Positions 1-64,000 of a stretch of DNA of 64,000 bases are shown one piece after another (the first letter of the stretch is position 1; each line of letters opens with the position of its first letter). Below the pieces are notes generated by a model that was given only the letters and a program-made list of their open reading frames with translations, searched no databases and had not been told where the DNA came from. Origin of the DNA: Ruegeria sp. EL01 (GTDB taxonomy: Bacteria > Pseudomonadota > Alphaproteobacteria > Rhodobacterales > Rhodobacteraceae). The position numbers were made by a program, and so were the translations under genes. The stretch lies in NCBI RefSeq assembly GCF_900313035.1, contig NZ_OMPS01000036.1, forward strand, positions 1-64,000, written 5' to 3'.

Positions 1-636
1 GGATACAAGGGCTGGATTCATGCCGATGGCTATTCCGGCTTCAACGGGTTGTTTGGAGAGAGCAAAGCCTGCGAGATGGCCTGCATGGCGCATGTCCGCC
101 GCAAATTCGTTGATGTCTTTTCCGCACAGGGGTCTTCAGTCGCCGAAGAAGCCATCCGCAGGATCGCGAAGCTCTATGCCGTGGAAAAAGAGGCACGGGG
201 TAAACTCCCGGAAGAGCGTGTCGCCTTGCGACAGCACAAAGCCAAGCCCGTCTTCGACGAACTGGAGCAATGGCTGCACGATCAATTGCCCAGGATCTCC
301 GGCAAATCGCCACTGGCGAAATCAATCCGCTATGCATTGTGTCGCCTGCCTATAGCACGATGTTTTCTGGATAGTGGCTGCCTGGAACTCGACAACAACT
401 CAGCCGAGCGCGCCGTCAAACCCGTCGCCATCGGACGCAAGAACTGGATGTTTGCCGGATCAGAAGGCGGCGGCAAAGCCATGGCCATTGCATTCACCCT
501 GATCGAAACCGCAAAACTTAATGGCGTCGATCCGCAAGCCTGGCTGACCTGGGTATTGGCACGCATCGCCGATCACAAGATCAATCGCATCGATGAACTT
601 ATGCCCTGGAATTATGCGGCAAGCGCCGCCCAATAG
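1..636 (+). CDS. tnpC: IS66 family transposase TnpC, C-terminal part (5' end outside window)
   Basis: The frame is open from base 1 and lacks a start, so the N-terminus lies outside the window. The product matches the C-terminal catalytic half of IS66 transposases: it contains [12 protein letters not shown], the AHVRRKF segment, the [12 protein letters not shown] block with the last acidic catalytic residue, the [13 protein letters not shown] segment, and the usual ending [12 protein letters not shown] transposase moves the element and has no host role. It reads directly into a truncated MFS gene, which suggests the element inserted there. The expected IS66 terminal CGCTTAC is not visible just downstream, so the right end may be degenerate. 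Confidence 0.93.
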
Positions 637-661
637 CAGCTGATCGGCTTCACCGGACGGA

Positions 662-1030
662 CACATCCTTGATCTCCTTTGTGAACCTACGGTTCTTGCA
701 GGCTCTATTGTCTGCGCATGCGTCGGTTTGTTGGTTGTGGCCAGTTCCCAGTCCATGTTCTTTGTTATTTTTGGAGCCGCTGTGATCGGTATCGGCGTTG
801 CAGTAGTGTACCCAGTGTCTCTTTCGATAGCGGCCCGGAGATCCGAAAGGCCAGAACGAGACGTGGCAACAATGTCCTTCATATGTTTTGCTAGCCTAAC
901 GGCAAGTCCTGCCGCTGTAGGGGCCTTGGGCGAGATGTATGGGCTTCGAGTAACTTTCGGATTATTCGCTTGCATCTCACTTCTCGCGCTGTTCCTTCTC
1001 CCGATCGTTGGTGCAAGAAGTGACAAATAG
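662..1030 (+). pseudogene. MFS transporter, C-terminal fragment
   Basis: The open frame upstream of the first possible start (TTG at 728) begins near the IS66 end and reads GHILDLLCEPTVLAG, an MFS-like loop, followed by about three hydrophobic helices and a basic tail ending VGARSDK. A whole MFS protein has around 400 residues and 12 helices; only about 120 residues remain. The 5' part seems to have been lost or displaced by the adjacent IS66 insertion. Substrate cannot be told. It may still be translated from TTG 728, but function as a transporter is unlikely. Confidence 0.7.
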
Positions 1031-1062
1031 GACGCGGCATTAAGAAAGCTTGGGATCGAACC

Positions 1063-1458
1063 ATGCGTTTTGTGAACCCCCTCCCTTTTGTATCGGACAT
1101 GTCTCGGTCAGTAGTTTTCTACCGGGAGGTTCTTGGTCTAAGTGTGATTGCTGATCACGGCAATTTCGTTCAGTTCGGCAACGGGTTTGCGCTCCATGAC
1201 GGGTCAACGCTTCTTCAAACAATCTTTGGAAACGCCAATGCCGCTGAGAAACCTTATGGTCGGAAGAATTTCGTCCTATATTTTCAAGTTGAAGACATCG
1301 AGGCAACAGCTGCAGAGATCGAATCCAAAGTTGATTTGATACATTCGCTGTGTCAACAAACATGGGGAGAGAGGGTCTTCCGGTTCCGCGATCCTGATGG
1401 GCACATCATCGAGATTGGTGAGGCGCAGCAGGGCTCGAAGCGAAAAAAGACAACTTAG
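1063..1458 (+). CDS. VOC family (glyoxalase/bleomycin resistance-like) protein
   Basis: A 131-residue protein, the usual size of a single-domain vicinal oxygen chelate protein. It starts MRFVNPLPFVSDMSRSVVFYREVLGL, the typical first beta-alpha-beta unit, and ends with FRFRDPDGHIIEIGE, the second unit with the conserved metal-ligand-type Glu. Members are metal-dependent lyases, dioxygenases or antibiotic-binding proteins, so the substrate is open. It lies 32 bp after the MFS fragment on the same strand, so the two may once have been an efflux/resistance pair. That link is inference. Confidence 0.85.
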   Translation: MRFVNPLPFVSDMSRSVVFYREVLGLSVIADHGNFVQFGNGFALHDGSTLLQTIFGNANAAEKPYGRKNFVLYFQVEDIEATAAEIESKVDLIHSLCQQTWGERVFRFRDPDGHIIEIGEAQQGSKRKKTT

Positions 1459-1590
1459 AGTGAAAGAGATCGGCATTGAAGTCAGGCATGTCGTTGCCTC
1501 AAGATATACGTTCGGGCCAATCTCTTGAATTGCTAGGCCTCCGTTCTCTGATCTTTGCATCTATCCTCGTCGCCCAAAATCCACGTGCTG

Positions 1591-2049
1591 CTATATTCGA
1601 TCAGGAAGTCCCCTACCGTTGTTCCACCAGCGATTCGGGTTTTCACTTTGCGGATCGTAGGCAGCGCGGCTTGCCCAATCCTCTCTGACAAAAATCACCG
1701 GTTCTTCGTAGTGATGAGCGTAGATGATGGCATCCATAACTTTTGAGAGAATGCCCAAGTCCCGCTCAACGGATATCTTTAACTCAACCATGGGGTAATT
1801 TTCAGTTTCGCCTGCCTCAAACCCCTCTACATGCGCTGTCGTTGTCGAGTCAGGCTCGGGCTGCGATGTTTCTTTCCCAGTAGCTGAAATACTCGCATTA
1901 CGTTGATACCGGCCGAAGCTCAATGAATGAACTTTCATGACTTCATCCAAAATACGATCTGTATCTTCCGGCAGTGTCTGAACCTCAACGGTCCACACGG
2001 GAACGAGTGCACCAGATCGGGCTCTATACTCTGTCAAATCAACCATCAA
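1591..2049 (-). CDS. small CutA/NIF3-like (PII-fold) protein, paralog of the 2961-3428 product
   Basis: A 152-residue soluble protein. Its C-terminal half has AIIYAHHYEEPVIFVRE followed by a W, SR, Y and the NPNRWWN end block. The H-x-EEP pattern resembles the HPYEEP/HPYE segment of NIF3 insertion domains and CutA, which adopt a PII-like fold. No catalytic residues are assignable. It closes an apparent operon with the EamA permease and a paralog sharing the HxEEPxI...NPxxxWN pattern. A 150-bp stretch of this gene is copied at 13797-13946. The fold assignment is inference from a motif; the function is unknown. Confidence 0.6.
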   Translation of the reverse strand: MMVDLTEYRARSGALVPVWTVEVQTLPEDTDRILDEVMKVHSLSFGRYQRNASISATGKETSQPEPDSTTTAHVEGFEAGETENYPMVELKISVERDLGILSKVMDAIIYAHHYEEPVIFVREDWASRAAYDPQSENPNRWWNNGRGLPDRI

Positions 2050-2112
2050 GAGATCTCCATTTTTATTTCGTATGGGTTTGCTTTGTCGCCTTGTCTTCTG
2101 ATCGCGCGGTCT

Positions 2113-2964
2113 TCATTTCTGATCACACGTGGCGAGCACCACCGCGATGAGAACCAGCGCACCGCCTGCGATGGTGCGAATATGTGGAACTTCAGAAAGA
2201 ATTAGAAACGCCAGAACTGGTGCCAGAGGAACCTCAAGTGTGCTCAAGAGCGCGGTCTGTCCTGATGGAACGCGCTTTGCTCCTTCGGCGAGTGTTACTG
2301 ATGCTATGGCGAAGACCAGACCAAACGCACTGAGTATCAGAATTTCGGAAACCGGGATTCCGAGTGGATTGCCCAGAAAAAACGCAACTGGTACGAGCAA
2401 TAAAGAAGACAGGGCTGATGGTCCTGCGCCGGGTGTAGATGGAAACCGACGATAAATTACCATCAGAATAGCCATGGCAACGGCCATTCCCAATGCAAGA
2501 AGGTCACCGCGAAGGTTGATCTGGCCCAATGACCCCGAGACTATGATCGCGACACCCGCAAGTGCGAGCAGCGAACCGGCAATAACCGTTCTGGAGGCCT
2601 TTTCGCCAATCCACACCCACGCCAGCAGCGCCGCCAACATCGGTGCCACCGCATAAATTAATGATACGTTGGCGATTGTGGTCAGTTTGAAGGCGGCTAT
2701 GAAAGCCGCGGTGCCAAGTGCACCGACGGCGGCCACCGCGACGCCGCTGATCCCCATCTTCGGGAAATTGTCATGGATCTGACCACGATGCCAAACCCAC
2801 AATGTTGTGAATCCGGCAGAGAACACGCCCCGCCAGAAGATAATATCCCATGGTGCCGTCTGCACACCTTTGGAAAAAAGCCCGGCTGTGCTGAAGGTAA
2901 TCGCAGAGACAACGACAAGCATGATGCCCAGCCTGTATTGCGAGCGTGTTGCCTGCTCAATCAT
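2113..2964 (-). CDS. EamA/DMT family permease
   Basis: A 283-residue protein with about ten hydrophobic helices arranged as two repeats of five, the size and layout of drug/metabolite transporters of the EamA type. The second repeat contains SALSSLLLVPVAFFLG and ends with a helix followed by a short ATCDQK tail. DMT permeases exchange or export small metabolites at the inner membrane. Its ATG overlaps the stop of the upstream CutA-like gene by 4 bp (ATGA), so they are co-translated. Being bracketed by two related small soluble proteins is unusual and suggests those proteins sense or deliver the substrate. Confidence 0.88.
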   Translation of the reverse strand: MIEQATRSQYRLGIMLVVVSAITFSTAGLFSKGVQTAPWDIIFWRGVFSAGFTTLWVWHRGQIHDNFPKMGISGVAVAAVGALGTAAFIAAFKLTTIANVSLIYAVAPMLAALLAWVWIGEKASRTVIAGSLLALAGVAIIVSGSLGQINLRGDLLALGMAVAMAILMVIYRRFPSTPGAGPSALSSLLLVPVAFFLGNPLGIPVSEILILSAFGLVFAIASVTLAEGAKRVPSGQTALLSTLEVPLAPVLAFLILSEVPHIRTIAGGALVLIAVVLATCDQK

Positions 2965-3428
2965 TCCTCATGCACCTTCTCAGAAATAGCCGTCCCATGA
3001 ATGGCCTGCGCATCGGGGCGGTTCCAATACTTGCTCGGATTGTCTTTATTGCCGGTATAGTTGGACCGTGTGCCCCAGCACTCACTAATGCGTATTGTCG
3101 GCTCTTCATGGACATGATTTGCGAAGATGATCGAAAGTGTTTGCTCAAGACGCTGCGTATCCTGTGCGATAGAAATTGTAATATCTACAACAGGCACGGA
3201 CTGAATCGTTTGCTCGGCCCCGGCATGCGACCCTTCCAAAGCGCGAAACTGCTGTTCGCTTGCTGCCGACACGTGCAAGCAGCAGTCATAATGTCCCTGC
3301 TTCAGGTCAACACCCTTGCCTAACGCTTCGAGCAAAGACTCTTTTCCCTGCACAGGCGTCTGGATGACCATCACCCATTCCTTTTCCAGAAAAGCATCTT
3401 CCAAATCCACTTCTGCCAAACCGACCAT
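2961..3428 (-). CDS. small CutA/NIF3-like (PII-fold) protein, first gene of operon
   Basis: A 155-residue soluble protein. The C-terminal part reads IIFANHVHEEPTIRISECW, then TRSNY and DNPSKYWNR, matching the spacing in the product of 1591-2049 although the N-terminal halves have diverged. The HxxEEPxI core resembles CutA and NIF3-insert PII-like folds. It overlaps the EamA start and is the promoter-proximal gene. A winged-helix regulator starts 71 bp away on the other strand. No enzyme residues are recognised; a sensing or binding role is a guess from fold and context. Confidence 0.6.
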   Translation of the reverse strand: MVGLAEVDLEDAFLEKEWVMVIQTPVQGKESLLEALGKGVDLKQGHYDCCLHVSAASEQQFRALEGSHAGAEQTIQSVPVVDITISIAQDTQRLEQTLSIIFANHVHEEPTIRISECWGTRSNYTGNKDNPSKYWNRPDAQAIHGTAISEKVHEE

Positions 3429-3499
3429 TTGCTTCCCTCTACTCGTTTTCTAGGTTCTAGCAGTTGACGCGAGCAGCATACTTCGGTTATTTCCGAACT

Positions 3500-4213
3500 A
3501 TGCATGACGAACCTCCCATGTCGCGGGTGGGTGCTCTAATCGGTTCCCCGGCACGCGCATTGATACTGACCGAGCTTTTTGATGGCCGGGCGCTAACGGC
3601 CACCGAGCTCGCCAGTGTTGCGAGTGTTTCCCCCGCAACAGCAAGCGAACATCTGGGTCTTTTGTTGGCAGGTGGGTTGGTTACTCGAGAAAAGAGTGGG
3701 CGGCATAGCTACTACCGTCTCGCTTCACCCGAAATTGCAAGCGCGCTTGAGCAACTGGCCGTACAAACAGCAAACGTCGGCTCCGCAGCGAAGTCCATTC
3801 GAAAAACCCTTACACGTACACCAATCCAAAGTGCACGAATGTGCTATGATCACATTGCCGGGCGTCTGGGGGTGTCGATTGCAGATGCTTTGTTGAAAAA
3901 AGGCGCCTTGATCGCATTAGACACAGATTACGAACTCACCCCAGAAGGTGAAATGTTGTTTGAGTCATGGGGTATAAATCCTACAGATCTGAGACGATCG
4001 AAACGGGTTTTCGCCCAACAGTGCTTGGATTGGAGTGAACGCCGCCATCATGTCTCCGGTGCTGTCGGGGCCGCGCTGGCCAAACTCGCGCTCGAGAAAG
4101 GCTGGATAGCACGCGCTAAAGAACGCCGGGTTCTGGTCGTCACACCGTTTGGGCAGCGAGAGTTGAAAACCCACCTCGGTATTTCATATGACCAGGTTGA
4201 GAAAAGGGCTTAG
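3500..4213 (+). CDS. ArsR-type winged-helix transcriptional regulator with C-terminal extension
   Basis: From ATG 3500 (alternative ATG 3518) the protein has 237 residues. The first 90 carry an ArsR-like wing: RALILTELFDGRALTATELA, then SPATASEHLGLLLAGGLVTREKSGRHSYYRLA. The rest, with CYDHIAGRLGVSIADALLKKGA, is a second domain seen in longer ArsR-like regulators, of unknown ligand. An upstream TTG at 3464 is less likely because it adds poorly conserved residues into the promoter gap. The divergent arrangement suggests it controls the CutA-like/EamA operon. Confidence 0.82.
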   Translation: MHDEPPMSRVGALIGSPARALILTELFDGRALTATELASVASVSPATASEHLGLLLAGGLVTREKSGRHSYYRLASPEIASALEQLAVQTANVGSAAKSIRKTLTRTPIQSARMCYDHIAGRLGVSIADALLKKGALIALDTDYELTPEGEMLFESWGINPTDLRRSKRVFAQQCLDWSERRHHVSGAVGAALAKLALEKGWIARAKERRVLVVTPFGQRELKTHLGISYDQVEKRA

Positions 4214-4545
4214 AACTCGGTCGCGTTCCTAGGTCAGATTTTAGATCTTTGTATAGAATGTATCGCACAGTTTCTTGAAACATGGATTGTTCGACCGGAG
4301 TAAGATGCACTAGCAGAACGCAACTTGCATGAACAAATGCGCACAACGATACGATCGCGAAAGTTAAATACCGAAGAAGTCCACTATCAGAATCAGGCTT
4401 GAGACTTCAAGTTGCCTATCGAACATTATCGGACAGTTGCTGAAGGTTTCGTACTGCCAACTACCAAGCATCAACTACTACTTAGGTCGTGTTGACAAAA
4501 GGGATTCACAATTTGGGTCAGGCGTGATTCAAGCTGGTATCTGCT

Positions 4546-4956
4546 ATGGAGAGCCGCTTGCCCCGAGACCTGATGAGCGACGAGGAATGGTCGCTGTTTG
4601 AACACTTCATTTTTGCGGTTCGTGCCCCCAACGGGCGCAAACCCTCGAACCATCGCCTTGTTCTGGATGGGGAATTCTGGATTGCGCGCACCGGATCGCC
4701 TTGGCGGGACCTGCCCGAAGAGTTCGGCAAATGGTCAAGCGTTTACAGGCAGTTCCGGCGTTGGACATTGGCAGGGCTGTGGGAGGATATACTCGAGGCC
4801 CTGAACCATAGCGGGGCAGTTCCGGACGCCCTGCAAATGATCGACAGTACCGTCATCCGCGCTCACCACCAGGAAGCAGGCGCAAAAGGGGGGCTCCGAG
4901 ACAGGGTTTTGGCCGTTCAAGAAGTGGGTTCACGACCAAGATCCACCTCCGCGTAA
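4546..4956 (+). CDS. IS5 family transposase, first frame (OrfA)
   Basis: A 136-residue product with the IS427-type N-terminus: LPRDLMSDEEWSLFEHF, then FWIARTGSPWRDLPEEFGKWSSVYRQFRRW and the first catalytic Asp in MIDSTVIRAHH. After AKGG the reading leaves the family consensus, because the continuation GFGRSRSGFTTKIHLRVNAHG is encoded in the -1 frame. Full transposase therefore needs a -1 shift at the A4G6 run at 4884-4893. This arrangement is normal in this IS group and is not by itself a sign of decay. Confidence 0.9.
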   Translation: MESRLPRDLMSDEEWSLFEHFIFAVRAPNGRKPSNHRLVLDGEFWIARTGSPWRDLPEEFGKWSSVYRQFRRWTLAGLWEDILEALNHSGAVPDALQMIDSTVIRAHHQEAGAKGGLRDRVLAVQEVGSRPRSTSA

Positions 4957-4967
4957 ACGCGCACGGA

Positions 4968-5333
4968 TTGCCTATGAGAACGGACATCACACCGGGCCAA
5001 ACGTCAGACCATCTGGGGTTTGATCTGGTGATGTATGATAATTTGCCTGAGCCGCGCGTGCTATTGGCGGATCGGGGCTATGATGCTGATCGTATTCGCA
5101 AAACCATGCATGAGCGCAATGTGCTGACCCAAATTCCGATGCGCAAAACCCGCAAGATACGCGTCGGTGTGGATCACGGGCTTTACCGTCTTCGAAACAT
5201 GGTCGAGCGCTGCTTCAACAAGCTCAAAAACGCCCGCCGCGTTGCCACCCGCTACGACAAAACCGCAGAAAGCTATCTCGGCTTCATCGACATAACATCA
5301 ATCCGCCTCTGGGTCCGCCATTTGTCAACATGA
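4968..5333 (+). CDS. IS5 family transposase, second frame (OrfB)
   Basis: The C-terminal part of the DDE transposase, with LPEPRVLLADRGYDADRIR holding the second catalytic Asp and YRLRNMVERCFNKLKNARRVATRYDK holding the last Glu. The frame is open upstream of the first start to the slippery site at 4884-4893, so the natural product is an OrfAB fusion, not a protein starting at 4968. The stop lies inside the right inverted repeat, as usual in compact IS5 elements. Confidence 0.9.
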   Translation: MPMRTDITPGQTSDHLGFDLVMYDNLPEPRVLLADRGYDADRIRKTMHERNVLTQIPMRKTRKIRVGVDHGLYRLRNMVERCFNKLKNARRVATRYDKTAESYLGFIDITSIRLWVRHLST

Positions 5334-5366
5334 CCTAAGCGTTCATCAGCCCGCAAACGATCTGGA

Positions 5367-5993
5367 TCAGTTTTCAGCAAAAGCGAGTGCAACCGCAGAA
5401 ACCTGGGTTGCTATCTCAATCTCATCACGCGAGGCTGCCCCTTGGCCCTGCAAGGCTAGCCTGGCGGATGCACCTATCAACTCTAGCAACAAAATTGCCA
5501 CTATCGTGGGGTTTATGGATATTGAAGGACGCGCCCGTTTTAATGAATGACCAATGAATCGGCCAATCTTTTCGTTTTCCTGGTTGCAAAGTTCAGACAG
5601 CTCCGGCGAGCTCCGGGCACCCATCCAGACAGCAGGCAAAACTGGATCATCCAAAAACAACTGAAAGTACTTGCTTACCAGTGTTTGCACTGCGGCCATC
5701 AAGTCACTCTGACTTTCCACCGAGCTGAACAATTGTTGGACAAGTCGGTGAATGTCTTCGTGGTGAAGTTCTATCAGGGAGACCATGATCGCCGATTTTC
5801 CTGAGAAGTATCGGTAGATTGCGCTCCGCTTCATCCCAGCGCGGTGCGCGATTTCGTTCATAGTTAGGTTCTCATATCCGCCTTCCAGAATGCCCTGCCG
5901 AGTTGCGTCCAGCACTTGATCAACTCGTTGAATACTACGCGATTGTGTCGGTTTCCGCCGATAATAGGTTTCAGTTTGATCATCTTTCTTCAT
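5367..5993 (-). CDS. TetR family transcriptional regulator
   Basis: A 208-residue protein. Residues about 25-70 form the TetR helix-turn-helix: LDATRQGILEGGYENLTMNEIAHRAG followed by KRSAIYRYFSGKSAIMVSLIE. The C-terminal 130 residues are helical and would bind a ligand not identifiable from sequence. It is divergent from the deacetylase/C45/MFS operon with about 120 bp between the starts, and that gap holds a dyad (6038-6083). A role as local repressor of the operon is inferred from this geometry. Confidence 0.9.
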   Translation of the reverse strand: MKKDDQTETYYRRKPTQSRSIQRVDQVLDATRQGILEGGYENLTMNEIAHRAGMKRSAIYRYFSGKSAIMVSLIELHHEDIHRLVQQLFSSVESQSDLMAAVQTLVSKYFQLFLDDPVLPAVWMGARSSPELSELCNQENEKIGRFIGHSLKRARPSISINPTIVAILLLELIGASARLALQGQGAASRDEIEIATQVSAVALAFAEN

Positions 5994-6037
5994 TCGGCAC
6001 GCAATCTCTCAAGGTGTTGCTGTAAGAGATTGACAAA

Positions 6038-6083
6038 AACGTGACGGGTTGTCATCTATTAAAACACAACATAGTGTCACGTT
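6038..6083. promoter_or_regulatory. dyad in the TetR/deacetylase divergent promoter
   Basis: The arms AACGTGAC (6038-6045) and GTCACGTT (6076-6083) form a perfect 8-bp inverted repeat with a 30-bp centre. A TTGACA at 6030-6035 could be a -35 element reading toward the deacetylase. Position and symmetry make this a candidate TetR operator. TetR operators are often more compact, so the exact site is uncertain. Confidence 0.45.
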
Positions 6084-6116
6084 AGTAGTAGAATCACTCA
6101 CACTGTGGAGACCTTA

Positions 6117-6914
6117 ATGTCTGAAACAAAAACCCAAGCTACACTTACCTTTGATTTTGACGCAGAATCCCTCTGGATGTCTTTGGGGCAAATGTCTCCC
6201 CAGCCTATGTCGCGCGGGAAATATGGCGCACAGGTTGGAATCGAGCGCATCTTGTCCCTGCTTGAACGTGAATCCATCCCCGCAACGTTCTTTGTGCCGG
6301 GAGAAACAGCGCGTCGTCACCCAGACAAAGTACGTGCAATCGTCGACGCCGGCCATGAAATTGGACATCACGGAGACGTCCACGAGGCCCCGGCAACTCT
6401 CGCGATCGATGAGGAAAGAAAGTGTATGGCGCGGGGGATAGAAGCACTGGTAGATGTCACCGGGAAACGACCGAATGGCTATCGGTCTCCATCCTGGGAC
6501 TTCAGTGAAAATACGCTGGGTTTGCTGAAAGAATTCGAGTTTGAGTGGGACAGCAGCTTAATGGCCGATGACTTTCGGATTTACGAGCTGGAAGATGCAG
6601 GAGGCGACGGAACAGGTATCACCGAATTGCCGGTTTCATACGAACTAGATGATGCGCCATACTACCTCTTTGCATTTATGCCGGTTTATCTGGCTGGCAT
6701 GAGCGACCCAGATAAAGTCCTGCGTATTTGGGAAAGTGAGTACAGGGGAGCGGCTGAAATTTCAGGCCTGTTCAATCTGACAATGCACCCACAGATCACC
6801 GGGCGTTACTCAAGGATGCAGGTTCTGGAGCGGCTGATTAAAACAATCAAAGATAGCGGCCAAGCTGAATTCGTGACCTGCTCCGACGCCGTATCGAATT
6901 TGAAAAGCCGTTGA
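6117..6914 (+). CDS. polysaccharide deacetylase (NodB-type) family protein
   Basis: A 265-residue protein from ATG 6117, preceded by GGAGAC as ribosome site; a GTG at 6105 is the alternative start. The NodB signature is clear: TLTFDFDAES with the catalytic/metal Asp, IPATFFVPGE, then AGHEIGHHGDVHEAP with the metal His pair, and YRSPSWDFS. Such enzymes hydrolyse N-acetyl amides on glycans, but this cytosolic-looking subgroup without signal peptide also includes cyclic-imide hydrolases and PuuE-type allantoinases. With a C45 hydrolase downstream, amide or cyclic-amide hydrolysis of a small molecule is as likely as glycan deacetylation. Confidence 0.85.
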   Translation: MSETKTQATLTFDFDAESLWMSLGQMSPQPMSRGKYGAQVGIERILSLLERESIPATFFVPGETARRHPDKVRAIVDAGHEIGHHGDVHEAPATLAIDEERKCMARGIEALVDVTGKRPNGYRSPSWDFSENTLGLLKEFEFEWDSSLMADDFRIYELEDAGGDGTGITELPVSYELDDAPYYLFAFMPVYLAGMSDPDKVLRIWESEYRGAAEISGLFNLTMHPQITGRYSRMQVLERLIKTIKDSGQAEFVTCSDAVSNLKSR

Positions 6915-6916
6915 AC

Positions 6917-7981
6917 ATGGTGGAAATTCAAGATGTTCCCTTGATCGAGGCGGCCGGAACTCCGGCCGCAATCGGTTACAGTATCGGTGAACAAAGCCGC
7001 GACCAAATCTCCGCGACGATTGATCTATATGCAGAGATATTTGCGAGACCCAAGGACGAGATTTTCCGCGCTGCAGAGCATTTTCGGGTTCAGATTGAGC
7101 GTTTTGCCCCCAGTTTGTCCGAAGAAATCTCGGCCATGGCTGAGGCCGCAAAGGTAGATCGCCGTTGGCTATTTACCTTAAATGCGCGCAGCGAACTTCT
7201 TTCCGCGCTTGCGGTCGGCGAATGTACTTCTGTCCATTTCACCGAGACACCTTTCCTGGGCCAAAATTGGGACTGGCTGGAGCCGCTCGAAGAACTGATG
7301 ATGTTACAGCGGATAACCGACACCACTGGCCACACAACGTTGATGCTAACTGAGCCGGGAATCGTTGGAAAAATAGGTCTGAATTCTGCTGGGATTGGTG
7401 TCTGCCTCAACTTCCTGCCGACCTCAAATCCAACCCTTGGCGTTCCTACACACATATTGTTGCGTCATCTCCTATCAGCGAGAACTTGGTCCGAACTACA
7501 AGTCATCGTCGGTCGTGCTGGTAGTGGGAGATCGGCCAATCTACTCATCGCCGACGAAACAGGCAGAAGCTTAAACATCGAGTTTGATGGATTGAACGCG
7601 CGAACATATGAAGCTGGACCAAAGGCGACTGCGCATACAAACCACTATCTCGCATCCGAAATCCCAGTTGCTGAAGTGTTGTTCGAGAATTCCAATGCAC
7701 GACTCAACAGAGCGAGGGTGCTTGTGGAAAACCTCGAAGATCTTGGTCTAAAGCAGCTAAAAACACTACTTTCCGACACCTCAGACCAGAAGAACCCCAT
7801 TCTTGCGCCCTATAGAGAGATCCCAGCCTTCCGCGGAAAGCTCGGGACGGACTGCTCGATCGCCATGGATCTTGAGCGTCGTCAGATGCACTTTCGACGC
7901 GGCAATGATCCACGTTCCCTTTTTGAGGGTCTGCCCGTGCAAGTGGATTTTGCAGATAGAAAAGAGGGTACTGCGATATGA
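6917..7981 (+). CDS. C45 family autoproteolytic acyltransferase/hydrolase
   Basis: A 354-residue protein in the family of acyl-CoA:6-aminopenicillanate acyltransferase, N-terminal-nucleophile enzymes that cleave themselves before a Cys. Cys103 in VGECTSVHF is the candidate nucleophile, followed by FLGQNWDW, KIGLNSAGIGVCLNFL and the late AHTNHYLA segment, all typical. It has 354 residues and no signal peptide. ATG 6917 follows the deacetylase stop by 2 bp, and its own stop overlaps the MFS start (ATGA). It probably hydrolyses or transfers an acyl group on an amide; the substrate is unknown. Confidence 0.88.
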   Translation: MVEIQDVPLIEAAGTPAAIGYSIGEQSRDQISATIDLYAEIFARPKDEIFRAAEHFRVQIERFAPSLSEEISAMAEAAKVDRRWLFTLNARSELLSALAVGECTSVHFTETPFLGQNWDWLEPLEELMMLQRITDTTGHTTLMLTEPGIVGKIGLNSAGIGVCLNFLPTSNPTLGVPTHILLRHLLSARTWSELQVIVGRAGSGRSANLLIADETGRSLNIEFDGLNARTYEAGPKATAHTNHYLASEIPVAEVLFENSNARLNRARVLVENLEDLGLKQLKTLLSDTSDQKNPILAPYREIPAFRGKLGTDCSIAMDLERRQMHFRRGNDPRSLFEGLPVQVDFADRKEGTAI

Positions 7982-9210
7982 GCCCAAATGCGATTGCCTC
8001 GGGTTCATGGCAGGACCGCGAGTTTCTTGTCATTGTTGCACTATTGATGTCGAGCACGGTGCTGGCCATTAATATGATCTTGCCGGCGTTCGATCAGATT
8101 TCTTTAGAATTTGCGCTTCCCACAGCGACACGTGTTGGACTTGCGCTTGGGACCCTTTATGTTGGGCTTGCAGCTGGGCAAACTATATTGGGACCCTTGT
8201 CAGATACTATCGGACGTCGAAGCACGCTCTCCGCAGGTCTGCTGATCTTCGTGTTTGGAAGCGTAGTATCAGGGGTATCACCCACCTTTGAAACTTTGTT
8301 GATAGGTCAGCTCATCCTTGGATTCGGTTTGGGGGCCCCTCGTGTCCTCACCATCGCAATTTTCCGTGATCGCTATTCGGGTCCTCGCATGGTGCGAGCG
8401 ATGTCACTGGTGATGACGATATTTGTGATTGCGCCAACCTTTGCTCCATCGCTTGGACAAGAAATTGTCATAAAACTCGGGTGGCGATTTGTCTTTGCGG
8501 TTTACGTGATCTTCGGCCTCGTGCTGCTGGGCATTGTTAGGCAGCGCCTTCAAGAAACGATGCATCCCAGTTTGCGCCGCGCCTTTAACTTTGCTTCAGT
8601 TGTTAAAACCTACCAAACGATAGCTAAGAACCAACAGGCACTTAGCTATGCCCTGGCATTGGGGATCATCACTGGTCCGTTTGTTGCCTATCTCAACTTG
8701 TCGCAGCAGATTTTTGAGTTCCAGTATGATCTTAGCACGTTCTACCCGCTTCTGTTTGCAATGCTGTCGCTTTGGCTTGGAGTGGCATCACTGGTGAACG
8801 GGTGGCTGGTCACAAGGACAAGCCCAGCACTGATAGTAACAGTTGCGACCCTATTGCTCATTCTAGGATCTGTGTTTGTGTTAGGAGGCATGCGCTATTG
8901 TTCGGGAAATATCCCGATCTCGATATTTGTCGGATATGCCTCTTTGTTTCTCTTCTGTCTTGGTTTTTTGATCGTGAATATCAACGCGCTTGCGATGCAA
9001 AGCCTCGCACATTACGCAGGCACAGGCGCCGCGTTTGTCGGAGCTCTATCAACACTAGTCTCTATTCCGATCGCGGTCCTGACTGGTGAGCTAACTAGGT
9101 CAACAGCCATGCCTTTAGCTTGGTGCTTTTTCATATCAGCGAGCGTAGCACTGGTTATTCATCTTATGTGTCTAAGAAAAGCTCAACTTGAGACCAAGGA
9201 TTCCAACTAA
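7978..9210 (+). CDS. MFS transporter, Bcr/CflA-like
   Basis: A 410-residue membrane protein with 12 predicted helices. The loop between helices 2 and 3 reads GPLSDTIGRRSTLSAGLLIF, the MFS motif, and the N-terminal half (MILPAFDQISLEF) follows the Bcr/CflA drug-exporter pattern. It is translationally coupled to the C45 gene by a 4-bp overlap. In this operon it may export or import the compound processed by the two hydrolases; the direction cannot be told. Confidence 0.9.
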   Translation: MSPNAIASGSWQDREFLVIVALLMSSTVLAINMILPAFDQISLEFALPTATRVGLALGTLYVGLAAGQTILGPLSDTIGRRSTLSAGLLIFVFGSVVSGVSPTFETLLIGQLILGFGLGAPRVLTIAIFRDRYSGPRMVRAMSLVMTIFVIAPTFAPSLGQEIVIKLGWRFVFAVYVIFGLVLLGIVRQRLQETMHPSLRRAFNFASVVKTYQTIAKNQQALSYALALGIITGPFVAYLNLSQQIFEFQYDLSTFYPLLFAMLSLWLGVASLVNGWLVTRTSPALIVTVATLLLILGSVFVLGGMRYCSGNIPISIFVGYASLFLFCLGFLIVNINALAMQSLAHYAGTGAAFVGALSTLVSIPIAVLTGELTRSTAMPLAWCFFISASVALVIHLMCLRKAQLETKDSN

Positions 9211-9264
9211 GCAGGTTGATGCTCAGAGCACCCGACCAGTCGACGAGCCAAAACACTGGCCTTC

Positions 9265-9738
9265 CTAATCTACTTTGACTGAGTAGTTTAGGAGAGCTTC
9301 GATCGCCCGCAAAGTGTCGTCTCCTATCGCAGCGCATAACTCATTATCGAGATCAAAGAAGAAGCGTCGCGCAAACGACACCATACGCTCGCCCTCCACA
9401 GTGAAATGTATGGCTTTCTGGTTCTGCAAGTTCGGATTCTGAAAGGTCTCTAGCCATCCAGCTGCTTCTAGTTCGCGAACGGTTTTGTGAACGGCCTGCC
9501 GTGAGATGTTCAATCTCCTAGCAACATTCGCCGCATGGTTAGCATCGCAATCCAGAGCTGCAAGAAAGGTGATCTGGCTGCGTTTGATACCCGCAAATCC
9601 CTCTGAACAAAGACGCTCTACCAAACGGTCAAGTATTCGCTCTTGAAAAGAGTCCATTTCATAGAGAAGCGACAGCGACCTGCTTTCAAGCATCTCGTAC
9701 CCCGCGCGCGGCGATTTTCTTGTTAACTTGGTTGACAT
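9265..9738 (-). CDS. MarR family transcriptional regulator
   Basis: From ATG 9738 it has 157 residues. The wing-helix core is FAGIKRSQITFLAALDCDANHAANVARRLNISRQAVHKTVRELEAAGWLE. Alternative starts are TTG 9768 and ATG 9693; the latter would leave the dyad at 9723-9773 wholly outside the coding region, which is attractive for autoregulation. It is divergent from a small membrane protein and alpha/beta hydrolase operon, the likely target. Unlike most MarR proteins, the N-terminus before residue 16 is basic and poorly conserved. Confidence 0.87.
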   Translation of the reverse strand: MSTKLTRKSPRAGYEMLESRSLSLLYEMDSFQERILDRLVERLCSEGFAGIKRSQITFLAALDCDANHAANVARRLNISRQAVHKTVRELEAAGWLETFQNPNLQNQKAIHFTVEGERMVSFARRFFFDLDNELCAAIGDDTLRAIEALLNYSVKVD

Positions 9739-9773
9739 TACTCTATCCCCAACTATCTTGTCCACCAAGTTAA
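9723..9773. promoter_or_regulatory. inverted repeat, candidate MarR operator
   Basis: The arms TTAACTTGGTTGACA (9723-9737) and TGTCCACCAAGTTAA (9759-9773) match at 14 of 15 positions when reversed, separated by 21 bp. They sit between the MarR gene and the divergent 9795 gene. Long symmetrical arms at this place fit autoregulation plus control of the membrane protein/hydrolase pair. Confidence 0.6.
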
Positions 9774-9794
9774 CAATATTAGAGGGTCTTTACC

Positions 9795-10166
9795 ATGTTG
9801 AAATCCGTCTTAGTTGCCAATGCAGCATCATGCGCGCTGTTCGGTTTGATCTTTGTCCTGAAGGGGCCCACTGTCTCTGACTTCCTCGGATCACCGCCGA
9901 CAGTTCTCCTATATGTCATCGGAGCAGGACTTCTTGTTAATGCAGTATTCTTGGCGATGGAGGCACGACGCGACACCCCACGAGCAGAAAGTGTGCGCAG
10001 CTTTGCTATCGGGGATGGGATCTGGGTTCTACTCTCCATTGTCCTCGTTGTTACCGGAACATGGATCACAAATGGTCCAGGAATTGCCTGGACCATTGCA
10101 GTCGCGGTTTTTGTCGGCATTTGCGGCTTCCTGCAATTCACCTTGACTGGAAGGCGGGCACTGTAA
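9795..10166 (+). CDS. small four-helix membrane protein
   Basis: A 123-residue, almost entirely hydrophobic protein with four helices: residues about 2-22, 35-53, 70-90 and 98-118. It ends in TGRRAL. No family motif is recognised with certainty. Its stop overlaps the next start by one base (TAATG), so it is translationally coupled to the alpha/beta hydrolase and likely works with it at the inner membrane. Confidence 0.75.
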   Translation: MLKSVLVANAASCALFGLIFVLKGPTVSDFLGSPPTVLLYVIGAGLLVNAVFLAMEARRDTPRAESVRSFAIGDGIWVLLSIVLVVTGTWITNGPGIAWTIAVAVFVGICGFLQFTLTGRRAL

Positions 10167-11200
10167 TGACACGTCTTAGCAACTCCGCAGAAGCTATCCC
10201 TGATCAAACAAAAAGACGCGGTCGTTTGAAGAAGTGGACGCTGATAGCGATTGGTTCGTTCGTTGCGCTTCTAGTCCTAACTGCCTTTGGCGCCTTTGGA
10301 TTTCAAACGCTTCGCAACAACCGTATCGCAAGCGAGTTTGAGCTTCCCGGCACAATGATCACCACCGCACATGGTGACCTCTATGTGAATTGTCAGGGTG
10401 ATCGAGCGAACCCCGCAATCATCCTTGAAAACGGTATGGGGCTTGCCTCTGAAAACTGGGACTGGATCCAGAGCGATCTGGCGGAGGATTTCCTCGCTTG
10501 CGCCTATGACCGGTCAGGAATCGGTTTCAGCCAAGACCACGCCGAAGCCGTAGATGCAGGACATAGTGCTGAAACTCTAGCGCAACTGATCGAACAAGTT
10601 GGCATCACCGACCCGGTCCTTGTGGTTGGTCACTCATATGGCGCATTGATAGCCCGAGTTTTTGCTGATCGTTTTCCAGACACAACCGCTGGGTTGGTTT
10701 TGGTTGATTCCTCTCATGAAGATATGGCTGAACGATTTCCACCGGAAGAACGCCAAGGTTTCCGCGATATGTTGGATGGGTTTTCCATTCTGCGCACGGC
10801 AAACCATTTCGGTGGAGCGCGAATGATGGGTGTCCCGGAGATGTTTGCCCCCGGCCTCGAGGAGGGTGCGAAAACACGCGCCACTTACCTCTATGAATCC
10901 GTTCCCCATATGGCGGGGTCAGCCGCCGAGGCCGAGGGCTGGACACATTCCGCGCAGCTCGCACGTGAAGTGGCCGGACGTGGGCTTGCTGACCTCCCTC
11001 TGGTCGTGATCATGGTAGATGGCTGGCCGGAAACCATGATGCCCTCATGGTCCGCTATGCAAAATGAACTGGCCTCCCTATCGTCCTCAGGTTCCGTCAC
11101 TGTAATTGAGGGGGCAGATCATTTCGGTGTCCTAACCAGACCCCGTTTTGCAAAGCAGGTCGCTGAAGCCATTCGGTTGTTGGCGCAAAACGCTTTCTAA
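10166..11200 (+). CDS. membrane-anchored alpha/beta hydrolase
   Basis: A 344-residue protein from ATG 10166. A basic stretch (KRRGRLKKW) and one helix at about residues 25-48 anchor the N-terminus. The hydrolase fold follows: NPAIILENGMG with the oxyanion region, YDRSGIGFS, then VVGHSYGALIARVFADRFP with the nucleophile Ser, and a late Asp and the GADHFGV His. Substrate is unknown; esterase, lipase or epoxide-type reactions are all possible. The 3' 163 bp are duplicated at 13942-14104. Confidence 0.9.
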   Translation: MTRLSNSAEAIPDQTKRRGRLKKWTLIAIGSFVALLVLTAFGAFGFQTLRNNRIASEFELPGTMITTAHGDLYVNCQGDRANPAIILENGMGLASENWDWIQSDLAEDFLACAYDRSGIGFSQDHAEAVDAGHSAETLAQLIEQVGITDPVLVVGHSYGALIARVFADRFPDTTAGLVLVDSSHEDMAERFPPEERQGFRDMLDGFSILRTANHFGGARMMGVPEMFAPGLEEGAKTRATYLYESVPHMAGSAAEAEGWTHSAQLAREVAGRGLADLPLVVIMVDGWPETMMPSWSAMQNELASLSSSGSVTVIEGADHFGVLTRPRFAKQVAEAIRLLAQNAF

Positions 11201-11348
11201 CTCGGAAGCGCCTTTCGGTCTGCCGATGCTCTTCCTCACAGTGCTCTTGAGGAATTGGAGCCTCGATACCTCCAGACACCACAAAGTGGACGATCCCAAA
11301 AACAGCACTTGTGAAGACAAACCGTTGCGGCCCAAGTTCAAACTAAAC

Positions 11349-12028
11349 GTAAGCGTTGCGTGCAGGTCACCTTCCATCCCTGTCCCTGATCTGAGATTCC
11401 GCCTTGGAGTGATTTCTTGAGGTGAGTTTCTCCATGGAGAGTACAAGAGAGTTTCTCATTGGGCTTGGTGTTATCTTCTCAGCTGATGGGAGGCGGCGTT
11501 GGCCGGATGATGTGAAGGCGCGGATTGTGGCGGAGACGCTGCTGCCGGGTGCGACAGTGAATGATGTTGCTGCCAAATATGGCTTGAAGCCGAACCATGT
11601 CTCGTCGTGGCGGCGGATGGTCGCCGCCTTCGGCGAGTGGCTGCAAACTCAACGCACCCGTGTTTCGGCCAAGTCCCGACTTGGAGAAAAGCTCGCCTAT
11701 ATCGCCAACCACTGGGAGGGGTTGCAAACCTTCCTCAACGACGGACGCGTCGAGATCGACAGCAACCAGGTCGAAAATCTGATCCGCCCAATTGCCCTGA
11801 ATCGCAAAAATGCACTATTTGCAGGTCACGACGAGGGCGGCAAAGCCTGGGGCCGTATCGCCTCGTTGATCGAAACCGCGAAAATCAACAGCGTCGAACC
11901 CTACGCCTATCTCAGGGCCACTCTCGAAGCCATCGCAGCCGGACACCCCAAAAACCAGATCGACGATCTACTCCCGTGGAACTTCAAGCCGTCAAACTAA
12001 AACCAGACGGCCTTCAGCCACCGCTTAC
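11349..12028 (+). mobile_element. internally deleted IS66 derivative with 8-bp target duplication
   Basis: The element starts GTAAGCG (11349) and ends CGCTTAC (12028), the IS66 termini. The 8 bases AACTAAAC flank both sides (11341-11348 and 12029-12036), the exact duplication length of IS66. A full IS66 is about 2.5 kb and encodes TnpA, TnpB and TnpC; this one is 680 bp and keeps only one fused frame. It therefore moved as a deleted, non-autonomous element using transposase from elsewhere, or was deleted after insertion without losing its ends. Confidence 0.92.
11422..12000 (+). CDS. IS66 TnpA-TnpC fusion protein created by internal deletion
   Basis: The first 65 residues are IS66 Tnp[21 protein letters not shown], then [17 protein letters not shown], a helix-turn-helix that recognises the ends. 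From about residue 66 the protein is the TnpC C-terminus: [19 protein letters not shown], then [33 protein letters not shown] and the ending DLLPWNF. TnpB and the first catalytic residues are absent, so it cannot transpose alone. The join keeps one open frame. It could act as an end-binding inhibitor. Start is GTG 11422 or ATG 11434. Confidence 0.85.
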
Positions 12029-12077
12029 AACTAAACACTGCTACAGATTAGATATCGATCTCTAGAAATGTCCGTCG

Positions 12078-12257
12078 TCAGGGATTTTGGGACAGATGGC
12101 GAAGGGCACAGTTATGCAAACTCTTCCGGACATCGCCCCAGCCGATTGTCAATCCTGTTTTGTTGAGGTGGAAAAGCGCGTGCGGATCGCGTAACCACTC
12201 CAACACCTGTTGGCGTTTTTCGCTCCCCAATGCCCGGATCACATTATTCTTAGGCAT
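12078..12257 (-). pseudogene. ArsR-like regulator, truncated
   Basis: From ATG 12257 the product begins MPKNNVIRALGSEKRQQVLEWLRDPHA, the first two helices of an ArsR winged-helix domain (alternative upstream start 12293). After that the sequence no longer fits the family and the recognition helix is missing; a stop follows at 59 residues. The deletion lies near the deleted IS66 element and may be connected to it. A 16-bp palindrome sits just upstream of ATG 12257, supporting a former autoregulated regulator. Confidence 0.45.
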
Positions 12258-12265
12258 CAGTCCAT

Positions 12266-12281
12266 ATAGTCGTGCGACTAT
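12266..12281. promoter_or_regulatory. 16-bp palindrome upstream of the ArsR-like remnant
   Basis: ATAGTCG and CGACTAT form a perfect 7-bp inverted repeat around TG. It lies 9-24 bp before ATG 12257 of the truncated ArsR gene and just past the methyltransferase stop. Size and place fit an ArsR-type operator. Confidence 0.5.
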
Positions 12282-12285
12282 GTAG

Positions 12286-13050
12286 TTAAGCATGCACCGG
12301 AGCTATGCGCCCCACGACAGGCCAAGTTACAGCCTTCTTCTCCTCAGGGTTCCCCCAGAGCGGTCCGAGATCACGCACGAATCCATCGACAACTGCACCG
12401 TCACCGGCGGCGAGCGCCCGTTTCGCGGCAGACCATGTGCAGACATATGCGATGAATTGTCCGAGGTACCATTCGCGGGTGATCAAAAGGGTTGGAAAAG
12501 CTTCTTCTAAAAAGGGGAAAGCGAGCGTTCGGTAGCCCTCCTCGACATGTCGCCGCCCTTGGGGCCAGTGTGCGTGTAAGTCCTGCCAGTAGAATCTAGC
12601 CAGACGTTCCCCGATTGCGCCATCCATCGTTGGAACGCCGTAGGAGATCAGCGCCAGAAGCGCGTCGGGACGGGCAACCCGTCGCACTTCGGCATAGAAC
12701 GCATCGAGGTCGAACCAGTGCGCAGCCTGTGCCGCCGTCACGAGATCGACAGACGCTTCTGGCAGTCCGATCCGCTCTGCCGGTTCGGGATGGTAGGTCA
12801 CACGGGGATGTGCGGTGGCGTTCTCGAGCTGGCCCTCACTCGGGTCCGTTGCTGTTACCCGCCCGAACCGATCAGCCAGCAAAACCGAAAGCTGCCCACT
12901 GCCACATCCGACATAGAGGGCGTGCTGCGTTTCGCCGCACCGTTCCGCAAGGGCATCGGCCAGCGATACTGGGTAGGTCGGTCGGCTGGACGCATATGCC
13001 GCTCCGCCCGTGAGAAAATGATTGTTGCCACCTTGTCCGGCATCAATCAT
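12286..13050 (-). CDS. class I SAM-dependent methyltransferase
   Basis: A 254-residue protein from ATG 13050, which overlaps the end of the MarR gene by 8 bp. Motif I is ALYVGCGSGQLSVLLADRF (a Cys replaces the usual Asp/Glu-rich variant only slightly), motif II is TATDPSEGQLENA, and QAAHWFDLDAFYAEVRRVARPDALLALISYG covers motifs III-IV. The AAHWFD segment is typical of small-molecule methyltransferases of the UbiE/YcgJ style. The acceptor is unknown. It is co-expressed with a MarR regulator. Confidence 0.9.
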   Translation of the reverse strand: MIDAGQGGNNHFLTGGAAYASSRPTYPVSLADALAERCGETQHALYVGCGSGQLSVLLADRFGRVTATDPSEGQLENATAHPRVTYHPEPAERIGLPEASVDLVTAAQAAHWFDLDAFYAEVRRVARPDALLALISYGVPTMDGAIGERLARFYWQDLHAHWPQGRRHVEEGYRTLAFPFLEEAFPTLLITREWYLGQFIAYVCTWSAAKRALAAGDGAVVDGFVRDLGPLWGNPEEKKAVTWPVVGRIAPVHA

Positions 13051-13519
13051 CCGCCGTCCCTGTTGACAGCCGAGCCAGACGTTCGGCAAATCCTTCGTGT
13101 TCGAGTGCGCATATCGCATCTTTCAGAATCGTGCGTAGCGGGGCACCGATTTCCGTCTCCAGTTCGGAAACCGCGGCGAGCCGAAGTTGCCATTGCGCGA
13201 CTAAGGCCTCACGCAACGCAGACCCGTCCGGCGTGAGTATGATCGCGCGGGACCTGCTGTCATCGGTCGGAATTCGGTCGATAAGACCATCAGCTTCCAT
13301 CCGTTTAACCGTCTGGCTGATCGCGCCCTGTGTGATGTGGAGGCGGTTGCAAAGCTCCGAGACAGACACCGGCTGGCCGTCGAGAGCCCGCATGATGGGT
13401 GTACATCTTGGCCGGTAGGACAGTCCAGCATTGCGGTAGGCTTCCTGAGAACCTCTGTCGAGCAGATCGGTCAGGTGCCTCAGCACCTCACCAAGCCCTG
13501 TGGTCGTGGACTGGATCAT
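13043..13519 (-). CDS. MarR family transcriptional regulator
   Basis: A 158-residue protein. The winged helix reads QPVSVSELCNRLHITQGAISQTVKRMEADGLIDRIPTDDSRSRAIILTPDG, a textbook MarR recognition helix and wing. It is first gene of a two-gene operon with the methyltransferase. A 20-bp palindrome lies 9 bp upstream of its start and before the divergent TauE-like gene, so it probably represses both. Confidence 0.92.
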   Translation of the reverse strand: MIQSTTTGLGEVLRHLTDLLDRGSQEAYRNAGLSYRPRCTPIMRALDGQPVSVSELCNRLHITQGAISQTVKRMEADGLIDRIPTDDSRSRAIILTPDGSALREALVAQWQLRLAAVSELETEIGAPLRTILKDAICALEHEGFAERLARLSTGTADD

Positions 13520-13528
13520 GCCAATTGA

Positions 13529-13548
13529 TTACATTAGCACTAATGTAA
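13529..13548. promoter_or_regulatory. 20-bp palindrome, candidate MarR operator
   Basis: TTACATTAG and CTAATGTAA form a perfect 9-bp inverted repeat around CA. It lies between the divergent MarR (start 13519) and TauE-like (start 13587) genes. Length and AT-rich symmetry match the usual MarR operators. Confidence 0.65.
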
Positions 13549-13586
13549 AATCAAGAGAGGGCCGCTGTTTTGCAAGGACGAAACCT

Positions 13587-13796
13587 GTGATCGAGCCCCT
13601 AATCATTGGCTTGGTCTTTCTGAGCGCAGGAGTGGTGAAGGGCACAGTTGGAATCGGCCTTCCGACAATATCGGTGGCTGTGCTGACAGCAGTGATCGGA
13701 CTGGATCAGGCGATAGCCGTATCGCTGTTGCCATCTTTTGCGTCGAACCTCTGGCAAGCCATCGACGGTGGCGCTGCGCGACACCTGATCCGTCGC
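13587..13796 (+). pseudogene. TauE/SafE-type sulfite exporter family permease, N-terminal fragment
   Basis: From GTG 13587 the product reads VIEPLIIGLVFLSAGVVKGTVGIGLPTISVAVL, the characteristic first helices of TauE/SafE permeases with the glycine-rich GTVGIGLPT loop. Homology ends after about 70 residues at the junction with a copied CutA-like fragment (13797). A full permease has about 250 residues. The gene is therefore dead, though its operator (13529-13548) and start remain. Confidence 0.7.
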
Positions 13797-13946
13797 CTTG
13801 CCCAATCCTCTCTGACAAAAATCACGGGTTCTTCGTAGTGATGAGCATAGATGATGGCATCCATTACTCTTGAAAGAATGCCCAAGTCCCGCTCAACAGA
13901 TATCTTTAACTCAACCGTGGGGTAGTTTTCAGTTTCGCCTGCCTCA
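13797..13946 (-). pseudogene. 150-bp copy of the CutA/NIF3-like gene (from 1670-1819)
   Basis: This stretch aligns base for base, without gaps, to 1670-1819 at an offset of 12127, with only a handful of substitutions. On the minus strand it encodes AGETENYPTVELKISVERDL and AIIYAHHYEEPVIFVREDWA, the core of the small CutA/NIF3-like protein. It has neither the start nor the end of the gene. It is bounded by a TauE fragment on the left and a hydrolase fragment on the right. Confidence 0.85.
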
Positions 13947-14104
13947 TGGTCCGCCATGCAAAATGAACTGGCCTCCTTATCGTCCTCAGGTTCCGCTACT
14001 GTGATTGAGGGGGCAGATCATTTCGGTGTCCTAACCAGCCCCCGTTTTGCAAAGCAGGTCGCTGAAACCGTTCGATTGGTGGCACAAGACGCTTTCTAAC
14101 TCGG
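13942..14104 (+). pseudogene. 163-bp copy of the alpha/beta hydrolase 3' end (from 11043-11205)
   Basis: The segment aligns to 11043-11205 at an offset of 2899, without gaps and with about a dozen substitutions. It carries the late part of the hydrolase including the GADHFGVLT catalytic His segment and the terminal stop. It joins the previous fragment through the shared bases CCTCA, a microhomology junction. It cannot be translated as a functional hydrolase. Confidence 0.85.
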
Positions 14105-14928
14105 TAGGGCATTGCCCTACCAAATTAGTGTGCTGCGAACGGCGAGGGAGCTCCTTGTTCATAGCCAAATCTTTAGGGTTCTTGGGTTTTCCCTCGCCGC
14201 GCCAGCAGGCTCCGTTCCCGTGAGTTGAGACGAGACAAAAACTCGTGCGCAACCAGGTCCTCTTACAAGAAGGGCGGCTCATTGATTCAACCGTGAACAC
14301 TAGCTTGAGCCAACTAAGGCGCAAGACTCAAACGAAGAAGACATGAAGAAGGACAGTGACCGGACGAGTAAAGGGGACAGCTCACGAAAGAGCAAATTGT
14401 TGTTCAATGCAGCAACCAGTGCCTAGGATAGGAAAGCATAAGAATGAGGAGCGGTATCCATATGTCCTGACATCCAAGGGGATCCTAACAGAGCCGCTCC
14501 AGCAAACACTCCATCCATACATGTTTAAGTGCTTCAAGGGCTCCACCAATGGAATGCGGCCTGGTTGCGAACGGAACATGCTCTGGGATCGGTCTTCTTT
14601 TCTCGTGAACACTCTGCAAGGTGGTAGCAAGCACTCCCAGAAGTTCTTCAATATCGGCTGTGTCTGGTCACTTCTCTTGCAACGGAATTCTCAAGTTGTC
14701 CCTTCCAAAAAACATACTCAGAGATACCGATTGTCTCCGAATATGCTGCCAACAATACTATTCACAAACTTAGCAATCCCTAGGCTCGGATTTTGTGACA
14801 CTCCGCATCCGTCGTCGGTGCTCTTAGAGGGCGAACTCTATTTCGTAGCAGAGCCTTGTTTGAACTTAGGCTGCGGCGGCTTGACGTCGCAAGCGGTGTT
14901 TTCGGATTTACGATAATCTGGTTTGAGT
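14105..14928. other. 824-bp stretch without recognisable gene
   Basis: No frame gives a protein with family resemblance. The one long frame (14356-14916, plus) has a composition rich in Cys, Ser and Pro and no hydrophobic or domain pattern, so it is probably spurious. No inverted repeats or IS ends were seen. It may be decayed sequence between the mosaic and the NUDIX gene. Confidence 0.5.
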
Positions 14929-15363
14929 TCACAAAGCAAGACTGCGGCTCTTCCGGACAGCAATCTTGACTACGGTATCTACGTGTTCGCTACAGAGGAT
15001 TCTACCAGAAAGCAGATCGGTGATCGGTCGCCATTCGGCTGCGTTGACGTCGTCTGCCGCGATTGGTTCGCCGGACAAATACTCACACAGCACGACCGCG
15101 AGCAGGAAATGATGCCGAACATCGCAGTTTTTGTCTCTGACGATAACATCCACATTGGTCAGATATGTCAGAGATTTCGCCGCGATGCCAGTTTCCTCGC
15201 ACAACTCTCTCACGGCGGCTTCTTTTGCAGTCTCGCCCAGGTTCACATGACCACCCGGAAACCCCCAAAGACCGGCATCCGGTTCATTTCTGCGTTTCAC
15301 TAGGAGTACTTTGTCATCCCGGATGACGACGGCAATTGCCGCTAGTCTTGGGCTATCCGTCAT
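14929..15363 (-). CDS. NUDIX hydrolase
   Basis: A 144-residue single-domain protein. The NUDIX box is complete: GGHVNLGETAKEAAVRELCEETGI, giving the metal-binding REL-x2-EE-x-GI pattern, preceded by GLWGFPGG. These enzymes split nucleoside diphosphates linked to another moiety; the DAGLWGFPGGH start is common in MutT/ADP-ribose-like sanitising members. It stands alone, followed by a short gap before the Rrf2 gene on the same strand. Confidence 0.93.
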   Translation of the reverse strand: MTDSPRLAAIAVVIRDDKVLLVKRRNEPDAGLWGFPGGHVNLGETAKEAAVRELCEETGIAAKSLTYLTNVDVIVRDKNCDVRHHFLLAVVLCEYLSGEPIAADDVNAAEWRPITDLLSGRILCSEHVDTVVKIAVRKSRSLAL

Positions 15364-15521
15364 GGTTGAAAGTCAGCCTTTCCCGTTGCCACCGGATTTG
15401 CACTAACTTATGGCTGAACCGTCGGGCGATTTCTTCCAAAATTATGTGAAGATGCTTGGTGTTAGCATCTGATCCAGCGGTGATGTTTTTGTCTAGTAAG
15501 ATTGTGAAACTGGCCCATGCT

Positions 15522-16016
15522 TTATCTTTGGTTTTCGGAGATGAATTGCCCGACGGTCCTTTTGTTTTCGTCACCAATTTCAACCTCGCCATCGTCTAGT
15601 AAATCCTGCAACGTTTGTTCGCGCAACGCCTCGCGCCAAAGCTGTTCCGCAGCCAACATCCGACGCTTGATAAAGCAATCCTTTTTGTAGGCGCATTTCA
15701 CTTTTGTGGTGACATCTCCCTTCTGGCGGATTTCGCGACAGACGTATGCCGGACCCACACCATCAATAGCTTCAACCACTTCCAGCATCGTGACCTGCCC
15801 TGCCGGGCGCGTCAGGCGGTAGCCGCCTCTTGGGCCCGGCACTGCCTCGGAGATAGCCGCCGCCGTCAGGGCGCGAAGATGTTTCAGCAGGTAGCTTTCC
15901 GATAGCCCGTGCAGCCGGGCAAGATCTTTTCCGGACATAACCTTTTTCGCTGGCAAAGCCGCCAGAACAAGGGCGCAGTGCAACGCTGCCTCTACCCCAT
16001 CCCCCAATCGCCGCAT
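15522..16016 (-). CDS. Rrf2 family transcriptional regulator
   Basis: A 164-residue protein from ATG 16016, preceded by GGAGGG. The winged helix includes MSGKDLARLHGLSESYLLKHLRALTAA and the wing GPRGGYRLTRPA. A central C-x(n)-C-x(5)-C arrangement (VCREI, KCAYKKDCF) resembles the Fe-S-binding cysteines of IscR/NsrR, although spacing differs, so redox or thiol sensing is plausible. A dyad lies between this gene and the divergent AhpD-like gene. A 79-residue frame at 15353-15592 overlaps its end but shows no family features. Confidence 0.9.
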   Translation of the reverse strand: MRRLGDGVEAALHCALVLAALPAKKVMSGKDLARLHGLSESYLLKHLRALTAAAISEAVPGPRGGYRLTRPAGQVTMLEVVEAIDGVGPAYVCREIRQKGDVTTKVKCAYKKDCFIKRRMLAAEQLWREALREQTLQDLLDDGEVEIGDENKRTVGQFISENQR

Positions 16017-16072
16017 CCCATTCCCTCCAAATCCTTCGTGCATCATCGGTTTTGCGGTTGCAGAACGATAAT

Positions 16073-16093
16073 CGTGGATATATTGTATCCACG
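16073..16093. promoter_or_regulatory. dyad between Rrf2 and AhpD-like genes
   Basis: CGTGGATA and TATCCACG form a perfect 8-bp inverted repeat around TATTG. It lies 57 bp from the Rrf2 start and 48 bp from the AhpD-like start, ideal for repressing both. Rrf2 proteins usually bind such short dyads. Confidence 0.65.
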
Positions 16094-16140
16094 ACTCGAT
16101 TTCAACCACCACTCACGAGCACAATACAAGGAACTGAACA

Positions 16141-16575
16141 ATGATCCCACGTTTTAACATAGCTACAGACACCCCCGAGCTCTACAAATCCCTTCTGGCG
16201 CTGAATGCGGCCATTGCCAAGTCAGGTGCGGATACGCGTCTTATCCACCTCATCAAAATTCGGGTATCGCAAATCAACGGCTGCGCATTCTGCGTAAACA
16301 TGCATACCAATGAAGCGTTAGAAGATGGCGTGGAGCAAAGCGTCCTGAATATGCTGCCTGTCTGGCGTGAAGCCAAAGCTTTCAGCCCCCGCGAGCGAAC
16401 GGCTCTTTCCTGGGCGGAAACACTGACTTCGCTTGCTGGATCTGGCGTCTCCGACGAAGATTTTGAGAGCGCGCGCGAAGAGTTTACCGAACAGGAGTTA
16501 GCGGCGCTGACGATTGCCGTAGGCACCATGAACCTGTGGAATCGCGTCGGTGTCGGCGCCAATATGACGGCCTGA
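16141..16575 (+). CDS. carboxymuconolactone decarboxylase family protein (AhpD-like)
   Basis: A 144-residue helical protein with the CMD/AhpD core RLIHLIKIRVSQINGCAFCVNMHTNEA, in which CAFC and the following His form the redox/proton-relay site, and LTIAVGTMNLWNRVGV near the end. AhpD-type proteins reduce peroxidase partners; others decarboxylate lactones. Next to an Rrf2 sensor, a thiol-peroxide defence role is more likely. It heads an operon with the cupin gene. Confidence 0.92.
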   Translation: MIPRFNIATDTPELYKSLLALNAAIAKSGADTRLIHLIKIRVSQINGCAFCVNMHTNEALEDGVEQSVLNMLPVWREAKAFSPRERTALSWAETLTSLAGSGVSDEDFESAREEFTEQELAALTIAVGTMNLWNRVGVGANMTA

Positions 16576-16603
16576 ACGGGCTTTGAGGCGAGAGGACCAT
16601 ACA

Positions 16604-17104
16604 ATGATTTTACCCAAAGAGCGCGGTTACCGACCGGACTTGAGAGATCGCGGCCCTGTCATCAGATGGGATCCGTCTGTGCTGGTCTATGCCATTCTGT
16701 TTGCTGCAGGCACTTGGGCAGTTGCACCCGTCGCAGGTTATGCACATGACGCGCCGCAAGGCGCGCCAGGAGTACACCGTGAGTTGCTGAACCGGTCGCC
16801 ATTGCCCGACCTGCCTGGATACATTGTTACCGCTCTCACGGTCGAGTTGGCGCCCGGCGTGGCAGTTGGTCCGCACAGGCATGGCGGATTTGTATATGTC
16901 TATCTGCTCGAAGGGCGGATCGTCAGCCAGATGGACGGCGAAGAGCCTGTCGAATACACAGCAGGGGAGAGTTGGACCGAACCAGCCCATGCGCTGCACA
17001 GCCTAACTGTGAATCCCAGCAAGACCGAACCCGCGAAGTTTCTTGCGGTCATCTACAGCGAAGAGGCGGCGGTGATCACGCAGCCTGAGATACGCGAACA
17101 GTAG
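16604..17104 (+). CDS. cupin domain protein, N-terminal membrane anchor or signal
   Basis: A 166-residue protein from ATG 16604. A helix at about residues 22-42 (SVLVYAILFAAGTWAVAPVAG) precedes AHDAP, so the cupin is exported or tethered outside. The beta-barrel has GVAVGPHRHGGFVYVYLLEG, containing the metal-binding His pair, and YTAGESWTEPAHALHSLTVNPSKTEPAKFLAV for the second cupin motif. It follows the AhpD-like gene by 28 bp, in the same Rrf2-linked operon. Confidence 0.87.
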   Translation: MILPKERGYRPDLRDRGPVIRWDPSVLVYAILFAAGTWAVAPVAGYAHDAPQGAPGVHRELLNRSPLPDLPGYIVTALTVELAPGVAVGPHRHGGFVYVYLLEGRIVSQMDGEEPVEYTAGESWTEPAHALHSLTVNPSKTEPAKFLAVIYSEEAAVITQPEIREQ

Positions 17105-17279
17105 TGTTCCTATAGATTGGGAGTACTCTGCACGACAGAAAGTTCGATACAGGAAAGGAATATGAAGAAGTATATTGAGCGTCAAGGCTACGTGGGTACA
17201 GAGATGAAAAAACTGCAATGCATCAGTGGAATCGGCGTTGCACCGCATACCCATAAACCAAACCTGAAGAAGGAAAAAT

Positions 17280-17708
17280 ATGAAAGACTCACTGGTGCAA
17301 GGCCTGAAGCACGAGGCAACGCTCTTCGTGGACGACAGCTTAATCGTTCCGAACGTATCGGCAAAACTGAACGCGTTTGCGGATATGCCCCCCGTTTTTG
17401 CAACGGCTTTTATGGTTGGCTTTATTGAAGCAACCTGCATTGAATTGATTGCGCCTCATTTGCATGATGACGAACATTCCGTGGGTACTCATATTGACGT
17501 TAGCCATATCGCCGCGACACTTCCAGGTACGGAAGTAACTGTGCAGGTTGAGCTCGATTCCGTCGAAGGTCGCAGCTTAGCCTTCAGAGTCGCTGCAAGC
17601 GATGAAACAGGTTTAATCGGGAAAGGGACGCACAAACGCGCTATCATCATTGCGGCGAGATTCATCTCCAAATTGCAGAGGAACGCGGGGAAAACCACCC
17701 AAACTTGA
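17280..17708 (+). CDS. FlK-type (fluoroacetyl-CoA thioesterase-like) hotdog protein
   Basis: A 142-residue hotdog-fold protein. It shows EATCIELIAPHL at the long helix, then VGTHIDVSHIAATLPGTEVTVQVELDSVEGRSLAFRVAASDETGLIGKGTHKRAII, the pattern of FlK-like thioesterases where the Thr-His-Glu type residues lie near GTH and helix. It likely hydrolyses a short acyl-CoA. A short frame from ATG 17162 (MKKYIERQGYVG) overlaps its start in another frame and may be a leader or a relic. Confidence 0.85.
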   Translation: MKDSLVQGLKHEATLFVDDSLIVPNVSAKLNAFADMPPVFATAFMVGFIEATCIELIAPHLHDDEHSVGTHIDVSHIAATLPGTEVTVQVELDSVEGRSLAFRVAASDETGLIGKGTHKRAIIIAARFISKLQRNAGKTTQT

Positions 17709-17797
17709 TCCAATGCATCATTGATCTTTAGCTTCCACGCCTTGGAGCAAACCCTCCGACTTCCAATCGGACCTGCTTCAGCACGAAGAATCGTACT

Positions 17798-17865
17798 ATG
17801 ACCTTACCCTCTGGAAAATGAGCCGAAGCCGGTCGGAAGGCTTATTTTCCAGAGGATAAGGTCAT
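17798..17865 (+). repeat. 27-bp-stem hairpin at the left end of the IS200-type element
   Basis: The arms 17798-17824 and 17839-17865 match at 25 of 27 positions, with a 14-base loop. The right arm covers the bases just before and into the TnpA start codon (17864). In IS200 elements a comparable structure near the left end hides the start and limits transposase translation. This is the end structure of the element. Confidence 0.8.
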
Positions 17866-18280
17866 GCAGTATGACACCGGCAAGCACTGCGTTTTCTATC
17901 ATCTCTACCATATCGTCTGGTCGACGAAGTATCGCTATAAGGTGCTGACCGGCGAGGTGCGCCTGCGGGTGCGTGAAATCATCCGTCAGATCTGCGGGTA
18001 AAACAAGGTCGACATTCTGCGCGGGGTGTTGTCGAGCGACCACGTGCACATGTTCGTGTCGGTGCCGCCGAAGATTGCCATCTCCGATCTGGTGCGCGGG
18101 ATGAAGGGCCGTTCGTCACACAAGGTGCGACGGGAATTTCCCGCGCTGCGCAGGTGCTATTGGGGGCGCCGGTTCTGGGGCAGGGGATATTTCGCTACCA
18201 CCAACGGCGCAATCACAGAGGACATCGTTCTGCAATACCTCGAAAACCACATCGCCGATCCTACCGACGCCAGACAGTAG
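17864..18280 (+). pseudogene. tnpA: IS200/IS605 family transposase TnpA, interrupted by a stop
   Basis: The frame encodes the Y1 HUH transposase: KHCVFYHLYHIVWSTKYRYKVLTG at the start, the SSDHVHMFVSVPP HUH motif, and ITEDIVLQYLENH near the C-terminus with a Tyr. An in-frame TAA after QICG, at about 18000, where the family has Glu before NKVDILRGV, breaks the protein after 45 residues. Only the C-terminal 84 residues (from 18026) form an open frame. The element is probably dead by a single G-to-T nonsense change. Confidence 0.88.
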
Positions 18281-18409
18281 TGGTTCAGGCGCTCCAGCGG
18301 TCGTCTGTTATGATATGCTATTGAACGGGACTAGAACTTTGTTGCACAATTGCTGGCCACGCTGCCATCGCACAGTGGGCAACCTGTTCATAGTTGGAGT
18401 TTTTCGGAG

Positions 18410-18451
18410 TTCTTTAACTTCTTCAAAGCTTCAGGCTATGTAACCAATTAA
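18410..18451 (+). pseudogene. possible IS630 C-terminal scrap
   Basis: The plus strand reads FFNFFKASGYVTN and then a stop, similar to the YFKAAGY ending of IS630 transposases, including the copy on the opposite strand just downstream (CWNYFKAAGY). It suggests a second, oppositely oriented IS630 remnant before the main one. The similarity is short. Confidence 0.35.
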
Positions 18452-18503
18452 ACGCAAACCGCTTATCATATGACTTTCCGCGGCTCTCTGCGAATGTAGG
18501 GGC

Positions 18504-19220
18504 TCAGGGCGCCACGCCAATCATCGCGTGCTGAGGCGGTGGTCGGATCATCATTCGCATGGTCACGCAGGACCGTTTTAGAGTATGATCGCTCATCGTC
18601 TTCGCAAAGGACCTGAATGGATACCCGGCAGCCTTGAAGTAGTTCCAGCACTCGGTGGGGTCGTAGAGATTGCAGATTTCGCCGATTGCTTCGAACACTT
18701 CAGTGAAGGTCCTCGCTCCGATCCGTCGAAGGTGAGCCTTGAGCTTTGAGAAGGCCTGTTCGATTGGGTTGAGGTCGGGTGAGTACGGTGGCAGGTAGAG
18801 GAACCAGCAGCCGTGTTCGCGCAGGGCGTGGGCCGCCTCTTTGTTCCGATGCGTGGCGAGATTGTCGAGGATGACCACGCTGCCTGGCGCGATCTCAGGG
18901 ATCAGCACCTGGCGGATGTAGGCGGCGAAGGCAGGACCGTCCATTGCGCCCTTGATGACCCACGGAGCGATCAGTGCATCTTGGGTCAGGCCCGCGATCA
19001 GGGTTTGCGTTCCCCAGCTTCCAAAAGGGGCGTCCATCGTCAGCCGTTCGCCGCACGTGGCCCAACCACGCAGGCGGGTGAGGTTTGTTTTCACTGCGGT
19101 TTCATCAATAAAGACAACGCGTTCAGGTAAAGCCGCGATGGCAGGTGCGCGATGTGCGAGCTAGTCCGAGCGCTGCTGTTTCACCTTGGCGCGGTGGCGT
19201 TTGGTGGCAACCAACGACTT
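18504..19220 (-). pseudogene. IS630 family transposase, DDE part (OrfB), interrupted
   Basis: The catalytic half reads ERVVFIDETAVKTNLTRLRGW (first Asp), VVILDNLATHRNKEAA (second Asp) and YLPPYSPDLNPIEQAFSKLKAHLR (Glu). It is entered from the first frame by a -1 shift at an A7 run (T7 on the plus strand, 19219-19225). In that frame a TAG at 19161-19163 replaces the Trp of the family consensus before LAHRAPAIAALPE. The stop makes full-length transposase impossible, so this copy is dead. The C-terminus beyond FKAAGY is longer than usual, perhaps reading past the element. Confidence 0.85.
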
Positions 19221-19582
19221 TTTTTGTACGTGAACCCGAGGCGGGACAGCAGATCGGCGATGGAGGAATGATGCACCTGCACTCTTTCCGCATCGGCCAG
19301 GGCATCCCTCAGTTCAAAGAGTGTGATGTCTGGGTCTGGCCTCACCAGCTCTTCGAAGAAAGCCCGGTATGGGGCCAGCTTGCCTGTGTTATGAGGGCGG
19401 CCTTGCGGCGCGGGTTCGGCATCCCCTCGGGTTTTGACCTGCCGCGCCCAGCGGGCACCCGTCGCAGGCGAAACCTTTAGACGCAACGCCGCCGCGCGCC
19501 CGCTAAGCCCTTCTTCAATATATCGCTGAAACCGTGCCCGAAGCGCTGATGGCAAAGGTGCTGACATAATCCATCCTCCCAA
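19181..19582 (-). CDS. IS630 family transposase, N-terminal helix-turn-helix frame (OrfA)
   Basis: A 133-residue frame starting MSAPLPSALRARFQRYIEEGLSGRAAALRLKVSPATGARWARQVKTRGD, the paired helix-turn-helix region of IS630 transposases, followed by PYRAFFEELVRPDPDITLFELRDALAD and HHSSIADLLSRLGFTYKKS. It terminates after the A7 run because the -1 frame carries the rest. Programmed slippage at A7 is typical for the family; the later stop in OrfB is what inactivates the copy. Confidence 0.87.
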   Translation of the reverse strand: MGGWIMSAPLPSALRARFQRYIEEGLSGRAAALRLKVSPATGARWARQVKTRGDAEPAPQGRPHNTGKLAPYRAFFEELVRPDPDITLFELRDALADAERVQVHHSSIADLLSRLGFTYKKSRWLPPNATAPR

Positions 19583-19669
19583 ATAGGATGAATCACAAAC
19601 TGACCTACATGGGAATCCCCCGATTCAAGTTTTCCCCAAAACGCTTTAGGGCGCAAACAAATTGCCAGC

Positions 19670-19938
19670 TTGGCAGGCGTTGGGCCGATGACCCGGCAAT
19701 CTGGCCAATGGTGTGGTCAAGCGTTCATTCAGGGCGGGTGCGAGTTCCTGTGCGATGCGCGTTATTACCTGACTTGTTCGCTGTCAGATTCAACCAAGGC
19801 ATGACCGCAAAATACAAAGACATGTGTGCACACCTGAAACCGAATAAGGTAGCCCTGACCGCTATAGTGCGCAAGTTTCTCGAATTCGCTAACGCACTTG
19901 TCAAAACCAGTCGGAAATGGGCGGCTAAACCTACTTAA
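19670..19938 (+). pseudogene. IS110 family transposase, C-terminal fragment
   Basis: The frame ending TAA at 19936-19938 reads ALLPDLFAVRFNQGMTAKYK, then PNKVALTAIVRKFLEFANALV, the conserved IS110 C-terminal region (KKVALTAIMRKLL-type). Upstream residues match the GR-x-x-VR segment only loosely. The N-terminal RuvC-like domain is absent. It abuts an IS1182 fragment that stops at 19939 on the other strand. Confidence 0.75.
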
Positions 19939-20140
19939 TCAAGACGGGTACTTGTCATGGCTGACCTTGTAGGCCTTCGTCTTGCGGATGGAGCGCGCAA
20001 AATAACGCGCATCCTCGTCCTGTCCACGGGTGATACCTCGCGCATCTGCTTTTGGACAGTACCGGTGTTTCGAGGGGCATGCCTGGCAATCGGATTCATG
20101 CGCGCGGTAGCTGCGCCGGTATTCTCATCAAAGACTGTGG
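19939..20140 (-). pseudogene. IS1182 family transposase fragment
   Basis: In one minus-strand frame the sequence reads YRRSYRAHESDCQACPSKHR, then YCPKAD, GITRGQDEDARYFARSIRKTKAY, and stops at 19941-19939. The C-x2-C...C cysteines and the following RGxxEDARxxAR are typical for the middle of IS1182/ISxac-type transposases (C-x-x-C-P-x-K). Only about 65 residues survive. The longer open frame at 19935-20198 is a shifted shadow. Confidence 0.65.
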
Positions 20141-20473
20141 GATGTGCTAGGCTACCGTCAGAGCACGGTACTTTCGTAACCTTTACGGGCCTTAGCACGG
20201 GCCCGAAATGGCAGCTCGATCAGGAGAATTGAAACTACAGATCGGACCTCACTTAGATGTTGAGAGCATGGTCGGACGATGCAAGTAACTTTTGCCACGC
20301 TTCATTTCATAACAAGTTTTTCTAATGCTACCGTATATTTTACGTGGCTTTTCAATAGGTTTTTCTCACTCCAAGATTGGCAAATATTTAGCAAAGAAGC
20401 TGCCTGACAGACAAACTGTATTTCCGAAAGTGGAAGTATTTGGGGTGGTGAACTGTCGAGAAAGAAGTCCAAA
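20141..20473. other. intergenic region upstream of the aminotransferase operon
   Basis: AT-rich, without a gene. A run of AT-rich -10-like sequences around 20325-20345 (CCGTATATTTTACG) and the GAAAG at about 20460-20470 probably serve as promoter and ribosome site for the 20474 gene. No clear operator dyad was seen. Confidence 0.4.
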
Positions 20474-21700
20474 ATGTCGCTCTCATTTGGTCGTGAATAT
20501 CTGGCAATCCCTGGCCCGTCTGTTATTCCCGACAAGGTTCGTCAAGCGATGCATCAGCCCTCTCCCAACATTTATGAAGGACCCTTTGCCGAGACTATTC
20601 ACTCTGTGAAAATGGACCTGAAGACAATCGCAGGAACATCAGGAGATGTGGCGCTATATGCCACAAATGGCCATGGAGTTTGGGACGCAGCGCTAGGTAA
20701 CATCGCGGCCCGCGACGAGAAAGTTCTTGTCCTAGCGACAGGACAATTTGCCTTGCATTGGGCGGAACTTGCCAAAAGCCAGGGGGTGAATGTCCAAATA
20801 CTAGACTTTGGAAATCGAGCGACAATTGACACCCATAAGGTACGCAGTTCTCTGAAAGGTGACAAAGGCCATAAAATCAAAGCGGTATTGGCGCCTCATG
20901 TCGATACAGCGACTTCAATTCGAAATGACATTGCAGCGCTGCGTTGTGTTCTTGATGAGCTTGGTCATCCTGCCATTTTATGTGCAGATATCATCGCGAG
21001 CCTGGGATGTGATCTGGTTGAGTTGGATGAGTGGGGCGTCGATGTGGCGGTGGCAGCCTGTCAAAAGGGCCTAATGACACCAGCTGGGATTGGGGTTCTG
21101 TTCTTCAACAAAAAAGCTGATGAAGCCCGTGGTGCACTCGGCCAGGTCAACGCACATTGGGACTGGCGCACCAGAGCCATGAGTGACCAGATTTATCCAA
21201 GTTTCTTTGGAACACCCCCAACGCAGCAGGTTTTTGGACTAAGAGCAGCCCTTGATATGTTGCTGTTTGATGAAGGATTAGATATGGCGCTACGGCGCCA
21301 TGAAGTACTAGCCAAAGCCGTATGGGCTGCGATTGACATGTGGTCTCATCCAGACGGGCTAAGGATGACGGCTGCGGACCCCACAACGCGCAGCCATGCT
21401 GTCACCTCCGTTGAAGCTGTCAATGGCGGTGGCATCAGACTGCAAAGATGGGTCAAAGAACATTTGGGGCTCACGCTTGGACGTGGGCTTGGCATGGCTG
21501 GCATAGCCGACCCGGAATGCGAGAATTTTTTCCGTATTGGACACATGGGGCATGTAAATGGCCATATGATACTTGGGGTTATAGGGGCGATTGATGCGGG
21601 CTTGAAGGCGCTCGATATTCCGCATGAGAGCGGTGCCCTGACAGCCGCCACGTCTTTGATTGCTGACTTCACCAATTCGCGAGTTCTGGCATCCACATGA
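20474..21700 (+). CDS. class V aminotransferase (serine/alanine-glyoxylate type)
   Basis: A 408-residue PLP enzyme. The start LAIPGPSVIPDKVRQAMHQPSPNIYEGPF is the typical glyoxylate aminotransferase entry; LYATNGHGVWDAALGN binds the cofactor phosphate, and Lys198 in AACQKGLMTPAGIGVLFFN is the PLP Schiff-base lysine. RIGHMGHVNGHM near the end is also conserved. It would move an amino group from an amino acid to glyoxylate or another oxoacid. It heads an operon with an FAH-fold enzyme and an MDR reductase, so it may serve catabolism of an unusual amino acid. Confidence 0.92.
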   Translation: MSLSFGREYLAIPGPSVIPDKVRQAMHQPSPNIYEGPFAETIHSVKMDLKTIAGTSGDVALYATNGHGVWDAALGNIAARDEKVLVLATGQFALHWAELAKSQGVNVQILDFGNRATIDTHKVRSSLKGDKGHKIKAVLAPHVDTATSIRNDIAALRCVLDELGHPAILCADIIASLGCDLVELDEWGVDVAVAACQKGLMTPAGIGVLFFNKKADEARGALGQVNAHWDWRTRAMSDQIYPSFFGTPPTQQVFGLRAALDMLLFDEGLDMALRRHEVLAKAVWAAIDMWSHPDGLRMTAADPTTRSHAVTSVEAVNGGGIRLQRWVKEHLGLTLGRGLGMAGIADPECENFFRIGHMGHVNGHMILGVIGAIDAGLKALDIPHESGALTAATSLIADFTNSRVLAST

Positions 21701-21746
21701 ACCCTGTTGAAGAAACACACTCCAGGTCAAATTTGGGAGTCTCGGA

Positions 21747-22619
21747 ATGAAACTTGTTCGCTATGGTGCGCCGGGGAAGGAAAAACCCGGCATTTTAGAT
21801 CGGGATGGCTATGTTCGCGATCTAACCGGTTGGGTTGATGACATTAACGGCAATACACTAGCCGCTGATCAGCTTGATCTTCTAAAACAAGTTGATGTTC
21901 AAAAACTCTTAAAAATAGATGGCATCCCGCAGGTTGACTTTCGATTGGGCCCTTGCGTGGGTAACGTCGGGAAATTTGTAGGTATTGGTCTTAACTACTT
22001 GGATCACGCCGAAGAGGTCGGCCAGCGCATTCCTCCGGAACCCATAATTTTCAGTAAATGGACATCTTCGATCACTGGCCCAGATGACGACACTCTCATC
22101 CCATCAGGTTCAATCGCGACGGACTGGGAGGTTGAGCTTGGCGTCGTGATTGGCGACGGAGGGTCTAACATCGCAGAAAACGACGCAATGGAGGCCATCG
22201 CAGGATATTGCCTTGTCAATGATATCTCTGAACGAGACTTCCAACTGAAACGAGGCGGTAACTGGGACAAAGGGAAAGGTTTGGATTCCTTTGGTCCAAT
22301 TGGACCATGGTTGGTTACCAAGGACGAGATAGATTGCGTTCATGATCTATCGATTTGGCTCGAGGTCAATGGGGCACGATACCAAGAGTCCAACACCAGC
22401 CTGATGGCATTCAAGGTGCCGTTTCTCGTTTCATATTGCAGCCAGTTTATGAGCCTCCAGCCGGGGGATATCATCGCCACCGGGACACCGGCAGGCGTTG
22501 GCATAGGTTTGAAACCACCTCAGTTTATGACTGAGAATGACAATATACATCTCGGCATAGCGGGCCTTGGCACACAGACCCATACCGTCACCCACCCACG
22601 CACCTTAACCGGAGGTTAG
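21747..22619 (+). CDS. fumarylacetoacetate hydrolase (FAH) family protein
   Basis: A 290-residue protein with the FAH C-terminal fold: VGIGLNYLDHAEEVGQRIPPEPIIFSKWTSSITGPDD, WEVELGVVIGDGG with the metal-binding Glu pair, then DISERDFQLKRGGNWDKGKGLDSFGPIGPWLVT and GDIIATGTPAGVGIGLKPP. These enzymes hydrolyse or decarboxylate 2,4-dioxo or enol acids and include acylpyruvases and ureidoglycolate lyases. It follows the aminotransferase by 46 bp; the pair could deaminate a substrate and cleave the resulting dioxo acid. Confidence 0.92.
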   Translation: MKLVRYGAPGKEKPGILDRDGYVRDLTGWVDDINGNTLAADQLDLLKQVDVQKLLKIDGIPQVDFRLGPCVGNVGKFVGIGLNYLDHAEEVGQRIPPEPIIFSKWTSSITGPDDDTLIPSGSIATDWEVELGVVIGDGGSNIAENDAMEAIAGYCLVNDISERDFQLKRGGNWDKGKGLDSFGPIGPWLVTKDEIDCVHDLSIWLEVNGARYQESNTSLMAFKVPFLVSYCSQFMSLQPGDIIATGTPAGVGIGLKPPQFMTENDNIHLGIAGLGTQTHTVTHPRTLTGG

Positions 22620-22621
22620 AT

Positions 22622-23650
22622 ATGCCCACGATGAAAGCTCTCGCAGTGTTTGAAGCGCTACCCAGCAGTGACCCGGATTGCTTTGTTGAAATTCAGCGAG
22701 AACGACCTGTCGCATCGGGTCACGATCTTTTGGTCCGCATTGATGCGATATCGGTAAATCCAACAGATGCAAAAGATCGTTTGGAAATTGCCGGAAGGCG
22801 GGACACACCACTTATCCTGGGCTGGGATATGTGTGGAGAGGTTATCGCGACCGGCGAGAAGGTGTCGCAATTCAAGGTGGGTGATAAGGTTATCTCAGCT
22901 GGCGATATCTCACGGCAGGGATCCTATGCCGAGTATCAACTCGTAGACGAACGGATTTCGGCGATGAAACCTCCGGGATTGACAGATCGACAGGCTGCAA
23001 CTCTACCATTGACGTCCTTGGCCGCCTGGGAGGCGCTATACGACAGACTGGAGATTCCAGCTGCGGGGTCTGAAACATCTTCTGCAATCTTGATTATCGG
23101 CGCGGCGGGAGGCTTGGGCTCTATGGCGATTCAATTTGCGCGGCAATTCTCCGACTGCACTGTAATTGCGACAGCGTCTCGACCTGAAACGCGAGCATGG
23201 TGTCTTGAGCTGGGGGCTCACCATATCATTGACCACTCAGGTGATTTGTGTGCTCAGATCAAAGACATCGGATTTGAGACCGTTCCATACATTCTGAACT
23301 GCAGCAATAACATTCCCTATTGGGAAACGATGAGCGAAATTGTCACTCCCGAAGGTTCGATCTGTCTTGTTTCAAGTACCAAGGCCAAGTTGGATTTGGA
23401 TCTGTTTATGAAGAAAAGCGTTAGGATTAACTACGAGTTGATGTTTACACGCTCTCTATTTCAGACAGAAACCATGCATCTTCAAGGTGCCGTACTCAGC
23501 CGTTTGTCCGACATGATCTCATCGGGTAAAGTGCATCATGTTATGACGAAACAGTTTGGTGCGATGACAACCAAGACTCTGTCAGAGGCTCACACTCTTA
23601 TCGAGAGCGGGAAAATGATTGGCAAGATTGCAGTATCTGGAATGCAATAA
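22622..23650 (+). CDS. zinc-less MDR/quinone oxidoreductase-like dehydrogenase
   Basis: A 342-residue medium-chain dehydrogenase. It has the GroES-like N-terminal fold (VNPTDAKDR, LGWDMCGEVIATGEKVSQFKVGDKV), and the Rossmann motif ILIIGAAGGLGSMAIQFARQFS for NADPH. The catalytic Zn ligands of alcohol dehydrogenases are not in place, which points to the YogA/quinone-reductase side. It starts 2 bp after the FAH stop. Likely reduces an alpha,beta-unsaturated carbonyl or quinone. Confidence 0.9.
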   Translation: MPTMKALAVFEALPSSDPDCFVEIQRERPVASGHDLLVRIDAISVNPTDAKDRLEIAGRRDTPLILGWDMCGEVIATGEKVSQFKVGDKVISAGDISRQGSYAEYQLVDERISAMKPPGLTDRQAATLPLTSLAAWEALYDRLEIPAAGSETSSAILIIGAAGGLGSMAIQFARQFSDCTVIATASRPETRAWCLELGAHHIIDHSGDLCAQIKDIGFETVPYILNCSNNIPYWETMSEIVTPEGSICLVSSTKAKLDLDLFMKKSVRINYELMFTRSLFQTETMHLQGAVLSRLSDMISSGKVHHVMTKQFGAMTTKTLSEAHTLIESGKMIGKIAVSGMQ

Positions 23651-23685
23651 CACCTCTGACACTATTGTGGTCCCTCGAAATCAAA

Positions 23686-23727
23686 GCGTTCCGCCAAAAA
23701 CCTGAGTTACAGCTTTTGGCGGAGCGC
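23686..23727. terminator. hairpin between convergent genes
   Basis: GCGTTCCGCCAAAA and TTTTGGCGGAGCGC pair at 13 of 14 positions with a 14-base loop. It lies 36 bp after the MDR stop and 50 bp before the convergent LysR stop. There is no T-tract after the stem, so it may act as a bidirectional stop with weak efficiency. Confidence 0.6.
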
Positions 23728-23776
23728 TGAGCAATACATCAGCGCCGCGCGCGCCACCTCTTGCTGATGACTCAGG

Positions 23777-24733
23777 TTATAGGTGGGACGACTTAGGGGC
23801 CACGGCACCATTCGTTCTTGAAGCTTCTGCCAACAACCAATCAATAAACTTTGAAATTTCTTTTCTCGGCGGGTGCTTCTTTTCTGGGTATACGATAAAA
23901 TAGGGCCAGTCAGAGATTTGACGCTCTTTAAACGGGTAGATCAACGATCCATCTTCTATTTCATCTGCGATCAGAATGCTCCGACCCAGCATAATGCCTT
24001 CTCCATTGACCGCGGCTTGAATGGTTAGATTACTGTCCGTGAAATGATGTGTGGGCTGCAAAGCGCGTGTGGTTTTGATACCCTGTCGGGCCATCCACAC
24101 ATTCCAGTTTAGATTTGTTGAATCGTTTCCAAAGGTCTCATCTCCAAGGAGCACGTTGTCTTCAATTCGTTCCAGAGATACATTTACTCTTTCCAAATAT
24201 TGGGGGCTGCAAACTGGACTGACATACTCATTAAAAAGTTTGAGAGATCGAGCGTCCGCATATTTACCGTGACCCGAACGGATAGCCAAATCAAATGTTC
24301 TATTGTGAACGTCAAGTTTATCAAAGGACGCCTCGATCGAAATCTGATACTCGCTATGATTGCTTGAGAACCCGACAAGACGCTTCAGCAACCACCGCGC
24401 CGCTAGAGATGGCACAACAGTTACATCAAGATTGTTTTTTCTTCGGTCTTTCGAAGCGGAATGGACTACCTGTTCCAGAGTATCAAAAATCTCGGAGAGA
24501 TCTCGACCAAGCTCCTGCCCTCGTTGAGTAAGCTGCGTTGAATTTACGTTGCGCAGCAGCAGCGGCGCAGCGAGCCAATCCTCAAGTGTTGAAACATGCT
24601 GGCTTACCGCAGAGGCACTTACCGAGAGTTCACGGGCCGCCTGCGCCATGTTGCCTTGGCGAAAAACCGCGTCAAAAGCCTTGAGAGAATTTAAGGGGGG
24701 CAGCTTTCTCAATGGTCCAGAGATCCTTATCAA
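23777..24733 (-). CDS. LysR family transcriptional regulator (GcvA-like)
   Basis: A 318-residue protein with the N-terminal helix-turn-helix LPPLNSLKAFDAVFRQGNMAQAARELSVSASAVSQHVSTLE, the GcvA/AmpR-type entry, and the effector domain from about residue 100, beginning LDVTVVPSLAARWLLKRLVGFSS. The C-terminus contains VNGEGIMLGRSILIADEIEDGSL. It is convergent to the aminotransferase operon rather than divergent, so its target is not fixed by position, but the proximity makes that operon the first candidate. Confidence 0.92.
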   Translation of the reverse strand: MIRISGPLRKLPPLNSLKAFDAVFRQGNMAQAARELSVSASAVSQHVSTLEDWLAAPLLLRNVNSTQLTQRGQELGRDLSEIFDTLEQVVHSASKDRRKNNLDVTVVPSLAARWLLKRLVGFSSNHSEYQISIEASFDKLDVHNRTFDLAIRSGHGKYADARSLKLFNEYVSPVCSPQYLERVNVSLERIEDNVLLGDETFGNDSTNLNWNVWMARQGIKTTRALQPTHHFTDSNLTIQAAVNGEGIMLGRSILIADEIEDGSLIYPFKERQISDWPYFIVYPEKKHPPRKEISKFIDWLLAEASRTNGAVAPKSSHL

Positions 24734-24854
24734 GGTTTACGCAATAGCCGCAAAACGGGAGTTTATGGCACGAAACTATCAGGTTGCTTCCAACAGGTGC
24801 AAGGATGCCGTTTGGCCTGCTGTCACGCAAACGCTTCGTTTGCTAAGCGGTTCC

Positions 24855-25304
24855 TCATTTCAAGTTAGGCATGGCGCGATTTGGGGCAGGACTCTGCGAG
24901 GAGTGTGCTGTGCTTGGGTCGGAAGAGTGCGGCGATCTGATAGCTTCACCGGAACGTCTCAAATCTTCAGGTACGAAGAAACCTCCGCCAAGTTCGGCAT
25001 GCCCCCAGGTCATGATTGATTTAAGCACAGGCTCAAGCGACTTGCCTCGTTCGGTCAGCGCGTAACGGTACCTTGTCGGCCTGTTTTGATAGGGCTCGCG
25101 GATAACCAAACCCCAAGCCATGAGCCTTTTCAGCCTTTGCGACAGGATGTTCGCAGGCATGCCTTCGGAACTCAGCTGAAGTTCCTGAAACGTGTGCTTC
25201 CGGTGCCAGAGCAAATCCCGGACGATAAGCAGGGTCCATTTGTCACCACAGATCTCGAGTGTCCGGGCGATAGAGCATTTGGAGCGAAATTCATGATCGG
25301 TCAA
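24855..25304 (-). CDS. HxlR family transcriptional regulator
   Basis: A 149-residue protein with the HxlR signature CSIARTLEICGDKWTLLIVRDLLWHRKHTFQELQ, then MPANILSQRLKRLMAWGLVIREPYQNRPTRYRYALTERGKSL. The Cys near the N-terminus (C10) is the redox/reactive cysteine in several HxlR proteins. The tail after residue 110 is Ser/Pro-rich. It is divergent from a broken cysteine-synthase-like gene; two repeated 17-bp sites lie between. Confidence 0.92.
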   Translation of the reverse strand: MTDHEFRSKCSIARTLEICGDKWTLLIVRDLLWHRKHTFQELQLSSEGMPANILSQRLKRLMAWGLVIREPYQNRPTRYRYALTERGKSLEPVLKSIMTWGHAELGGGFFVPEDLRRSGEAIRSPHSSDPSTAHSSQSPAPNRAMPNLK

Positions 25305-25353
25305 CTTTTCTGGCCGTCTCTAAAGCAGATCATGTCTCAAATATACTTGACTC

Positions 25354-25400
25354 ACTTTAAAAATGGAAGTCTATCCAGTACTAACTTCAAAAATGGAAGT
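25354..25400. promoter_or_regulatory. two 17-bp repeats with dyad symmetry, candidate HxlR operators
   Basis: ACTTTAAAAATGGAAGT (25354-25370) and ACTTCAAAAATGGAAGT (25384-25400) differ by one base and start exactly 30 bp apart. Each has 5-bp outer arms, ACTTC/GAAGT perfect in the second. They sit between the HxlR start (25304) and the 25428 gene. The 30-bp phasing corresponds to about three helical turns, as expected for cooperative dimers. Confidence 0.65.
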
Positions 25401-25427
25401 AACCTTGCGAAAGATTTGGAGAAAATC

Positions 25428-26344
25428 ATGCAAGCTGTAGGAAACACGCCGCTTATCAAGCTCTCTCGACTCCCAGGAAAAGACAGTGCCGATGTTTATG
25501 TGAAATGGGAGGGGGCTAACCCAACCGGCAGTATGAAAGACCGGATGGCGCCGTCGATTGTCGAGGGCGCAGAGAGGGCAGGGCGGTTAAACCCGGGCGG
25601 CAGCCTTGTTGAATACACAGGCGGTAGCACCGGCAGTTCACTTGCAATGGTTTGTGCGACTCGAGGCTACCGCACCAAGTTCGTTTCCTCGAATGGGTTT
25701 TCAAAAGAGAAGATCCAAACCATGCGGGCTTATGGTGCCGAGGTTGAGATTGTTCATGCTGAGAACGGGGTTTTGACAGCGGGTGTGATCGACATGATGA
25801 TCGCGCGCGCCAAAGAGCTCGCACAGGATGAAAGCACTTTCTGGCCTGATCAAGTAAACAACCCAAACAACAAGCTTGGGTATCATGGAATGGGCCGCGA
25901 AATCCTAGAGCAATTAGACCGTGACGTTGATGAGTTTGTCATGGTTGTTGGCGGGGCGGATGTATCTCGGGGGTGTCCGAGATTTTGAAAGAACAAAACG
26001 CTCAAACACGTATCATCGGTCTGGAACCCTATCACGTTAGAAATCTCTCTGGCGGTGACACCAGCGGGACACATAAACTGGAGGGCATCGGGTTGTCGTT
26101 TCTACCCTCGATTTTGAGGCGCGACCTGATTGATGACACCATGGTCATCCGTGATGAAGATGCCTACGAGACGGCGCAAGCATTGGCCAATCAGGAGGGT
26201 GTGCTTGGAGGAATCACATCAGGGGCGAATGTCTGGGCCGCACTACAGCGTGCCAAGCAGCTTGGTCCTAGAAAGTCTGTCGTAACAGTGGTGATCGATA
26301 CTGGCCTGCGCTATCTCAATAGCGATCTCTATGCTTACCGGTAG
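25428..26344 (+). pseudogene. cysteine synthase-like PLP enzyme, frameshifted
   Basis: The first frame (from ATG 25428) reads AVGNTPLIKLSRLPG, the PLP lysine in PTGSMKDRMA, VEYTGGSTGSSLAMVCATRGY and ends wrongly as VVGGADVSRGCPRF. The family motif continues in the next frame as GGCISGVSEILKEQ (from about 25955), EGIGLSFLPSIL and GITSGANVWAALQRA. The indel is in GGCGGGGCGG around 25950-25957, where one base is missing compared with a normal GxGG. Upstream frame extension to 25086 belongs to no conserved domain. Either a real mutation or a sequence error in a G run. Confidence 0.85.
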
Positions 26345-26499
26345 CGAGCATTTGTCTCGCCCATGAATAACCATGGGCGAGACGTGTTAAGGTGTCAGGC
26401 CGCGGGTGATAACATTCCAACGGCTGGCGCGTATCCCGCATTTGCAATGAACTGCGCTCCTTTAACATATTCTTCTTCGTTGCCTGTGACGCCATCCCA

Positions 26500-26700
26500 G
26501 GCCGTAAACAACGCAAGACACCGGTCAAATACGACAAGCGCAGGTACAAACGCCGCAACCGGATCGAGATCATGTTCGGCAGGCTCAAGGATTGGAGGCG
26601 CGTGGCGACATGCTACGACCGTTGTCCCAAGGTCTTCCTCTTAGCCATCGCACTCGCGGCAACCGTTATGTACTGGTTATCAATCCTGACCCTAACAATC
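26500..26700 (+). pseudogene. IS5 family transposase 3' fragment
   Basis: One frame reads KTPVKYDKRRYKRRNRIEIM, FGRLKDWRRVATCYDRCPKV and FLLAIALAATVMYWL, closely matching the end of the degenerate IS5 element at 60429-61270 (YDKRRYNRRNRIEKIFSGLKDWKRVATRYDR). The sequence runs on to TCCTGACCC, the same terminal repeat. The rest of the element is missing. Confidence 0.85.
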
Positions 26701-26782
26701 CAAAAAGTTTGCGACAGAAACAGGTGGAAAGTTCTATCGCAAAGTTCTCACCTAGCTGAAGAAGGATTTTCTGCGGACACAA

Positions 26783-27040
26783 TTATGCTGGGAGGTTCGC
26801 GAACTGCTTGAAGGGTGAGACCCCGGTTTGGTCTAGATGGCCTTTGCGGATCATATGCGCCGCATCGATCCCGGCCAATGTTGCAGTAGCAGAATGGAAC
26901 GACTTGAAGCCGAGCATTGGCCATGTAGTCCGCTTGATGAAGCGATGATCCTGCTCACCGATGTTGTTAAGGTATTTGGATTGAATGATGTTGATGATCC
27001 GCTCTGCTCCTGTGATTTTGAGGATGGCACTCAGCCGCAC
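26783..27040 (-). pseudogene. IS6 family transposase C-terminal fragment
   Basis: The 85 residues match the end of the IS6 transposase encoded at 51949-52632: INIIQSKYLNNIGEQDHRFIKRTTWPMLGFKSFHSATATLAGIDAAHMIRKG and PFKQFANLPA. The catalytic Glu region (NNIxEQDHR) is present, but the first two catalytic acids are missing. It lies just before the ring-degradation operon and may mark where that operon was joined. Confidence 0.82.
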
Positions 27041-27087
27041 CCGACCCCCAGTTGGGCAATTTCAATAATCTCTTGCATGCAAATTTT

Positions 27088-27112
27088 TATGACAATATAT
27101 TGTTTTAAAATT
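27088..27112. promoter_or_regulatory. operator-like motif upstream of the badH-like operon (site A)
   Basis: TATGACAATATATTG, three bases, then TAAAATT. The core ACAATATATTGT is a perfect 12-bp palindrome. The 25-bp stretch recurs with three or four changes at 35774-35798 and, more degenerate, at 30276-30300, always at cluster promoters. It lies 19 bp before the SDR start, so binding there would block ribosome access or the promoter. Confidence 0.7.
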
Positions 27113-27130
27113 ATGCCAAGGAGTTTGCAT

Positions 27131-27892
27131 ATGGTTCATACAGCTTTCGTAACTGGCGGTGCCGGAGGTATCGGCGCTGAGATTTCGCGGTCTATGGCTG
27201 CGGCCGGTTGCAACGTCGCCATTGGTGACATTGATGTGGAGGCCGCCAATGCCTTGGTGGACGACATAAACACTTTTCAGGGCCGGGAATGCGCCATTGC
27301 GATTGACTGTGATGTCTCCGTCGATGCCAGCACCTCCGCCGCGCTTATTGAGACCGAAAAGAAGCTCGGGCCGGTTTCAATTCTGGTGAACAATGTTGGG
27401 TGGGACAAAATTATACCCTTCACCGACACCACGCCAGATTTTTGGGACAAAGTTATTGCTATCAACCTGCGCGGTCCGGTCAATTTGACCCACGGTGTTA
27501 TCGCGCAAATGCGCAGTACGGGTTACGGGCGGATCATCAACATTGCGTCCGACGCTGGCCGCGTTGGGTCATCCGGAGAAGCGGTTTATTCGGCTTGTAA
27601 GGGCGGGATGATTTCATTTGCCAAAACGCTTGCACGTGAATTGGCGCGAGACGGATTTACCTGTAACACAGTTTGCCCCGGCCCGACCGATACGCCGTTG
27701 CTGCACGCACAGCTAGGCGGCGGCGAGGCAGGGCAAAAGATCTATGAAGGTCTTAAACGCGCGATTCCTATGCGCCGCTTGGGCCAGCCCACAGACATCG
27801 CAGGTATCGTTACGTTCCTCGCATCCGAGGACGCAAGTTTCATCACCGGTCAGACAATCAGCGTGTCTGGCGGTCTGACAATGCAAGGCTAG
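27131..27892 (+). CDS. badH: SDR dehydrogenase, 2-hydroxycyclohexanecarboxyl-CoA dehydrogenase-like (BadH type)
   Basis: A 253-residue classical short-chain dehydrogenase, start ATG 27131 after AAGGAG. It has VTGGAGGIGAEISRSMAAAG (cofactor), ILVNNVGWDKIIPF and the YSACKGG catalytic Tyr/Lys, with GYGRIINIASDAGRVGSSGEAVYS. The GWDKxxPF segment and the position before a BadI-like hydrolase are those of BadH, which oxidises 2-hydroxycyclohexanecarboxyl-CoA to the 2-keto form in cyclohexanecarboxylate degradation. The gene label is by analogy. Confidence 0.85.
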   Translation: MVHTAFVTGGAGGIGAEISRSMAAAGCNVAIGDIDVEAANALVDDINTFQGRECAIAIDCDVSVDASTSAALIETEKKLGPVSILVNNVGWDKIIPFTDTTPDFWDKVIAINLRGPVNLTHGVIAQMRSTGYGRIINIASDAGRVGSSGEAVYSACKGGMISFAKTLARELARDGFTCNTVCPGPTDTPLLHAQLGGGEAGQKIYEGLKRAIPMRRLGQPTDIAGIVTFLASEDASFITGQTISVSGGLTMQG

Positions 27893-27902
27893 GAAAAAAC
27901 AA

Positions 27903-28694
27903 ATGGATTACGAAGATCTTCTGGTCGTCAAGGACCAAGGTGTCGCCACTATCATGATCAATCGCCCTAAGAAGCTCAACGCGTTTCGCCCACAAACCGT
28001 TGACGAGCTTACCCAAGCCATCAAAGATACCGGGTGGGATCGCTCGGTTGGGGTTATTGTTCTGACGGGTGCCGGTGATCGCGCGTTCTGTGTCGGTGCG
28101 GACCAAAAATCACATGATGGAAAATACGATGGCCGTGGCACGGTTGGGCTTGCGATTGAAGAATTGCAAAGCACGATTCGCGACGTTCCGGTGCCGATAA
28201 TTGCACGAATCAATGGCTTTGCTATTGGCGGTGGTAATGTTCTGGCGACGATTTGCGATCTCTCAATCGCAGCGGAATCGGCACAGCTCGGACAGGTTGG
28301 CCCCAAAATGGGGTCGGTTGATCCCGGCTTTGGCACTGCTTTGCTCGCGCGGTCTGTTGGCGATAAAAAGGCACGTGAAATTTGGTATTTGTGTCGCCGT
28401 TACACAGCCCAAGAAGCGGCGGATATGGGCCTTGTAAATAAGGTCGTACCCGACAGTGAACTAGACCAGGAAGTTGCTCAGTGGTGTGCTGAAATTGTGC
28501 AAAAAAGCCCAACCGCTCTGGCCCTTGCAAAGCGGTCATTTAATGCCGACACCGAGAATATTCGTGGGATTTCTTCGATGGGGATGGAGGCGCTTGCGCT
28601 CTATTATGACACGGCTGAATCCCGCGAGGGCGTCACAGCATTCCTTGAAAAGCGCGCCCCTGATTTCCGCTCTGCAAGAGACAACAAAAAATGA
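27903..28694 (+). CDS. badI: 2-ketocyclohexanecarboxyl-CoA hydrolase-like (BadI type)
   Basis: A 263-residue crotonase-fold enzyme. Residues VLTGAGDRAFCVGADQKSHDGKYDGRGTVGLAIEELQSTIRDV are very like BadI/MenB, followed by INGFAIGGGNVLATICDLSIA, GQVGPKMGSVDPGFGTALLA and AREIWYLCRRYTAQEAADMGLVNKVVP. BadI hydrolytically opens the ring of 2-ketocyclohexanecarboxyl-CoA to pimelyl-CoA. It lies 10 bp after the SDR and overlaps the next gene by 4 bp (ATGA). MenB is the main alternative but no menaquinone genes are near. Confidence 0.88.
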   Translation: MDYEDLLVVKDQGVATIMINRPKKLNAFRPQTVDELTQAIKDTGWDRSVGVIVLTGAGDRAFCVGADQKSHDGKYDGRGTVGLAIEELQSTIRDVPVPIIARINGFAIGGGNVLATICDLSIAAESAQLGQVGPKMGSVDPGFGTALLARSVGDKKAREIWYLCRRYTAQEAADMGLVNKVVPDSELDQEVAQWCAEIVQKSPTALALAKRSFNADTENIRGISSMGMEALALYYDTAESREGVTAFLEKRAPDFRSARDNKK

Positions 28695-29458
28695 GCAACG
28701 CGCACCGAGATGTTACTTGTCATGTTGAGGTATCCCAGCTGGCAAACGGTATGTGCCTGACCTTTTCAGCGCCCGGTGGAAACGCTCTTTTACCGGGGTT
28801 GATTGAGGCGCTTCGTGATGGGTTTGCTGAGGCACGCCGCGCAAATCCGCAATTTCTTTTGGTGCGCAGCGCATCGGAGAAAATATTTTGCGCCGGTGCA
28901 AACCTCGATCACATTCGCACCATTATACAAGATCCATCGCCGCAAAAGGCACTTGCTGATTTCATCAAAGACCTTCAGGGCTTGCTGAACGAAATCGAAG
29001 ATCTGCCATTCTTGACGGTTTGCGATGTTGTTGGGCCGGCCTTTGGTGGCGGGTTGGAAATGGCCCTTGCCTTTGATCTGCGTGTTGCACGACCCAAAGC
29101 GCGGTTTGCCTTGCCCGAAGTTAAGCTGGGCCTTTTGCCTGCGGCTGGTGGCACCCATCGACTTGAACGTGCCATCGGGGGCGGCGATGCGCGTCGGGTA
29201 CTTTTGACGGGCGATGAACTAACCTCAGCTGCGGCCTACAATATTGGTTTGGTCGATTATCTTGCAAGCGATGATGCGGATGTAGACACGTTGCTTGCCC
29301 GTTTTGCGGAGCTATCCACCGCCGCAATCACCCAGATCAAATCCTGCCGTAAGACAGACACTCGCCAGAATGACCAGCGTGAATCAGATGCAATCATTCA
29401 ACTTGTGACCAACCCTGATACGCAATCGCGCATCGCTGCGTTCCTCATGGGTCGTTGA
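28691..29458 (+). CDS. enoyl-CoA hydratase/isomerase family protein
   Basis: A 255-residue crotonase-fold protein: FLLVRSASEKIFCAGANLDHIRTI, VVGPAFGGGLEMALAFDLRVARPKARFALPEVKLGLLPAAGGTHRL. The Glu in ALPEVKLGL corresponds to the hydratase acid. It starts in the BadI stop and would hydrate a ring enoyl-CoA or a pimelyl beta-oxidation intermediate, a BadK-type role. The exact step among several hydratases here cannot be resolved by sequence alone. Confidence 0.87.
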   Translation: MSNAHRDVTCHVEVSQLANGMCLTFSAPGGNALLPGLIEALRDGFAEARRANPQFLLVRSASEKIFCAGANLDHIRTIIQDPSPQKALADFIKDLQGLLNEIEDLPFLTVCDVVGPAFGGGLEMALAFDLRVARPKARFALPEVKLGLLPAAGGTHRLERAIGGGDARRVLLTGDELTSAAAYNIGLVDYLASDDADVDTLLARFAELSTAAITQIKSCRKTDTRQNDQRESDAIIQLVTNPDTQSRIAAFLMGR

Positions 29459-29464
29459 TCCCGG

Positions 29465-30244
29465 CTACTCGAAAGACGGTTTTCGTTTCTCAAAAAAGGC
29501 GGTGACGCCTTCAGCGAAATCAGCGGATTGCACAGCATGAATTTGCGTCTGCGTCTCGTGTTCCAACTGCGTTGCTAGGCTGGAATGCGCGGCGGCGGCC
29601 AGCGCGCGTCGTGTGCTGGCCACGGCAACAGGTGACGCTGTAATCAACCGATCCGCCAACCGCGCACACGCGGCATCAAGCTCGGTTCGGTCTTCTGTTA
29701 CTTCTATCGCCAACCCGATTGTTTTCAATTCAGCGGCGTCAATTTGTTCCTCTAACATCGCGAACCGTTGCGCACGCACTAGGCCAAGTTTATGCACCAT
29801 CGCCCATGTTCCGCCACAGTCAGGCACAAGGCCAATGCGGGAAAATGCGCTAACCAGACGTGCGTCTTTTGTGACCACCATAAAGTCGCATGACAATGCG
29901 AGCGAGGCAGCACCGCCCGCGGCAACGCCGTGCAACCGGCATATGGTTGTGCAGTCCGCGTCGGTCAAGGCAAGTGCAATGGGATTGTAAAAACGGCGCA
30001 ATGTGCGCCCAATATCGACCGCTTCCATTCCGTTTCGCAGCAAATTAGATAGGTCCATTCCAGCGGAAAATGCCTGCCCTGATCCACCGATGGTCAAAAC
30101 GCGTACATCGTCTGAGGCACTGGCATCACAGATTGCATCGCACAACTCAAGCGCAAGTGAATCCGTAAATCCGTTAAGTCTCTCTGGCCGGTTCAACGTT
30201 AATGACGCAACACCATTACGCGTGTCAATCCTAACATTTGTCAT
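29465..30244 (-). CDS. enoyl-CoA hydratase/isomerase family protein (opposite strand)
   Basis: A 259-residue crotonase-fold protein: SLTLNRPERLNGFTDSLALELCDA, TIGGSGQAFSAGMDLSNLLRNGM, RLHGVAAGGAASLALSCDFMV and FSRIGLVPDCGGTWAMVHKLGL. The Asp in VPDCGG replaces one hydratase Glu, which suggests an isomerase-like or PaaG-type activity. It is transcribed against its neighbours, head to head with the dienoyl-CoA reductase gene across a shared operator-like site, and ends 7 bp from the previous gene's stop. Confidence 0.87.
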   Translation of the reverse strand: MTNVRIDTRNGVASLTLNRPERLNGFTDSLALELCDAICDASASDDVRVLTIGGSGQAFSAGMDLSNLLRNGMEAVDIGRTLRRFYNPIALALTDADCTTICRLHGVAAGGAASLALSCDFMVVTKDARLVSAFSRIGLVPDCGGTWAMVHKLGLVRAQRFAMLEEQIDAAELKTIGLAIEVTEDRTELDAACARLADRLITASPVAVASTRRALAAAAHSSLATQLEHETQTQIHAVQSADFAEGVTAFFEKRKPSFE

Positions 30245-30275
30245 TTTTTGGTCTCCCTTATTCTCGCGCTTGACT

Positions 30276-30300
30276 TATAGCAATATATTTGCATTTTATT
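30276..30300. promoter_or_regulatory. operator-like motif in divergent promoter (site B)
   Basis: TATAGCAATATATTTGC with an imperfect palindrome GCAA-N5-TTGC around the TATAT core, followed by an AT-rich run. It resembles sites A (27088) and C (35774) at 9 of 10 core positions. It lies between the divergent genes 29465-30244 and 30327-32375, within 32 bp of one start and 27 bp of the other. Confidence 0.6.
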
Positions 30301-30326
30301 TACTTACAACAGGGGAAACCGACTTG

Positions 30327-32375
30327 ATGAAGAATGCCGCGATAGCCGAAACCGAAGCCATCCTAGAATTCCCAATGCTTCTTTCACCAATTCAGCTTGG
30401 GCCGCTCGAATTGCAAAGCCGGGTGGTAATGGGGGCGATGCACACACGATTGGAAACACAGCCCAACGCGCTGGAGCGTGAGATTGCTTTTTATCGGTCG
30501 CGGGCCGAAGGTGGTGTTGGGCTGATCATCTCAGGTGGTATTTCCCCATCCGAGGATGGCGTGTTTGAACCGGGTGCCTTGGCGACATCACATCTTGATC
30601 ATGCCTATCAAAAAGAACTCACAACTGCGGTACGCGATGCCGGCAGCCCGTTTATCGCCCAGCTTTTACATGCAGGGCGCTATGCTAAAATCCCCGAACT
30701 TGTTGCACCAAGCCCGATTGCCGCCCCAATCAACAAAAGAACCCCACGCGGGTTAACGTCAAGCGAAGTCGAAAGCCTTGTTGATGGATTTGCGATGGCC
30801 GCCGAAACAACTCTTGAGTGTGGCTATGACGGTGTTGAGATCATGGGCTCTGAGGGCTATCTGATCAATCAATTCCTTGCATCGCGAAGCAACCAACGTG
30901 ATGATGCTTGGGGTGGGGATTGGACACGGCGCAAACGATTTGCCGTTGAAATCGTGCGTGCCGTCAAACGCATTACCGGCGATAACAAGCTGCTTAGTTT
31001 TCGAATTTCTGCGCTGGAACTTGTCGAACATGGTATGACGCAGGTTGAAATTCTCGACCTTGCGCATGACTTGCAAGCCGCCGGTATTGATGTGTTCAAC
31101 ACTGGTATTGGTTGGCACGAAAGCCGGATACCTACAGTGGCGCAGGTTACACCACGCGGTGCATTTGCAGATGCGATTATACAGCTTAAACAAGCCGTGC
31201 AAGTTCCGGTGATGGCGTCCAATCGGATCAACACCCCTGAATTGGCCGAGGAAATTTTAGCAAGCAGCGCCGCCGACCTTGTTTCTCTGTGCCGGCCCTT
31301 GTTGGCAGATGCGGATTTTGTGCGCAAAACGGCACAGGGGCGCGGGGCCCAAGTAGTACCATGCGTTGCCTGCAATCAGGCCTGTTTGGATCGCATATTC
31401 GTCGCGCAAGCTCCGTCTTGCATTGTTAATCCACGCGCTGCGCGTGAAATCGACTTCTCTGCCGCAAAAACCACGGCCTCGAAAACTGTGGCTGTTGTTG
31501 GCGGCGGCGCGGCGGGGTTGACCGCAGCGATAGAGGCCGCTGCAAACGGTCATGATGTTACTCTTTATGAGGCGTCATCATCCCTTGGTGGACTGCTGAA
31601 CTTGGCCAGTCAGATCCCGGGTAAAGGCGAATTTGAAACTCTGCTTTCGTCGATGAAAGCCCGCGCGGCGGCTGCCGGCGTGAACGTCAAATTGAACACG
31701 CGTGCCACCGTCGACCTGGTTAGTGGCTATGATCACGTCATAATCGCAACCGGTGTACGGCCACGATTACCCGCAATTGATGGCATCAATCATTCCACCG
31801 TTGTGACCTACGAGGATATCCTGTCGCGTCGGCGCACAGCCGGTCAACGCGTTGCCATTATTGGGGCAGGCGGCATTGGTTTTGATGCCGCTGAGTTTCT
31901 GGTCGATGCCCATGCGCGGTTCTCAGATATTGCAACGTTCCGGGCGCATTATGGGTTGTCAACTGATCCCAAGGCGCAGGGAGGTATCGACAACACCGCC
32001 ACGCCGCACCTGCAAAACGATCACGACATAACTCTGATGCAACGCAGCGGGGGACGCATGGGGCGAACCCTTTCAATCACCACGAGTTGGATCAAACGCG
32101 ACACGTTGAACCGGGCAGGTGTGCGGATGCTCGATGGGGTAGATTACCGCAAAATTAATGATGATGGCGTTCATATTACGCGTGCAGGTGAAACCCAGGT
32201 GATCGCGGCGGACACTGTCATTTTATGCGCCGGTCAATCTCCCGAACGCGGTTTGGTTGATGCTCTGACGTTGGCCGGTGTCGAACACGAAATCATTGGC
32301 GGCGCTGAGAAGGCCGCTGAACTTGATGCCATGCGTGCAATTGAACAGGGCGTGCGCGCCGCACTTGCGATTTAG
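30327..32375 (+). CDS. 2,4-dienoyl-CoA reductase-like flavoprotein (FadH/old yellow enzyme type)
   Basis: A 682-residue protein from ATG 30327, close to the 672 residues of FadH. The N-terminal 370 residues form an FMN-binding TIM barrel (FPMLLSPIQLGPLELQSRVVMGAMHT, FIAQLLHAGRYAK, GYDGVEIMGSEGYLINQFL). The CVACNQACLDRIF plus a later Cys gives the 4Fe-4S cluster motif, followed by an FAD domain with VAVVGGGAAGLTAAIEAA and a NAD(P) domain VAIIGAGGIGFDAAEFL. It likely reduces a ring or chain dienoyl-CoA. A TTG at 30324 is the alternative start. Confidence 0.9.
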   Translation: MKNAAIAETEAILEFPMLLSPIQLGPLELQSRVVMGAMHTRLETQPNALEREIAFYRSRAEGGVGLIISGGISPSEDGVFEPGALATSHLDHAYQKELTTAVRDAGSPFIAQLLHAGRYAKIPELVAPSPIAAPINKRTPRGLTSSEVESLVDGFAMAAETTLECGYDGVEIMGSEGYLINQFLASRSNQRDDAWGGDWTRRKRFAVEIVRAVKRITGDNKLLSFRISALELVEHGMTQVEILDLAHDLQAAGIDVFNTGIGWHESRIPTVAQVTPRGAFADAIIQLKQAVQVPVMASNRINTPELAEEILASSAADLVSLCRPLLADADFVRKTAQGRGAQVVPCVACNQACLDRIFVAQAPSCIVNPRAAREIDFSAAKTTASKTVAVVGGGAAGLTAAIEAAANGHDVTLYEASSSLGGLLNLASQIPGKGEFETLLSSMKARAAAAGVNVKLNTRATVDLVSGYDHVIIATGVRPRLPAIDGINHSTVVTYEDILSRRRTAGQRVAIIGAGGIGFDAAEFLVDAHARFSDIATFRAHYGLSTDPKAQGGIDNTATPHLQNDHDITLMQRSGGRMGRTLSITTSWIKRDTLNRAGVRMLDGVDYRKINDDGVHITRAGETQVIAADTVILCAGQSPERGLVDALTLAGVEHEIIGGAEKAAELDAMRAIEQGVRAALAI

Positions 32376-32387
32376 GGAGAAACCAAA

Positions 32388-33542
32388 ATGATCCGCGATG
32401 CAGAAATGCTTGACCAATTTACCGATGCTGTTCGCCGTTACGTGCGCGAACGGCTTGTGCCGCTAGAAGAGCAGGTGTCCAATGAGGATCAGATCCCCGC
32501 CGAGGTCGTCACCGAGATGAAAGAGATGGGGCTTTTTGGCATATCTATCGCCGAAGAACATAGCGGGCTTGGGTTTACCCTTGAGGAAGAAGTGCGCATC
32601 GCCATGGAATTTGGCCATACTGCACCTGCCTTCCGGTCGGTGTTTGGCACCAATGTCGGGATCGGATCACAAGCGATTTCGATTGATGGCACGCCCGAAC
32701 AAAAGGCCTATTGGTTGCCGCGCTTTGCCTCGGGCGAGACAATTGGCTCTTTTGCACTGACGGAACCGGATGTCGGATCAGACGCGGGGGCGGTGAAAAC
32801 TGCAGCGCGGCCAACCGACGGCGGTTACCTGATCAGCGGCACAAAACGCTACATCACCAACGCCCCACTGGCCGATGCCTTTACTGTGATGGCCCGCACA
32901 GCATCCGATACTGCAGATGCCAGCGGTGTGTCAGCGTTTATCGTTGATGCCAAAAGTGATGGGATTACCATTGGCAAGCCCGAAAAAAAGATGGGTCAGC
33001 AAGGGACAAAAGTGTCTGATGTGATCTTTTCTGATTGTTTTGTCCCAACTGAAAACTTGATTGGGGGCGTTGAGGGTATGGGGTTCAAAACCGCGATGAA
33101 AGTGTTGGACCGCGGGCGCATCCATATTTCGGCGGTATGTATCGGGGTTGCCAAACGGCTGATCCAGGAATCGCTGAACTACAGCAGCGACCGCAAGCAA
33201 TTTGGCAAGCCGATCATTGGTCATCAACTGGTTCAGGCGTTGATTTCCGATTCCATCACTGAATCTCTGGCGGCCGAGGCGCTTATGTTGTCTGTGGCGC
33301 GTGACTATGATGACGGCAAAGATATCAAACTCGAAGCCGCCGCGGCGAAGATGTTCGCCAGCGAAATGGTGGGGCGCGTCGCGGACCGAGCCGTTCAGGT
33401 GCATGGCGGTGCTGGGTACATTTCGGAATACGCGGTTGAGAGGTTTTATCGCGATGTGCGTCTATTTCGAATTTACGAGGGAACCACACAAATTCAGCAG
33501 CTTGTTATAGCACGCGAAGCCATGCGCCGCATAGCCGTCTGA
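32388..33542 (+). CDS. acyl-CoA dehydrogenase
   Basis: A 384-residue flavoprotein of standard size. It has GLFGISIAEEHSGLGF, the FAD-binding SFALTEPDVGSDAGAVKT, GTKRYITNAPLADAFTVMART, RKQFGKPIIGHQLVQ, VQVHGGAGYISEYAVERFYRDVRLFRIYEGTTQIQQLVI. The Glu in YEGT is the catalytic base. In this cluster it probably oxidises cyclohexanecarboxyl-CoA or its ring derivative to the enoyl-CoA (AliB-like role). It follows the reductase by 12 bp. Confidence 0.92.
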   Translation: MIRDAEMLDQFTDAVRRYVRERLVPLEEQVSNEDQIPAEVVTEMKEMGLFGISIAEEHSGLGFTLEEEVRIAMEFGHTAPAFRSVFGTNVGIGSQAISIDGTPEQKAYWLPRFASGETIGSFALTEPDVGSDAGAVKTAARPTDGGYLISGTKRYITNAPLADAFTVMARTASDTADASGVSAFIVDAKSDGITIGKPEKKMGQQGTKVSDVIFSDCFVPTENLIGGVEGMGFKTAMKVLDRGRIHISAVCIGVAKRLIQESLNYSSDRKQFGKPIIGHQLVQALISDSITESLAAEALMLSVARDYDDGKDIKLEAAAAKMFASEMVGRVADRAVQVHGGAGYISEYAVERFYRDVRLFRIYEGTTQIQQLVIAREAMRRIAV

Positions 33543-33572
33543 CATCAGAGAAAACTAGGGGAGGAGACAGAA

Positions 33573-35219
33573 ATGAAGTCGCATACTGGACGGTCGGTTT
33601 TCTTATCGCAGGACCGCATTGAGCGGACAAACGCGGATGGTGCTTGGTTAAACAAGACACTTGCAGAGGTGTTTGATGTTCAGGTTGAAAAAGCACCCGA
33701 CCGCGTTGCGGTGGTGTCATATTCGGATTCGTCAAACAATAAGCGACGTTCGCTGACCTTTCACGAGTTACAATTGATGTCGATGGACATTGCCCGTGAT
33801 CTGACTGCCAAAGGCATCGGTTTGGGCGACATCGTTTCTATGCAATTGCCCAATCGACACGAAGCATTGGCGATTTGTATTGCCTGTGCGCGGATCGGTG
33901 CGGTGGTTAACCCTTTGATGCCGGTTTTGCGCCAGCGCGAATTGGATCATATTCTAAAGCTAACCGAGGCGTCGATTCTTTATGTACCCAATGAATTTAG
34001 GGGCTTTGGTTTTGCGAAGATGGCGCATGAAATTGTAGGTGATGTTCCAACCTTAAAACATGTACAAACCCTCAACACCCATGGGTTTGAGGTGGACATC
34101 ACGGGCGTCGACAATACGAACCCGGATTGGAACGCTCTGATTCCTGATCCCAACGAACTTTTCCAAATCATGTTTACATCGGGAACCACGGGCGAACCAA
34201 AGGGGGTCATGCACACGGCCAACACCCTGTTGGCAAATGTGGTCCAACTTCAACGTCGATTTGAGGTTGATGAACAAGATGTCATTCATTGCCCAACCCC
34301 GGTGGCGCATCAATTGGGCTTTCTTTTTGGTGTTCTTTTGCCGTGTCTTTCGGGTGCACAGGTTGTTTTCCAAGAGGCGTGGCGCAAAGATCAGGCTCTT
34401 GAAATTATCGAAAAAGAGCGGGCTACAATTTGCGTTGGTGCAACTCCTTTCCTTGCCGATCTTGCCACGCATTCTGATCTTGAATCGCATGATATTGACG
34501 CCTTTCGCCTCTTTGTTTCAGGGGGCGCGCCAATTCCATCGGCTTTGGTTGAAGATGGGGTTGAGAATCTTGCCGCCAAGGTCATTTCTGTTTGGGGCAT
34601 GACCGAAGTTTTGGCGATTACAACCGTTCGCCTTGATGATCCAAACGAAAAAGCGTCGGGGTCAGATGGTGCCGCAACGCGCCATGCGGAGATTCGGATT
34701 GTCGACTCCGAAGGGGCGCTTGTTCCAACCGGGGCTGAGGGCAGACTTGAGGCGCGCGGACCGACAATTTGTGTCGGTTACCTAAAGCGGCCTGCGCTTT
34801 TCACGCCAAAGGATGGGTGGTTTGATACCGGCGATCTGGCGCGGATGGACAAAGACAGCTACATCCGCATCACCGGGCGCAGTAAGGATATCATCATTCG
34901 GGGCGGTGAAAATATCCCGGTGGTTGAGATAGAAGGCCTTTTGTTCAAGCACCCCAATATCCACCAAGTTGGGATTGTGGCAATGCCCGATGCGCGTCTT
35001 GGGGAACGGGGATGTGCGTTTGCTACACTAGCCACAAAGGATAAATTGACCCTTCAGGATGTTCAAAAGTTCTTGTTGAACCTAGGCGTTTCGAAATCCT
35101 TCTTGCCTGAGCGGCTGGAAATCGTTGATACGATGCCAATGACGGCCACGGGCAAAATCCAAAAGTTCGAATTGCGGGAAATGGCAAAGATGTTATCGCC
35201 TGAGCAGAGGGCTGGCTAG
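33573..35219 (+). CDS. acyl-CoA ligase (cyclohexanecarboxylate-CoA ligase-like)
   Basis: A 548-residue AMP-forming ligase. The P-loop is IMFTSGTTGEPKGVMHTANTL, then SVWGMTEVLAITTV (A5), GWFDTGDLARMDKDSYIRITGRSKDIIIRGGENI (A7-A8) and TATGKIQKFELR with the catalytic Lys. It would activate the entering acid, with AliA-type ligases in mind. It is convergent with the MarR regulator, and the stop codons overlap by four bases, so the regulator closes the operon. Confidence 0.92.
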   Translation: MKSHTGRSVFLSQDRIERTNADGAWLNKTLAEVFDVQVEKAPDRVAVVSYSDSSNNKRRSLTFHELQLMSMDIARDLTAKGIGLGDIVSMQLPNRHEALAICIACARIGAVVNPLMPVLRQRELDHILKLTEASILYVPNEFRGFGFAKMAHEIVGDVPTLKHVQTLNTHGFEVDITGVDNTNPDWNALIPDPNELFQIMFTSGTTGEPKGVMHTANTLLANVVQLQRRFEVDEQDVIHCPTPVAHQLGFLFGVLLPCLSGAQVVFQEAWRKDQALEIIEKERATICVGATPFLADLATHSDLESHDIDAFRLFVSGGAPIPSALVEDGVENLAAKVISVWGMTEVLAITTVRLDDPNEKASGSDGAATRHAEIRIVDSEGALVPTGAEGRLEARGPTICVGYLKRPALFTPKDGWFDTGDLARMDKDSYIRITGRSKDIIIRGGENIPVVEIEGLLFKHPNIHQVGIVAMPDARLGERGCAFATLATKDKLTLQDVQKFLLNLGVSKSFLPERLEIVDTMPMTATGKIQKFELREMAKMLSPEQRAG

Positions 35220-35695
35220 CCAGCAGCAATCAGGTTCTTTCTGAGACGGTCCAGTAAATGTTGAAACTGGGTCGTTTCTTCCTCTGAAAAACCCGCAAGC
35301 GCCGCGCCATAAAATTCAGAAATACGTAGCTTTAGATCACTCCAAACGGTCCAACCTTTGTCGGTGAGGCGCACCAATCGGGCACGTCCGTCTCTTGTGT
35401 CTTTTACTCGTTCAACTAAACCTTCACGCTCTAACCGCTCAATGACGCCATTTGCGTTTTGCCGGGTCATTTCGAGGAACTTAATCAGTTCTTTTACGGT
35501 CAAGCCATCTTTGGATGACGATCGCGCCAACCCCCCAAGAACAGACCATTGCTGTGTTGTGAGATCAATGTCGGCGGTCCATGCCGTGCCGACACGGTGC
35601 ATCAGGTTCGTTGTCTTAAATAGCCGAAAGAGCAGACGGTTTCGAAGTAAGAACACTGCTTCGATATCTTCACTCGGATTGTGAACATGGCCCAT
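35216..35695 (-). CDS. badR: MarR family regulator (BadR-like)
   Basis: A 159-residue protein from ATG 35695, which is preceded by AAGGAGG, better than the upstream start at 35719. It reads LTTQQWSVLGGLARSSSKDGLTVKELIKFLEMTRQNANGVIERLEREGLVERVKDTRDGRARLVRLTDKG. BadR of Rhodopseudomonas palustris is a MarR protein controlling the BadHI-type cyclohexanecarboxylate operon, and this gene sits in the same cluster type. Control of the shared CAATATATTG sites is inference. The gene label is by analogy. Confidence 0.82.
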   Translation of the reverse strand: MGHVHNPSEDIEAVFLLRNRLLFRLFKTTNLMHRVGTAWTADIDLTTQQWSVLGGLARSSSKDGLTVKELIKFLEMTRQNANGVIERLEREGLVERVKDTRDGRARLVRLTDKGWTVWSDLKLRISEFYGAALAGFSEEETTQFQHLLDRLRKNLIAAG

Positions 35696-35773
35696 AATAC
35701 TGCCCTCCTTGCTGCACATGCAGCTTTACATACTTGGGTAGTCAAGCTGACGGAGTCGTGCAACAATTAATTT

Positions 35774-35798
35774 TATGGCAATATATTGACATAAAATT
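35774..35798. promoter_or_regulatory. operator-like motif upstream of TRAP genes (site C)
   Basis: TATGGCAATATATTG, three bases, then TAAAATT, nearly identical to site A (27088-27112). It lies 41 bp before the DctP start and 79 bp from the MarR start, so it may regulate both the transporter operon and the regulator itself. Confidence 0.7.
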
Positions 35799-35839
35799 GA
35801 ATGTATGCAACGCTCTAAAAGCCCAATGGGAGGAGCACG

Positions 35840-36805
35840 ATGAAAAACTCAATTATGGCTATCGCGATGGCCACCGCCAACTTCGCAGGCCAAGCGTCCG
35901 CAGAAGCAAGCTTGACAGGTGTTAGCTGCTTACCGGAAAATACTTATTTTTCAACTAGGTTTGAAGAGTTTGTCAGGCGCGTAAATGATCGCGGAGACGG
36001 TGTCGTTAAAATCCAATACCTGGGCGGAGCGCCGGCCATCGGTGATCCCTTCACAGTGGGCCAAAGAATTTCTCGTGGTGCGTTTGATATTGGATCATGT
36101 TCCGGAGCATATTACCTCAATACATTGCCAATTGCGGACGCATTCAAATTGCTCGAAGTTGACATGACCGAAGTGCGGGCCAATGGCGGATGGGACTATA
36201 TGGTCGACCTTCACCGTGAAGTGAACTTGCTGCCGGTTGCACGTATGCATACCGGAATTCCCTTCCATCTCTATCTGGCTGACGGGCACACAATTGATAG
36301 CCCTGACCTAAGTGGGCTAAAGTTGCGAGTTGTTCCGATTTACACGAATTTCTTCCTTGAGCAAGGTGCCACAACCCAGCAGACCAGCTCGAACGAGATT
36401 TTTCCGCTGATGGAAAACGGTACAATTGATGGGTACGGTTGGCCGATCACGGGCCTTCGCCCTGGTTGGGAATCCGTCACCAAGTATCGGGTTGATCCGG
36501 GTTTTTACGATGTTGATATCCAGATCGTGGCGAATGCCAGAGTATGGGACGGTTTGCCAGATGATGCACGCACTCTGTTAGAGGAAATCGCGCTGGAACT
36601 TGAAGGGGAAGCTGCCGGATTGGACGCGGTTGATATTGATGCCTCCTTAAGGGCGCAAGAAGGGTTTGGCTTTGAAGTCATTACTCTTGGCGACGACAAA
36701 GCCGAAAATTGGCTTGCAGGGGCTCGTAACGCAGGTTGGGCAGGTATCTCGGAAATCGATCCCGAGCATGCCAAACGTTTGCGTGAAACATTCGCCAGCG
36801 AGTGA
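35840..36805 (+). CDS. dctP: TRAP transporter substrate-binding protein (DctP family)
   Basis: A 321-residue periplasmic protein with a signal peptide of about 20 residues (MKNSIMAIAMATANFAGQASAEA; cleavage after ASA). The domain has STRFEEFVRRVNDRGDGVVKIQYLGGAPAIGDP, the TRAP binder pattern, and SGLKLRVVPIYTNFFLEQGATTQQTSSNEIFPLMENGTIDGYGWP. It captures an organic acid and hands it to the DctQM membrane complex. With the surrounding pathway genes the ligand is probably the alicyclic acid, but this is not visible in the sequence. Confidence 0.9.
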   Translation: MKNSIMAIAMATANFAGQASAEASLTGVSCLPENTYFSTRFEEFVRRVNDRGDGVVKIQYLGGAPAIGDPFTVGQRISRGAFDIGSCSGAYYLNTLPIADAFKLLEVDMTEVRANGGWDYMVDLHREVNLLPVARMHTGIPFHLYLADGHTIDSPDLSGLKLRVVPIYTNFFLEQGATTQQTSSNEIFPLMENGTIDGYGWPITGLRPGWESVTKYRVDPGFYDVDIQIVANARVWDGLPDDARTLLEEIALELEGEAAGLDAVDIDASLRAQEGFGFEVITLGDDKAENWLAGARNAGWAGISEIDPEHAKRLRETFASE

Positions 36806-36866
36806 TGGAAATGTGCATCAGGGCCGCAATGCCTTGGCGCACCCAACCAAACAGCTAGGGGGGCAC

Positions 36867-37394
36867 ATGCCAGCGTCTAATCGAATTTCCACTTTCCTTG
36901 ATTGTTTCTATCACAGTCTCGGCACGTTTCTCGGGCTTGTGATTGCTTTAATTGCATTGGCGATATCTACGGATCTTGGGTTGCGCCGGTTCAACATCGG
37001 GTCAATTGGTGGTGTGCAGGAAGTCGTTGAGTATACCTTGTTCGCATGTGTGTTTTTGGGTGCCCCTTGGGTGCTGCGAACTGGGGGGCACATTCGCATC
37101 GAAATACTTGCGGGTATACTGCCACTAAGAGCGCGCAAAAAATTCGCACGTTTCCTAAGCGGTATTGGCCTCACTGTAACGCTTGCGCTTGTCTATTACG
37201 GGTCTCGAAACCTGATCGACAGCTATGTCCTCAACTCGGCACAACGACAATATTTTGTCATTTACGAATGGTCGTTGTTAGCAATTTTTGTGATCGGCAT
37301 GACGCTTTGTGCATTTGAATTTCTGCGCATGTTGTTGACCGGACAAGAACACCGACCTGGACCGGTCAACACCCCAGATCAAGGAATGAACTGA
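36867..37394 (+). CDS. dctQ: TRAP transporter small membrane subunit (DctQ family)
   Basis: A 175-residue protein from ATG 36867 with four helices, at about 20-41, 55-75, 92-112 and 134-155. The HIRIEILAG stretch after the second helix is typical of DctQ. It overlaps DctM by one base (TGATG). It scaffolds DctM in the inner membrane. Confidence 0.88.
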   Translation: MPASNRISTFLDCFYHSLGTFLGLVIALIALAISTDLGLRRFNIGSIGGVQEVVEYTLFACVFLGAPWVLRTGGHIRIEILAGILPLRARKKFARFLSGIGLTVTLALVYYGSRNLIDSYVLNSAQRQYFVIYEWSLLAIFVIGMTLCAFEFLRMLLTGQEHRPGPVNTPDQGMN

Positions 37395-38725
37395 TGGTTA
37401 TGATCGAATGGTATCTGGCGTTTGGGCTGTTGATCGGTCTGGTCATGGTTCTTTTACTGATAGGTACCTACGTTGCATTTGCTTTTTTTGCAGCAAACCT
37501 TGTGGGGGTTTATGTCTTTCTGCGAGGGGATATTGGCCTCAGCACGATGTCCATCGAGTTTGTCTACTCCGTCGCAAAGTTTAGTTTTGTGCCCGTCGCG
37601 CTTTTTATCCTTATGGGCGAGATATTGTTTCAATCCGGAATGGCCGCACGAGCGATCAAAGCGATTGAACCTGTGATCAAAAATGTACCCGGCCGCCTGT
37701 CGGTGGTATCAATCGCATCCGGCACTGTGTTTTCCGCACTGACCGGCTCAACCATCGCCAACACGGCCATCATGGGCAGCGTGATGTTGCCGGAAATGCA
37801 GCGCCGTAAATACCACCCAACAATCTCAATGGGGCCAATTATGGCCGTGGGGGGGATTGCCATGTTGATCCCGCCGTCAGCCTTGGCCGTGTTGTTGGCC
37901 AGCCTCGCAGAGGGGTCGATCAAAGATTTGCTGTTGGCTGGCATTGTCCCCGGCATTCTTATGGCAATTTCTTTCGCAGGCTACATCGTGATCCGGTGTT
38001 GGGTTTCACCTGAACTGGCTCCTACGTCACCCGAAGATGACATTATCGTTGCCGGAGGGCCATCCCCCTGGCGTGCTGTCATTCGCGATGTTCTGCCGCT
38101 TTTGTCCATTTTCGTTGTTGTTGTCGGCTCGATCATTGGCCGGATTGCCACCCCGGAAGAGGCTGCAGCCCTTGGATGTATCGCCTCTGTTGTTGCTTGC
38201 ATATTCTATCGCCAGTTCGAAGTGCGGACATTCCTTGTTGCACTGCGCGAAACCGCGCGCGTTACGGTGATGATCCTGTTTGTGATTTCGGGTTCGTACA
38301 CTTTTAGCCAGGTCCTGCAAATATCAGGGGCGACAACCGGCTTTCTGCGCTTGCTCGATGGATGGGATTTAACAACAATCACGGCCCTTTTAATCATGAT
38401 CGCCATCCTTTTGGTGTTTGGCGCTTTTATGGACCAAGTGTCGATGATGCTTCTGACACTGCCATTTTTTGTCCCACTTGCGATGGCCAACGGCATAGAT
38501 TTGCTTTGGTTGATGGTCATCATGTTACTGGCAATGGAGATCAGTCTACTTACCCCGCCGTTTGGATTGTTGCTGTTTGTTATGAAAGGCGTGGCTCCAA
38601 AGGGTACGCCCCTTGGCGCGGTTTACCGGGCTGCCCTGCCGTTTCTTGCTCTTGAGCTGTTCGTTCTTGGATTGCTTGTTTTTTGGCCACAAATCGCTAC
38701 CGGCTTACCAAATATGCTAAGATAG
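37394..38725 (+). CDS. dctM: TRAP transporter large membrane subunit (DctM family)
   Basis: A 443-residue protein with about twelve helices. It shows LFILMGEILFQSGMAARAIKAIEPVI, the SIASGTVFSALTGSTIANTAIMGSVMLPEM repeat, MAVGGIAMLIPPSALAVLLASLAEGSIKDLLLAGIVPGILMA, and MDQVSMMLLTLPFFVPLAM plus LTPPFGLLLFVMKG near the end, all conserved in DctM. It is the Na+- or H+-driven permease proper. Confidence 0.93.
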   Translation: MVMIEWYLAFGLLIGLVMVLLLIGTYVAFAFFAANLVGVYVFLRGDIGLSTMSIEFVYSVAKFSFVPVALFILMGEILFQSGMAARAIKAIEPVIKNVPGRLSVVSIASGTVFSALTGSTIANTAIMGSVMLPEMQRRKYHPTISMGPIMAVGGIAMLIPPSALAVLLASLAEGSIKDLLLAGIVPGILMAISFAGYIVIRCWVSPELAPTSPEDDIIVAGGPSPWRAVIRDVLPLLSIFVVVVGSIIGRIATPEEAAALGCIASVVACIFYRQFEVRTFLVALRETARVTVMILFVISGSYTFSQVLQISGATTGFLRLLDGWDLTTITALLIMIAILLVFGAFMDQVSMMLLTLPFFVPLAMANGIDLLWLMVIMLLAMEISLLTPPFGLLLFVMKGVAPKGTPLGAVYRAALPFLALELFVLGLLVFWPQIATGLPNMLR

Positions 38726-38736
38726 GAATCTTTCCC

Positions 38737-39429
38737 ATGGAAGTGAAACCCCCAGTAACCGATGCCCATTCTGCCATAATGACCCGCCGTTCGGTGCGTC
38801 GTTATCTTGATAAACCTGTGCCCAAAGACGCGCTCATGCGGATCATCGAAGGGGCGGGTAGGGCGCCATCCGGGCATAATATCCAGCCCTGGAAATTGTA
38901 TGTCGTATCGGGGCAATCGAAGGCTAATCTGACCGCCAATATCGTTGACGTGGTCAAAAATGGCGACCCAGAAGAACATCAACCTGAATTTGATTATTAT
39001 CCATCTGAATGGATCGAACCATATCTGGGGCGCCGTCGCGCGGTTGGCTATGCGCTGTATGAATCACTTGGTATTACCCGCGAAGACAAGGCAGGGCGTG
39101 ATGCGCAGATGCGCAAGAACTTTGACTTCTTTGGCGCGCCTATTGGTATGTTCGTCACGTTTGATCGTCGCCTGTCCACGGGAACCTATATGGATATCGG
39201 CATGTTCATTCAAAACATCCTAATCGGAGCGCGTAGTGAGGGGCTAGATACCTGCGGGCAGGCGGTCTTTTGTTGGTATCACAATACGATCCGAAAGCAC
39301 CTGCCAATGGCCGATACTGAGCTGTTGGCGTGTGGCCTGTCGTTGGGATTTGCTGATCCTGAGGGCGCGGAGAACGGCCCAATAGCGCGAAAACTACCCG
39401 TCAGTGAGTATACAACGTTTCTTGATTAA
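38737..39429 (+). CDS. nitroreductase family protein
   Basis: A 230-residue FMN-dependent protein from ATG 38737. The fold starts MTRRSVRRYLDKPVPKDALMRIIEGAGRAPSGHNIQPWKLYVV with FMN contacts RRSVR and PSGHNIQPW, and ends with GLSLGFADPEGAENG. No nitro substrate is implied: family members also reduce quinones, flavins and enones, and some oxidise rings. Placed between the transporter and the beta-oxidation genes it may carry out a ring redox step. Confidence 0.9.
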   Translation: MEVKPPVTDAHSAIMTRRSVRRYLDKPVPKDALMRIIEGAGRAPSGHNIQPWKLYVVSGQSKANLTANIVDVVKNGDPEEHQPEFDYYPSEWIEPYLGRRRAVGYALYESLGITREDKAGRDAQMRKNFDFFGAPIGMFVTFDRRLSTGTYMDIGMFIQNILIGARSEGLDTCGQAVFCWYHNTIRKHLPMADTELLACGLSLGFADPEGAENGPIARKLPVSEYTTFLD

Positions 39430-39450
39430 CACCCTGTGGCACCACAATAA

Positions 39451-41535
39451 ATGAGCCCCATCATGATCCAAATGGAAACAGCCGATGTGGCGGACGAGGA
39501 AGGTGTGTTTGTTGCCCCCGGCAAAACAGCCTCGCTAACTGTTCACCAGAATGTCGCCATTCTAACGTTATCTAATGGCCGCCTAAATCTGATTTCTGCA
39601 ACCTTGCGTCAGGACGTTTTAGCATGCCTTGCCATACTGACGGACCTGTCGGTCGACGGCCTGATCCTAACCGCAAGTGGCGACACCTTTGTGGCGGGCG
39701 CCGATGTAAGTGAATTTGGCAAACCCGACGTCCAACCAACCTTGCCCGATGTTGTCAAATCTCTCTGTGATCTGCCCATACCCAGTGTTGCGGCGCTGAA
39801 TGGTCTTGCATTAGGTGGGGGATGTGAACTGGCGCTTGCCTGTACTGCGCGCATAGCTACCGCAACTGCACGCGTGGGTTTGCCAGAGGTCACTCTGGGC
39901 CTTATTCCCGGTGCTGGCGGTACGCAGCTTTTGCCGCGCTTGATTGGCCGACCACTGGCCGCTGAAATAATCACCAGTGGTCAGCCAATTGATGCAACCC
40001 GCGCCCAAAATATTGGCCTGATTGATGCTATTTCCAGCGATCCAGTCTCGCAGGCAATAACATGGATAAAGGCCCAAAAAGGCGTTGCGCGCGCTGCCCA
40101 AAACCCCGAAGCAGATAACGCAGAGGTAGCCTTGTCTGAGATCAAGGAAAAACTTGCAAGGCGCTATACCGGTGCGGCCCCTCTCAAGGCGCTTCATCTG
40201 GTTGAAAGGGCCCTTTCGCTGCCTCTTGCTGAGGGGCTACAGGCCGAGCGCGAGGTTTTCTTGCAGCTAAAATCCTCACCTGAAACCACAGCGTTGCGGC
40301 ATGTTTTCTTTGCCGAACGCCGGGCTGTTAAGACCTCTCAAAAACCAAACCTTCGGGCGGCTTTGGTTATCGGCGGTGGCACTATGGGGGTGGGCATTGC
40401 GTGGACGCTTTTTGCTGCGGGCATTCCGGTTCAAATTCTCGAAACTGACGGGGATGCCGTGGCGCGCGCGCGGCTAAAGCTACAAGAAATCGCCCAAACA
40501 GAGGCCCGTAGTGGGCGGTTTGATGTCGACAAAGCCACCGATGCGATTGCGGCAATTCACGTCGCTGAAACAATCAAAAACCCCAGTGCCATTGGTTTAG
40601 CCATTGAGGCGATCTACGAAAACATGGATGCCAAACGCGCGGTGCTTGAACGGCTGGAAGCAGCCTTGCCGACAGATGCAATTCTGGCGACCAACACGTC
40701 GTATTTGAACCTGTCCCAAATGTCGGAAAACCTGAAACACCGCGACCGGTTTATCGGCCTGCATTTTTTTGCCCCCGCCCATCGCATGAAACTTCTTGAG
40801 GTGGTCGTGCCACCAGAAAGTTCGGGTCAGGTTGTGCATAAAGCCTACGGGCTTGCCAAACGTTTAGGCAAAATCCCAGTCCGGACAGGCATCTGTGATG
40901 GTTTCATTGGCAACCGTATTTTGAAACGTTATCGCAGCGCAATGGAAGCCATCATAACTGACCAAACAACACCGTGGGCCATCGATACCGCTTTGCAGGA
41001 ATTCGGATTCGCGTTGGGGCCGTTTGCGGTGCAGGATTTGTCAGGGTTAGACATTAGTTTCGCCAATCGCGAACGGTTGCGATCTGTTGGGCGGGCACAA
41101 GAAGCGCCTCCATGCTTGGGCGATGACCTTGTTGCAGTGGGGCATCTTGGCCGAAAGACCGGCGAAGGCTGGTATGACTATGCGCAGAAACCACCGCAAC
41201 CATCATCCTTCGTGCGCGGCATGCTGCCTTCGGGGCCGTTGTTGACCAGCGACGTAATTGTTGCGCGTGCCCTTGCCGCTATCACGGCAGAGGCCTCTGA
41301 CATTTTGGCCGAGGGTATTGCCAAACGCGCTGCGCATATCGATCTGGTGCTTATTCATGGCTATGGGTTTCCGCGCTGGCGTGGCGGTCCGCTATTCGCA
41401 TCTGACGCAGTAGGCCTGTCAAAAATCGGCGATGATTTACGTACCATGGGTCAACCCATTCCGCCACTATTGCGTCAGTTAATCGATGCAAACATCCGCT
41501 TTGCAGACTACGACGCCCAACAGGAGAATTCATAG
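39451..41535 (+). CDS. FadB/FadJ-type fused enoyl-CoA hydratase / 3-hydroxyacyl-CoA dehydrogenase
   Basis: A 694-residue multifunctional beta-oxidation enzyme. Residues about 25-210 are crotonase-fold (DGLILTASGDTFVAGADVSEF, LNGLALGGGCELALA, LPEVTLGLIPGAGGTQLLPRL). From residue about 305 comes the dehydrogenase NAD motif (ALVIGGGTMGVGIAWTLFAAG), then DAILATNTSYLNLSQMSE and FIGLHFFAPAHRMKLLEVV with the catalytic His, and a C-terminal helical domain (VQDLSGLDISF). It converts enoyl-CoA to 3-ketoacyl-CoA. The stop overlaps the thiolase GTG start by one base. Start 39451 or 39463. Confidence 0.92.
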   Translation: MSPIMIQMETADVADEEGVFVAPGKTASLTVHQNVAILTLSNGRLNLISATLRQDVLACLAILTDLSVDGLILTASGDTFVAGADVSEFGKPDVQPTLPDVVKSLCDLPIPSVAALNGLALGGGCELALACTARIATATARVGLPEVTLGLIPGAGGTQLLPRLIGRPLAAEIITSGQPIDATRAQNIGLIDAISSDPVSQAITWIKAQKGVARAAQNPEADNAEVALSEIKEKLARRYTGAAPLKALHLVERALSLPLAEGLQAEREVFLQLKSSPETTALRHVFFAERRAVKTSQKPNLRAALVIGGGTMGVGIAWTLFAAGIPVQILETDGDAVARARLKLQEIAQTEARSGRFDVDKATDAIAAIHVAETIKNPSAIGLAIEAIYENMDAKRAVLERLEAALPTDAILATNTSYLNLSQMSENLKHRDRFIGLHFFAPAHRMKLLEVVVPPESSGQVVHKAYGLAKRLGKIPVRTGICDGFIGNRILKRYRSAMEAIITDQTTPWAIDTALQEFGFALGPFAVQDLSGLDISFANRERLRSVGRAQEAPPCLGDDLVAVGHLGRKTGEGWYDYAQKPPQPSSFVRGMLPSGPLLTSDVIVARALAAITAEASDILAEGIAKRAAHIDLVLIHGYGFPRWRGGPLFASDAVGLSKIGDDLRTMGQPIPPLLRQLIDANIRFADYDAQQENS

Positions 41536-42737
41536 TGCCTGAAGCCTTTATTTGCGCTTATACACGAACACCCATTGGCCGTTTTGGCGGGGCGTTGGCT
41601 CACATGCGGACAGATGATTTGGCGGCAGCACCCATCGTCGGCTTGCTAAACTCATTGCCGGATTTCGACCCGACCGCGATCGACGAAGTTGTCCTTGGCT
41701 GTGCAAATCAAGCGGGTGAAGATAACCGCAACGTTGCCCGAATGGCTGCTTTGCTGGCCGGCCTTCCTGAGACAGTTCCAGGGATAACCGTTAACCGTTT
41801 ATGTGCCTCGGGGCTGGATGCTGTTTCGGCTGCGGCGCGTGCAATCAAAAGTGGAGATATTGATGTCGCGATTGCTGGCGGCGTCGAATCGATGTCGCGG
41901 GCACCGTTCGTTATGGGCAAGGCCGGTCGCGCCTTTGATCGCGGTTCGAAAATTTATGACACGACCATTGGTTGGCGGTTTGTGAATCCAAAATTTCACG
42001 CCGCTTGGGGTACAGAGTCGATGCCAGAAACCGCGGAAAATGTTGCCGCAGAGTATGGTGTTTCGCGCGTCGATCAGGATGCATTTGCCGCGCAATCACA
42101 AACCCGTGCAGACTTGGCCGCCGCATGTGGGCGTCTGGCACGTGAAGTCACACCAGTAACGGCACCAGATGGGCGGCGCGGAACCCATTTGGTTGAGGTA
42201 GACGAACATCCTCGGCCAGATGTAACTATGGTTTCTCTTGGCAAGCTAAAGGGCGTTGTGCGCGCCGACGGGTCGGTCACAGCGGGCAATAGCTCTGGGG
42301 TTAATGACGGCGCCGCAGCGCTATTGCTGGCTAGTAGCTCCGCCGTAAAGACCCATCGTTTGACTCCAATTGCGCGTGTTGACAGTGCATTGGCAATGGG
42401 CGTGGCACCGCGCGTCATGGGCTATGGCCCAGTCCCTGCCATTCAAACAATCCTGGCACGACGGGGGTTGGAGCTGGACAAATTTGCACGGATCGAAATT
42501 AACGAAGCGTTTGCAGCGCAGGCATTGGCTTGTTTGCAGGGCCTTGAGCTTTCTGCAAAGGATCCACGGATCAATCCCCACGGCGGCGCTATTGCCCTTG
42601 GCCACCCGTTGGGCATGTCCGGGGCGCGCCTAGTTGGAAGCATCGCGATGGATCTTCAGAACGCTTCAGATTATGGGTTGGCATCAATGTGTGTTGGGGT
42701 TGGGCAAGGGAGCACCATGATTCTGCAGGGAGTTTGA
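41535..42737 (+). CDS. acetyl-CoA C-acyltransferase (PcaF-like thiolase)
   Basis: A 400-residue thiolase from GTG 41535, with AGGAG upstream. The acylation Cys lies in TVNRLCASGLDAVSAAARAI, the catalytic His in NPHGGAIALGHPLGMSGARL, and the second Cys in SMCVGVGQGST. The length and GRFGGALAHMRTDDLAAAP start resemble 3-oxoadipyl-CoA thiolase (PcaF). It would perform the thiolytic step of pimelyl-CoA beta-oxidation or an equivalent dicarboxyl chain, and closes the pathway operon. Confidence 0.92.
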   Translation: MPEAFICAYTRTPIGRFGGALAHMRTDDLAAAPIVGLLNSLPDFDPTAIDEVVLGCANQAGEDNRNVARMAALLAGLPETVPGITVNRLCASGLDAVSAAARAIKSGDIDVAIAGGVESMSRAPFVMGKAGRAFDRGSKIYDTTIGWRFVNPKFHAAWGTESMPETAENVAAEYGVSRVDQDAFAAQSQTRADLAAACGRLAREVTPVTAPDGRRGTHLVEVDEHPRPDVTMVSLGKLKGVVRADGSVTAGNSSGVNDGAAALLLASSSAVKTHRLTPIARVDSALAMGVAPRVMGYGPVPAIQTILARRGLELDKFARIEINEAFAAQALACLQGLELSAKDPRINPHGGAIALGHPLGMSGARLVGSIAMDLQNASDYGLASMCVGVGQGSTMILQGV

Positions 42738-42771
42738 TTGTTGGCTGGCCGCAAATTGTTACTTTTCTTCT

Positions 42772-42930
42772 TCATGCTGGGGTCGCGAGATCGAGAATCT
42801 GGGCTATACGGTACGATTGATTGCACCCACCTATGTGAAGCCGTTTATCAAAAGACAAAAGAACAATGCACCTGACGCTGAGGACATCGTAGAGGCAGCC
42901 TTACGCCCAACTATGCGTTTCGTCATTCAA
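42772..42930 (+). pseudogene. IS110 family transposase fragment
   Basis: One frame reads CWGREIENLGYTVRLIAPTYVKPFIKRQKNNAPDAEDIVEAALRPTMRFV, the second conserved part of the IS110 DEDD domain (LIAPxYVKPFVKRQKNDxxDAExIxEAAxRPTMRFV). Start and end of the transposase are missing. It lies just after the thiolase and marks the end of the operon. Confidence 0.85.
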
Positions 42931-42985
42931 GCAGTTTGCTGCACTCGCAGCTTAATTGCATCCAGTGGCTCCTTCTGCTTGGCCT

Positions 42986-43942
42986 TTAAGAACTTTGCGA
43001 CTGAACCTTGTTGGCGCGATATTCCCTGGGCGAAAGGCCAAATTCCTTGCGAAACAGCGTGGAGAAATGCTGAAAGTTCTGGAAGCCATTGCGGAGCGCA
43101 ATTTCGCTGATCGTCAGTGAGGAAAACCGCACGTCCTGCAAGTTTGCAGCAACTTGTGATAATCGCTGCGCTCGAATGAAACCGGAAATTGACTGGTCTT
43201 CCTTGCTGAATATTTCGCCCAACCTCCGAACCGACAGCCCGATCTCCCCTGCTACAATAGTCCGGTTTAAGTTAATATTGTCTAAATTTTCACGGATGAA
43301 GCTTTTTGCACGGATCAGAGTCATCTGTTCTGGAGAAGACAACTCGACTTTCTGCGTGGTCAGGCTGGCCAAGCCAGCGGCAACCATATCAATCATTGTG
43401 TCCTGCAACGTCGCATTCAACGTCAAGTTATTTGGCGTGAATTGCTCTGTGAAGGCGAGTAAATTTTGCCCAATCAGCCGGCCTATTTGAGCTTGACCAT
43501 CAATACGTTTACCACAGAGCGCCCTCGCATTGGGCAGGCGCGCTAGCAATTTTCCAACGGGAACCCGCACAACAAGCTGCGAGAACTGATCCGTAAGGTC
43601 CAACTGGTAAGTAGCGGATGTCAGGTAAAGCGCCATGTCGCCTGGCGCTAAGAGCGCAACATTACCGAGCTGTCCGATCCGCGCATGTTTTGCGGTTTGA
43701 AGGCTGAACAGAAATGCTTCATCGGAGCTGGACTGAATGTCCCGTTTTCGCCGCATAACTGAATGGGTCGCTCCAGTTATGCGCGAAATCTCGATCGAAG
43801 AATGCCGTTCAATTTCGATCGATCCATTGAAGTCCCCTCGATTTTGAGCGTCGCAACCCAATCGCACGTAGGTCTCACAAATAGCGTCATGCCAGTAGGC
43901 AAAGCGATCTGCTGAAGTCAAGCCTGATGTGTTGTATCGCAA
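42986..43942 (-). CDS. AraC family transcriptional regulator
   Basis: A 318-residue protein. The N-terminal part (DRFAYWHDAICETYVRLGC) is the AraC-binding-like domain seen in FeaR-type regulators, and the C-terminal 100 residues hold two helix-turn-helices with GEIGLSVRRLGEIFSKEDQSISGFIRAQRL and EIALRNGFQNFQHFSTLFRKEFGLSPREYRAN. It is divergent from the nitrilase gene (134 bp between starts), the likely target. Confidence 0.92.
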   Translation of the reverse strand: MRYNTSGLTSADRFAYWHDAICETYVRLGCDAQNRGDFNGSIEIERHSSIEISRITGATHSVMRRKRDIQSSSDEAFLFSLQTAKHARIGQLGNVALLAPGDMALYLTSATYQLDLTDQFSQLVVRVPVGKLLARLPNARALCGKRIDGQAQIGRLIGQNLLAFTEQFTPNNLTLNATLQDTMIDMVAAGLASLTTQKVELSSPEQMTLIRAKSFIRENLDNINLNRTIVAGEIGLSVRRLGEIFSKEDQSISGFIRAQRLSQVAANLQDVRFSSLTISEIALRNGFQNFQHFSTLFRKEFGLSPREYRANKVQSQSS

Positions 43943-44076
43943 TGGAACCCCTCCAATTTAGGTTCACTTTCGGTCAGTTCCGTGCAGCCAACTCAAAAAC
44001 ACAAGTTTTTCTGCCCAATTTGCAAAGCAGGTCATCCGAGGCTGGATCATAACTATCCATCATTCGGGAGGCAAAC

Positions 44077-45093
44077 ATGTCACAACAATTTTCAGTCGCC
44101 GCGGTTCAGGCCGCCCCTTGTTTTCTGGACCTAAAGGCCGGAATCGACAAGGCTATTCATTTTATCGAACAGGCCGCTGCCAGTGGGGCCAAATTAGTGG
44201 TGTTTCCAGAAACCTGGTTGCCAGGGTACCCTAATCACATCTGGCTTGGCCCTGTTGCCTGGCAGATGCAGTTTGTTGGCCGCTACTTTGAGAATTCACT
44301 TGTTGCCGGATCGGAGGAAGACAAAGCGCTGGCGGAGGCTGCCCGAGACAACCATATCCAGGTGTCGATGGGACTAAGTGAGCGTGCTGGAGGGTCATTG
44401 TACATCGCGCAATGGCACTATGATCAGGATGGCGAGATCATCAAGCGGCGACGAAAATTGAAACCGACACATGTTGAACGCACGGTTTTTGGCAATGGTG
44501 ATGGTTCAGATTTGCACGTTGCCGATACGTCTTTAGGCAGTATCGGCCAACTGTGTTGTTGGGAACATATTCAGCCGCTGACCAAATACGCAATGTATTC
44601 TCAGAACGAACAAATTCACTGTGCAGCTTGGCCCAACCTCGCGCTCTACGAAAGCACGGCCTATGCCTTAGGGCATCAAGTGAACAATGCCGCCAGTCAA
44701 GTCTACGCCGTCGAAGGTGGATGCTTTGTTGTTGCTCCTTGTGCGTTGGTCAGCAAAGAACAGCAAGATATCCTGTGTCAAGAAAACCCCGAGCGTATGG
44801 CTCTTTGCCCAACCGGCGGTGGATACAGCAAGATATACGCGCCGGATGGGCAATCGATTGGTTCAAATATTGACCATGACGCAGAAGGATTGGTTCTGGC
44901 GGATATTGATCTTGGAATGATCGCCTATGCCAAAGCCGCGGCAGACCCGGCAGGACATTACGCGCGCCCTGACGTCACGCGTTTGTTGTTTAATAACAAC
45001 CCGCAACGACCGGTTATGAAGTTTGATCAGACTGCCGGCTTGCAAATTGACCCTATCGAAGAGCCACCCGAACCAATCTTGGTCGCTGAGTAA
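44077..45093 (+). CDS. nitrilase (aliphatic/aromatic nitrilase branch)
   Basis: A 338-residue carbon-nitrogen hydrolase. The catalytic triad is in VVFPETWLPGYP (Glu), RRRKLKPTHVERTVFG (Lys127) and IGQLCCWEHIQPL (Cys161). The GDGSDL and CWEHIQPLTKYAMYSQ segments are those of true nitrilases and cyanide-degrading relatives rather than amidases. It would convert an organic nitrile to acid and ammonia. RBS GGGAGG precedes the start. It is followed by an HD-domain gene, which suggests a cyano-compound pathway. Confidence 0.93.
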   Translation: MSQQFSVAAVQAAPCFLDLKAGIDKAIHFIEQAAASGAKLVVFPETWLPGYPNHIWLGPVAWQMQFVGRYFENSLVAGSEEDKALAEAARDNHIQVSMGLSERAGGSLYIAQWHYDQDGEIIKRRRKLKPTHVERTVFGNGDGSDLHVADTSLGSIGQLCCWEHIQPLTKYAMYSQNEQIHCAAWPNLALYESTAYALGHQVNNAASQVYAVEGGCFVVAPCALVSKEQQDILCQENPERMALCPTGGGYSKIYAPDGQSIGSNIDHDAEGLVLADIDLGMIAYAKAAADPAGHYARPDVTRLLFNNNPQRPVMKFDQTAGLQIDPIEEPPEPILVAE

Positions 45094-45156
45094 AATAAAA
45101 TTATCAGGTGAGGGTTTTTGAAATTCGCACCCGCAGGCCTTGGATGATTTTTTGGA

Positions 45157-45930
45157 TTGGAGAGAAAGTTGGTAAAAGTTGGAACTGCTCAATGGGCGCA
45201 TAAGAATCAAGGTATTTTGACCCGGGCAGAGTACTTAAGTCTTCACTTTCAACTGCTGAGACTACAATTAAAGGAGTTTCAGGCATGGCTCGCGAAGAAG
45301 GGGGTCGTTGGTAAACCGCCTCTATTGACAAATATTGAGAGTGTCACTTTTCCTGACAGCGCGATTGCCAAACAAGCCGATGAATTGGTGCGCGATGTGT
45401 CTTCGGAAGCGCTGCACTTGCATTGCGTCCGCACCTATGTTTGGGGCGTTATGCTTGGTAAACACGCGGGGCTCAAATTCGATCCCGAATTGTTTTATGT
45501 AGCGAGCCTGCTGCACGACTTAGGGCTGGTTGAGCCACATATTAAAAAGACAGATTGCGCGTGTTTTGCTGTAACCGGGGCGCACCAAGCCAAATCCTTT
45601 GTATTGGCCCATGGATGGGCCCCGGAAAAGGCGGATCGGGTTTTCGAGACCATTAGTTTGCATCTGAATTTGGACGTTCGGTCCTCAGAGTTTTTTGCCG
45701 AAGCACAGATGCTGGCGCACGGGGCTCACTTGGACGTGGTCGGAGCACACTATAACCGTTTGTCGCCATTTACAGTCGACAGTGTTCTAAGCAGGTATCC
45801 CCGAACGGGGTTTGTCGAAGAAATTTCAAGTCACATAGACACACCGCACAACCGAATGTCACGAGCTGAGATGTTGGGATCATTAGGTTTTTCAAAACGG
45901 GCACACGCAAATCCATTGAACCGACATTAA
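45157..45930 (+). CDS. HD domain hydrolase (cyanamide hydratase-like)
   Basis: From TTG 45157 (a further TTG at 45169 is possible; no in-frame ATG is well placed) the product has up to 257 residues. The HD metal site is HCVRTYVWG...YVASLLHDLGLVEPH, plus ISLHLNLDVRSSE, typical of cyanamide hydratase/DDI2-like and other HD hydrolases. Metal-dependent hydration or hydrolysis of a cyano compound is plausible given the nitrilase upstream, 63 bp away; nucleotide hydrolysis is the alternative. Confidence 0.78.
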   Translation: MERKLVKVGTAQWAHKNQGILTRAEYLSLHFQLLRLQLKEFQAWLAKKGVVGKPPLLTNIESVTFPDSAIAKQADELVRDVSSEALHLHCVRTYVWGVMLGKHAGLKFDPELFYVASLLHDLGLVEPHIKKTDCACFAVTGAHQAKSFVLAHGWAPEKADRVFETISLHLNLDVRSSEFFAEAQMLAHGAHLDVVGAHYNRLSPFTVDSVLSRYPRTGFVEEISSHIDTPHNRMSRAEMLGSLGFSKRAHANPLNRH

Positions 45931-46000
45931 CCTGGTTGCAACGCCCATTCAGTGGACCGGGCTCTGCTTCTGCACTTCAAATGACCTGCTCCCCTAAAAA

Positions 46001-46180
46001 GTCCGGTGTTTTGAGTGGTCTGTTCTCCAACAAGGAGGCAGGCGATGAAGAAAAGCCGTTTTAGCGAAGAACAGAGATGGTCGCGGGATTTCGGACCAGT
46101 TGTTAAGGTGGGTCGACTGATGAGCGAGGCGACCCAATATGAAGAAACGAAAGAACCATTCGCTCGAGATTAGGGCCCGC
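46001..46180 (+). pseudogene. two 5' scraps of IS3 family elements
   Basis: A stretch with AACAAGGAGG and ATG at 46045 encodes MKKSRFSEEQ, the start of IS407-type IS3 OrfA, which then loses the frame. A second, MKKRKNHSLEIRAR from 46139, resembles the start of other IS3 OrfA proteins. Both are cut within 20 residues. They are leftovers of insertions before the metallo-beta-lactamase gene. Confidence 0.6.
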
Positions 46181-46279
46181 GATCACGTCTCTTCTTTCAA
46201 ATGCAACTCCAATTGGAGCCATCTAGGTTTGGACGGGCAAACATCAGAATTTCTAGCGCTTTATCTTAACTTCTGCTCA

Positions 46280-46990
46280 TCAAAGGCTGCGAAGCTTCTG
46301 AACATGCTTTTTAACGATAGGGGCGAAGAGCGGACCACCGTGCCCGAGAAAGAAATGATGGCAGTTGCTTTTCAGCAAACCTTCCAATGATCTTGCAACT
46401 TCGTGTGTATCTTCTTCAAAAGGAGGTTGCTTCGGTCTATTGCGAAAAGCTATGCCTCCAAGCAAAATACCCGAGGCCAGCAAATCGCCGGCAATCACGC
46501 GACCATCCTTCAGGATAACCGAAATCGATCCGGGCGTGTGACCCGGCGTATATGTTACGCGTGCCGGGATCCCATAGGTTTCAAGATCGACTTCTTGACT
46601 ACCCATGATGATGTCCGGTGTAAAATATGTAAAAGGCTGCTGAATTGCGCGGGTCGTTCTGAACACACGACCAAATATCCCACTTGGCCGCAACAGCGGT
46701 GCCCTCCCCTGACAATAAGGAACTTCTGCTTTGTGCGCGAGAACTGGTGCGGATGAGAGGGCTTGAATGTCAACCGCAGACCCGGCGTGATCGATATGTG
46801 CATGTGTCAGGACAACCAACCGAAGATTGGACCAGTCCAATTCGTATTTCCACAGCGCATTTTCAACCTTCTCGCACGAATTAGGCAGACCCGTATCAAC
46901 CAACACCGCACTGTCGCCCGTAACGATAAGATAGGCGTTCAGCATGCCAAATGGCAAAACAGGAATGATTTCGATGGATGTTGTTGTCAT
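46280..46990 (-). CDS. MBL-fold metallohydrolase
   Basis: A 236-residue protein from ATG 46990. The metal motif is VVLTHAHIDHAGSAVDIQ, with later ligands in TYTPGHTPGSISVIL, RVIAGDLLASG and HHFFLGHGG. The glyoxalase II-type HxHxDH pattern with GHTPG is complete. Substrate unknown (lactonase, thioesterase or persulfide dioxygenase styles). It is divergent from an HxlR regulator with about 100 bp between. Confidence 0.9.
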   Translation of the reverse strand: MTTTSIEIIPVLPFGMLNAYLIVTGDSAVLVDTGLPNSCEKVENALWKYELDWSNLRLVVLTHAHIDHAGSAVDIQALSSAPVLAHKAEVPYCQGRAPLLRPSGIFGRVFRTTRAIQQPFTYFTPDIIMGSQEVDLETYGIPARVTYTPGHTPGSISVILKDGRVIAGDLLASGILLGGIAFRNRPKQPPFEEDTHEVARSLEGLLKSNCHHFFLGHGGPLFAPIVKKHVQKLRSL

Positions 46991-47052
46991 TTTCAAAGAT
47001 CCAGTAGGGGAACAAGCTTGTGAATGACGACTGTTTAACTAGGCTGCAATTA

Positions 47053-47069
47053 GGTACTTTTTTGTAACC
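47053..47069. promoter_or_regulatory. 17-bp dyad upstream of HxlR gene
   Basis: GGTACTTTTTTGTAACC is a 17-bp imperfect palindrome with GGT-AC outer arms and an AT-rich centre. It has the same length as the sites near the other HxlR gene. It lies 21 bp before the HxlR start and 63 bp from the metallohydrolase start. Confidence 0.45.
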
Positions 47070-47089
47070 AGAGGTTCCCGAATAAGCAC

Positions 47090-47467
47090 ATGACACCACC
47101 TGACAGGCCTTGGGCCACACCTGAGACGGATGAATGCCCCGTGGCGGATACGTTGCGCCTCCTCAAGGGCAAGCATGGCCCAAAAGTGCTTCACTGCCTG
47201 ATGAGCGGAGAGATGCACTTTCTGGAGTTGCACCGTACGCTTATGACCGTCAGCCGAAAGGTGTTAGCCGCCCAATTGTTGGACTTCGAACAAAGCGGTT
47301 TGATTGTGCGTATCGAGAAACCGGAGACCAGGCGGCGGGTTGGCTATTCGCTAACGGTGAAAGGTCAGGCTTTATGTTCCATTCTCTCACAACTTTACGC
47401 GTGGAGCTCGGACTTCACCCAAGTTGCAAACCCGAAGCTGACTGCCAAACACGATGGCGCAACATAG
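47090..47467 (+). CDS. HxlR family transcriptional regulator
   Basis: A 125-residue protein with the HxlR core: DECPVADTLRLLKGKHGPKVLHCLMSGEMHFLELHRTLMTVSRKVLAAQLLDFEQSGLIVRIEKPETRRRVGYSLTVKGQAL. A Cys at position 16 is in the place of the reactive Cys. It is divergent from the metallohydrolase gene, its likely target. Confidence 0.88.
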   Translation: MTPPDRPWATPETDECPVADTLRLLKGKHGPKVLHCLMSGEMHFLELHRTLMTVSRKVLAAQLLDFEQSGLIVRIEKPETRRRVGYSLTVKGQALCSILSQLYAWSSDFTQVANPKLTAKHDGAT

Positions 47468-47938
47468 GCGGCAGATAAAACGCCATGATGTTCCACAGGC
47501 CATAGAAAACCGATTCCGTGAATGGCTTCGCTTTGAGCCGGTTGTACGGATCGCTTACGAAACCGATCTTCATGACTGTTGCAGCATCTGGTTCTCCGGC
47601 TTGGGGCTCTCTCGTTGAAACCGCCGCGGCGTGAACGACGACTTACTGCATAACGCATTGGGCTTCTTGCTCATCCAGTGTTAAACCTGACGGCGCGAGA
47701 ATTTGCGCGTGGCTTTTGTCCGCATCACTGTCAAATATCACGTCGAACAACCCAAGGTGCTGCGCCAGTACCAGTGCAATTTCTGTGTCACCGCCGGCCT
47801 CTCCAACCGGGGCGCTCGCTGGGGGCGAAGCTGGATGCGGCGCATCCCTTCAAGACTGGCATCGAAGCCGGTTCTGAGCTCCGAACGCTCCCAGGACGTT
47901 GCGCGGGCAGAACGATATTGGAATTTTTGCTGTTTCAT
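47468..47938. other. degenerate stretch, no assignable gene
   Basis: On the minus strand short coding-looking pieces occur, for example one with DVIFDSDADKSHAQILAPSG around 47650-47760 and another starting MKIGFVSDPYNRL near 47573, but no continuous frame joins them and no family is certain. This looks like a decayed region adjacent to the molybdopterin-enzyme fragment. Confidence 0.4.
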
Positions 47939-48288
47939 TCAGAAAAAAGTCGGTGCGCGCGTGGATTCAAGTTGTTCCAAGGCAGCCTTGGCGCGCGCTG
48001 TGCCCGGTTGTGCCGCCAGCAGGTTGCCGTCGAATGACATCTGCATGCGCACCGGGTCGGGGCCTGACCCAGAACAGCGGTATAGACATCCCGCGCCGTG
48101 ACCCAGTCTAGTTTGCCCGGGCCTAGCGGTCTTTCGGCAAGTCCCAGTGCCCTGGCACGCTGAGCGTCGCTAAGCAGATCATCCGCAATGTCGTTGAAAG
48201 GCGCGGCCCCGCCCGGCACGTTGCCATTAATGGGCGCCCAATTGGTGTAGAGCGCCCGCCCAATCCTCGACGTGAACCGTCCGGACAA
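47939..48288 (-). pseudogene. molybdopterin-dependent oxidoreductase fragment, frameshifted
   Basis: The minus strand encodes ALYTNWAPINGNVPGGAAPF, RPLGPGKLDWVTARDVYTAVLGQAPT, then in a second frame RMQMSFDGNLLAAQPGTARAKAALEQLE. The pattern DWVTxRDxY...R-x(n)-GxNLLxxQPxxxRAxxALExL is that of the middle of DMSO-reductase-family molybdopterin enzymes. A one-base shift near 48060 splits it, and both ends are missing. The match rests on pattern only. Confidence 0.55.
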
Positions 48289-48303
48289 TCTTACTGTTCC
48301 CTC

Positions 48304-49017
48304 TCAGCTATTCGAGCGTGCTCTTAACAGCGCCTTGCGCCAGATCAACTTGAACAGAGCAATTGGGGTCATTGGGTTGCGCGACAAGCGCTTTATATCT
48401 TCTTTCGCGGCCTTTGAGACCGCCTCACTTGCTTTTGACATATGCCCAGCATCCAGTGTGGGTTGCGGGTCATATTCGATCAACAGCTGGATTTTTTCGG
48501 CGGTCGGACGCCCTTCGATTTTCTCGATTAAAGCGAGTGCAAGGTCCAGCCCGGCTGAGACACCCGCTGCCGTCCAGATCTTGCCATCTTGGACAATCCG
48601 GTCACTTGGACATGGCGTTGCGCCAAGTTGTTTAATGCCGTTCATCGCGGACCAATGAGTCGTGGCGGATTTTCCTTTCAAAAGCCCAGCGGCCCCTAGG
48701 ATGACTGCCCCAGAACACACAGAGGTCGTGAACCTACTGCCAGCATGGACTTGCCGGAGCCAATCTGTCAGCGTCTTATCGGCAGCAGCAATCAGCGTGT
48801 TGGCCTCTGATCCGGGCACAAGGACAATATCCGCATCGGGTGTTTCTGCGAAGGTATGTGTTGCCCCGATAAGCAGAAGACCACGATCATTAGGGACCGG
48901 TCCTACCTGATGTGCGACAAAACGAATATCCACATTTGGCAGGTACTTCAGCAGTTCATACGGACCAAGGGCGTCCAATGCGGTAAGACCGGTGTAAAGC
49001 ACGATTGCGATACGCAT
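48304..49017 (-). CDS. DJ-1/PfpI family protein, isonitrile hydratase-like
   Basis: A 237-residue protein with the DJ-1/PfpI fold. The nucleophile elbow FTTSVCSGAVILGAAGLLKGKSATTHW has the reactive Cys, and the GVSAGLDLALALIEKIEGRP stretch is that of isonitrile hydratase (InhA)-like proteins, which hydrate isonitriles to N-formamides. The C-terminal 40 residues are basic and longer than in plain DJ-1. Near a nitrilase it fits a cyano/isocyano-compound theme. Confidence 0.87.
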   Translation of the reverse strand: MRIAIVLYTGLTALDALGPYELLKYLPNVDIRFVAHQVGPVPNDRGLLLIGATHTFAETPDADIVLVPGSEANTLIAAADKTLTDWLRQVHAGSRFTTSVCSGAVILGAAGLLKGKSATTHWSAMNGIKQLGATPCPSDRIVQDGKIWTAAGVSAGLDLALALIEKIEGRPTAEKIQLLIEYDPQPTLDAGHMSKASEAVSKAAKEDIKRLSRNPMTPIALFKLIWRKALLRARSNS

Positions 49018-49539
49018 TCATTTATCCTTTGACGGAGGAGCCAATACCGGGGCAAAGGCGATGATAAATTCCAGGAGTACGGCGAGCAGGGCGCTTGCCG
49101 AGTGTGAACCGACACCCATCCCATTTGAAGTTGCGAGCATACGCACCTCCTCATCGTCCGTCGCATTGGTTTTCGATTATCCCAGAAGATCAAGGGCTCG
49201 AATTCGGAACACCTTCCTTGCTTCTACATCAAAAACGTCTTGCGCGGAGTTTGGCACAAGCACTTGCCAGGCAGGACCATTGGGGTTTGCCATGCCAGTT
49301 ATTTTCCGGGGTGTCGTTCGGGAGGCTGTTTCATAAGCTGTGTTTTTTTGGTGAGGTTTGTGCAACTACAGCCGATCGAGAAGGACATTGGGAAAACCGA
49401 CTTCCAGCGCAACCCTTAGTGCTGTGACGCGCTCGAAAGAACTGTTCAAGCATGTTATGTGGGGTTCGGCCACTGATTTCTGTGAACAGGAATGCTGGGC
49501 CAGAGTGTTTGTCCGAATCTGCCCAGCATCTGCAAGACC
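49018..49539. other. 522-bp stretch without recognisable gene
   Basis: Only short frames occur. One minus-strand piece (49177-49290) reads MANPNGPAWQVLVPNSAQDV and stops after about 38 residues; it looks coding but I cannot place it in a family. No repeats or IS ends were seen. Confidence 0.4.
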
Positions 49540-49938
49540 CTAGGCACTTGCCTCAACCGCCCTCTGTTTTCCATTTCGCAGGCCAAAGATAGCGAGTGCC
49601 ACGATTGGGAAAAACAGCCAGCCCTGGGGCATGGTCACATAGGACAAGCCAACGCTTGGCGGTAGGAGAACACCCCAGATCCCGATACATGCCATCATGA
49701 TTGTTAGGAAAACGACCAGCTCGGTCGAGTGTCTGACAATTGCCGACCACAGATAGCCCGCAGCGACGGCCCACAGCACAATGGTCACGATGTGCCAGCA
49801 GAAGAAGTTTAGGTACTTCGCGCGCGCCTCCAGCGCCGAGGCCAAAAGCGGATCCGCGACCTCAGGCGTGCCAACAAACGTATGCAACGCCGCAAGGGCC
49901 GCTGCACCAATGCCAGTGACAAGTTGGATTTTTTTCAT
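49540..49938 (-). CDS. small four-helix membrane protein
   Basis: A 132-residue hydrophobic protein with helices at about 4-24, 44-68, 73-95 and 105-123, and the second helix containing FFCWHIVTIVLWAVAAGYLW. No motif pins the family. It ends a three-gene operon behind an ABM monooxygenase and a Tat-exported protein (2 bp after the latter), so it may assemble with them at the membrane. Confidence 0.75.
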   Translation of the reverse strand: MKKIQLVTGIGAAALAALHTFVGTPEVADPLLASALEARAKYLNFFCWHIVTIVLWAVAAGYLWSAIVRHSTELVVFLTIMMACIGIWGVLLPPSVGLSYVTMPQGWLFFPIVALAIFGLRNGKQRAVEASA

Positions 49939-49939
49939 C

Positions 49940-50245
49940 TCAGATTTCCTTGCGGCTGTAGGTCTCAGTGCCCCGTACCATCGGTTTGCGCCACTCCTCG
50001 ATCAATACAACGCTGTCTTCGTTCCCTAGAACTTTTTGTGACAAGAAACCTTGTTGCGCGCGCCGCGCGGTGATGGTTTTTATGCGTTGATCAGTTAGGT
50101 GACCCCCAAACCGGGTCACGGTCACGACGATCTTGGTTTCTGGTTTCGCCAACGCCTGAATCGGCGTGACCAAAACCACAGCGCTTGCTGCGATCATGGT
50201 CAGTGCATCCCGGCGAGTGGGCAAAGAATTTTCCTGCGTCTTCAT
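49940..50245 (-). CDS. Tat-exported ABM-like small protein
   Basis: A 101-residue protein. The N-terminus has TRRDALTMIAASAVVLVTPIQALA, a twin-arginine signal with a hydrophobic core and AxA cleavage site. The mature part resembles antibiotic-biosynthesis-monooxygenase (dimeric alpha/beta barrel) sequences: QGFLSQKVLGNEDSVVLIEEWRKPM. Its start overlaps the previous stop by 4 bp (ATGA). Confidence 0.75.
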   Translation of the reverse strand: MKTQENSLPTRRDALTMIAASAVVLVTPIQALAKPETKIVVTVTRFGGHLTDQRIKTITARRAQQGFLSQKVLGNEDSVVLIEEWRKPMVRGTETYSRKEI

Positions 50246-50532
50246 ATCGCAACCCGGTCGTAATATTGCACATCAGGTGGGCCGGCCATGAAGGATAAAA
50301 GCTGTTCCATGACACCATTCTCAGTGATGGACGCAATATAGGCCTGATGGTGCGCACGAGATTTCCATTCTTCAAGGATCAACAGCTTATTGGTCTCCTC
50401 ATCAAACAGGATCGACACAGACAATGCCCCCTCGAATCCCCGTACTGCGGGTAGCTTCTCCTCCAGAAACACCTGCAGATCGGCATAGGCGTTGTCCTGA
50501 ACGACCAGTTCCAATGTTACCCAAATACTCAC
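50242..50532 (-). CDS. antibiotic biosynthesis monooxygenase (ABM) domain protein
   Basis: A 96-residue protein from GTG 50532, after AAGGAG; the long upstream frame to 50697 is not coding-like. It reads VTLELVVQDNAYADLQVFLEEKLPAVRGFEGALSVSILFDEETNKLLILEEWKSRAHHQAYIASITENG, a typical ABM fold. These small enzymes oxidise phenolic or quinol substrates without cofactor. It is the first gene of an operon divergent from an AraC gene. Confidence 0.87.
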   Translation of the reverse strand: MSIWVTLELVVQDNAYADLQVFLEEKLPAVRGFEGALSVSILFDEETNKLLILEEWKSRAHHQAYIASITENGVMEQLLSFMAGPPDVQYYDRVAI

Positions 50533-50695
50533 GTTGATCTCCTTCGTTGTGTGCGTGTTTCTTACGGCGACACAAAATTCGGAAATACACCCCACACCAC
50601 AAAAATGCCGGAAATCGCGCGCAATATGGGGCAATCTGTCGTCTGGTGTGATAGACAAGAAATTGGCATGCAAGTAAAAAATAAGCGAGCTCTGC

Positions 50696-51613
50696 ATGGC
50701 ATCCAGAACACATCAAACATTGGCAAATCTTGGGCTGGATGGCACGCAAGCCCTTGTCATTCCACAAGGATTACATGATTTTGCAGATGCGCAAGTTGTC
50801 ATGGAACATGGGCAAAAGGCGATTTTTCACAAACGCATTCTGTCCAACGCCTTTGGTGTGGAGTTTTACAACAGCTGCCCATGCCTGGGGTATGTCATCA
50901 AAGGCAAAGAGGTGTTTTTCACCCCCGCAGGTGAAGAGATCACGGTTCATGCCGGTGAGATGGTTTTGCTGCCGAGGGACGTATTCATGGTGTCCAATTT
51001 TTCAAGCACGGATGGACCGTTGGAAGCGTTGTTGTTCTTCTTTGACGATGCCGTGATCCGCGAGTTTGAGCGGCAAAGCTCAGGTCGGGCCACTCATCCC
51101 ACGTCTCGTATTGGCGCTTACAAGATTGAACAACATGACAGTTTTCGCGGATTCATGCGCTCGATGATTGACATCTATAAATCCATCGATGGAACGCGGG
51201 AATTGCTGCATACCAAGCTGATGGAAGTGCTGTTCCTGATCGCAGCAGAAGATGACCCCAAACGCCTTAGATCATTTCTACATGAAAATTGTTCTGACAG
51301 TGGAAAACGCAATATTCGCCACCTGATGCGAGAACACTGCGCCTATAACCTTAGCGTATATGACTATGCGCATTTGTCAGGGCGGTCCGTGTCGGCATTC
51401 AACCGGGAATTCAAACGACAATATGGCGTTGCCCCGAGCAAATGGTTGATCGAACAACGCCTGACGCGCGCCCACGATGCCGTGTTATCAACCGATACAT
51501 CGATCACGGAAATAGGCTTTGAGATCGGATATGAAAGCACGTCCCACTTCATAGCCCAATTCAAATCACTGTTTGGAATAACCCCCAAACAACTGCGTTT
51601 GGAGCAGCTATAG
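50696..51613 (+). CDS. AraC family transcriptional regulator
   Basis: A 305-residue protein. The N-terminal cupin-like sensor includes CLGYVIKGKEVFFTPAGEEITVHAGEMVLLPRDVFMV, and the C-terminal pair of helix-turn-helices has NLSVYDYAHLSGRSVSAFNREFKRQYGVAPSKWLIEQRL and EIGFEIGYESTSHFIAQFKSLFGITPKQLR. It is divergent from the ABM operon (164 bp between starts), its likely target. Confidence 0.93.
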   Translation: MASRTHQTLANLGLDGTQALVIPQGLHDFADAQVVMEHGQKAIFHKRILSNAFGVEFYNSCPCLGYVIKGKEVFFTPAGEEITVHAGEMVLLPRDVFMVSNFSSTDGPLEALLFFFDDAVIREFERQSSGRATHPTSRIGAYKIEQHDSFRGFMRSMIDIYKSIDGTRELLHTKLMEVLFLIAAEDDPKRLRSFLHENCSDSGKRNIRHLMREHCAYNLSVYDYAHLSGRSVSAFNREFKRQYGVAPSKWLIEQRLTRAHDAVLSTDTSITEIGFEIGYESTSHFIAQFKSLFGITPKQLRLEQL

Positions 51614-51858
51614 CGAACATTCTTGAGTCACTGAGAGCTTGGCTAGATCCAACCATCCGAGTCCAATTGGGGTTATCAAAGGAACGTAGCCTTTCCAGTT
51701 AAATCTGTTCGGGCTAGCTTTTTTGCTAGAGATCCCGATATCTCCATCGACTCGCCTTTTCGTTTTTATGGGCTCAATCAGAACTCCCCGTTGAAACCGG
51801 TCATTGGCGAAATTGCAGCGAAGGGTAATATTGCCCGCACTTGGCTGGTTCACGCTTG

Positions 51859-52685
51859 GGATGTGTCGCAAACTATGGGGTCTAGTTGACGAGCCTGCGT
51901 GATCTGAGGTTTGTACTGGTCGAAAAATTTCGAACAGGTTATTTGAGCATGATCTCGTTAAAGGGCTGCCATTTCCCCAAGGATGCAGTTTTGTACGCTG
52001 TGTACTTCTATTTGCGGTACACAGTGTCGTATCGGGACTTGGAAGAGATCATGGCCGAACGAGGCGTGCAGGTGGATCACGCTACTCTCAACAGGTGGGT
52101 CGTGAAGTATTCGCCAATAATTGCTGCGACAGCGCAATCGAAGAAGCGCTCAACACTGAGTTCCTGGCGCATGGACGAGACATATGTTCGTGTTCGCGGC
52201 AAGTGGATGTACCTCTATCGGGCTGTCGACAAAGTTGGGAACACCCTTGATTTCATGCTGTCTGAGCGGAGAAATCGACCAGCAGCATCCAGGTTCTTCG
52301 CCAAAGCACTGTCTTCCAATGGAATTCCAAACAAGATCGTCATTGACAAAAGTGGAGCCAACGCGGCGGGCATTCGAGAAGTGAACAAAATCCTCAATCG
52401 ATTTGGCTGCCCAGCCAAAATCCAAACGGTCAGGTCAAAGTATTTGAATAACATGATTGAGCAGGACCATCGGTTCATAAAGCGTCGCGTCCGGCACATG
52501 TGCGGGTTCAAATCGTTCAGATCCGCCTCGGCCACTCTGGATGGCATCGAGGTCGCTAACATGATCCGAAAGCGCCAATTCCCCGGCCCTACGACCTCAG
52601 GCTTTCAACTATTTGCTCAGATCGCAGGATAAGTGTGTCCGGTGTATTGCAGCCTCTGGACTGCCGAAAAGTTTGCGACACAACC
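51859..52685 (+). mobile_element. IS6 family element
   Basis: The ends GGATGTGTCGCAAACT (51859-51874) and AGTTTGCGACACAACC (52670-52685) are inverted repeats differing at one base. The interior carries one transposase gene. No direct 8-bp duplication is seen (flanks CACGCTTG and AAGAGCTT), which is common when IS6 elements resolve or have recombined. The right end falls directly into a truncated IS110 gene. Confidence 0.82.
51949..52632 (+). CDS. IS6 family transposase
   Basis: A 227-residue DDE transposase from ATG 51949 (alternative TTG 51886). It shows FPKDAVLYAVYFYLRYTVSYRDLEEIMAERGVQVDHATLNRWV, WRMDETYVRVRGKWMYLYRAVDK with the first Asp, VIDKSGANAAGIREVNK with the second, and YLNNMIEQDHRFIKRRV with the Glu. 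The frame is intact, so the element may be active. Confidence 0.93.
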   Translation: MISLKGCHFPKDAVLYAVYFYLRYTVSYRDLEEIMAERGVQVDHATLNRWVVKYSPIIAATAQSKKRSTLSSWRMDETYVRVRGKWMYLYRAVDKVGNTLDFMLSERRNRPAASRFFAKALSSNGIPNKIVIDKSGANAAGIREVNKILNRFGCPAKIQTVRSKYLNNMIEQDHRFIKRRVRHMCGFKSFRSASATLDGIEVANMIRKRQFPGPTTSGFQLFAQIAG

Positions 52686-53807
52686 AAGAGCTTTACGTGG
52701 GTCTGGACGTGCATAAGGACACGATTGAGGTGGCGGTTGACCAATACCCTGACTGAGACCGGGAAGACACCCAGTTTCTGCTATGAAGCCGGTCCCTGCG
52801 GATATGGGTTGCATCGGTTGCTGACAAAGCTCGGGTTTGAATGCGCTGTTGTCGCGCCATCGATGATCCCACGCAAGACCGGAGATCGGATCAAGACCGA
52901 CCGACGCGATGCCATCATGCTGGCTCGGCTCTGGCGGGCGGGGGAATTGACCACAATCTGGACGCCGGATGAGGAACAGGAGGCGATGCGAGATCTGATC
53001 CGCACACGCAAACAAGCCAAGGATGCAGTGAAGGTGGCCAAGCAACAATTGCTCAGTTTTTTGTTACGTCACGGGCTTCGCTATCAGAACGGTAAATACT
53101 GGACCATGCGTCACCGCCGCTGGCTGGCCGAGTTGCGCCGATTTCCCTATCCGCATCAACAACTGGCTTTCGAAGAGCTGAAGCGCACAATCGATCAATG
53201 TGAAATCCGGGTTGCGACGCTGGACAAGGCCATAGAAGACGCAATCTCCGGGTGGTATTTCGCACCTGTTGTTGATGCCTTGCGCGGCCTGCGCGGCGTT
53301 AACACCACGATCTCCGCAACCGTCGTGGCCGAGATCGGCGATATCACCCGCTTTGACAACCCGCGTCAACTGATGGCCTGGCTGGGTTTGGTTCCAAGTG
53401 AACATTCCAGTGGCTCGACCACAAGGCGCGGCCGGTTGACGAAAACCGGCAACGCCCTGGCGCGCACGATGCTGGTCGAAGCAGGATGGTCCTACCGGCA
53501 CCCACCGAATGAGGGGCATCCTTATCTGAAACGCTCGGCCCATCTGCCACAAGAGATCAGGGACATCGGCTGGAAAGCTCAGACCCGCCTATGCAAACGG
53601 TTCCGCCATCTCAGTCGAGCAGGCAAACCACAACCACGGGTGTTGTCGGCCATCGCTCGCGAACTGGCCGGGTTCATCTGGGATATTGCGCGGAGAACAC
53701 CGTTACCCGCCTGGGCTGACTCATCATCTGCCTGTGCAGAACGCTGGAGACGGCGGCCACTGATAGGGGAACCCTCGGCGTACTATCGGATGAATCTCCG
53801 GCCTTAG
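52680..53807 (+). pseudogene. IS110 family transposase, damaged 5' end
   Basis: The N-terminus LYVGLDVHKDTIEVAVDQYPD is in one frame and stops. The main frame (from about 52750) picks up at SFCYEAGPCGYGLHRLLTKLG and runs to the end with CAVVAPSMIPRKTGDRIKTDRRDAIMLARL, LRGLRGVNTTISATVVAEIGDITRF and the C-terminal RLTKTGNALARTMLVEAGWSYRHP. About 30 residues between the first acidic residue (GLDVHK) and FCYEAG are missing and there is a frameshift, so it is dead. The IS6 right end lies right at its 5' edge. Confidence 0.88.
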
Positions 53808-54050
53808 ACAGAGGTAAGCCCGCATCGTATTAGGTAAGGCGGTAACCAACCCGCGGATGAGAGCATGATAACCATCGGTTCGACACGCACGTCTTCAGCG
53901 CCATGCACAGGCTACAAATTTTGACCATCCCACACCAGCGGGGTAGTCTCATCGTGTCGGGAATACCAAAAAACGCTCATGAGATGATACGATTTCGCCC
54001 CGAGCCGGACTCGACCCCAACCACTGCAGAGAAACTCACGCGATTGGGTG
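53808..54050. other. IS110 downstream end region
   Basis: No gene is seen in these 243 bases. They follow the IS110 stop and probably contain its right end. No dyad is clear. Confidence 0.35.
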
Positions 54051-55202
54051 CTACACGGACTTTTTTGCGAGCTGTTTAAGCGTGTATCCGGTGTTTTTGC
54101 GACAAAATTCGCTTAGCGCGCGCATTGACGTAAAGCCCAGCTCTGCGGCCAAATGTTCCCCGTAGTCCATGTTAGATAGCCGGATCAGAACATATTCCTT
54201 ACGCGCATTGAGCACGACCTTTCTGAAGCTCATTTTTTGTTGCTTTAGGCGTCGCAGCAAGGTGCTTCGTGAGATGCCCAGTTTCGATGCCGCTTGATGA
54301 ATTGACAGAACCGCCGGCAGGCATTCGGAAGCCAATTTTCTTAGGTTGAGCAGAGCTTGATCAGTAGCCGCGGGTAGTTGCGATGTCCGATGAACTTCTT
54401 CTAGCAGCACTTTGTTCAAGCGATCATTCCGAACGCCAACACCTTGCCCAATGAGTGAGTATGGATACAGGGCATACCCTTCATCTGGTGGGCAATCAAA
54501 TTCGATGTTAGCAGTTGTTAGTTTTTGAAATGTTTCAGAGAAACTTTGTTTGGGTAGGCTTGTTTTATATGTGATTAGCTTGGCCTCTTCTGGAAGATGC
54601 CATTTGTAGAATGCTGTCTCCCCCAGTATTAGCAGTGTCATTAGGATGTGCCAGTGCCGGTCCTTAAATTCGATTGTTGGTCGAACTCTCACAATCAAGC
54701 CTTCCGCTAGCGGCTCGTAGGTGGCAGAGAAAACTGGAAGGTAGGCGGTCTCTTTTGAGAAGAGGTCTCGAAGCGCTGTCACGATGTTTACACTGGTTTC
54801 AGTATAGGTTGTCCACAGCTGGTGCGCGCCGTATCGCCACAAGTTGGTCGCAAGCAATGGCCAATGTTCTCCAATCTTTCGGTCTGCTACATCAAAATAA
54901 TGGAATACCTCATCTAAAGTGAAATCGCTTTGAAGATCAGAGAGCTTTGGCAAGTCGTCTTTCAATCGGTCGCCAAACTGGTTTCTAAACTGCTCGCGCA
55001 AGAAGCCAGGAAAAACTATCGGGCGTTGAGTTACGTTTTGCATTTCTAGTTCCAGTAACGCACAAACATCTTGAAACTTCAGTTCAGAACCGAACGAGTG
55101 CGCCCTTATTTGATACTGTTCGCATCTCAAGGGTACACTGGAAAATCTCTGTGATAAGCGGAAACTGCAAAAAGCACGCATAGGTATAACAAAGGCTTCC
55201 AC
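54051..55202 (-). CDS. AraC family transcriptional regulator with N-terminal arabinose-binding-like domain
   Basis: A 383-residue protein. The C-terminal 100 residues have two helix-turn-helices: SIHQAASKLGISRSTLLRRLKQQKMSFRKVVLNARKEYVLIRLSNMD and HLAAELGFTSMRALSEFCRKNTGYTLKQL. The N-terminal ~250 residues are of the long AraC-family sensor type (FRNQFGDRLKDDLPKLSDLQSDFTLDEVFHYFDVADRKIGEHWPLLA). It is isolated, so its target is unknown; the RTX gene operon downstream is transcribed away from it. Confidence 0.85.
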   Translation of the reverse strand: MEAFVIPMRAFCSFRLSQRFSSVPLRCEQYQIRAHSFGSELKFQDVCALLELEMQNVTQRPIVFPGFLREQFRNQFGDRLKDDLPKLSDLQSDFTLDEVFHYFDVADRKIGEHWPLLATNLWRYGAHQLWTTYTETSVNIVTALRDLFSKETAYLPVFSATYEPLAEGLIVRVRPTIEFKDRHWHILMTLLILGETAFYKWHLPEEAKLITYKTSLPKQSFSETFQKLTTANIEFDCPPDEGYALYPYSLIGQGVGVRNDRLNKVLLEEVHRTSQLPAATDQALLNLRKLASECLPAVLSIHQAASKLGISRSTLLRRLKQQKMSFRKVVLNARKEYVLIRLSNMDYGEHLAAELGFTSMRALSEFCRKNTGYTLKQLAKKSV

Positions 55203-55646
55203 TTCATGTCAAAAACTTGTCAATTACTAACTAATTAGTGTACTCTCGCCACAATTCAGATTGGGCAAAAACTGAGCTACTCAAAATGTACTCAATATCC
55301 GAATCAGAAGGATTCGGGTGAATCGTAATCAAAGGCTTAATCTAGTCGGTTTTGGTTCTTCATCGTCACAATTTTTTTGGGACTTGTGACGTGTTTTGAA
55401 GCTATGGGCGTTGATTTGCTCTGTGTCGCCGAATTGTTCATGCATCCCTCTTCTAACGCACTAGTCTTCCACCATCTCAGTTCTTCATCGTTTCGGGGAA
55501 CTAGTTTGTAGTTTTGACGGCCCGGGATTGTGCCATTCAATCCTCGATCTGATCTGAGTGAACGTGGATTGCCCATCAAGCGCACGGATGCGCCACGCTC
55601 GATTGGGTCAGAGTAAATTAACAAGTGTGCCTGAGGTGTATGTGTA
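55203..55646. other. intergenic region with a small hairpin
   Basis: CCGAATC and GATTCGG (55299-55317) form a perfect 7-bp stem with a 5-base loop, 97 bp upstream of the AraC start. Otherwise the 444 bases hold no recognisable gene; the minus frame 55337-55624 has no family features. Confidence 0.4.
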
Positions 55647-56051
55647 ATGAATGACGATCAATATTTGGAAACTGCAACCGCAGGTTTTTCAACGCGACGC
55701 TCTTCCCGTGATCCGGACACAACTGACGATCTAGTAGACTCAACGATCCGGAAATACAGCGATCTGTACGAAGAAAGCAGTAAATCAAAATACATATCGA
55801 TAGAAGCTGCCATGATCCTTTTTGAAGAAGAGCGCCATCGCGTTTCGCTTTATGCAATCCCTGTCAAGGATTCCCGTTTGGAGCGCCCGCGATGGACACT
55901 GAAGGTCATCTACGACACTGGTCCGCAGTACACTCTTCATAGCCGCAGTCGGCATAGCAGCCCGATATATGCCAACGCACCCAATGGTGTGTACGGCATC
56001 GCGGCCGAGGTTGGGGCCGAACTGGTGGTTCTGTGTATGCCCACTGAGTGA
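55647..56051 (+). CDS. hypothetical protein upstream of the RTX-Hint gene
   Basis: A 134-residue soluble protein, unrecognised. It is polar in the first 60 residues (STRRSSRDPDTTDDLVDSTIRKYSDLYEE), then has a hydrophobic beta-like C-terminal half (WTLKVIYDTGPQYTLHS and GVYGIAAEVGAELVVLCMPTE). No signal peptide. Located 360 bp before the RTX-Hint gene on the same strand. Possibly an accessory protein, but nothing fixes its function. Confidence 0.55.
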   Translation: MNDDQYLETATAGFSTRRSSRDPDTTDDLVDSTIRKYSDLYEESSKSKYISIEAAMILFEEERHRVSLYAIPVKDSRLERPRWTLKVIYDTGPQYTLHSRSRHSSPIYANAPNGVYGIAAEVGAELVVLCMPTE

Positions 56052-56125
56052 ACAAGCAATCAGCGGCTGTGCAGGGGTGCGCATCGCTGACTAAGCAATA
56101 CGAAAACGGGGTGGACAACCACAGA

Positions 56126-56278
56126 GATGGAAATCGATGGCCAAGCCTATGTGGTGGCCACACAGTATAGCGTCAACGGTGAGGTTAGAGTCTATCGGGT
56201 CGATGACGATGGAACGGCAACTCTTTTCCAGACTTCGCAGAACTCAGAGGTATTTCAGCCTGGTCGACCGACACCATG
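56126..56278 (+). pseudogene. fragment of a secreted repeat protein
   Basis: An open frame from ATG 56126 encodes MEIDGQAYVVATQYSVNGEVRVYRVDDDGTATLFQTSQNS and stops after 50 residues. The DGxxYVVAxQY...VRVYRVDDDGT pattern is of beta-propeller or VCBS-like repeats frequent in large RTX proteins. It seems to be the relic of a longer gene next to the RTX-Hint gene. Confidence 0.4.
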
Positions 56279-56411
56279 ACGAATTCACATACCAAGATGG
56301 GATTACGTTTGGGGGGCCGACGGCACGGTTCACACCGATGTGCCGCAGTCGCAACTAAGACAAACACATTTCCCCAGGAATAGGGTGCAGAAGAAAAATA
56401 TGAGGTAAACC

Positions 56412-58505
56412 ATGGCTGAGTATAATATTACACTGTTTTCACTTGGTATTATTCCTGGGGTTTCAGCAGGATCGACAAATGCTGGTCTTGCTTATAACAA
56501 GGGGGGGACAACCACGTTCTCGGCGTCCGGGACGCAGATCGTCATCGAAGATGACGACGCGATTGTAGAGGACTATTCAGACCTCTTTGTTCAGAACATT
56601 GAAACGGGCGCCGATGCGACACTTGTCAATGCGGTGACGATTGGGGGCACTACCTATCCTGCTGGTACTGTCGTCAACGCGATGGCGCAAGTTGAAGTGA
56701 CCAATACCACGACGGGCGAAACCGGATTTGCGCAGATAATCGCTTTTGATCAGGACAGTAACGAGGCTTATCTGACTTTCCCCTTTCCTGTCACTGATGG
56801 CGATAGCCTCAGTTTCATCGCAACGGACAACTCCCCGCTTGATGGAAACGCTTTCTTGGCGACGCAGGATTATACCTATGATGTGTTGAACAACCCAACG
56901 CCTGATGGCCAAGTCGACGGTGAAGACACCGGCGAGGTGATGGGGCCGGACTATGACGATTCCGGTCAGGCCACGGATGGCGGAGGTGACATCATTGATG
57001 GGGCCGATGGTGACGATGATGTTATCTACGGCAATGGCGGTGATGATACCATTGATGCCGGTTTGGGCAATGACACCGTTTACGGGGGGACCGGCAACGA
57101 CGACCTTAGCGGAGGTGAAGGCAACGATACTCTGAGCGGCGGCGATGGCCAAGATTTCCTCTTTGGTGGTATAGGCGCAGACAGTCTGCACGGTGGCGCA
57201 GACAACGATGAACTTCAAGGCGGCGATGGCAATGATACACTTTATGGAGACGCCGGAAACGATCTTCTTTTCGGTGAAGCTGGTGACGATCAGATAAGCG
57301 GGGGTGAAGGGGACGACGACCTTAGCGGAGGTGATGGTAACGATACTCTGAGCGGCGGCGATGGCCAAGATTTACTCTTTGGTGGTATAGGCGCAGACAG
57401 TCTGCACGGTGGCGCAGACAACGATGAACTTCAAGGCGGCGATGGCAATGATACACTTTATGGAGACGCCGGAAACGATCTTCTTTTCGGCGAAGCTGGT
57501 GACGATCAGATAAGCGGGGGTGAAGGGGACGATGCACTTTTAGGAGAAGATGGCGATGACACCCTTTTGGGTGGAAACGGCGACGACAGTTTGTGGGGCG
57601 ATGGTGGCACAAATATAGTAACCGGTGGTGGAGGCGACGATACGTTTTTCTACACTGCTGGTGAGACACTTGATATCACCGATTTTGGCACAGGGTCGAC
57701 TGATGCTGATGATGGCGATAACACCAATAACGACCGTATCTATCTTGCCGATTATTATACCAATCAATCGGAATTTGAGCAGGATCTGTCAGACGACGGA
57801 ATTCTAAATCAATCCTCGGGTGACTTTACTGACAACACGTCAATGCTGGGGGGGCAGATCACCGGTCTCAACGGTCTGTCGGGCATTAGCGCTTCTTCGC
57901 TGCTTGAACAAACCGGTGTGCCCTGTTTTGTGCGCGGGACCCGCATTGCGACGGTTAAAGGCCTGATCGCGATTGAAGACCTGAATGTGGGCGACAAAGT
58001 CATAACTCGCGACGACGGTGTGCAGGAAATCCGTTGGATCGGGTCAAAGACTGTACCCGCAAAGAGACGGCTTGCGCCCATCAAGATCTCGGCAGGTGTG
58101 CTTGGCCCGAACGATCGAGATCTGTGGCTGTCGCCCAATCACCGAGTGCTTCGGGTGGGAGGCGAAAACAATCTTTTGTTTGGCACGGATGAAGTGTTTG
58201 TTGCCGCCAAGCATCTAGTTGGCCAGCATGGTATCACCCGAGAAGAGGGTGTTAACGTTCAGTATTTCCACATGATGTTCGACACCCACCAGGTCGTGCT
58301 GTCCAACGATATCTGGACGGAAAGCTACCATCCCGGGCACGAAACCTTGGGAAAAAATGCTGAAGTTCGCGCTGAGATACTTGAACTGTTTCCCGAGCTC
58401 GCTGGTTCGGGTGGTTTGTCCAACTACGGTGATACGGCCCGCATTGTTCTGAAGGCCTTTGAAAGCAGTCTTGTCGACTTGAATCCGGCGCTCCAGATGG
58501 GCTGA
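56412..58505 (+). CDS. RTX calcium-binding protein with C-terminal Hint domain
   Basis: A 697-residue acidic protein. Residues about 195-410 are glycine-rich RTX nonapeptides (GGxGNDxLx, for example GGDGNDTLYGDAGNDLLFGEAGDDQISG), which bind calcium after type I secretion. From Cys505 a Hint domain follows: CFVRGTRIATVKGLIAIEDLNVGDKVITRDDGVQEIRWIG, the Hedgehog/intein-like fold found in roseobacter secreted proteins. The N-terminal 190 residues are unknown, with no signal peptide, consistent with C-terminal type I export. No ABC exporter is nearby. The DNA has a 216-bp tandem duplication. Confidence 0.92.
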   Translation: MAEYNITLFSLGIIPGVSAGSTNAGLAYNKGGTTTFSASGTQIVIEDDDAIVEDYSDLFVQNIETGADATLVNAVTIGGTTYPAGTVVNAMAQVEVTNTTTGETGFAQIIAFDQDSNEAYLTFPFPVTDGDSLSFIATDNSPLDGNAFLATQDYTYDVLNNPTPDGQVDGEDTGEVMGPDYDDSGQATDGGGDIIDGADGDDDVIYGNGGDDTIDAGLGNDTVYGGTGNDDLSGGEGNDTLSGGDGQDFLFGGIGADSLHGGADNDELQGGDGNDTLYGDAGNDLLFGEAGDDQISGGEGDDDLSGGDGNDTLSGGDGQDLLFGGIGADSLHGGADNDELQGGDGNDTLYGDAGNDLLFGEAGDDQISGGEGDDALLGEDGDDTLLGGNGDDSLWGDGGTNIVTGGGGDDTFFYTAGETLDITDFGTGSTDADDGDNTNNDRIYLADYYTNQSEFEQDLSDDGILNQSSGDFTDNTSMLGGQITGLNGLSGISASSLLEQTGVPCFVRGTRIATVKGLIAIEDLNVGDKVITRDDGVQEIRWIGSKTVPAKRRLAPIKISAGVLGPNDRDLWLSPNHRVLRVGGENNLLFGTDEVFVAAKHLVGQHGITREEGVNVQYFHMMFDTHQVVLSNDIWTESYHPGHETLGKNAEVRAEILELFPELAGSGGLSNYGDTARIVLKAFESSLVDLNPALQMG
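57101..57532 (+). repeat. 216-bp tandem duplication within the RTX region
   Basis: The bases from 57101 recur from 57317 with an offset of 216 bp (72 residues, eight nonapeptide turns). Copies share long identical runs such as CGACCTTAGCGGAGGTGA and the block ending GATGACGATCAG-type AGATAAGCGGGGG. Only a few differ. The duplication is recent and keeps the frame. Confidence 0.9.
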
Positions 58506-58613
58506 TGGACCTCAGTAGACAGTGCTGAATTCTCACGAAAGATTGCTGTAAAATCAATCAGTAACAAGCCCTTACTGGGCCTTAGAAATGGTGAAGTAAA
58601 AGTGGCGAATTGT

Positions 58614-58919
58614 ATGAAAAGAACTTTGGTTTTGGCGGGGCTTTGCATCTTGCCGCTAGAAACGGCAATCGCTCAGGAAACTCACGTTTTCAGGAATCCC
58701 TGCGAACGCGGGCCACTTCCAAAGGTTAGAACGATAAATGAGGTAAACCAGCAGTTCGTAAACTACCTGATGAGAATCCGCCCCAACTTGCCCCGCGCGA
58801 CGGCCGAGTTGATAGGGTATCAGCTCTGTGAAGACCTGGCGTTGGTCAACGATTCCGCAGGATTAACGAGACGCCTAAATAGTTTGTTGGCCACGTATGG
58901 GGAACTTCATTCAAAGTAA
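58614..58919 (+). CDS. small exported protein, hypothetical
   Basis: From ATG 58614 the protein has 101 residues and a signal peptide (MKRTLVLAGLCILPLETAIAQE, cleavage after AIA). The mature part has two Cys (PCERG, QLCEDLA) and no recognised domain. It follows the RTX-Hint gene by about 108 bp and may be secreted to the periplasm. Unrecognised. Confidence 0.6.
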   Translation: MKRTLVLAGLCILPLETAIAQETHVFRNPCERGPLPKVRTINEVNQQFVNYLMRIRPNLPRATAELIGYQLCEDLALVNDSAGLTRRLNSLLATYGELHSK

Positions 58920-59394
58920 ACCAACCCGGCATGGTTCCATTTTCTATCTCTGCGGCCACCACTCGCAACCAACTACGCAGAGACTGCCTAGTTTCCCGCA
59001 TTAGAGCACAGGCCGAAATGGAACCAGCTTCATCCGCACCTCGCGTTAAACGCTTAATGTGAGGTGTGGATGAAGCATCTATGGTGCCTGATGATGTCGT
59101 GTGTTGAGGCGCAGCCACATTTATCATTGATGCGCCTCTGTTTTCAGCGTGGCTGCAGTGAATGACGGTAATGACGGGCCGCACCTTATTAATTCATTCG
59201 TCGATATCTCTTATGGGCCGCTCCACAAAGGTGGCCGCATCCCTAGATTTCAACGGCTTCTGGGATCGTCAGCGCATTTTCAATGCTTGACACCAATGTA
59301 TCGAACGGTGCCTTCCCTCTTTGAATGGCCGAATAATAGTTGAACCGAACGCAGGTTGCCAGCTTTACGTTTGATATGCACCACCTTTGTCCGC
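58920..59394. other. 475-bp stretch with a strong hairpin and no gene
   Basis: GCTTCATCCGCACCTC (59027-59042) and GAGGTGTGGATGAAGC (59061-59076) match at 15 of 16 positions around an 18-base loop that contains GCGTTAAACGC, itself a small dyad. No gene frame is present. It may be a transcription terminator or an end structure of a transposable element. Confidence 0.55.
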
Positions 59395-59750
59395 CACATC
59401 GAATGAGCGACCTGTTCATCCTGCGTGGAGTTCCTGCCTACATCCGCTCTGACAACGGCCCAGAGTTCATTGCTCAGGCGGTTCAGGACTGGATCAAAGC
59501 CGTCGGTGCCAAGACCGCCTATATCCAGCCGGGCAGTCCCTGGGAGAACGGCTATTGCGAAAGCTTCAACGCCCGGTTCCACGATGAACTATTAAACGGT
59601 GAAGCCTTCTACAACTTGCGCGAGGCTCAGATCCTGATCGAACAATGGAGGAGACACTACAACACAAAACGCCCCCGCAGTGCTCTGGGCTATCGCCCGC
59701 CAGCGCCTGAAACCATCATCCCGATGGATCACAGGCCGATGATGCACTAA
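59395..59750 (+). pseudogene. IS3 family transposase (OrfB) C-terminal fragment
   Basis: The product reads GVPAYIRSDNGPEFIAQAVQDWI with the second catalytic Asp, then PGSPWENGYCESFNARFHDELLNGEAFYNLREAQILIEQWRRHYNTKRPRSALGYRPPAPE with the Glu. The first Asp and the N-terminal half are absent. It abuts an SDR-type fragment. Confidence 0.88.
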
Positions 59751-59758
59751 CAATCAAC

Positions 59759-59968
59759 TTGGACCAGTCAGATGAGGCGGCTCATCCGCTTGTGGCCGCA
59801 AAGCAGGCATTTGCGGATCGTCTGGACGCCGCGCCCATCACATCCACTATTGTCGCACCGTCAGGGTTCTTTTCCGACATGGCGGATTTTCTGAATATGG
59901 CTAAGTCCGGCCGTGTCTGGCTGTTCGGAACCGGGCGCTTAAGGCTCAACCCGTACAGTTCCAATTGA
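59759..59968 (+). pseudogene. NmrA/SDR-type oxidoreductase fragment
   Basis: The 69 residues include STIVAPSGFFSDMADFLNMAKSGRVWLFGTGRLRLNPYSS, matching the middle of NmrA-like NAD(P)-binding oxidoreductases (RPTGFFxDMAxFxxMARxGRVxxxGDGxxRxNP). Start and end are missing and the preceding residues belong to no domain. The IS3 insertion upstream probably cut it. Confidence 0.6.
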
Positions 59969-60090
59969 AGTGGATGCCACTCTGTCGCTCAGCAGGCCAC
60001 GCAGCAATGTGGGTTGAATGGAATGCCAATGGGCGCTCGAAAGCTGGAAAACAGCCCAGACTTGTTTGTGTTTATCATTAAGGGATTTCG

Positions 60091-60402
60091 ATGAGTTATG
60101 AACAGGCTGTCAGCGCAATGCTGGCGTTAGACGGTGTCGTGGACTCGACAATGATGAAGACCCCATGCTTGCGCTATAAGGGCAGCTTCCTTGCGATGAT
60201 GTTCGATAAAGAAGACGCGCTAATCATCAAGGTATCTCCCGAACGGGTGAATGAACTAGTCTCACAGGGTTTTGGCGTAGAATTCAACTTAACCAAGAAG
60301 CGCTTCAAAGAATGGGTGCTGATCCCCCTAAAGTATCAAGATGACTATGAAGCGTACATCTCGGAGGCATTAACCCATGCTCAAGAAAATATGTCGAAGT
60401 GA
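60091..60402 (+). CDS. TfoX/YjbR-like small protein
   Basis: A 103-residue soluble protein. TPCLRYKGSFLAMMFDKEDALIIKVSPERVNELVSQGFGVEFNLTKKRFKEWVLIPLKYQDDYEAYISEALTHA resembles the MmcQ/YjbR and TfoX N-terminal folds (small nucleic-acid or partner-binding domains). The family match is by pattern, not certain. It is isolated between IS remnants. Confidence 0.5.
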   Translation: MSYEQAVSAMLALDGVVDSTMMKTPCLRYKGSFLAMMFDKEDALIIKVSPERVNELVSQGFGVEFNLTKKRFKEWVLIPLKYQDDYEAYISEALTHAQENMSK

Positions 60403-60428
60403 CTTCAGCCGATAAATAGACCTGGCTA

Positions 60429-61270
60429 GGGTCAGGACACACTAACTGATTGAGTTTGTCACGCTGTCATGATTCACGCCCCCGAGCTTCGGGGGAACAT
60501 GATGAGCAATTTGTGTTGGTTGATCGAGGCGCAGAGGCAGCGTCTCTGGCCTTTCTTTCCGAAGTATTGAGGGCGAGATCGTTTGGGTGATCGCTGTGTT
60601 CTGAACGGCATTATCTTCATCAATCGCAATGGGTTACGCTGGCGTGATGCCCCTGCGGAGTAAGGCCCGACAAAGACGCTTCATAACCGTTGGATGCGCT
60701 GGAGTGATATGGGCATATTTGCTCGGATCATGATGGCCTAGCTGAGCAGGCTCCCGACAACAAGACCATCTCGATTGATGTCACTTTCCTCAAAGCACAT
60801 CGTACGGCATCCAGCCTGCGGTTAAAAAAATGGGGGCGAGGACGCCTGATCGGACTAACCAAGGGCGGTATGAACACAAAGCTGCATGCAGCAACAGATA
60901 ACAGCGGCCGTCCGGTCCGCCGGTTTTTCACGGCAGGGCAAAGTCAACGGCGACACTGGAGCTGCCGTCTTAATGAACGGCTTTCCAGAGGCTGAATGGC
61001 TCATCGTGGACAGGGGATACGATGTCGACTGGTCCCGCGAGCCCCTTATAGAGAAGGGCACAAAGCCCTACATTCCTGGACACAAGTCGCGCAAGAAAAC
61101 CGTCAAGTACGACAAACGCCGCTACAATAGGCGCAATCGTATCGAGAAAATATTCAGCGGGCTCAAGGATTGGAAGCGCGTCGCAACTCGCTACGACAGA
61201 TCGTCAACCGTCTTTCTCTTCGCCATCGCGCTCGCAGCAACCGTCACATTCTGGTTGTGAATCCTGACCC
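60429..61270 (+). pseudogene. degenerate IS5 family element
   Basis: Ends GGGTCAGGA and TCCTGACCC are perfect 9-bp inverted repeats at 60429 and 61262. One frame reads MSNLCWLIEAQRQRLWPFFPKY, then a stop, DRCVLNGIIFINRNGLRWRDAPAE and another stop. Later the C-terminal part from about 60886 (GFPEAEWLIVDRGYDVDWSRE and YDKRRYNRRNRIEKIFSGLKDWKRVATRYDR) is intact. At least five stops break the frame, so it is inactive. The same element left a 3' fragment at 26500-26700. Confidence 0.87.
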
Positions 61271-61328
61271 GAAATTTAGCGAATGCACAGTGTTGCAAAT
61301 TTATGCATGATACTGCATGAAGTTGCAG

Positions 61329-62087
61329 ATGACCGATCTGAACAACCCGCATATTCGTCAACAAATGCTGCGCGAACGCCTCGATTCGGGCACGCCGTTA
61401 GTCGCAGCCGTATTGGCAGCTGAACTAGACATATCCATCGACACAGTGCGCCGCGACCTAATAGCACTTGAACAGCAAGGCGTGGTGCGTCGTGTGCGCG
61501 GGGGAGCAGTTCCGGTAACCGGACCAATGCCATCCTATTTCGACCGTGCCAGCATGCCTGACCCCAGCATTGCCCTGCTTGCTGAGAGAGCGATCCAAGT
61601 GATCCCGATTGGCGGGACAGTCTTTATCGATGCGGGTACGACCATGAATGCTTTGGCAGCCTGCATCCCGCTTGAGTTTCGAGGACTCATCATAACGCCC
61701 GCACCCTCCGTCGCGCTTGCCGCTTTGCATCGCGGTGTGCGCGTCCATCTGATCGGCGGGGCGCTTTGCCCTGAAGGCGCAATGGCAACTGGTGGGGATG
61801 CCGAGCACGCAGTATCGCAATTTGCGGCTGATCTGTGCTTTCTTGGCGCATGTGGGCTTTGGCCGGACTTTGGATTGAGCGCAGAGGACGTGCTGGAGGC
61901 AGGTGTAAAACGTGCGATGGCTCTCGCTTCCGCCAAAGTGTTCGTAGTCACCACGGCAGAGAAAATGCAAAGGCGCGGGAGGTACAAGGTTTTAGAGCTC
62001 ACCGAAATGGATGGCTTGGTCACTGATGCGATCTTGGCGGACGCCCTGCCTTTCAAAAACGCAGGTATTGAGTTGATCCATGTCTAA
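61329..62087 (+). CDS. DeoR family transcriptional regulator
   Basis: A 252-residue protein from ATG 61329 (ATG 61317 is the alternative). The N-terminal helix-turn-helix is HIRQQMLRERLDSGTPLVAAVLAAELDISIDTVRRDLIALEQQGVVRRVRGGAVP, and the sugar-phosphate sensor domain contains VIPIGGTVFIDAGTTMNALAAC, VHLIGGALCPEGAMATGGDAEH and GLSAEDVLEAGVKRAMALASAKVFVVTTAEKMQRRG. These proteins respond to phosphorylated sugars. It overlaps the MFS start by 8 bp. Confidence 0.93.
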   Translation: MTDLNNPHIRQQMLRERLDSGTPLVAAVLAAELDISIDTVRRDLIALEQQGVVRRVRGGAVPVTGPMPSYFDRASMPDPSIALLAERAIQVIPIGGTVFIDAGTTMNALAACIPLEFRGLIITPAPSVALAALHRGVRVHLIGGALCPEGAMATGGDAEHAVSQFAADLCFLGACGLWPDFGLSAEDVLEAGVKRAMALASAKVFVVTTAEKMQRRGRYKVLELTEMDGLVTDAILADALPFKNAGIELIHV

Positions 62088-63237
62088 ACGTGATGCTTTG
62101 TGGCGAGAACAAAGTTGGCAAGCTGTTGTTGCAGCCTTCATCTTTAATGGCCTGTTGTTTGGGGCTTGGGCGTCGCGTGTTCCTGCGTTCAAAGGCGAGT
62201 TCGAGTTGGAGCCTTCGGTCCTTGGCGTACTCCTTCTGGCACTGGCAGGGGGGGCAATCGTTTCCTTTCCACTTGCCGGCGGATTGTCTGAGAGATGGGG
62301 AGCTGACCGGTTAACCTTCTGGTGCTCTTGGGGTTATGCGCCCGCGCTTGCCCTTTTGGCGCTGGCACCGTCGGCGCTTACCCTTGGAGTCGCACTATTC
62401 GTCTTTGGCGGGTTTCATGGTGCGATGGATGTAGCGATGAATGGTTGGGGCGCAAAGGTTGAGGAACGATTGGGGCGCAGCACAATGTCGATATTCCACG
62501 CAATGTTCAGTCTTGGTGCAGGGATTGGCGCAGCCAGCGGCTATGTTGCAGCGCGGCTGGAAATCACAACGATTTGGCATTTTGCTCTGGTTACTGCTTT
62601 TGGTAGCATCTTGGCGATCTCCGTGATGAACAAAGCTACAGTCGTAACATCCGAATTGCGAAATCCGATTAGCAAGCGGCCGTTTTTCTCGCTTCCATCT
62701 GGATCGCTGCTGCTTGTTGGCCTCATCGCGTTTTCAAATTCAGTGGGAGAAGGCGCAATGGCCGATTGGAGCGCAGTATTCCTGCGACTGACCTCGGACG
62801 CCGACGAAGCACGCGCCGCGCTTGGTTATGCTGTATTCAGCATCATGATGGTGCTCACTAGGCTGATCGGCGGCGTTGTTGTGGAGCGGTTGGGATCGGT
62901 CACAACCACGCGTGCCAGTGCTGGCATTACATTTGTCGGCCTCATGATCGCAATCTTTGGCGGTTCTTTTGCTACTGCCCTGTTTGGTTTTGCCTTGATG
63001 GGGATCGGCTATGCCGTTGTTATGCCGCTGGTATTCTCGCGGGCAGCCGCTGATCCAAACGTCCCCGCAGGACCTGCCATCGCAAGTGTTGCGACATTCG
63101 GGTATGGTGGCATGCTTCTTGGGCCGCCCATAATTGGATTTGTTGCCCAATTGATGGGTATACGCCTTTCGTTTCTGATCCTTGCAGCGCTCGCAATCTT
63201 GGCATTTGCTTTGGCGAGGCGGCTGAAAGTTACGTAA
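62080..63237 (+). CDS. MFS transporter (YbjJ-like)
   Basis: A 385-residue membrane protein with 11-12 helices. The first loop reads FGAWASRVPAFKGEFELEPSVLGVLLLALAGGAIVSFPLAGGLSERWGADR, typical of YbjJ-like MFS carriers, and RLIGGVVVERLG comes in the second half. It starts 8 bp inside the DeoR gene and is co-transcribed with it, suggesting it moves a sugar or a sugar derivative sensed by DeoR. Confidence 0.9.
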   Translation: MSKRDALWREQSWQAVVAAFIFNGLLFGAWASRVPAFKGEFELEPSVLGVLLLALAGGAIVSFPLAGGLSERWGADRLTFWCSWGYAPALALLALAPSALTLGVALFVFGGFHGAMDVAMNGWGAKVEERLGRSTMSIFHAMFSLGAGIGAASGYVAARLEITTIWHFALVTAFGSILAISVMNKATVVTSELRNPISKRPFFSLPSGSLLLVGLIAFSNSVGEGAMADWSAVFLRLTSDADEARAALGYAVFSIMMVLTRLIGGVVVERLGSVTTTRASAGITFVGLMIAIFGGSFATALFGFALMGIGYAVVMPLVFSRAAADPNVPAGPAIASVATFGYGGMLLGPPIIGFVAQLMGIRLSFLILAALAILAFALARRLKVT

Positions 63238-63576
63238 AGGAGCCGTTGGCGCAACCGCAGTGAAATGGTGCTTTATCCCGCCATCTGTAAGTTCGTCGAA
63301 CCACAGGTTTTGCGGGCGCGGCGAATGACCGGAATGCGGGCTGCGACCGCAGCATCTGGGTTGGCTACTGGATGTCGGCTCTGGGCCATCCTCAGCGGTC
63401 AAATTGGTTGCTGCCAGGTACAATGCTGCGAGAGCTCCGATGGCGGCAGTGAGCCCGAATTGTGAATTTCGTTTTCTCGCTGCATGCGCGCGCAGCGCTA
63501 TAAATGCTGCATCGGCTCAAACTAGATTTGCGACACTGCACAGAAAGATCGGTCATTCGCGCGACTTCCGGCAAAT
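63238..63576. other. intergenic, no gene seen
   Basis: Between the MFS gene and the next, convergent genes. Frames here are short and without family pattern. Nothing else was recognised. Confidence 0.4.
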
Positions 63577-63741
63577 CTAGGCCCAAGAACTCTCAGGAGG
63601 CGGGACAAAGGGCGAGTTCGCAGTCTGTCCGCGTAGCGTGGCAATGACCAGATCACAGGCCTGTTTGACGATTGAAAGCATTGGTTCTGTGGGGTCATTG
63701 CTCAGAGAGATGTCGCACTGGTGAACTAAAAGTTGTTCCAT
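63577..63741 (-). CDS. 54-residue hypothetical protein
   Basis: From ATG 63741 the frame encodes MEQLLVHQCDISLSNDPTEP, then MLSIVKQACDLVIATLRGQT, and stops. The ATG overlaps the SIS-gene stop by one base (TGATG), so it is translationally coupled, which supports a real gene, but it is short and unrecognised. It could also be the truncated start of a longer downstream protein. Confidence 0.4.
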   Translation of the reverse strand: MEQLLVHQCDISLSNDPTEPMLSIVKQACDLVIATLRGQTANSPFVPPPESSWA

Positions 63742-64000
63742 CAAACAGTCTCGGTGATCTTCAGAAGACCTGGAGGCGCGTCCGGGTTTTCGCCCATTTC
63801 TGTGGAAAGCTGCTCCACAAAACGATAGAAGCATATTGCTTGGAGGATGGGATCGATCAGCGCATTCCCCGATTTCGGCATTGGAAGACTGTTCTGTGCC
63901 GCATCAGGATGCGCAAGATAGGTTTGGGCACCATTTTCTTGAAGGCGATCATAGGCGGAATTTATCGCCTCGGCGGATTTCCCAATCGAACCAAAAACCA
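63741..64000 (-). CDS. SIS domain sugar-phosphate isomerase/deaminase, C-terminal part (continues beyond window)
   Basis: The minus strand is open from the window end and reads FGSIGKSAEAINSAYDRLQENG, then LPMPKSGNALIDPILQAICFYRFVEQLSTEMGENPDAPPGLLKITETV, and stops at 63743-63741. The LIDPILQxxxxYRFVExLSxxxGxNPDxPxGLxKxTxTV end is typical of GlmS/AgaS/FrlB-like SIS proteins that handle amino-sugar or fructosamine phosphates. With the DeoR and MFS genes nearby, an amino-sugar catabolic locus is likely. The start is outside the window. Confidence 0.85.
   Translation of the reverse strand, partial: VFGSIGKSAEAINSAYDRLQENGAQTYLAHPDAAQNSLPMPKSGNALIDPILQAICFYRFVEQLSTEMGENPDAPPGLLKITETV

Follow-up and report, generated by a model that had tools for sequence, protein, structure and literature searches.

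We analyzed a window of 64,000 nucleotides (i.e., positions 1 to 64000 of the 76,289-base contig C15) from the draft genome of Ruegeria sp. EL01 (5.32 Mb; 49 contigs). Parts of three genes are joined at positions 13587 to 14104, where the stub of a TauE-like gene runs into a 150-bp piece that itself runs into a 163-bp piece. This architecture, including the gapless copies and their limits, had been described in an original prediction made from the same DNA and was reproduced by self-BLAST and Pfam searches. The first part (13587 to 13796; plus strand) is the 5' stub of a TauE/SafE-family gene and comprises 70 codons, as identified from a Pfam TauE match (E = 5e-7), an alignment to 20 relatives, and the translation. 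The second part (13797 to 13946; minus strand, i.e., antisense to the stub) is an internal piece related to the gene at 1591 to 2049; it is 94% identical to positions 1667 to 1819 and is open over 49 codons on the minus strand. The third part (13942 to 14104; plus strand) is the 3' end of a gene for an alpha/beta hydrolase, related to the one at 10061 to 11200, with the reading frame and stop codon kept and no start of its own. Directly 3' of the hydrolase tail lies a hairpin (14103 to 14121; plus strand; z = -3.1 in the DNA fold of 14060 to 14160) that is absent after the intact hydrolase gene, and similarity to the intact gene stops there.

Self-BLAST aligned both pieces to their intact relatives directly and without gaps (1667 to 1819 with 13794 to 13946, 94.1% identity, 9 of 153 positions different, E = 4.5e-62; 11043 to 11214 with 13942 to 14113, 91.3% identity, 15 of 172 positions different, E = 3e-64). 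Chance similarity is ruled out for either piece by E values of about 1e-62 each. The second join lies at CCTCA (13942 to 13946), which belongs to both sources, as was originally noted; at least five shared bases occurred at a frequency of 0.0054 among 200,000 joins made at random between positions of the window. At the first join, a 3-base overlap (CTT) may be common to both sources, as judged from protein only, because the TauE relatives L056 and L058 read R-R-L like the stub; other relatives differ. Inverted repeats of at least 7 bases were not found in the flanks of the mosaic, and the longest flanking direct repeat is TTGCCC (at 13798 and 14112), which is near chance. On these grounds an insertion carried by an IS or a transposon was rejected, in agreement with the earlier view that IS movement is not involved.

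The TauE stub matches positions 3 to 55 of the 237 positions of the Pfam TauE profile with 30.1 bits, below the curated cutoff of 32.6. Its similarity to the family persists for 70 codons, and the proteins of the relatives (n = 20) continue past its break. The TauE frame enters the next piece and ends at a stop codon at 13836 to 13838, giving 83 codons in total. Searching the window by tblastn with the 20 TauE relatives, each taken from match start to stop, revealed no other piece of tauE better than E = 0.04. An insertion into an otherwise whole tauE was therefore discarded, as the remainder of the gene was not found in the window. The tauE block (12100 to 13796) is present in 1 of 54 genomes of the genus, i.e., the genome studied here. 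An intact tauE at the place of the mosaic was found neither in 60 relatives and 393 other genomes of the family, nor in the plasmid collection, nor, for the tauE block, in the 53 other genomes of the genus; these sets have one genome per species.

Both genes related to the pieces are intact in the window. The gene at 1591 to 2049 (minus strand) encodes a conserved alphaproteobacterial protein of approximately 150 amino acids with relatives at 26 loci, 24 of which are 64 to 90% identical to it and which share a conserved stretch (YEEPVI..NPNRWW). These relatives are mostly from Alphaproteobacteria, with additional loci titled Gammaproteobacteria and Ilumatobacter. Searches of Pfam and NCBIfam at a cutoff of 0.001 assigned the protein to no family, and the entries retrieved from Pfam at E ≤ 10 and from the PDB at E ≤ 1 were at chance level; the "CutA-like" label given to it originally is not supported, since it matches neither the CutA family profile nor a solved CutA. 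Our alignment of this family (A1; 21 rows) adds the window protein and two second-copy paralogues to the 26 loci, from which it omits those with an in-frame stop (L020, L030, L032, and L036), one read in two frames (L037), and near copies (L023, L027, and L031). The four loci with an in-frame stop carry one each inside the matched stretch and were found among 25 relatives checked. A related protein of approximately 150 amino acids (2961 to 3428; minus strand) is 26% identical to the 1591-to-2049 protein, and the two genes flank an EamA-type transporter gene. The block at 1594 to 4216 is collinear with the genome of Ruegeria sp. ANG-R at 86%.

The second gene (10061 to 11200; plus strand) encodes an intact alpha/beta hydrolase (Pfam Abhydrolase_1, E = 2.7e-15). 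At 1e-60 it was found in 1 of 394 genomes of the family (i.e., its own), at 1e-12 in 7 of 54 genomes of the genus (its own and six distant ones), and at 1e-30 in 7 of 385 genomes of the class (its own and six at 32 to 40% identity). Queries 1 to 4540 and 9700 to 15400, searched against the own genome, and 4541 to 9699, searched against the window only, revealed no further relatives of either gene.

The mosaic lies in a patchwork accessory region in which blocks of differing G+C content adjoin. The methyltransferase-MarR-tauE block (12286 to 13796) has a G+C content of 59%, and the pieces of the mosaic and both intact genes have 46 to 54%. An IS66 remnant that lost about 1.8 kb internally (11342 to 11985; plus strand) lies 1.6 kb upstream of the mosaic. 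It was delimited by alignment to a fuller IS66 on plasmid pP88_b of Phaeobacter inhibens, to which 11342 to 11620 and 11627 to 11985 align at 494 to 775 and 2584 to 2941, respectively; the 1,808 bases between the aligned ends in pP88_b are represented by six here. An open frame of 192 codons (11422 to 12000; plus strand) fuses the start of one IS66 protein (HTH_Tnp_1) to the end of the IS66 transposase across the approximately 1.8-kb deletion. Another IS66 piece lies at the start of the contig (1 to 667) and recurs at 99% on contig C18 of this genome. The idea that IS66 copies served as direct repeats for duplicating the block was abandoned, as 1 to 636 and 11342 to 11985 are not similar at E = 1e-3. 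Other repeats in the window are a tandem pair of 216-bp units (57083 to 57514; 95% identical) and a 203-bp direct repeat (26493 to 26695 and 61071 to 61273; 75%), and 51492 to 51822 has an inverted copy at the far end of the contig (L089 11958 to 12289; 96% over 332 bp).

The mosaic pieces differ from the intact genes by 5 to 7% (20 of 313 positions in all), a difference missing from the original prediction, which had asked for the copies to be compared with their presumed donors. Divergence is equal in the two pieces (8 of 150 versus 12 of 163 positions; Fisher P = 0.50). These differences also bear on the possibility that the joins are an assembly artefact. The assembly is a draft in 49 contigs; however, the joins lie inside a 76-kb contig, away from its end, and the pieces of a chimera assembled from the two genes would match these exactly, so that we consider an artefact very unlikely.

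To polarize the changes in the 150-bp piece, we used as an outgroup Ruegeria sp. ANG-R (L015), the best named relative of the 1591-to-2049 gene. Over the 150 bp compared, the ANG-R sequence does not differ from that of another genome listed in the same genus (G007). The gene and mosaic versions of the stretch each differ from ANG-R at 21 positions. Of their 8 mutual differences, 3 fall on the gene branch, 3 fall on the mosaic branch, and 2 are unpolarized. The gene-branch changes are all at third codon positions, while those on the mosaic branch are at two second positions and one third position. In the hydrolase tail, one site has Val in the mosaic and in relatives L093 and L094 and Leu in the intact gene, and another has Ala in the gene and its relatives and Thr in the mosaic; none of the hydrolase relatives found was near enough to date the tail by DNA. 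Because polarized changes sit on both branches, both versions have changed since they parted. Both genes are intact in the window, as originally noted, but they are apparently not donors as they stand.

We searched other genomes for the mosaic, for a fuller or intact second copy, and for strains carrying the pieces at higher identity; none of these turned up among 60 relatives and 393 further genomes of the family, with one genome per species. The mosaic query matched 2 of 61 genomes in the set of relatives, i.e., its own and G007, the latter only over its copy of the 1591-to-2049 gene. In the family, 10 of 394 genomes matched, including its own; six of the others matched over the 1591-to-2049 gene and three over short stretches, of which two lie in the tauE part (51 bp and 25 bp) and one spans the first join (41 bp). 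In this family search, two candidates were scored per genome and 2 of 3 own matches were listed, so that some matches may be missed. The plasmid collection gave no match to 13560 to 14300. The 41-bp match (G333; L012 1501 to 1541) corresponds to 13783 to 13823 of the window with 37 of 42 columns identical; it is intergenic, is without similarity on either side, and is matched by the intact gene alone over 33 bp (31 of 33). We tentatively take it as chance or as a promoter-like stretch, although its E value of 1.5e-5 for one genome amounts to about 0.006 over 394 genomes.

The pieces might have entered as single-stranded or linear DNA of a related strain that was patched in at short homologies by illegitimate recombination, an explanation that we consider quite improbable; the join would then have been brought along or formed on entry. 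The divergence of 5 to 7% and the steps in G+C content fit DNA of a relative, as would the possible CTT overlap deduced from the R-R-L TauE relatives. However, the 60 relatives and 393 other genomes of the family, one per species, revealed no strain with pieces of higher identity, and the known short-patch process inserts much shorter pieces.

The order and strands of the intact genes, i.e., the 1591-to-2049 gene (minus strand) first and the hydrolase gene (plus strand) about 9 kb later, are kept in the mosaic. Since the pieces are collinear with the intact genes and equally diverged from them, one second copy followed by deletions suffices to account for both. We therefore regard the mosaic as probably the remnant of a second, diverged version of the block containing the two genes, reduced by deletions. 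A slightly diverged version of the block, which might have originated by an old duplication or by import of a related block, would once have adjoined tauE. A single deletion, about 9.2 kb long if the second version had the present spacing, would have fused an internal part of the first gene to the tail of the hydrolase gene, with CCTCA at the junction. The end of tauE and that of the hydrolase tail would mark further breakpoints at which the flanks of the second block were lost, leaving a truncated and probably functionless product. This history needs just one microhomology join between the pieces, and it is supported by the truncated tauE whose remainder was not found in the window, by the nearby IS66 deletion, which is of a similar kind, by the changes on both branches of the 150-bp piece, by the Val that the mosaic shares with L093 and L094, and by the adjoining blocks of different G+C content. 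Against it, about one in eight chance arrangements would match in order and orientation by our own arithmetic, and the searches of the own genome and the window found nothing of the second copy beyond the two pieces. An earlier report (PMC5447742) describes how inactivated genes of bacteria are eroded by deletions.

The original prediction had instead proposed template switching or recombination of several short segments. Several switches are not required for collinear and equally diverged pieces, and template switching itself survives as an unlikely candidate. According to that scenario, a replication fork stalled in tauE would long ago have copied 150 bp of the first gene and then 163 bp of the hydrolase tail, and the copies would have drifted since. 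The closest relatives of both pieces lie within about 12 kb and resemble them more than anything else found does, the pieces are gapless, and one join has a 5-base microhomology; the share of replacements (8 of 20 changes) also allows for a period of drift. However, two switches would have had to preserve order and orientation, and the gene branch changed as well as the mosaic branch. If the mosaic branch were neutral throughout, it would be expected to hold about 67 to 76% of the changes, while 3 of the 6 polarized changes were seen there, a weak departure (P = 0.16 to 0.31).

The first piece carries 2 replacement and 6 silent changes, and the second carries 6 of each. The ANG-R comparison (4 replacements and 17 silent changes) implies an omega of 0.076. 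The probability of so few replacements is 0.0017 if both copies drifted freely, which is a weak control because free drift is not to be expected of the intact gene. With only the mosaic branch neutral throughout, P falls from 0.058 to 0.023 over omega values of 0.076 to 0.3 (0.035 to 0.023 for omega between 0.2 and 0.3), values that also tell against template switching. If both branches are taken to be constrained throughout, P is 0.015, 0.05, 0.42, and 0.76 at omega values of 0.076, 0.1, 0.2, and 0.3, respectively. These counts, comprising just 20 changes, do not decide between the models. Divergence partly before and partly after fragmentation would fit them.

Nothing points to a function of the mosaic. 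A simple scan of 13480 to 14400 found no sigma-70-type promoter-like site, and the one terminator-like site there, inside the TauE stub, is no more than is found in shuffled sequences. An antisense effect on the 1591-to-2049 gene is conceivable in principle. We consider it extremely unlikely that a single event of serial template switching between neighbouring genes created a locus that, when transcribed from the tauE side, yields an RNA of which 150 nt are antisense (94%) to the 1591-to-2049 mRNA and which dampens that mRNA; if true, this would be an antisense regulator newly born from scrap. Most likely, the mosaic is a product of ordinary decay of the genome and not of a new mechanism of copying. 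A decayed remnant is ordinary, and the join is interesting yet not unusual. The locus illustrates that fused remnants can occur in a compact accessory region with their nearest relatives intact close by, and that a check of divergence and collinearity should precede any appeal to template switching. Its three breakpoints could serve as a small example for the dating of deletions in a marine bacterium, and it is otherwise ordinary.

Template switching and short-patch double illegitimate recombination join short pieces at microhomology, but the collinear pieces of 150 to 163 bp described here do not require either process. The prokaryotic gene remnants and pseudogenes covered in a previous paper (PMC522871) are likewise truncated, nonfunctional relatives of intact genes, and that paper names native duplication and failed transfer as their origins; here, two remnants are fused at a microhomology and stand beside a third. 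In Salmonella, the deletions and duplications that arise spontaneously at short repeats (PMC3411829) likewise have microhomology at their joins, but the confirmed joins there have more than 10 bp, compared with 5 in the mosaic. Tandem duplication by illegitimate recombination has also been described, in a further report (PMC11111574), as occurring without long homology and near horizontally acquired genes. However, those duplications were selected in the laboratory, while the mosaic represents an old event inferred from its remains.
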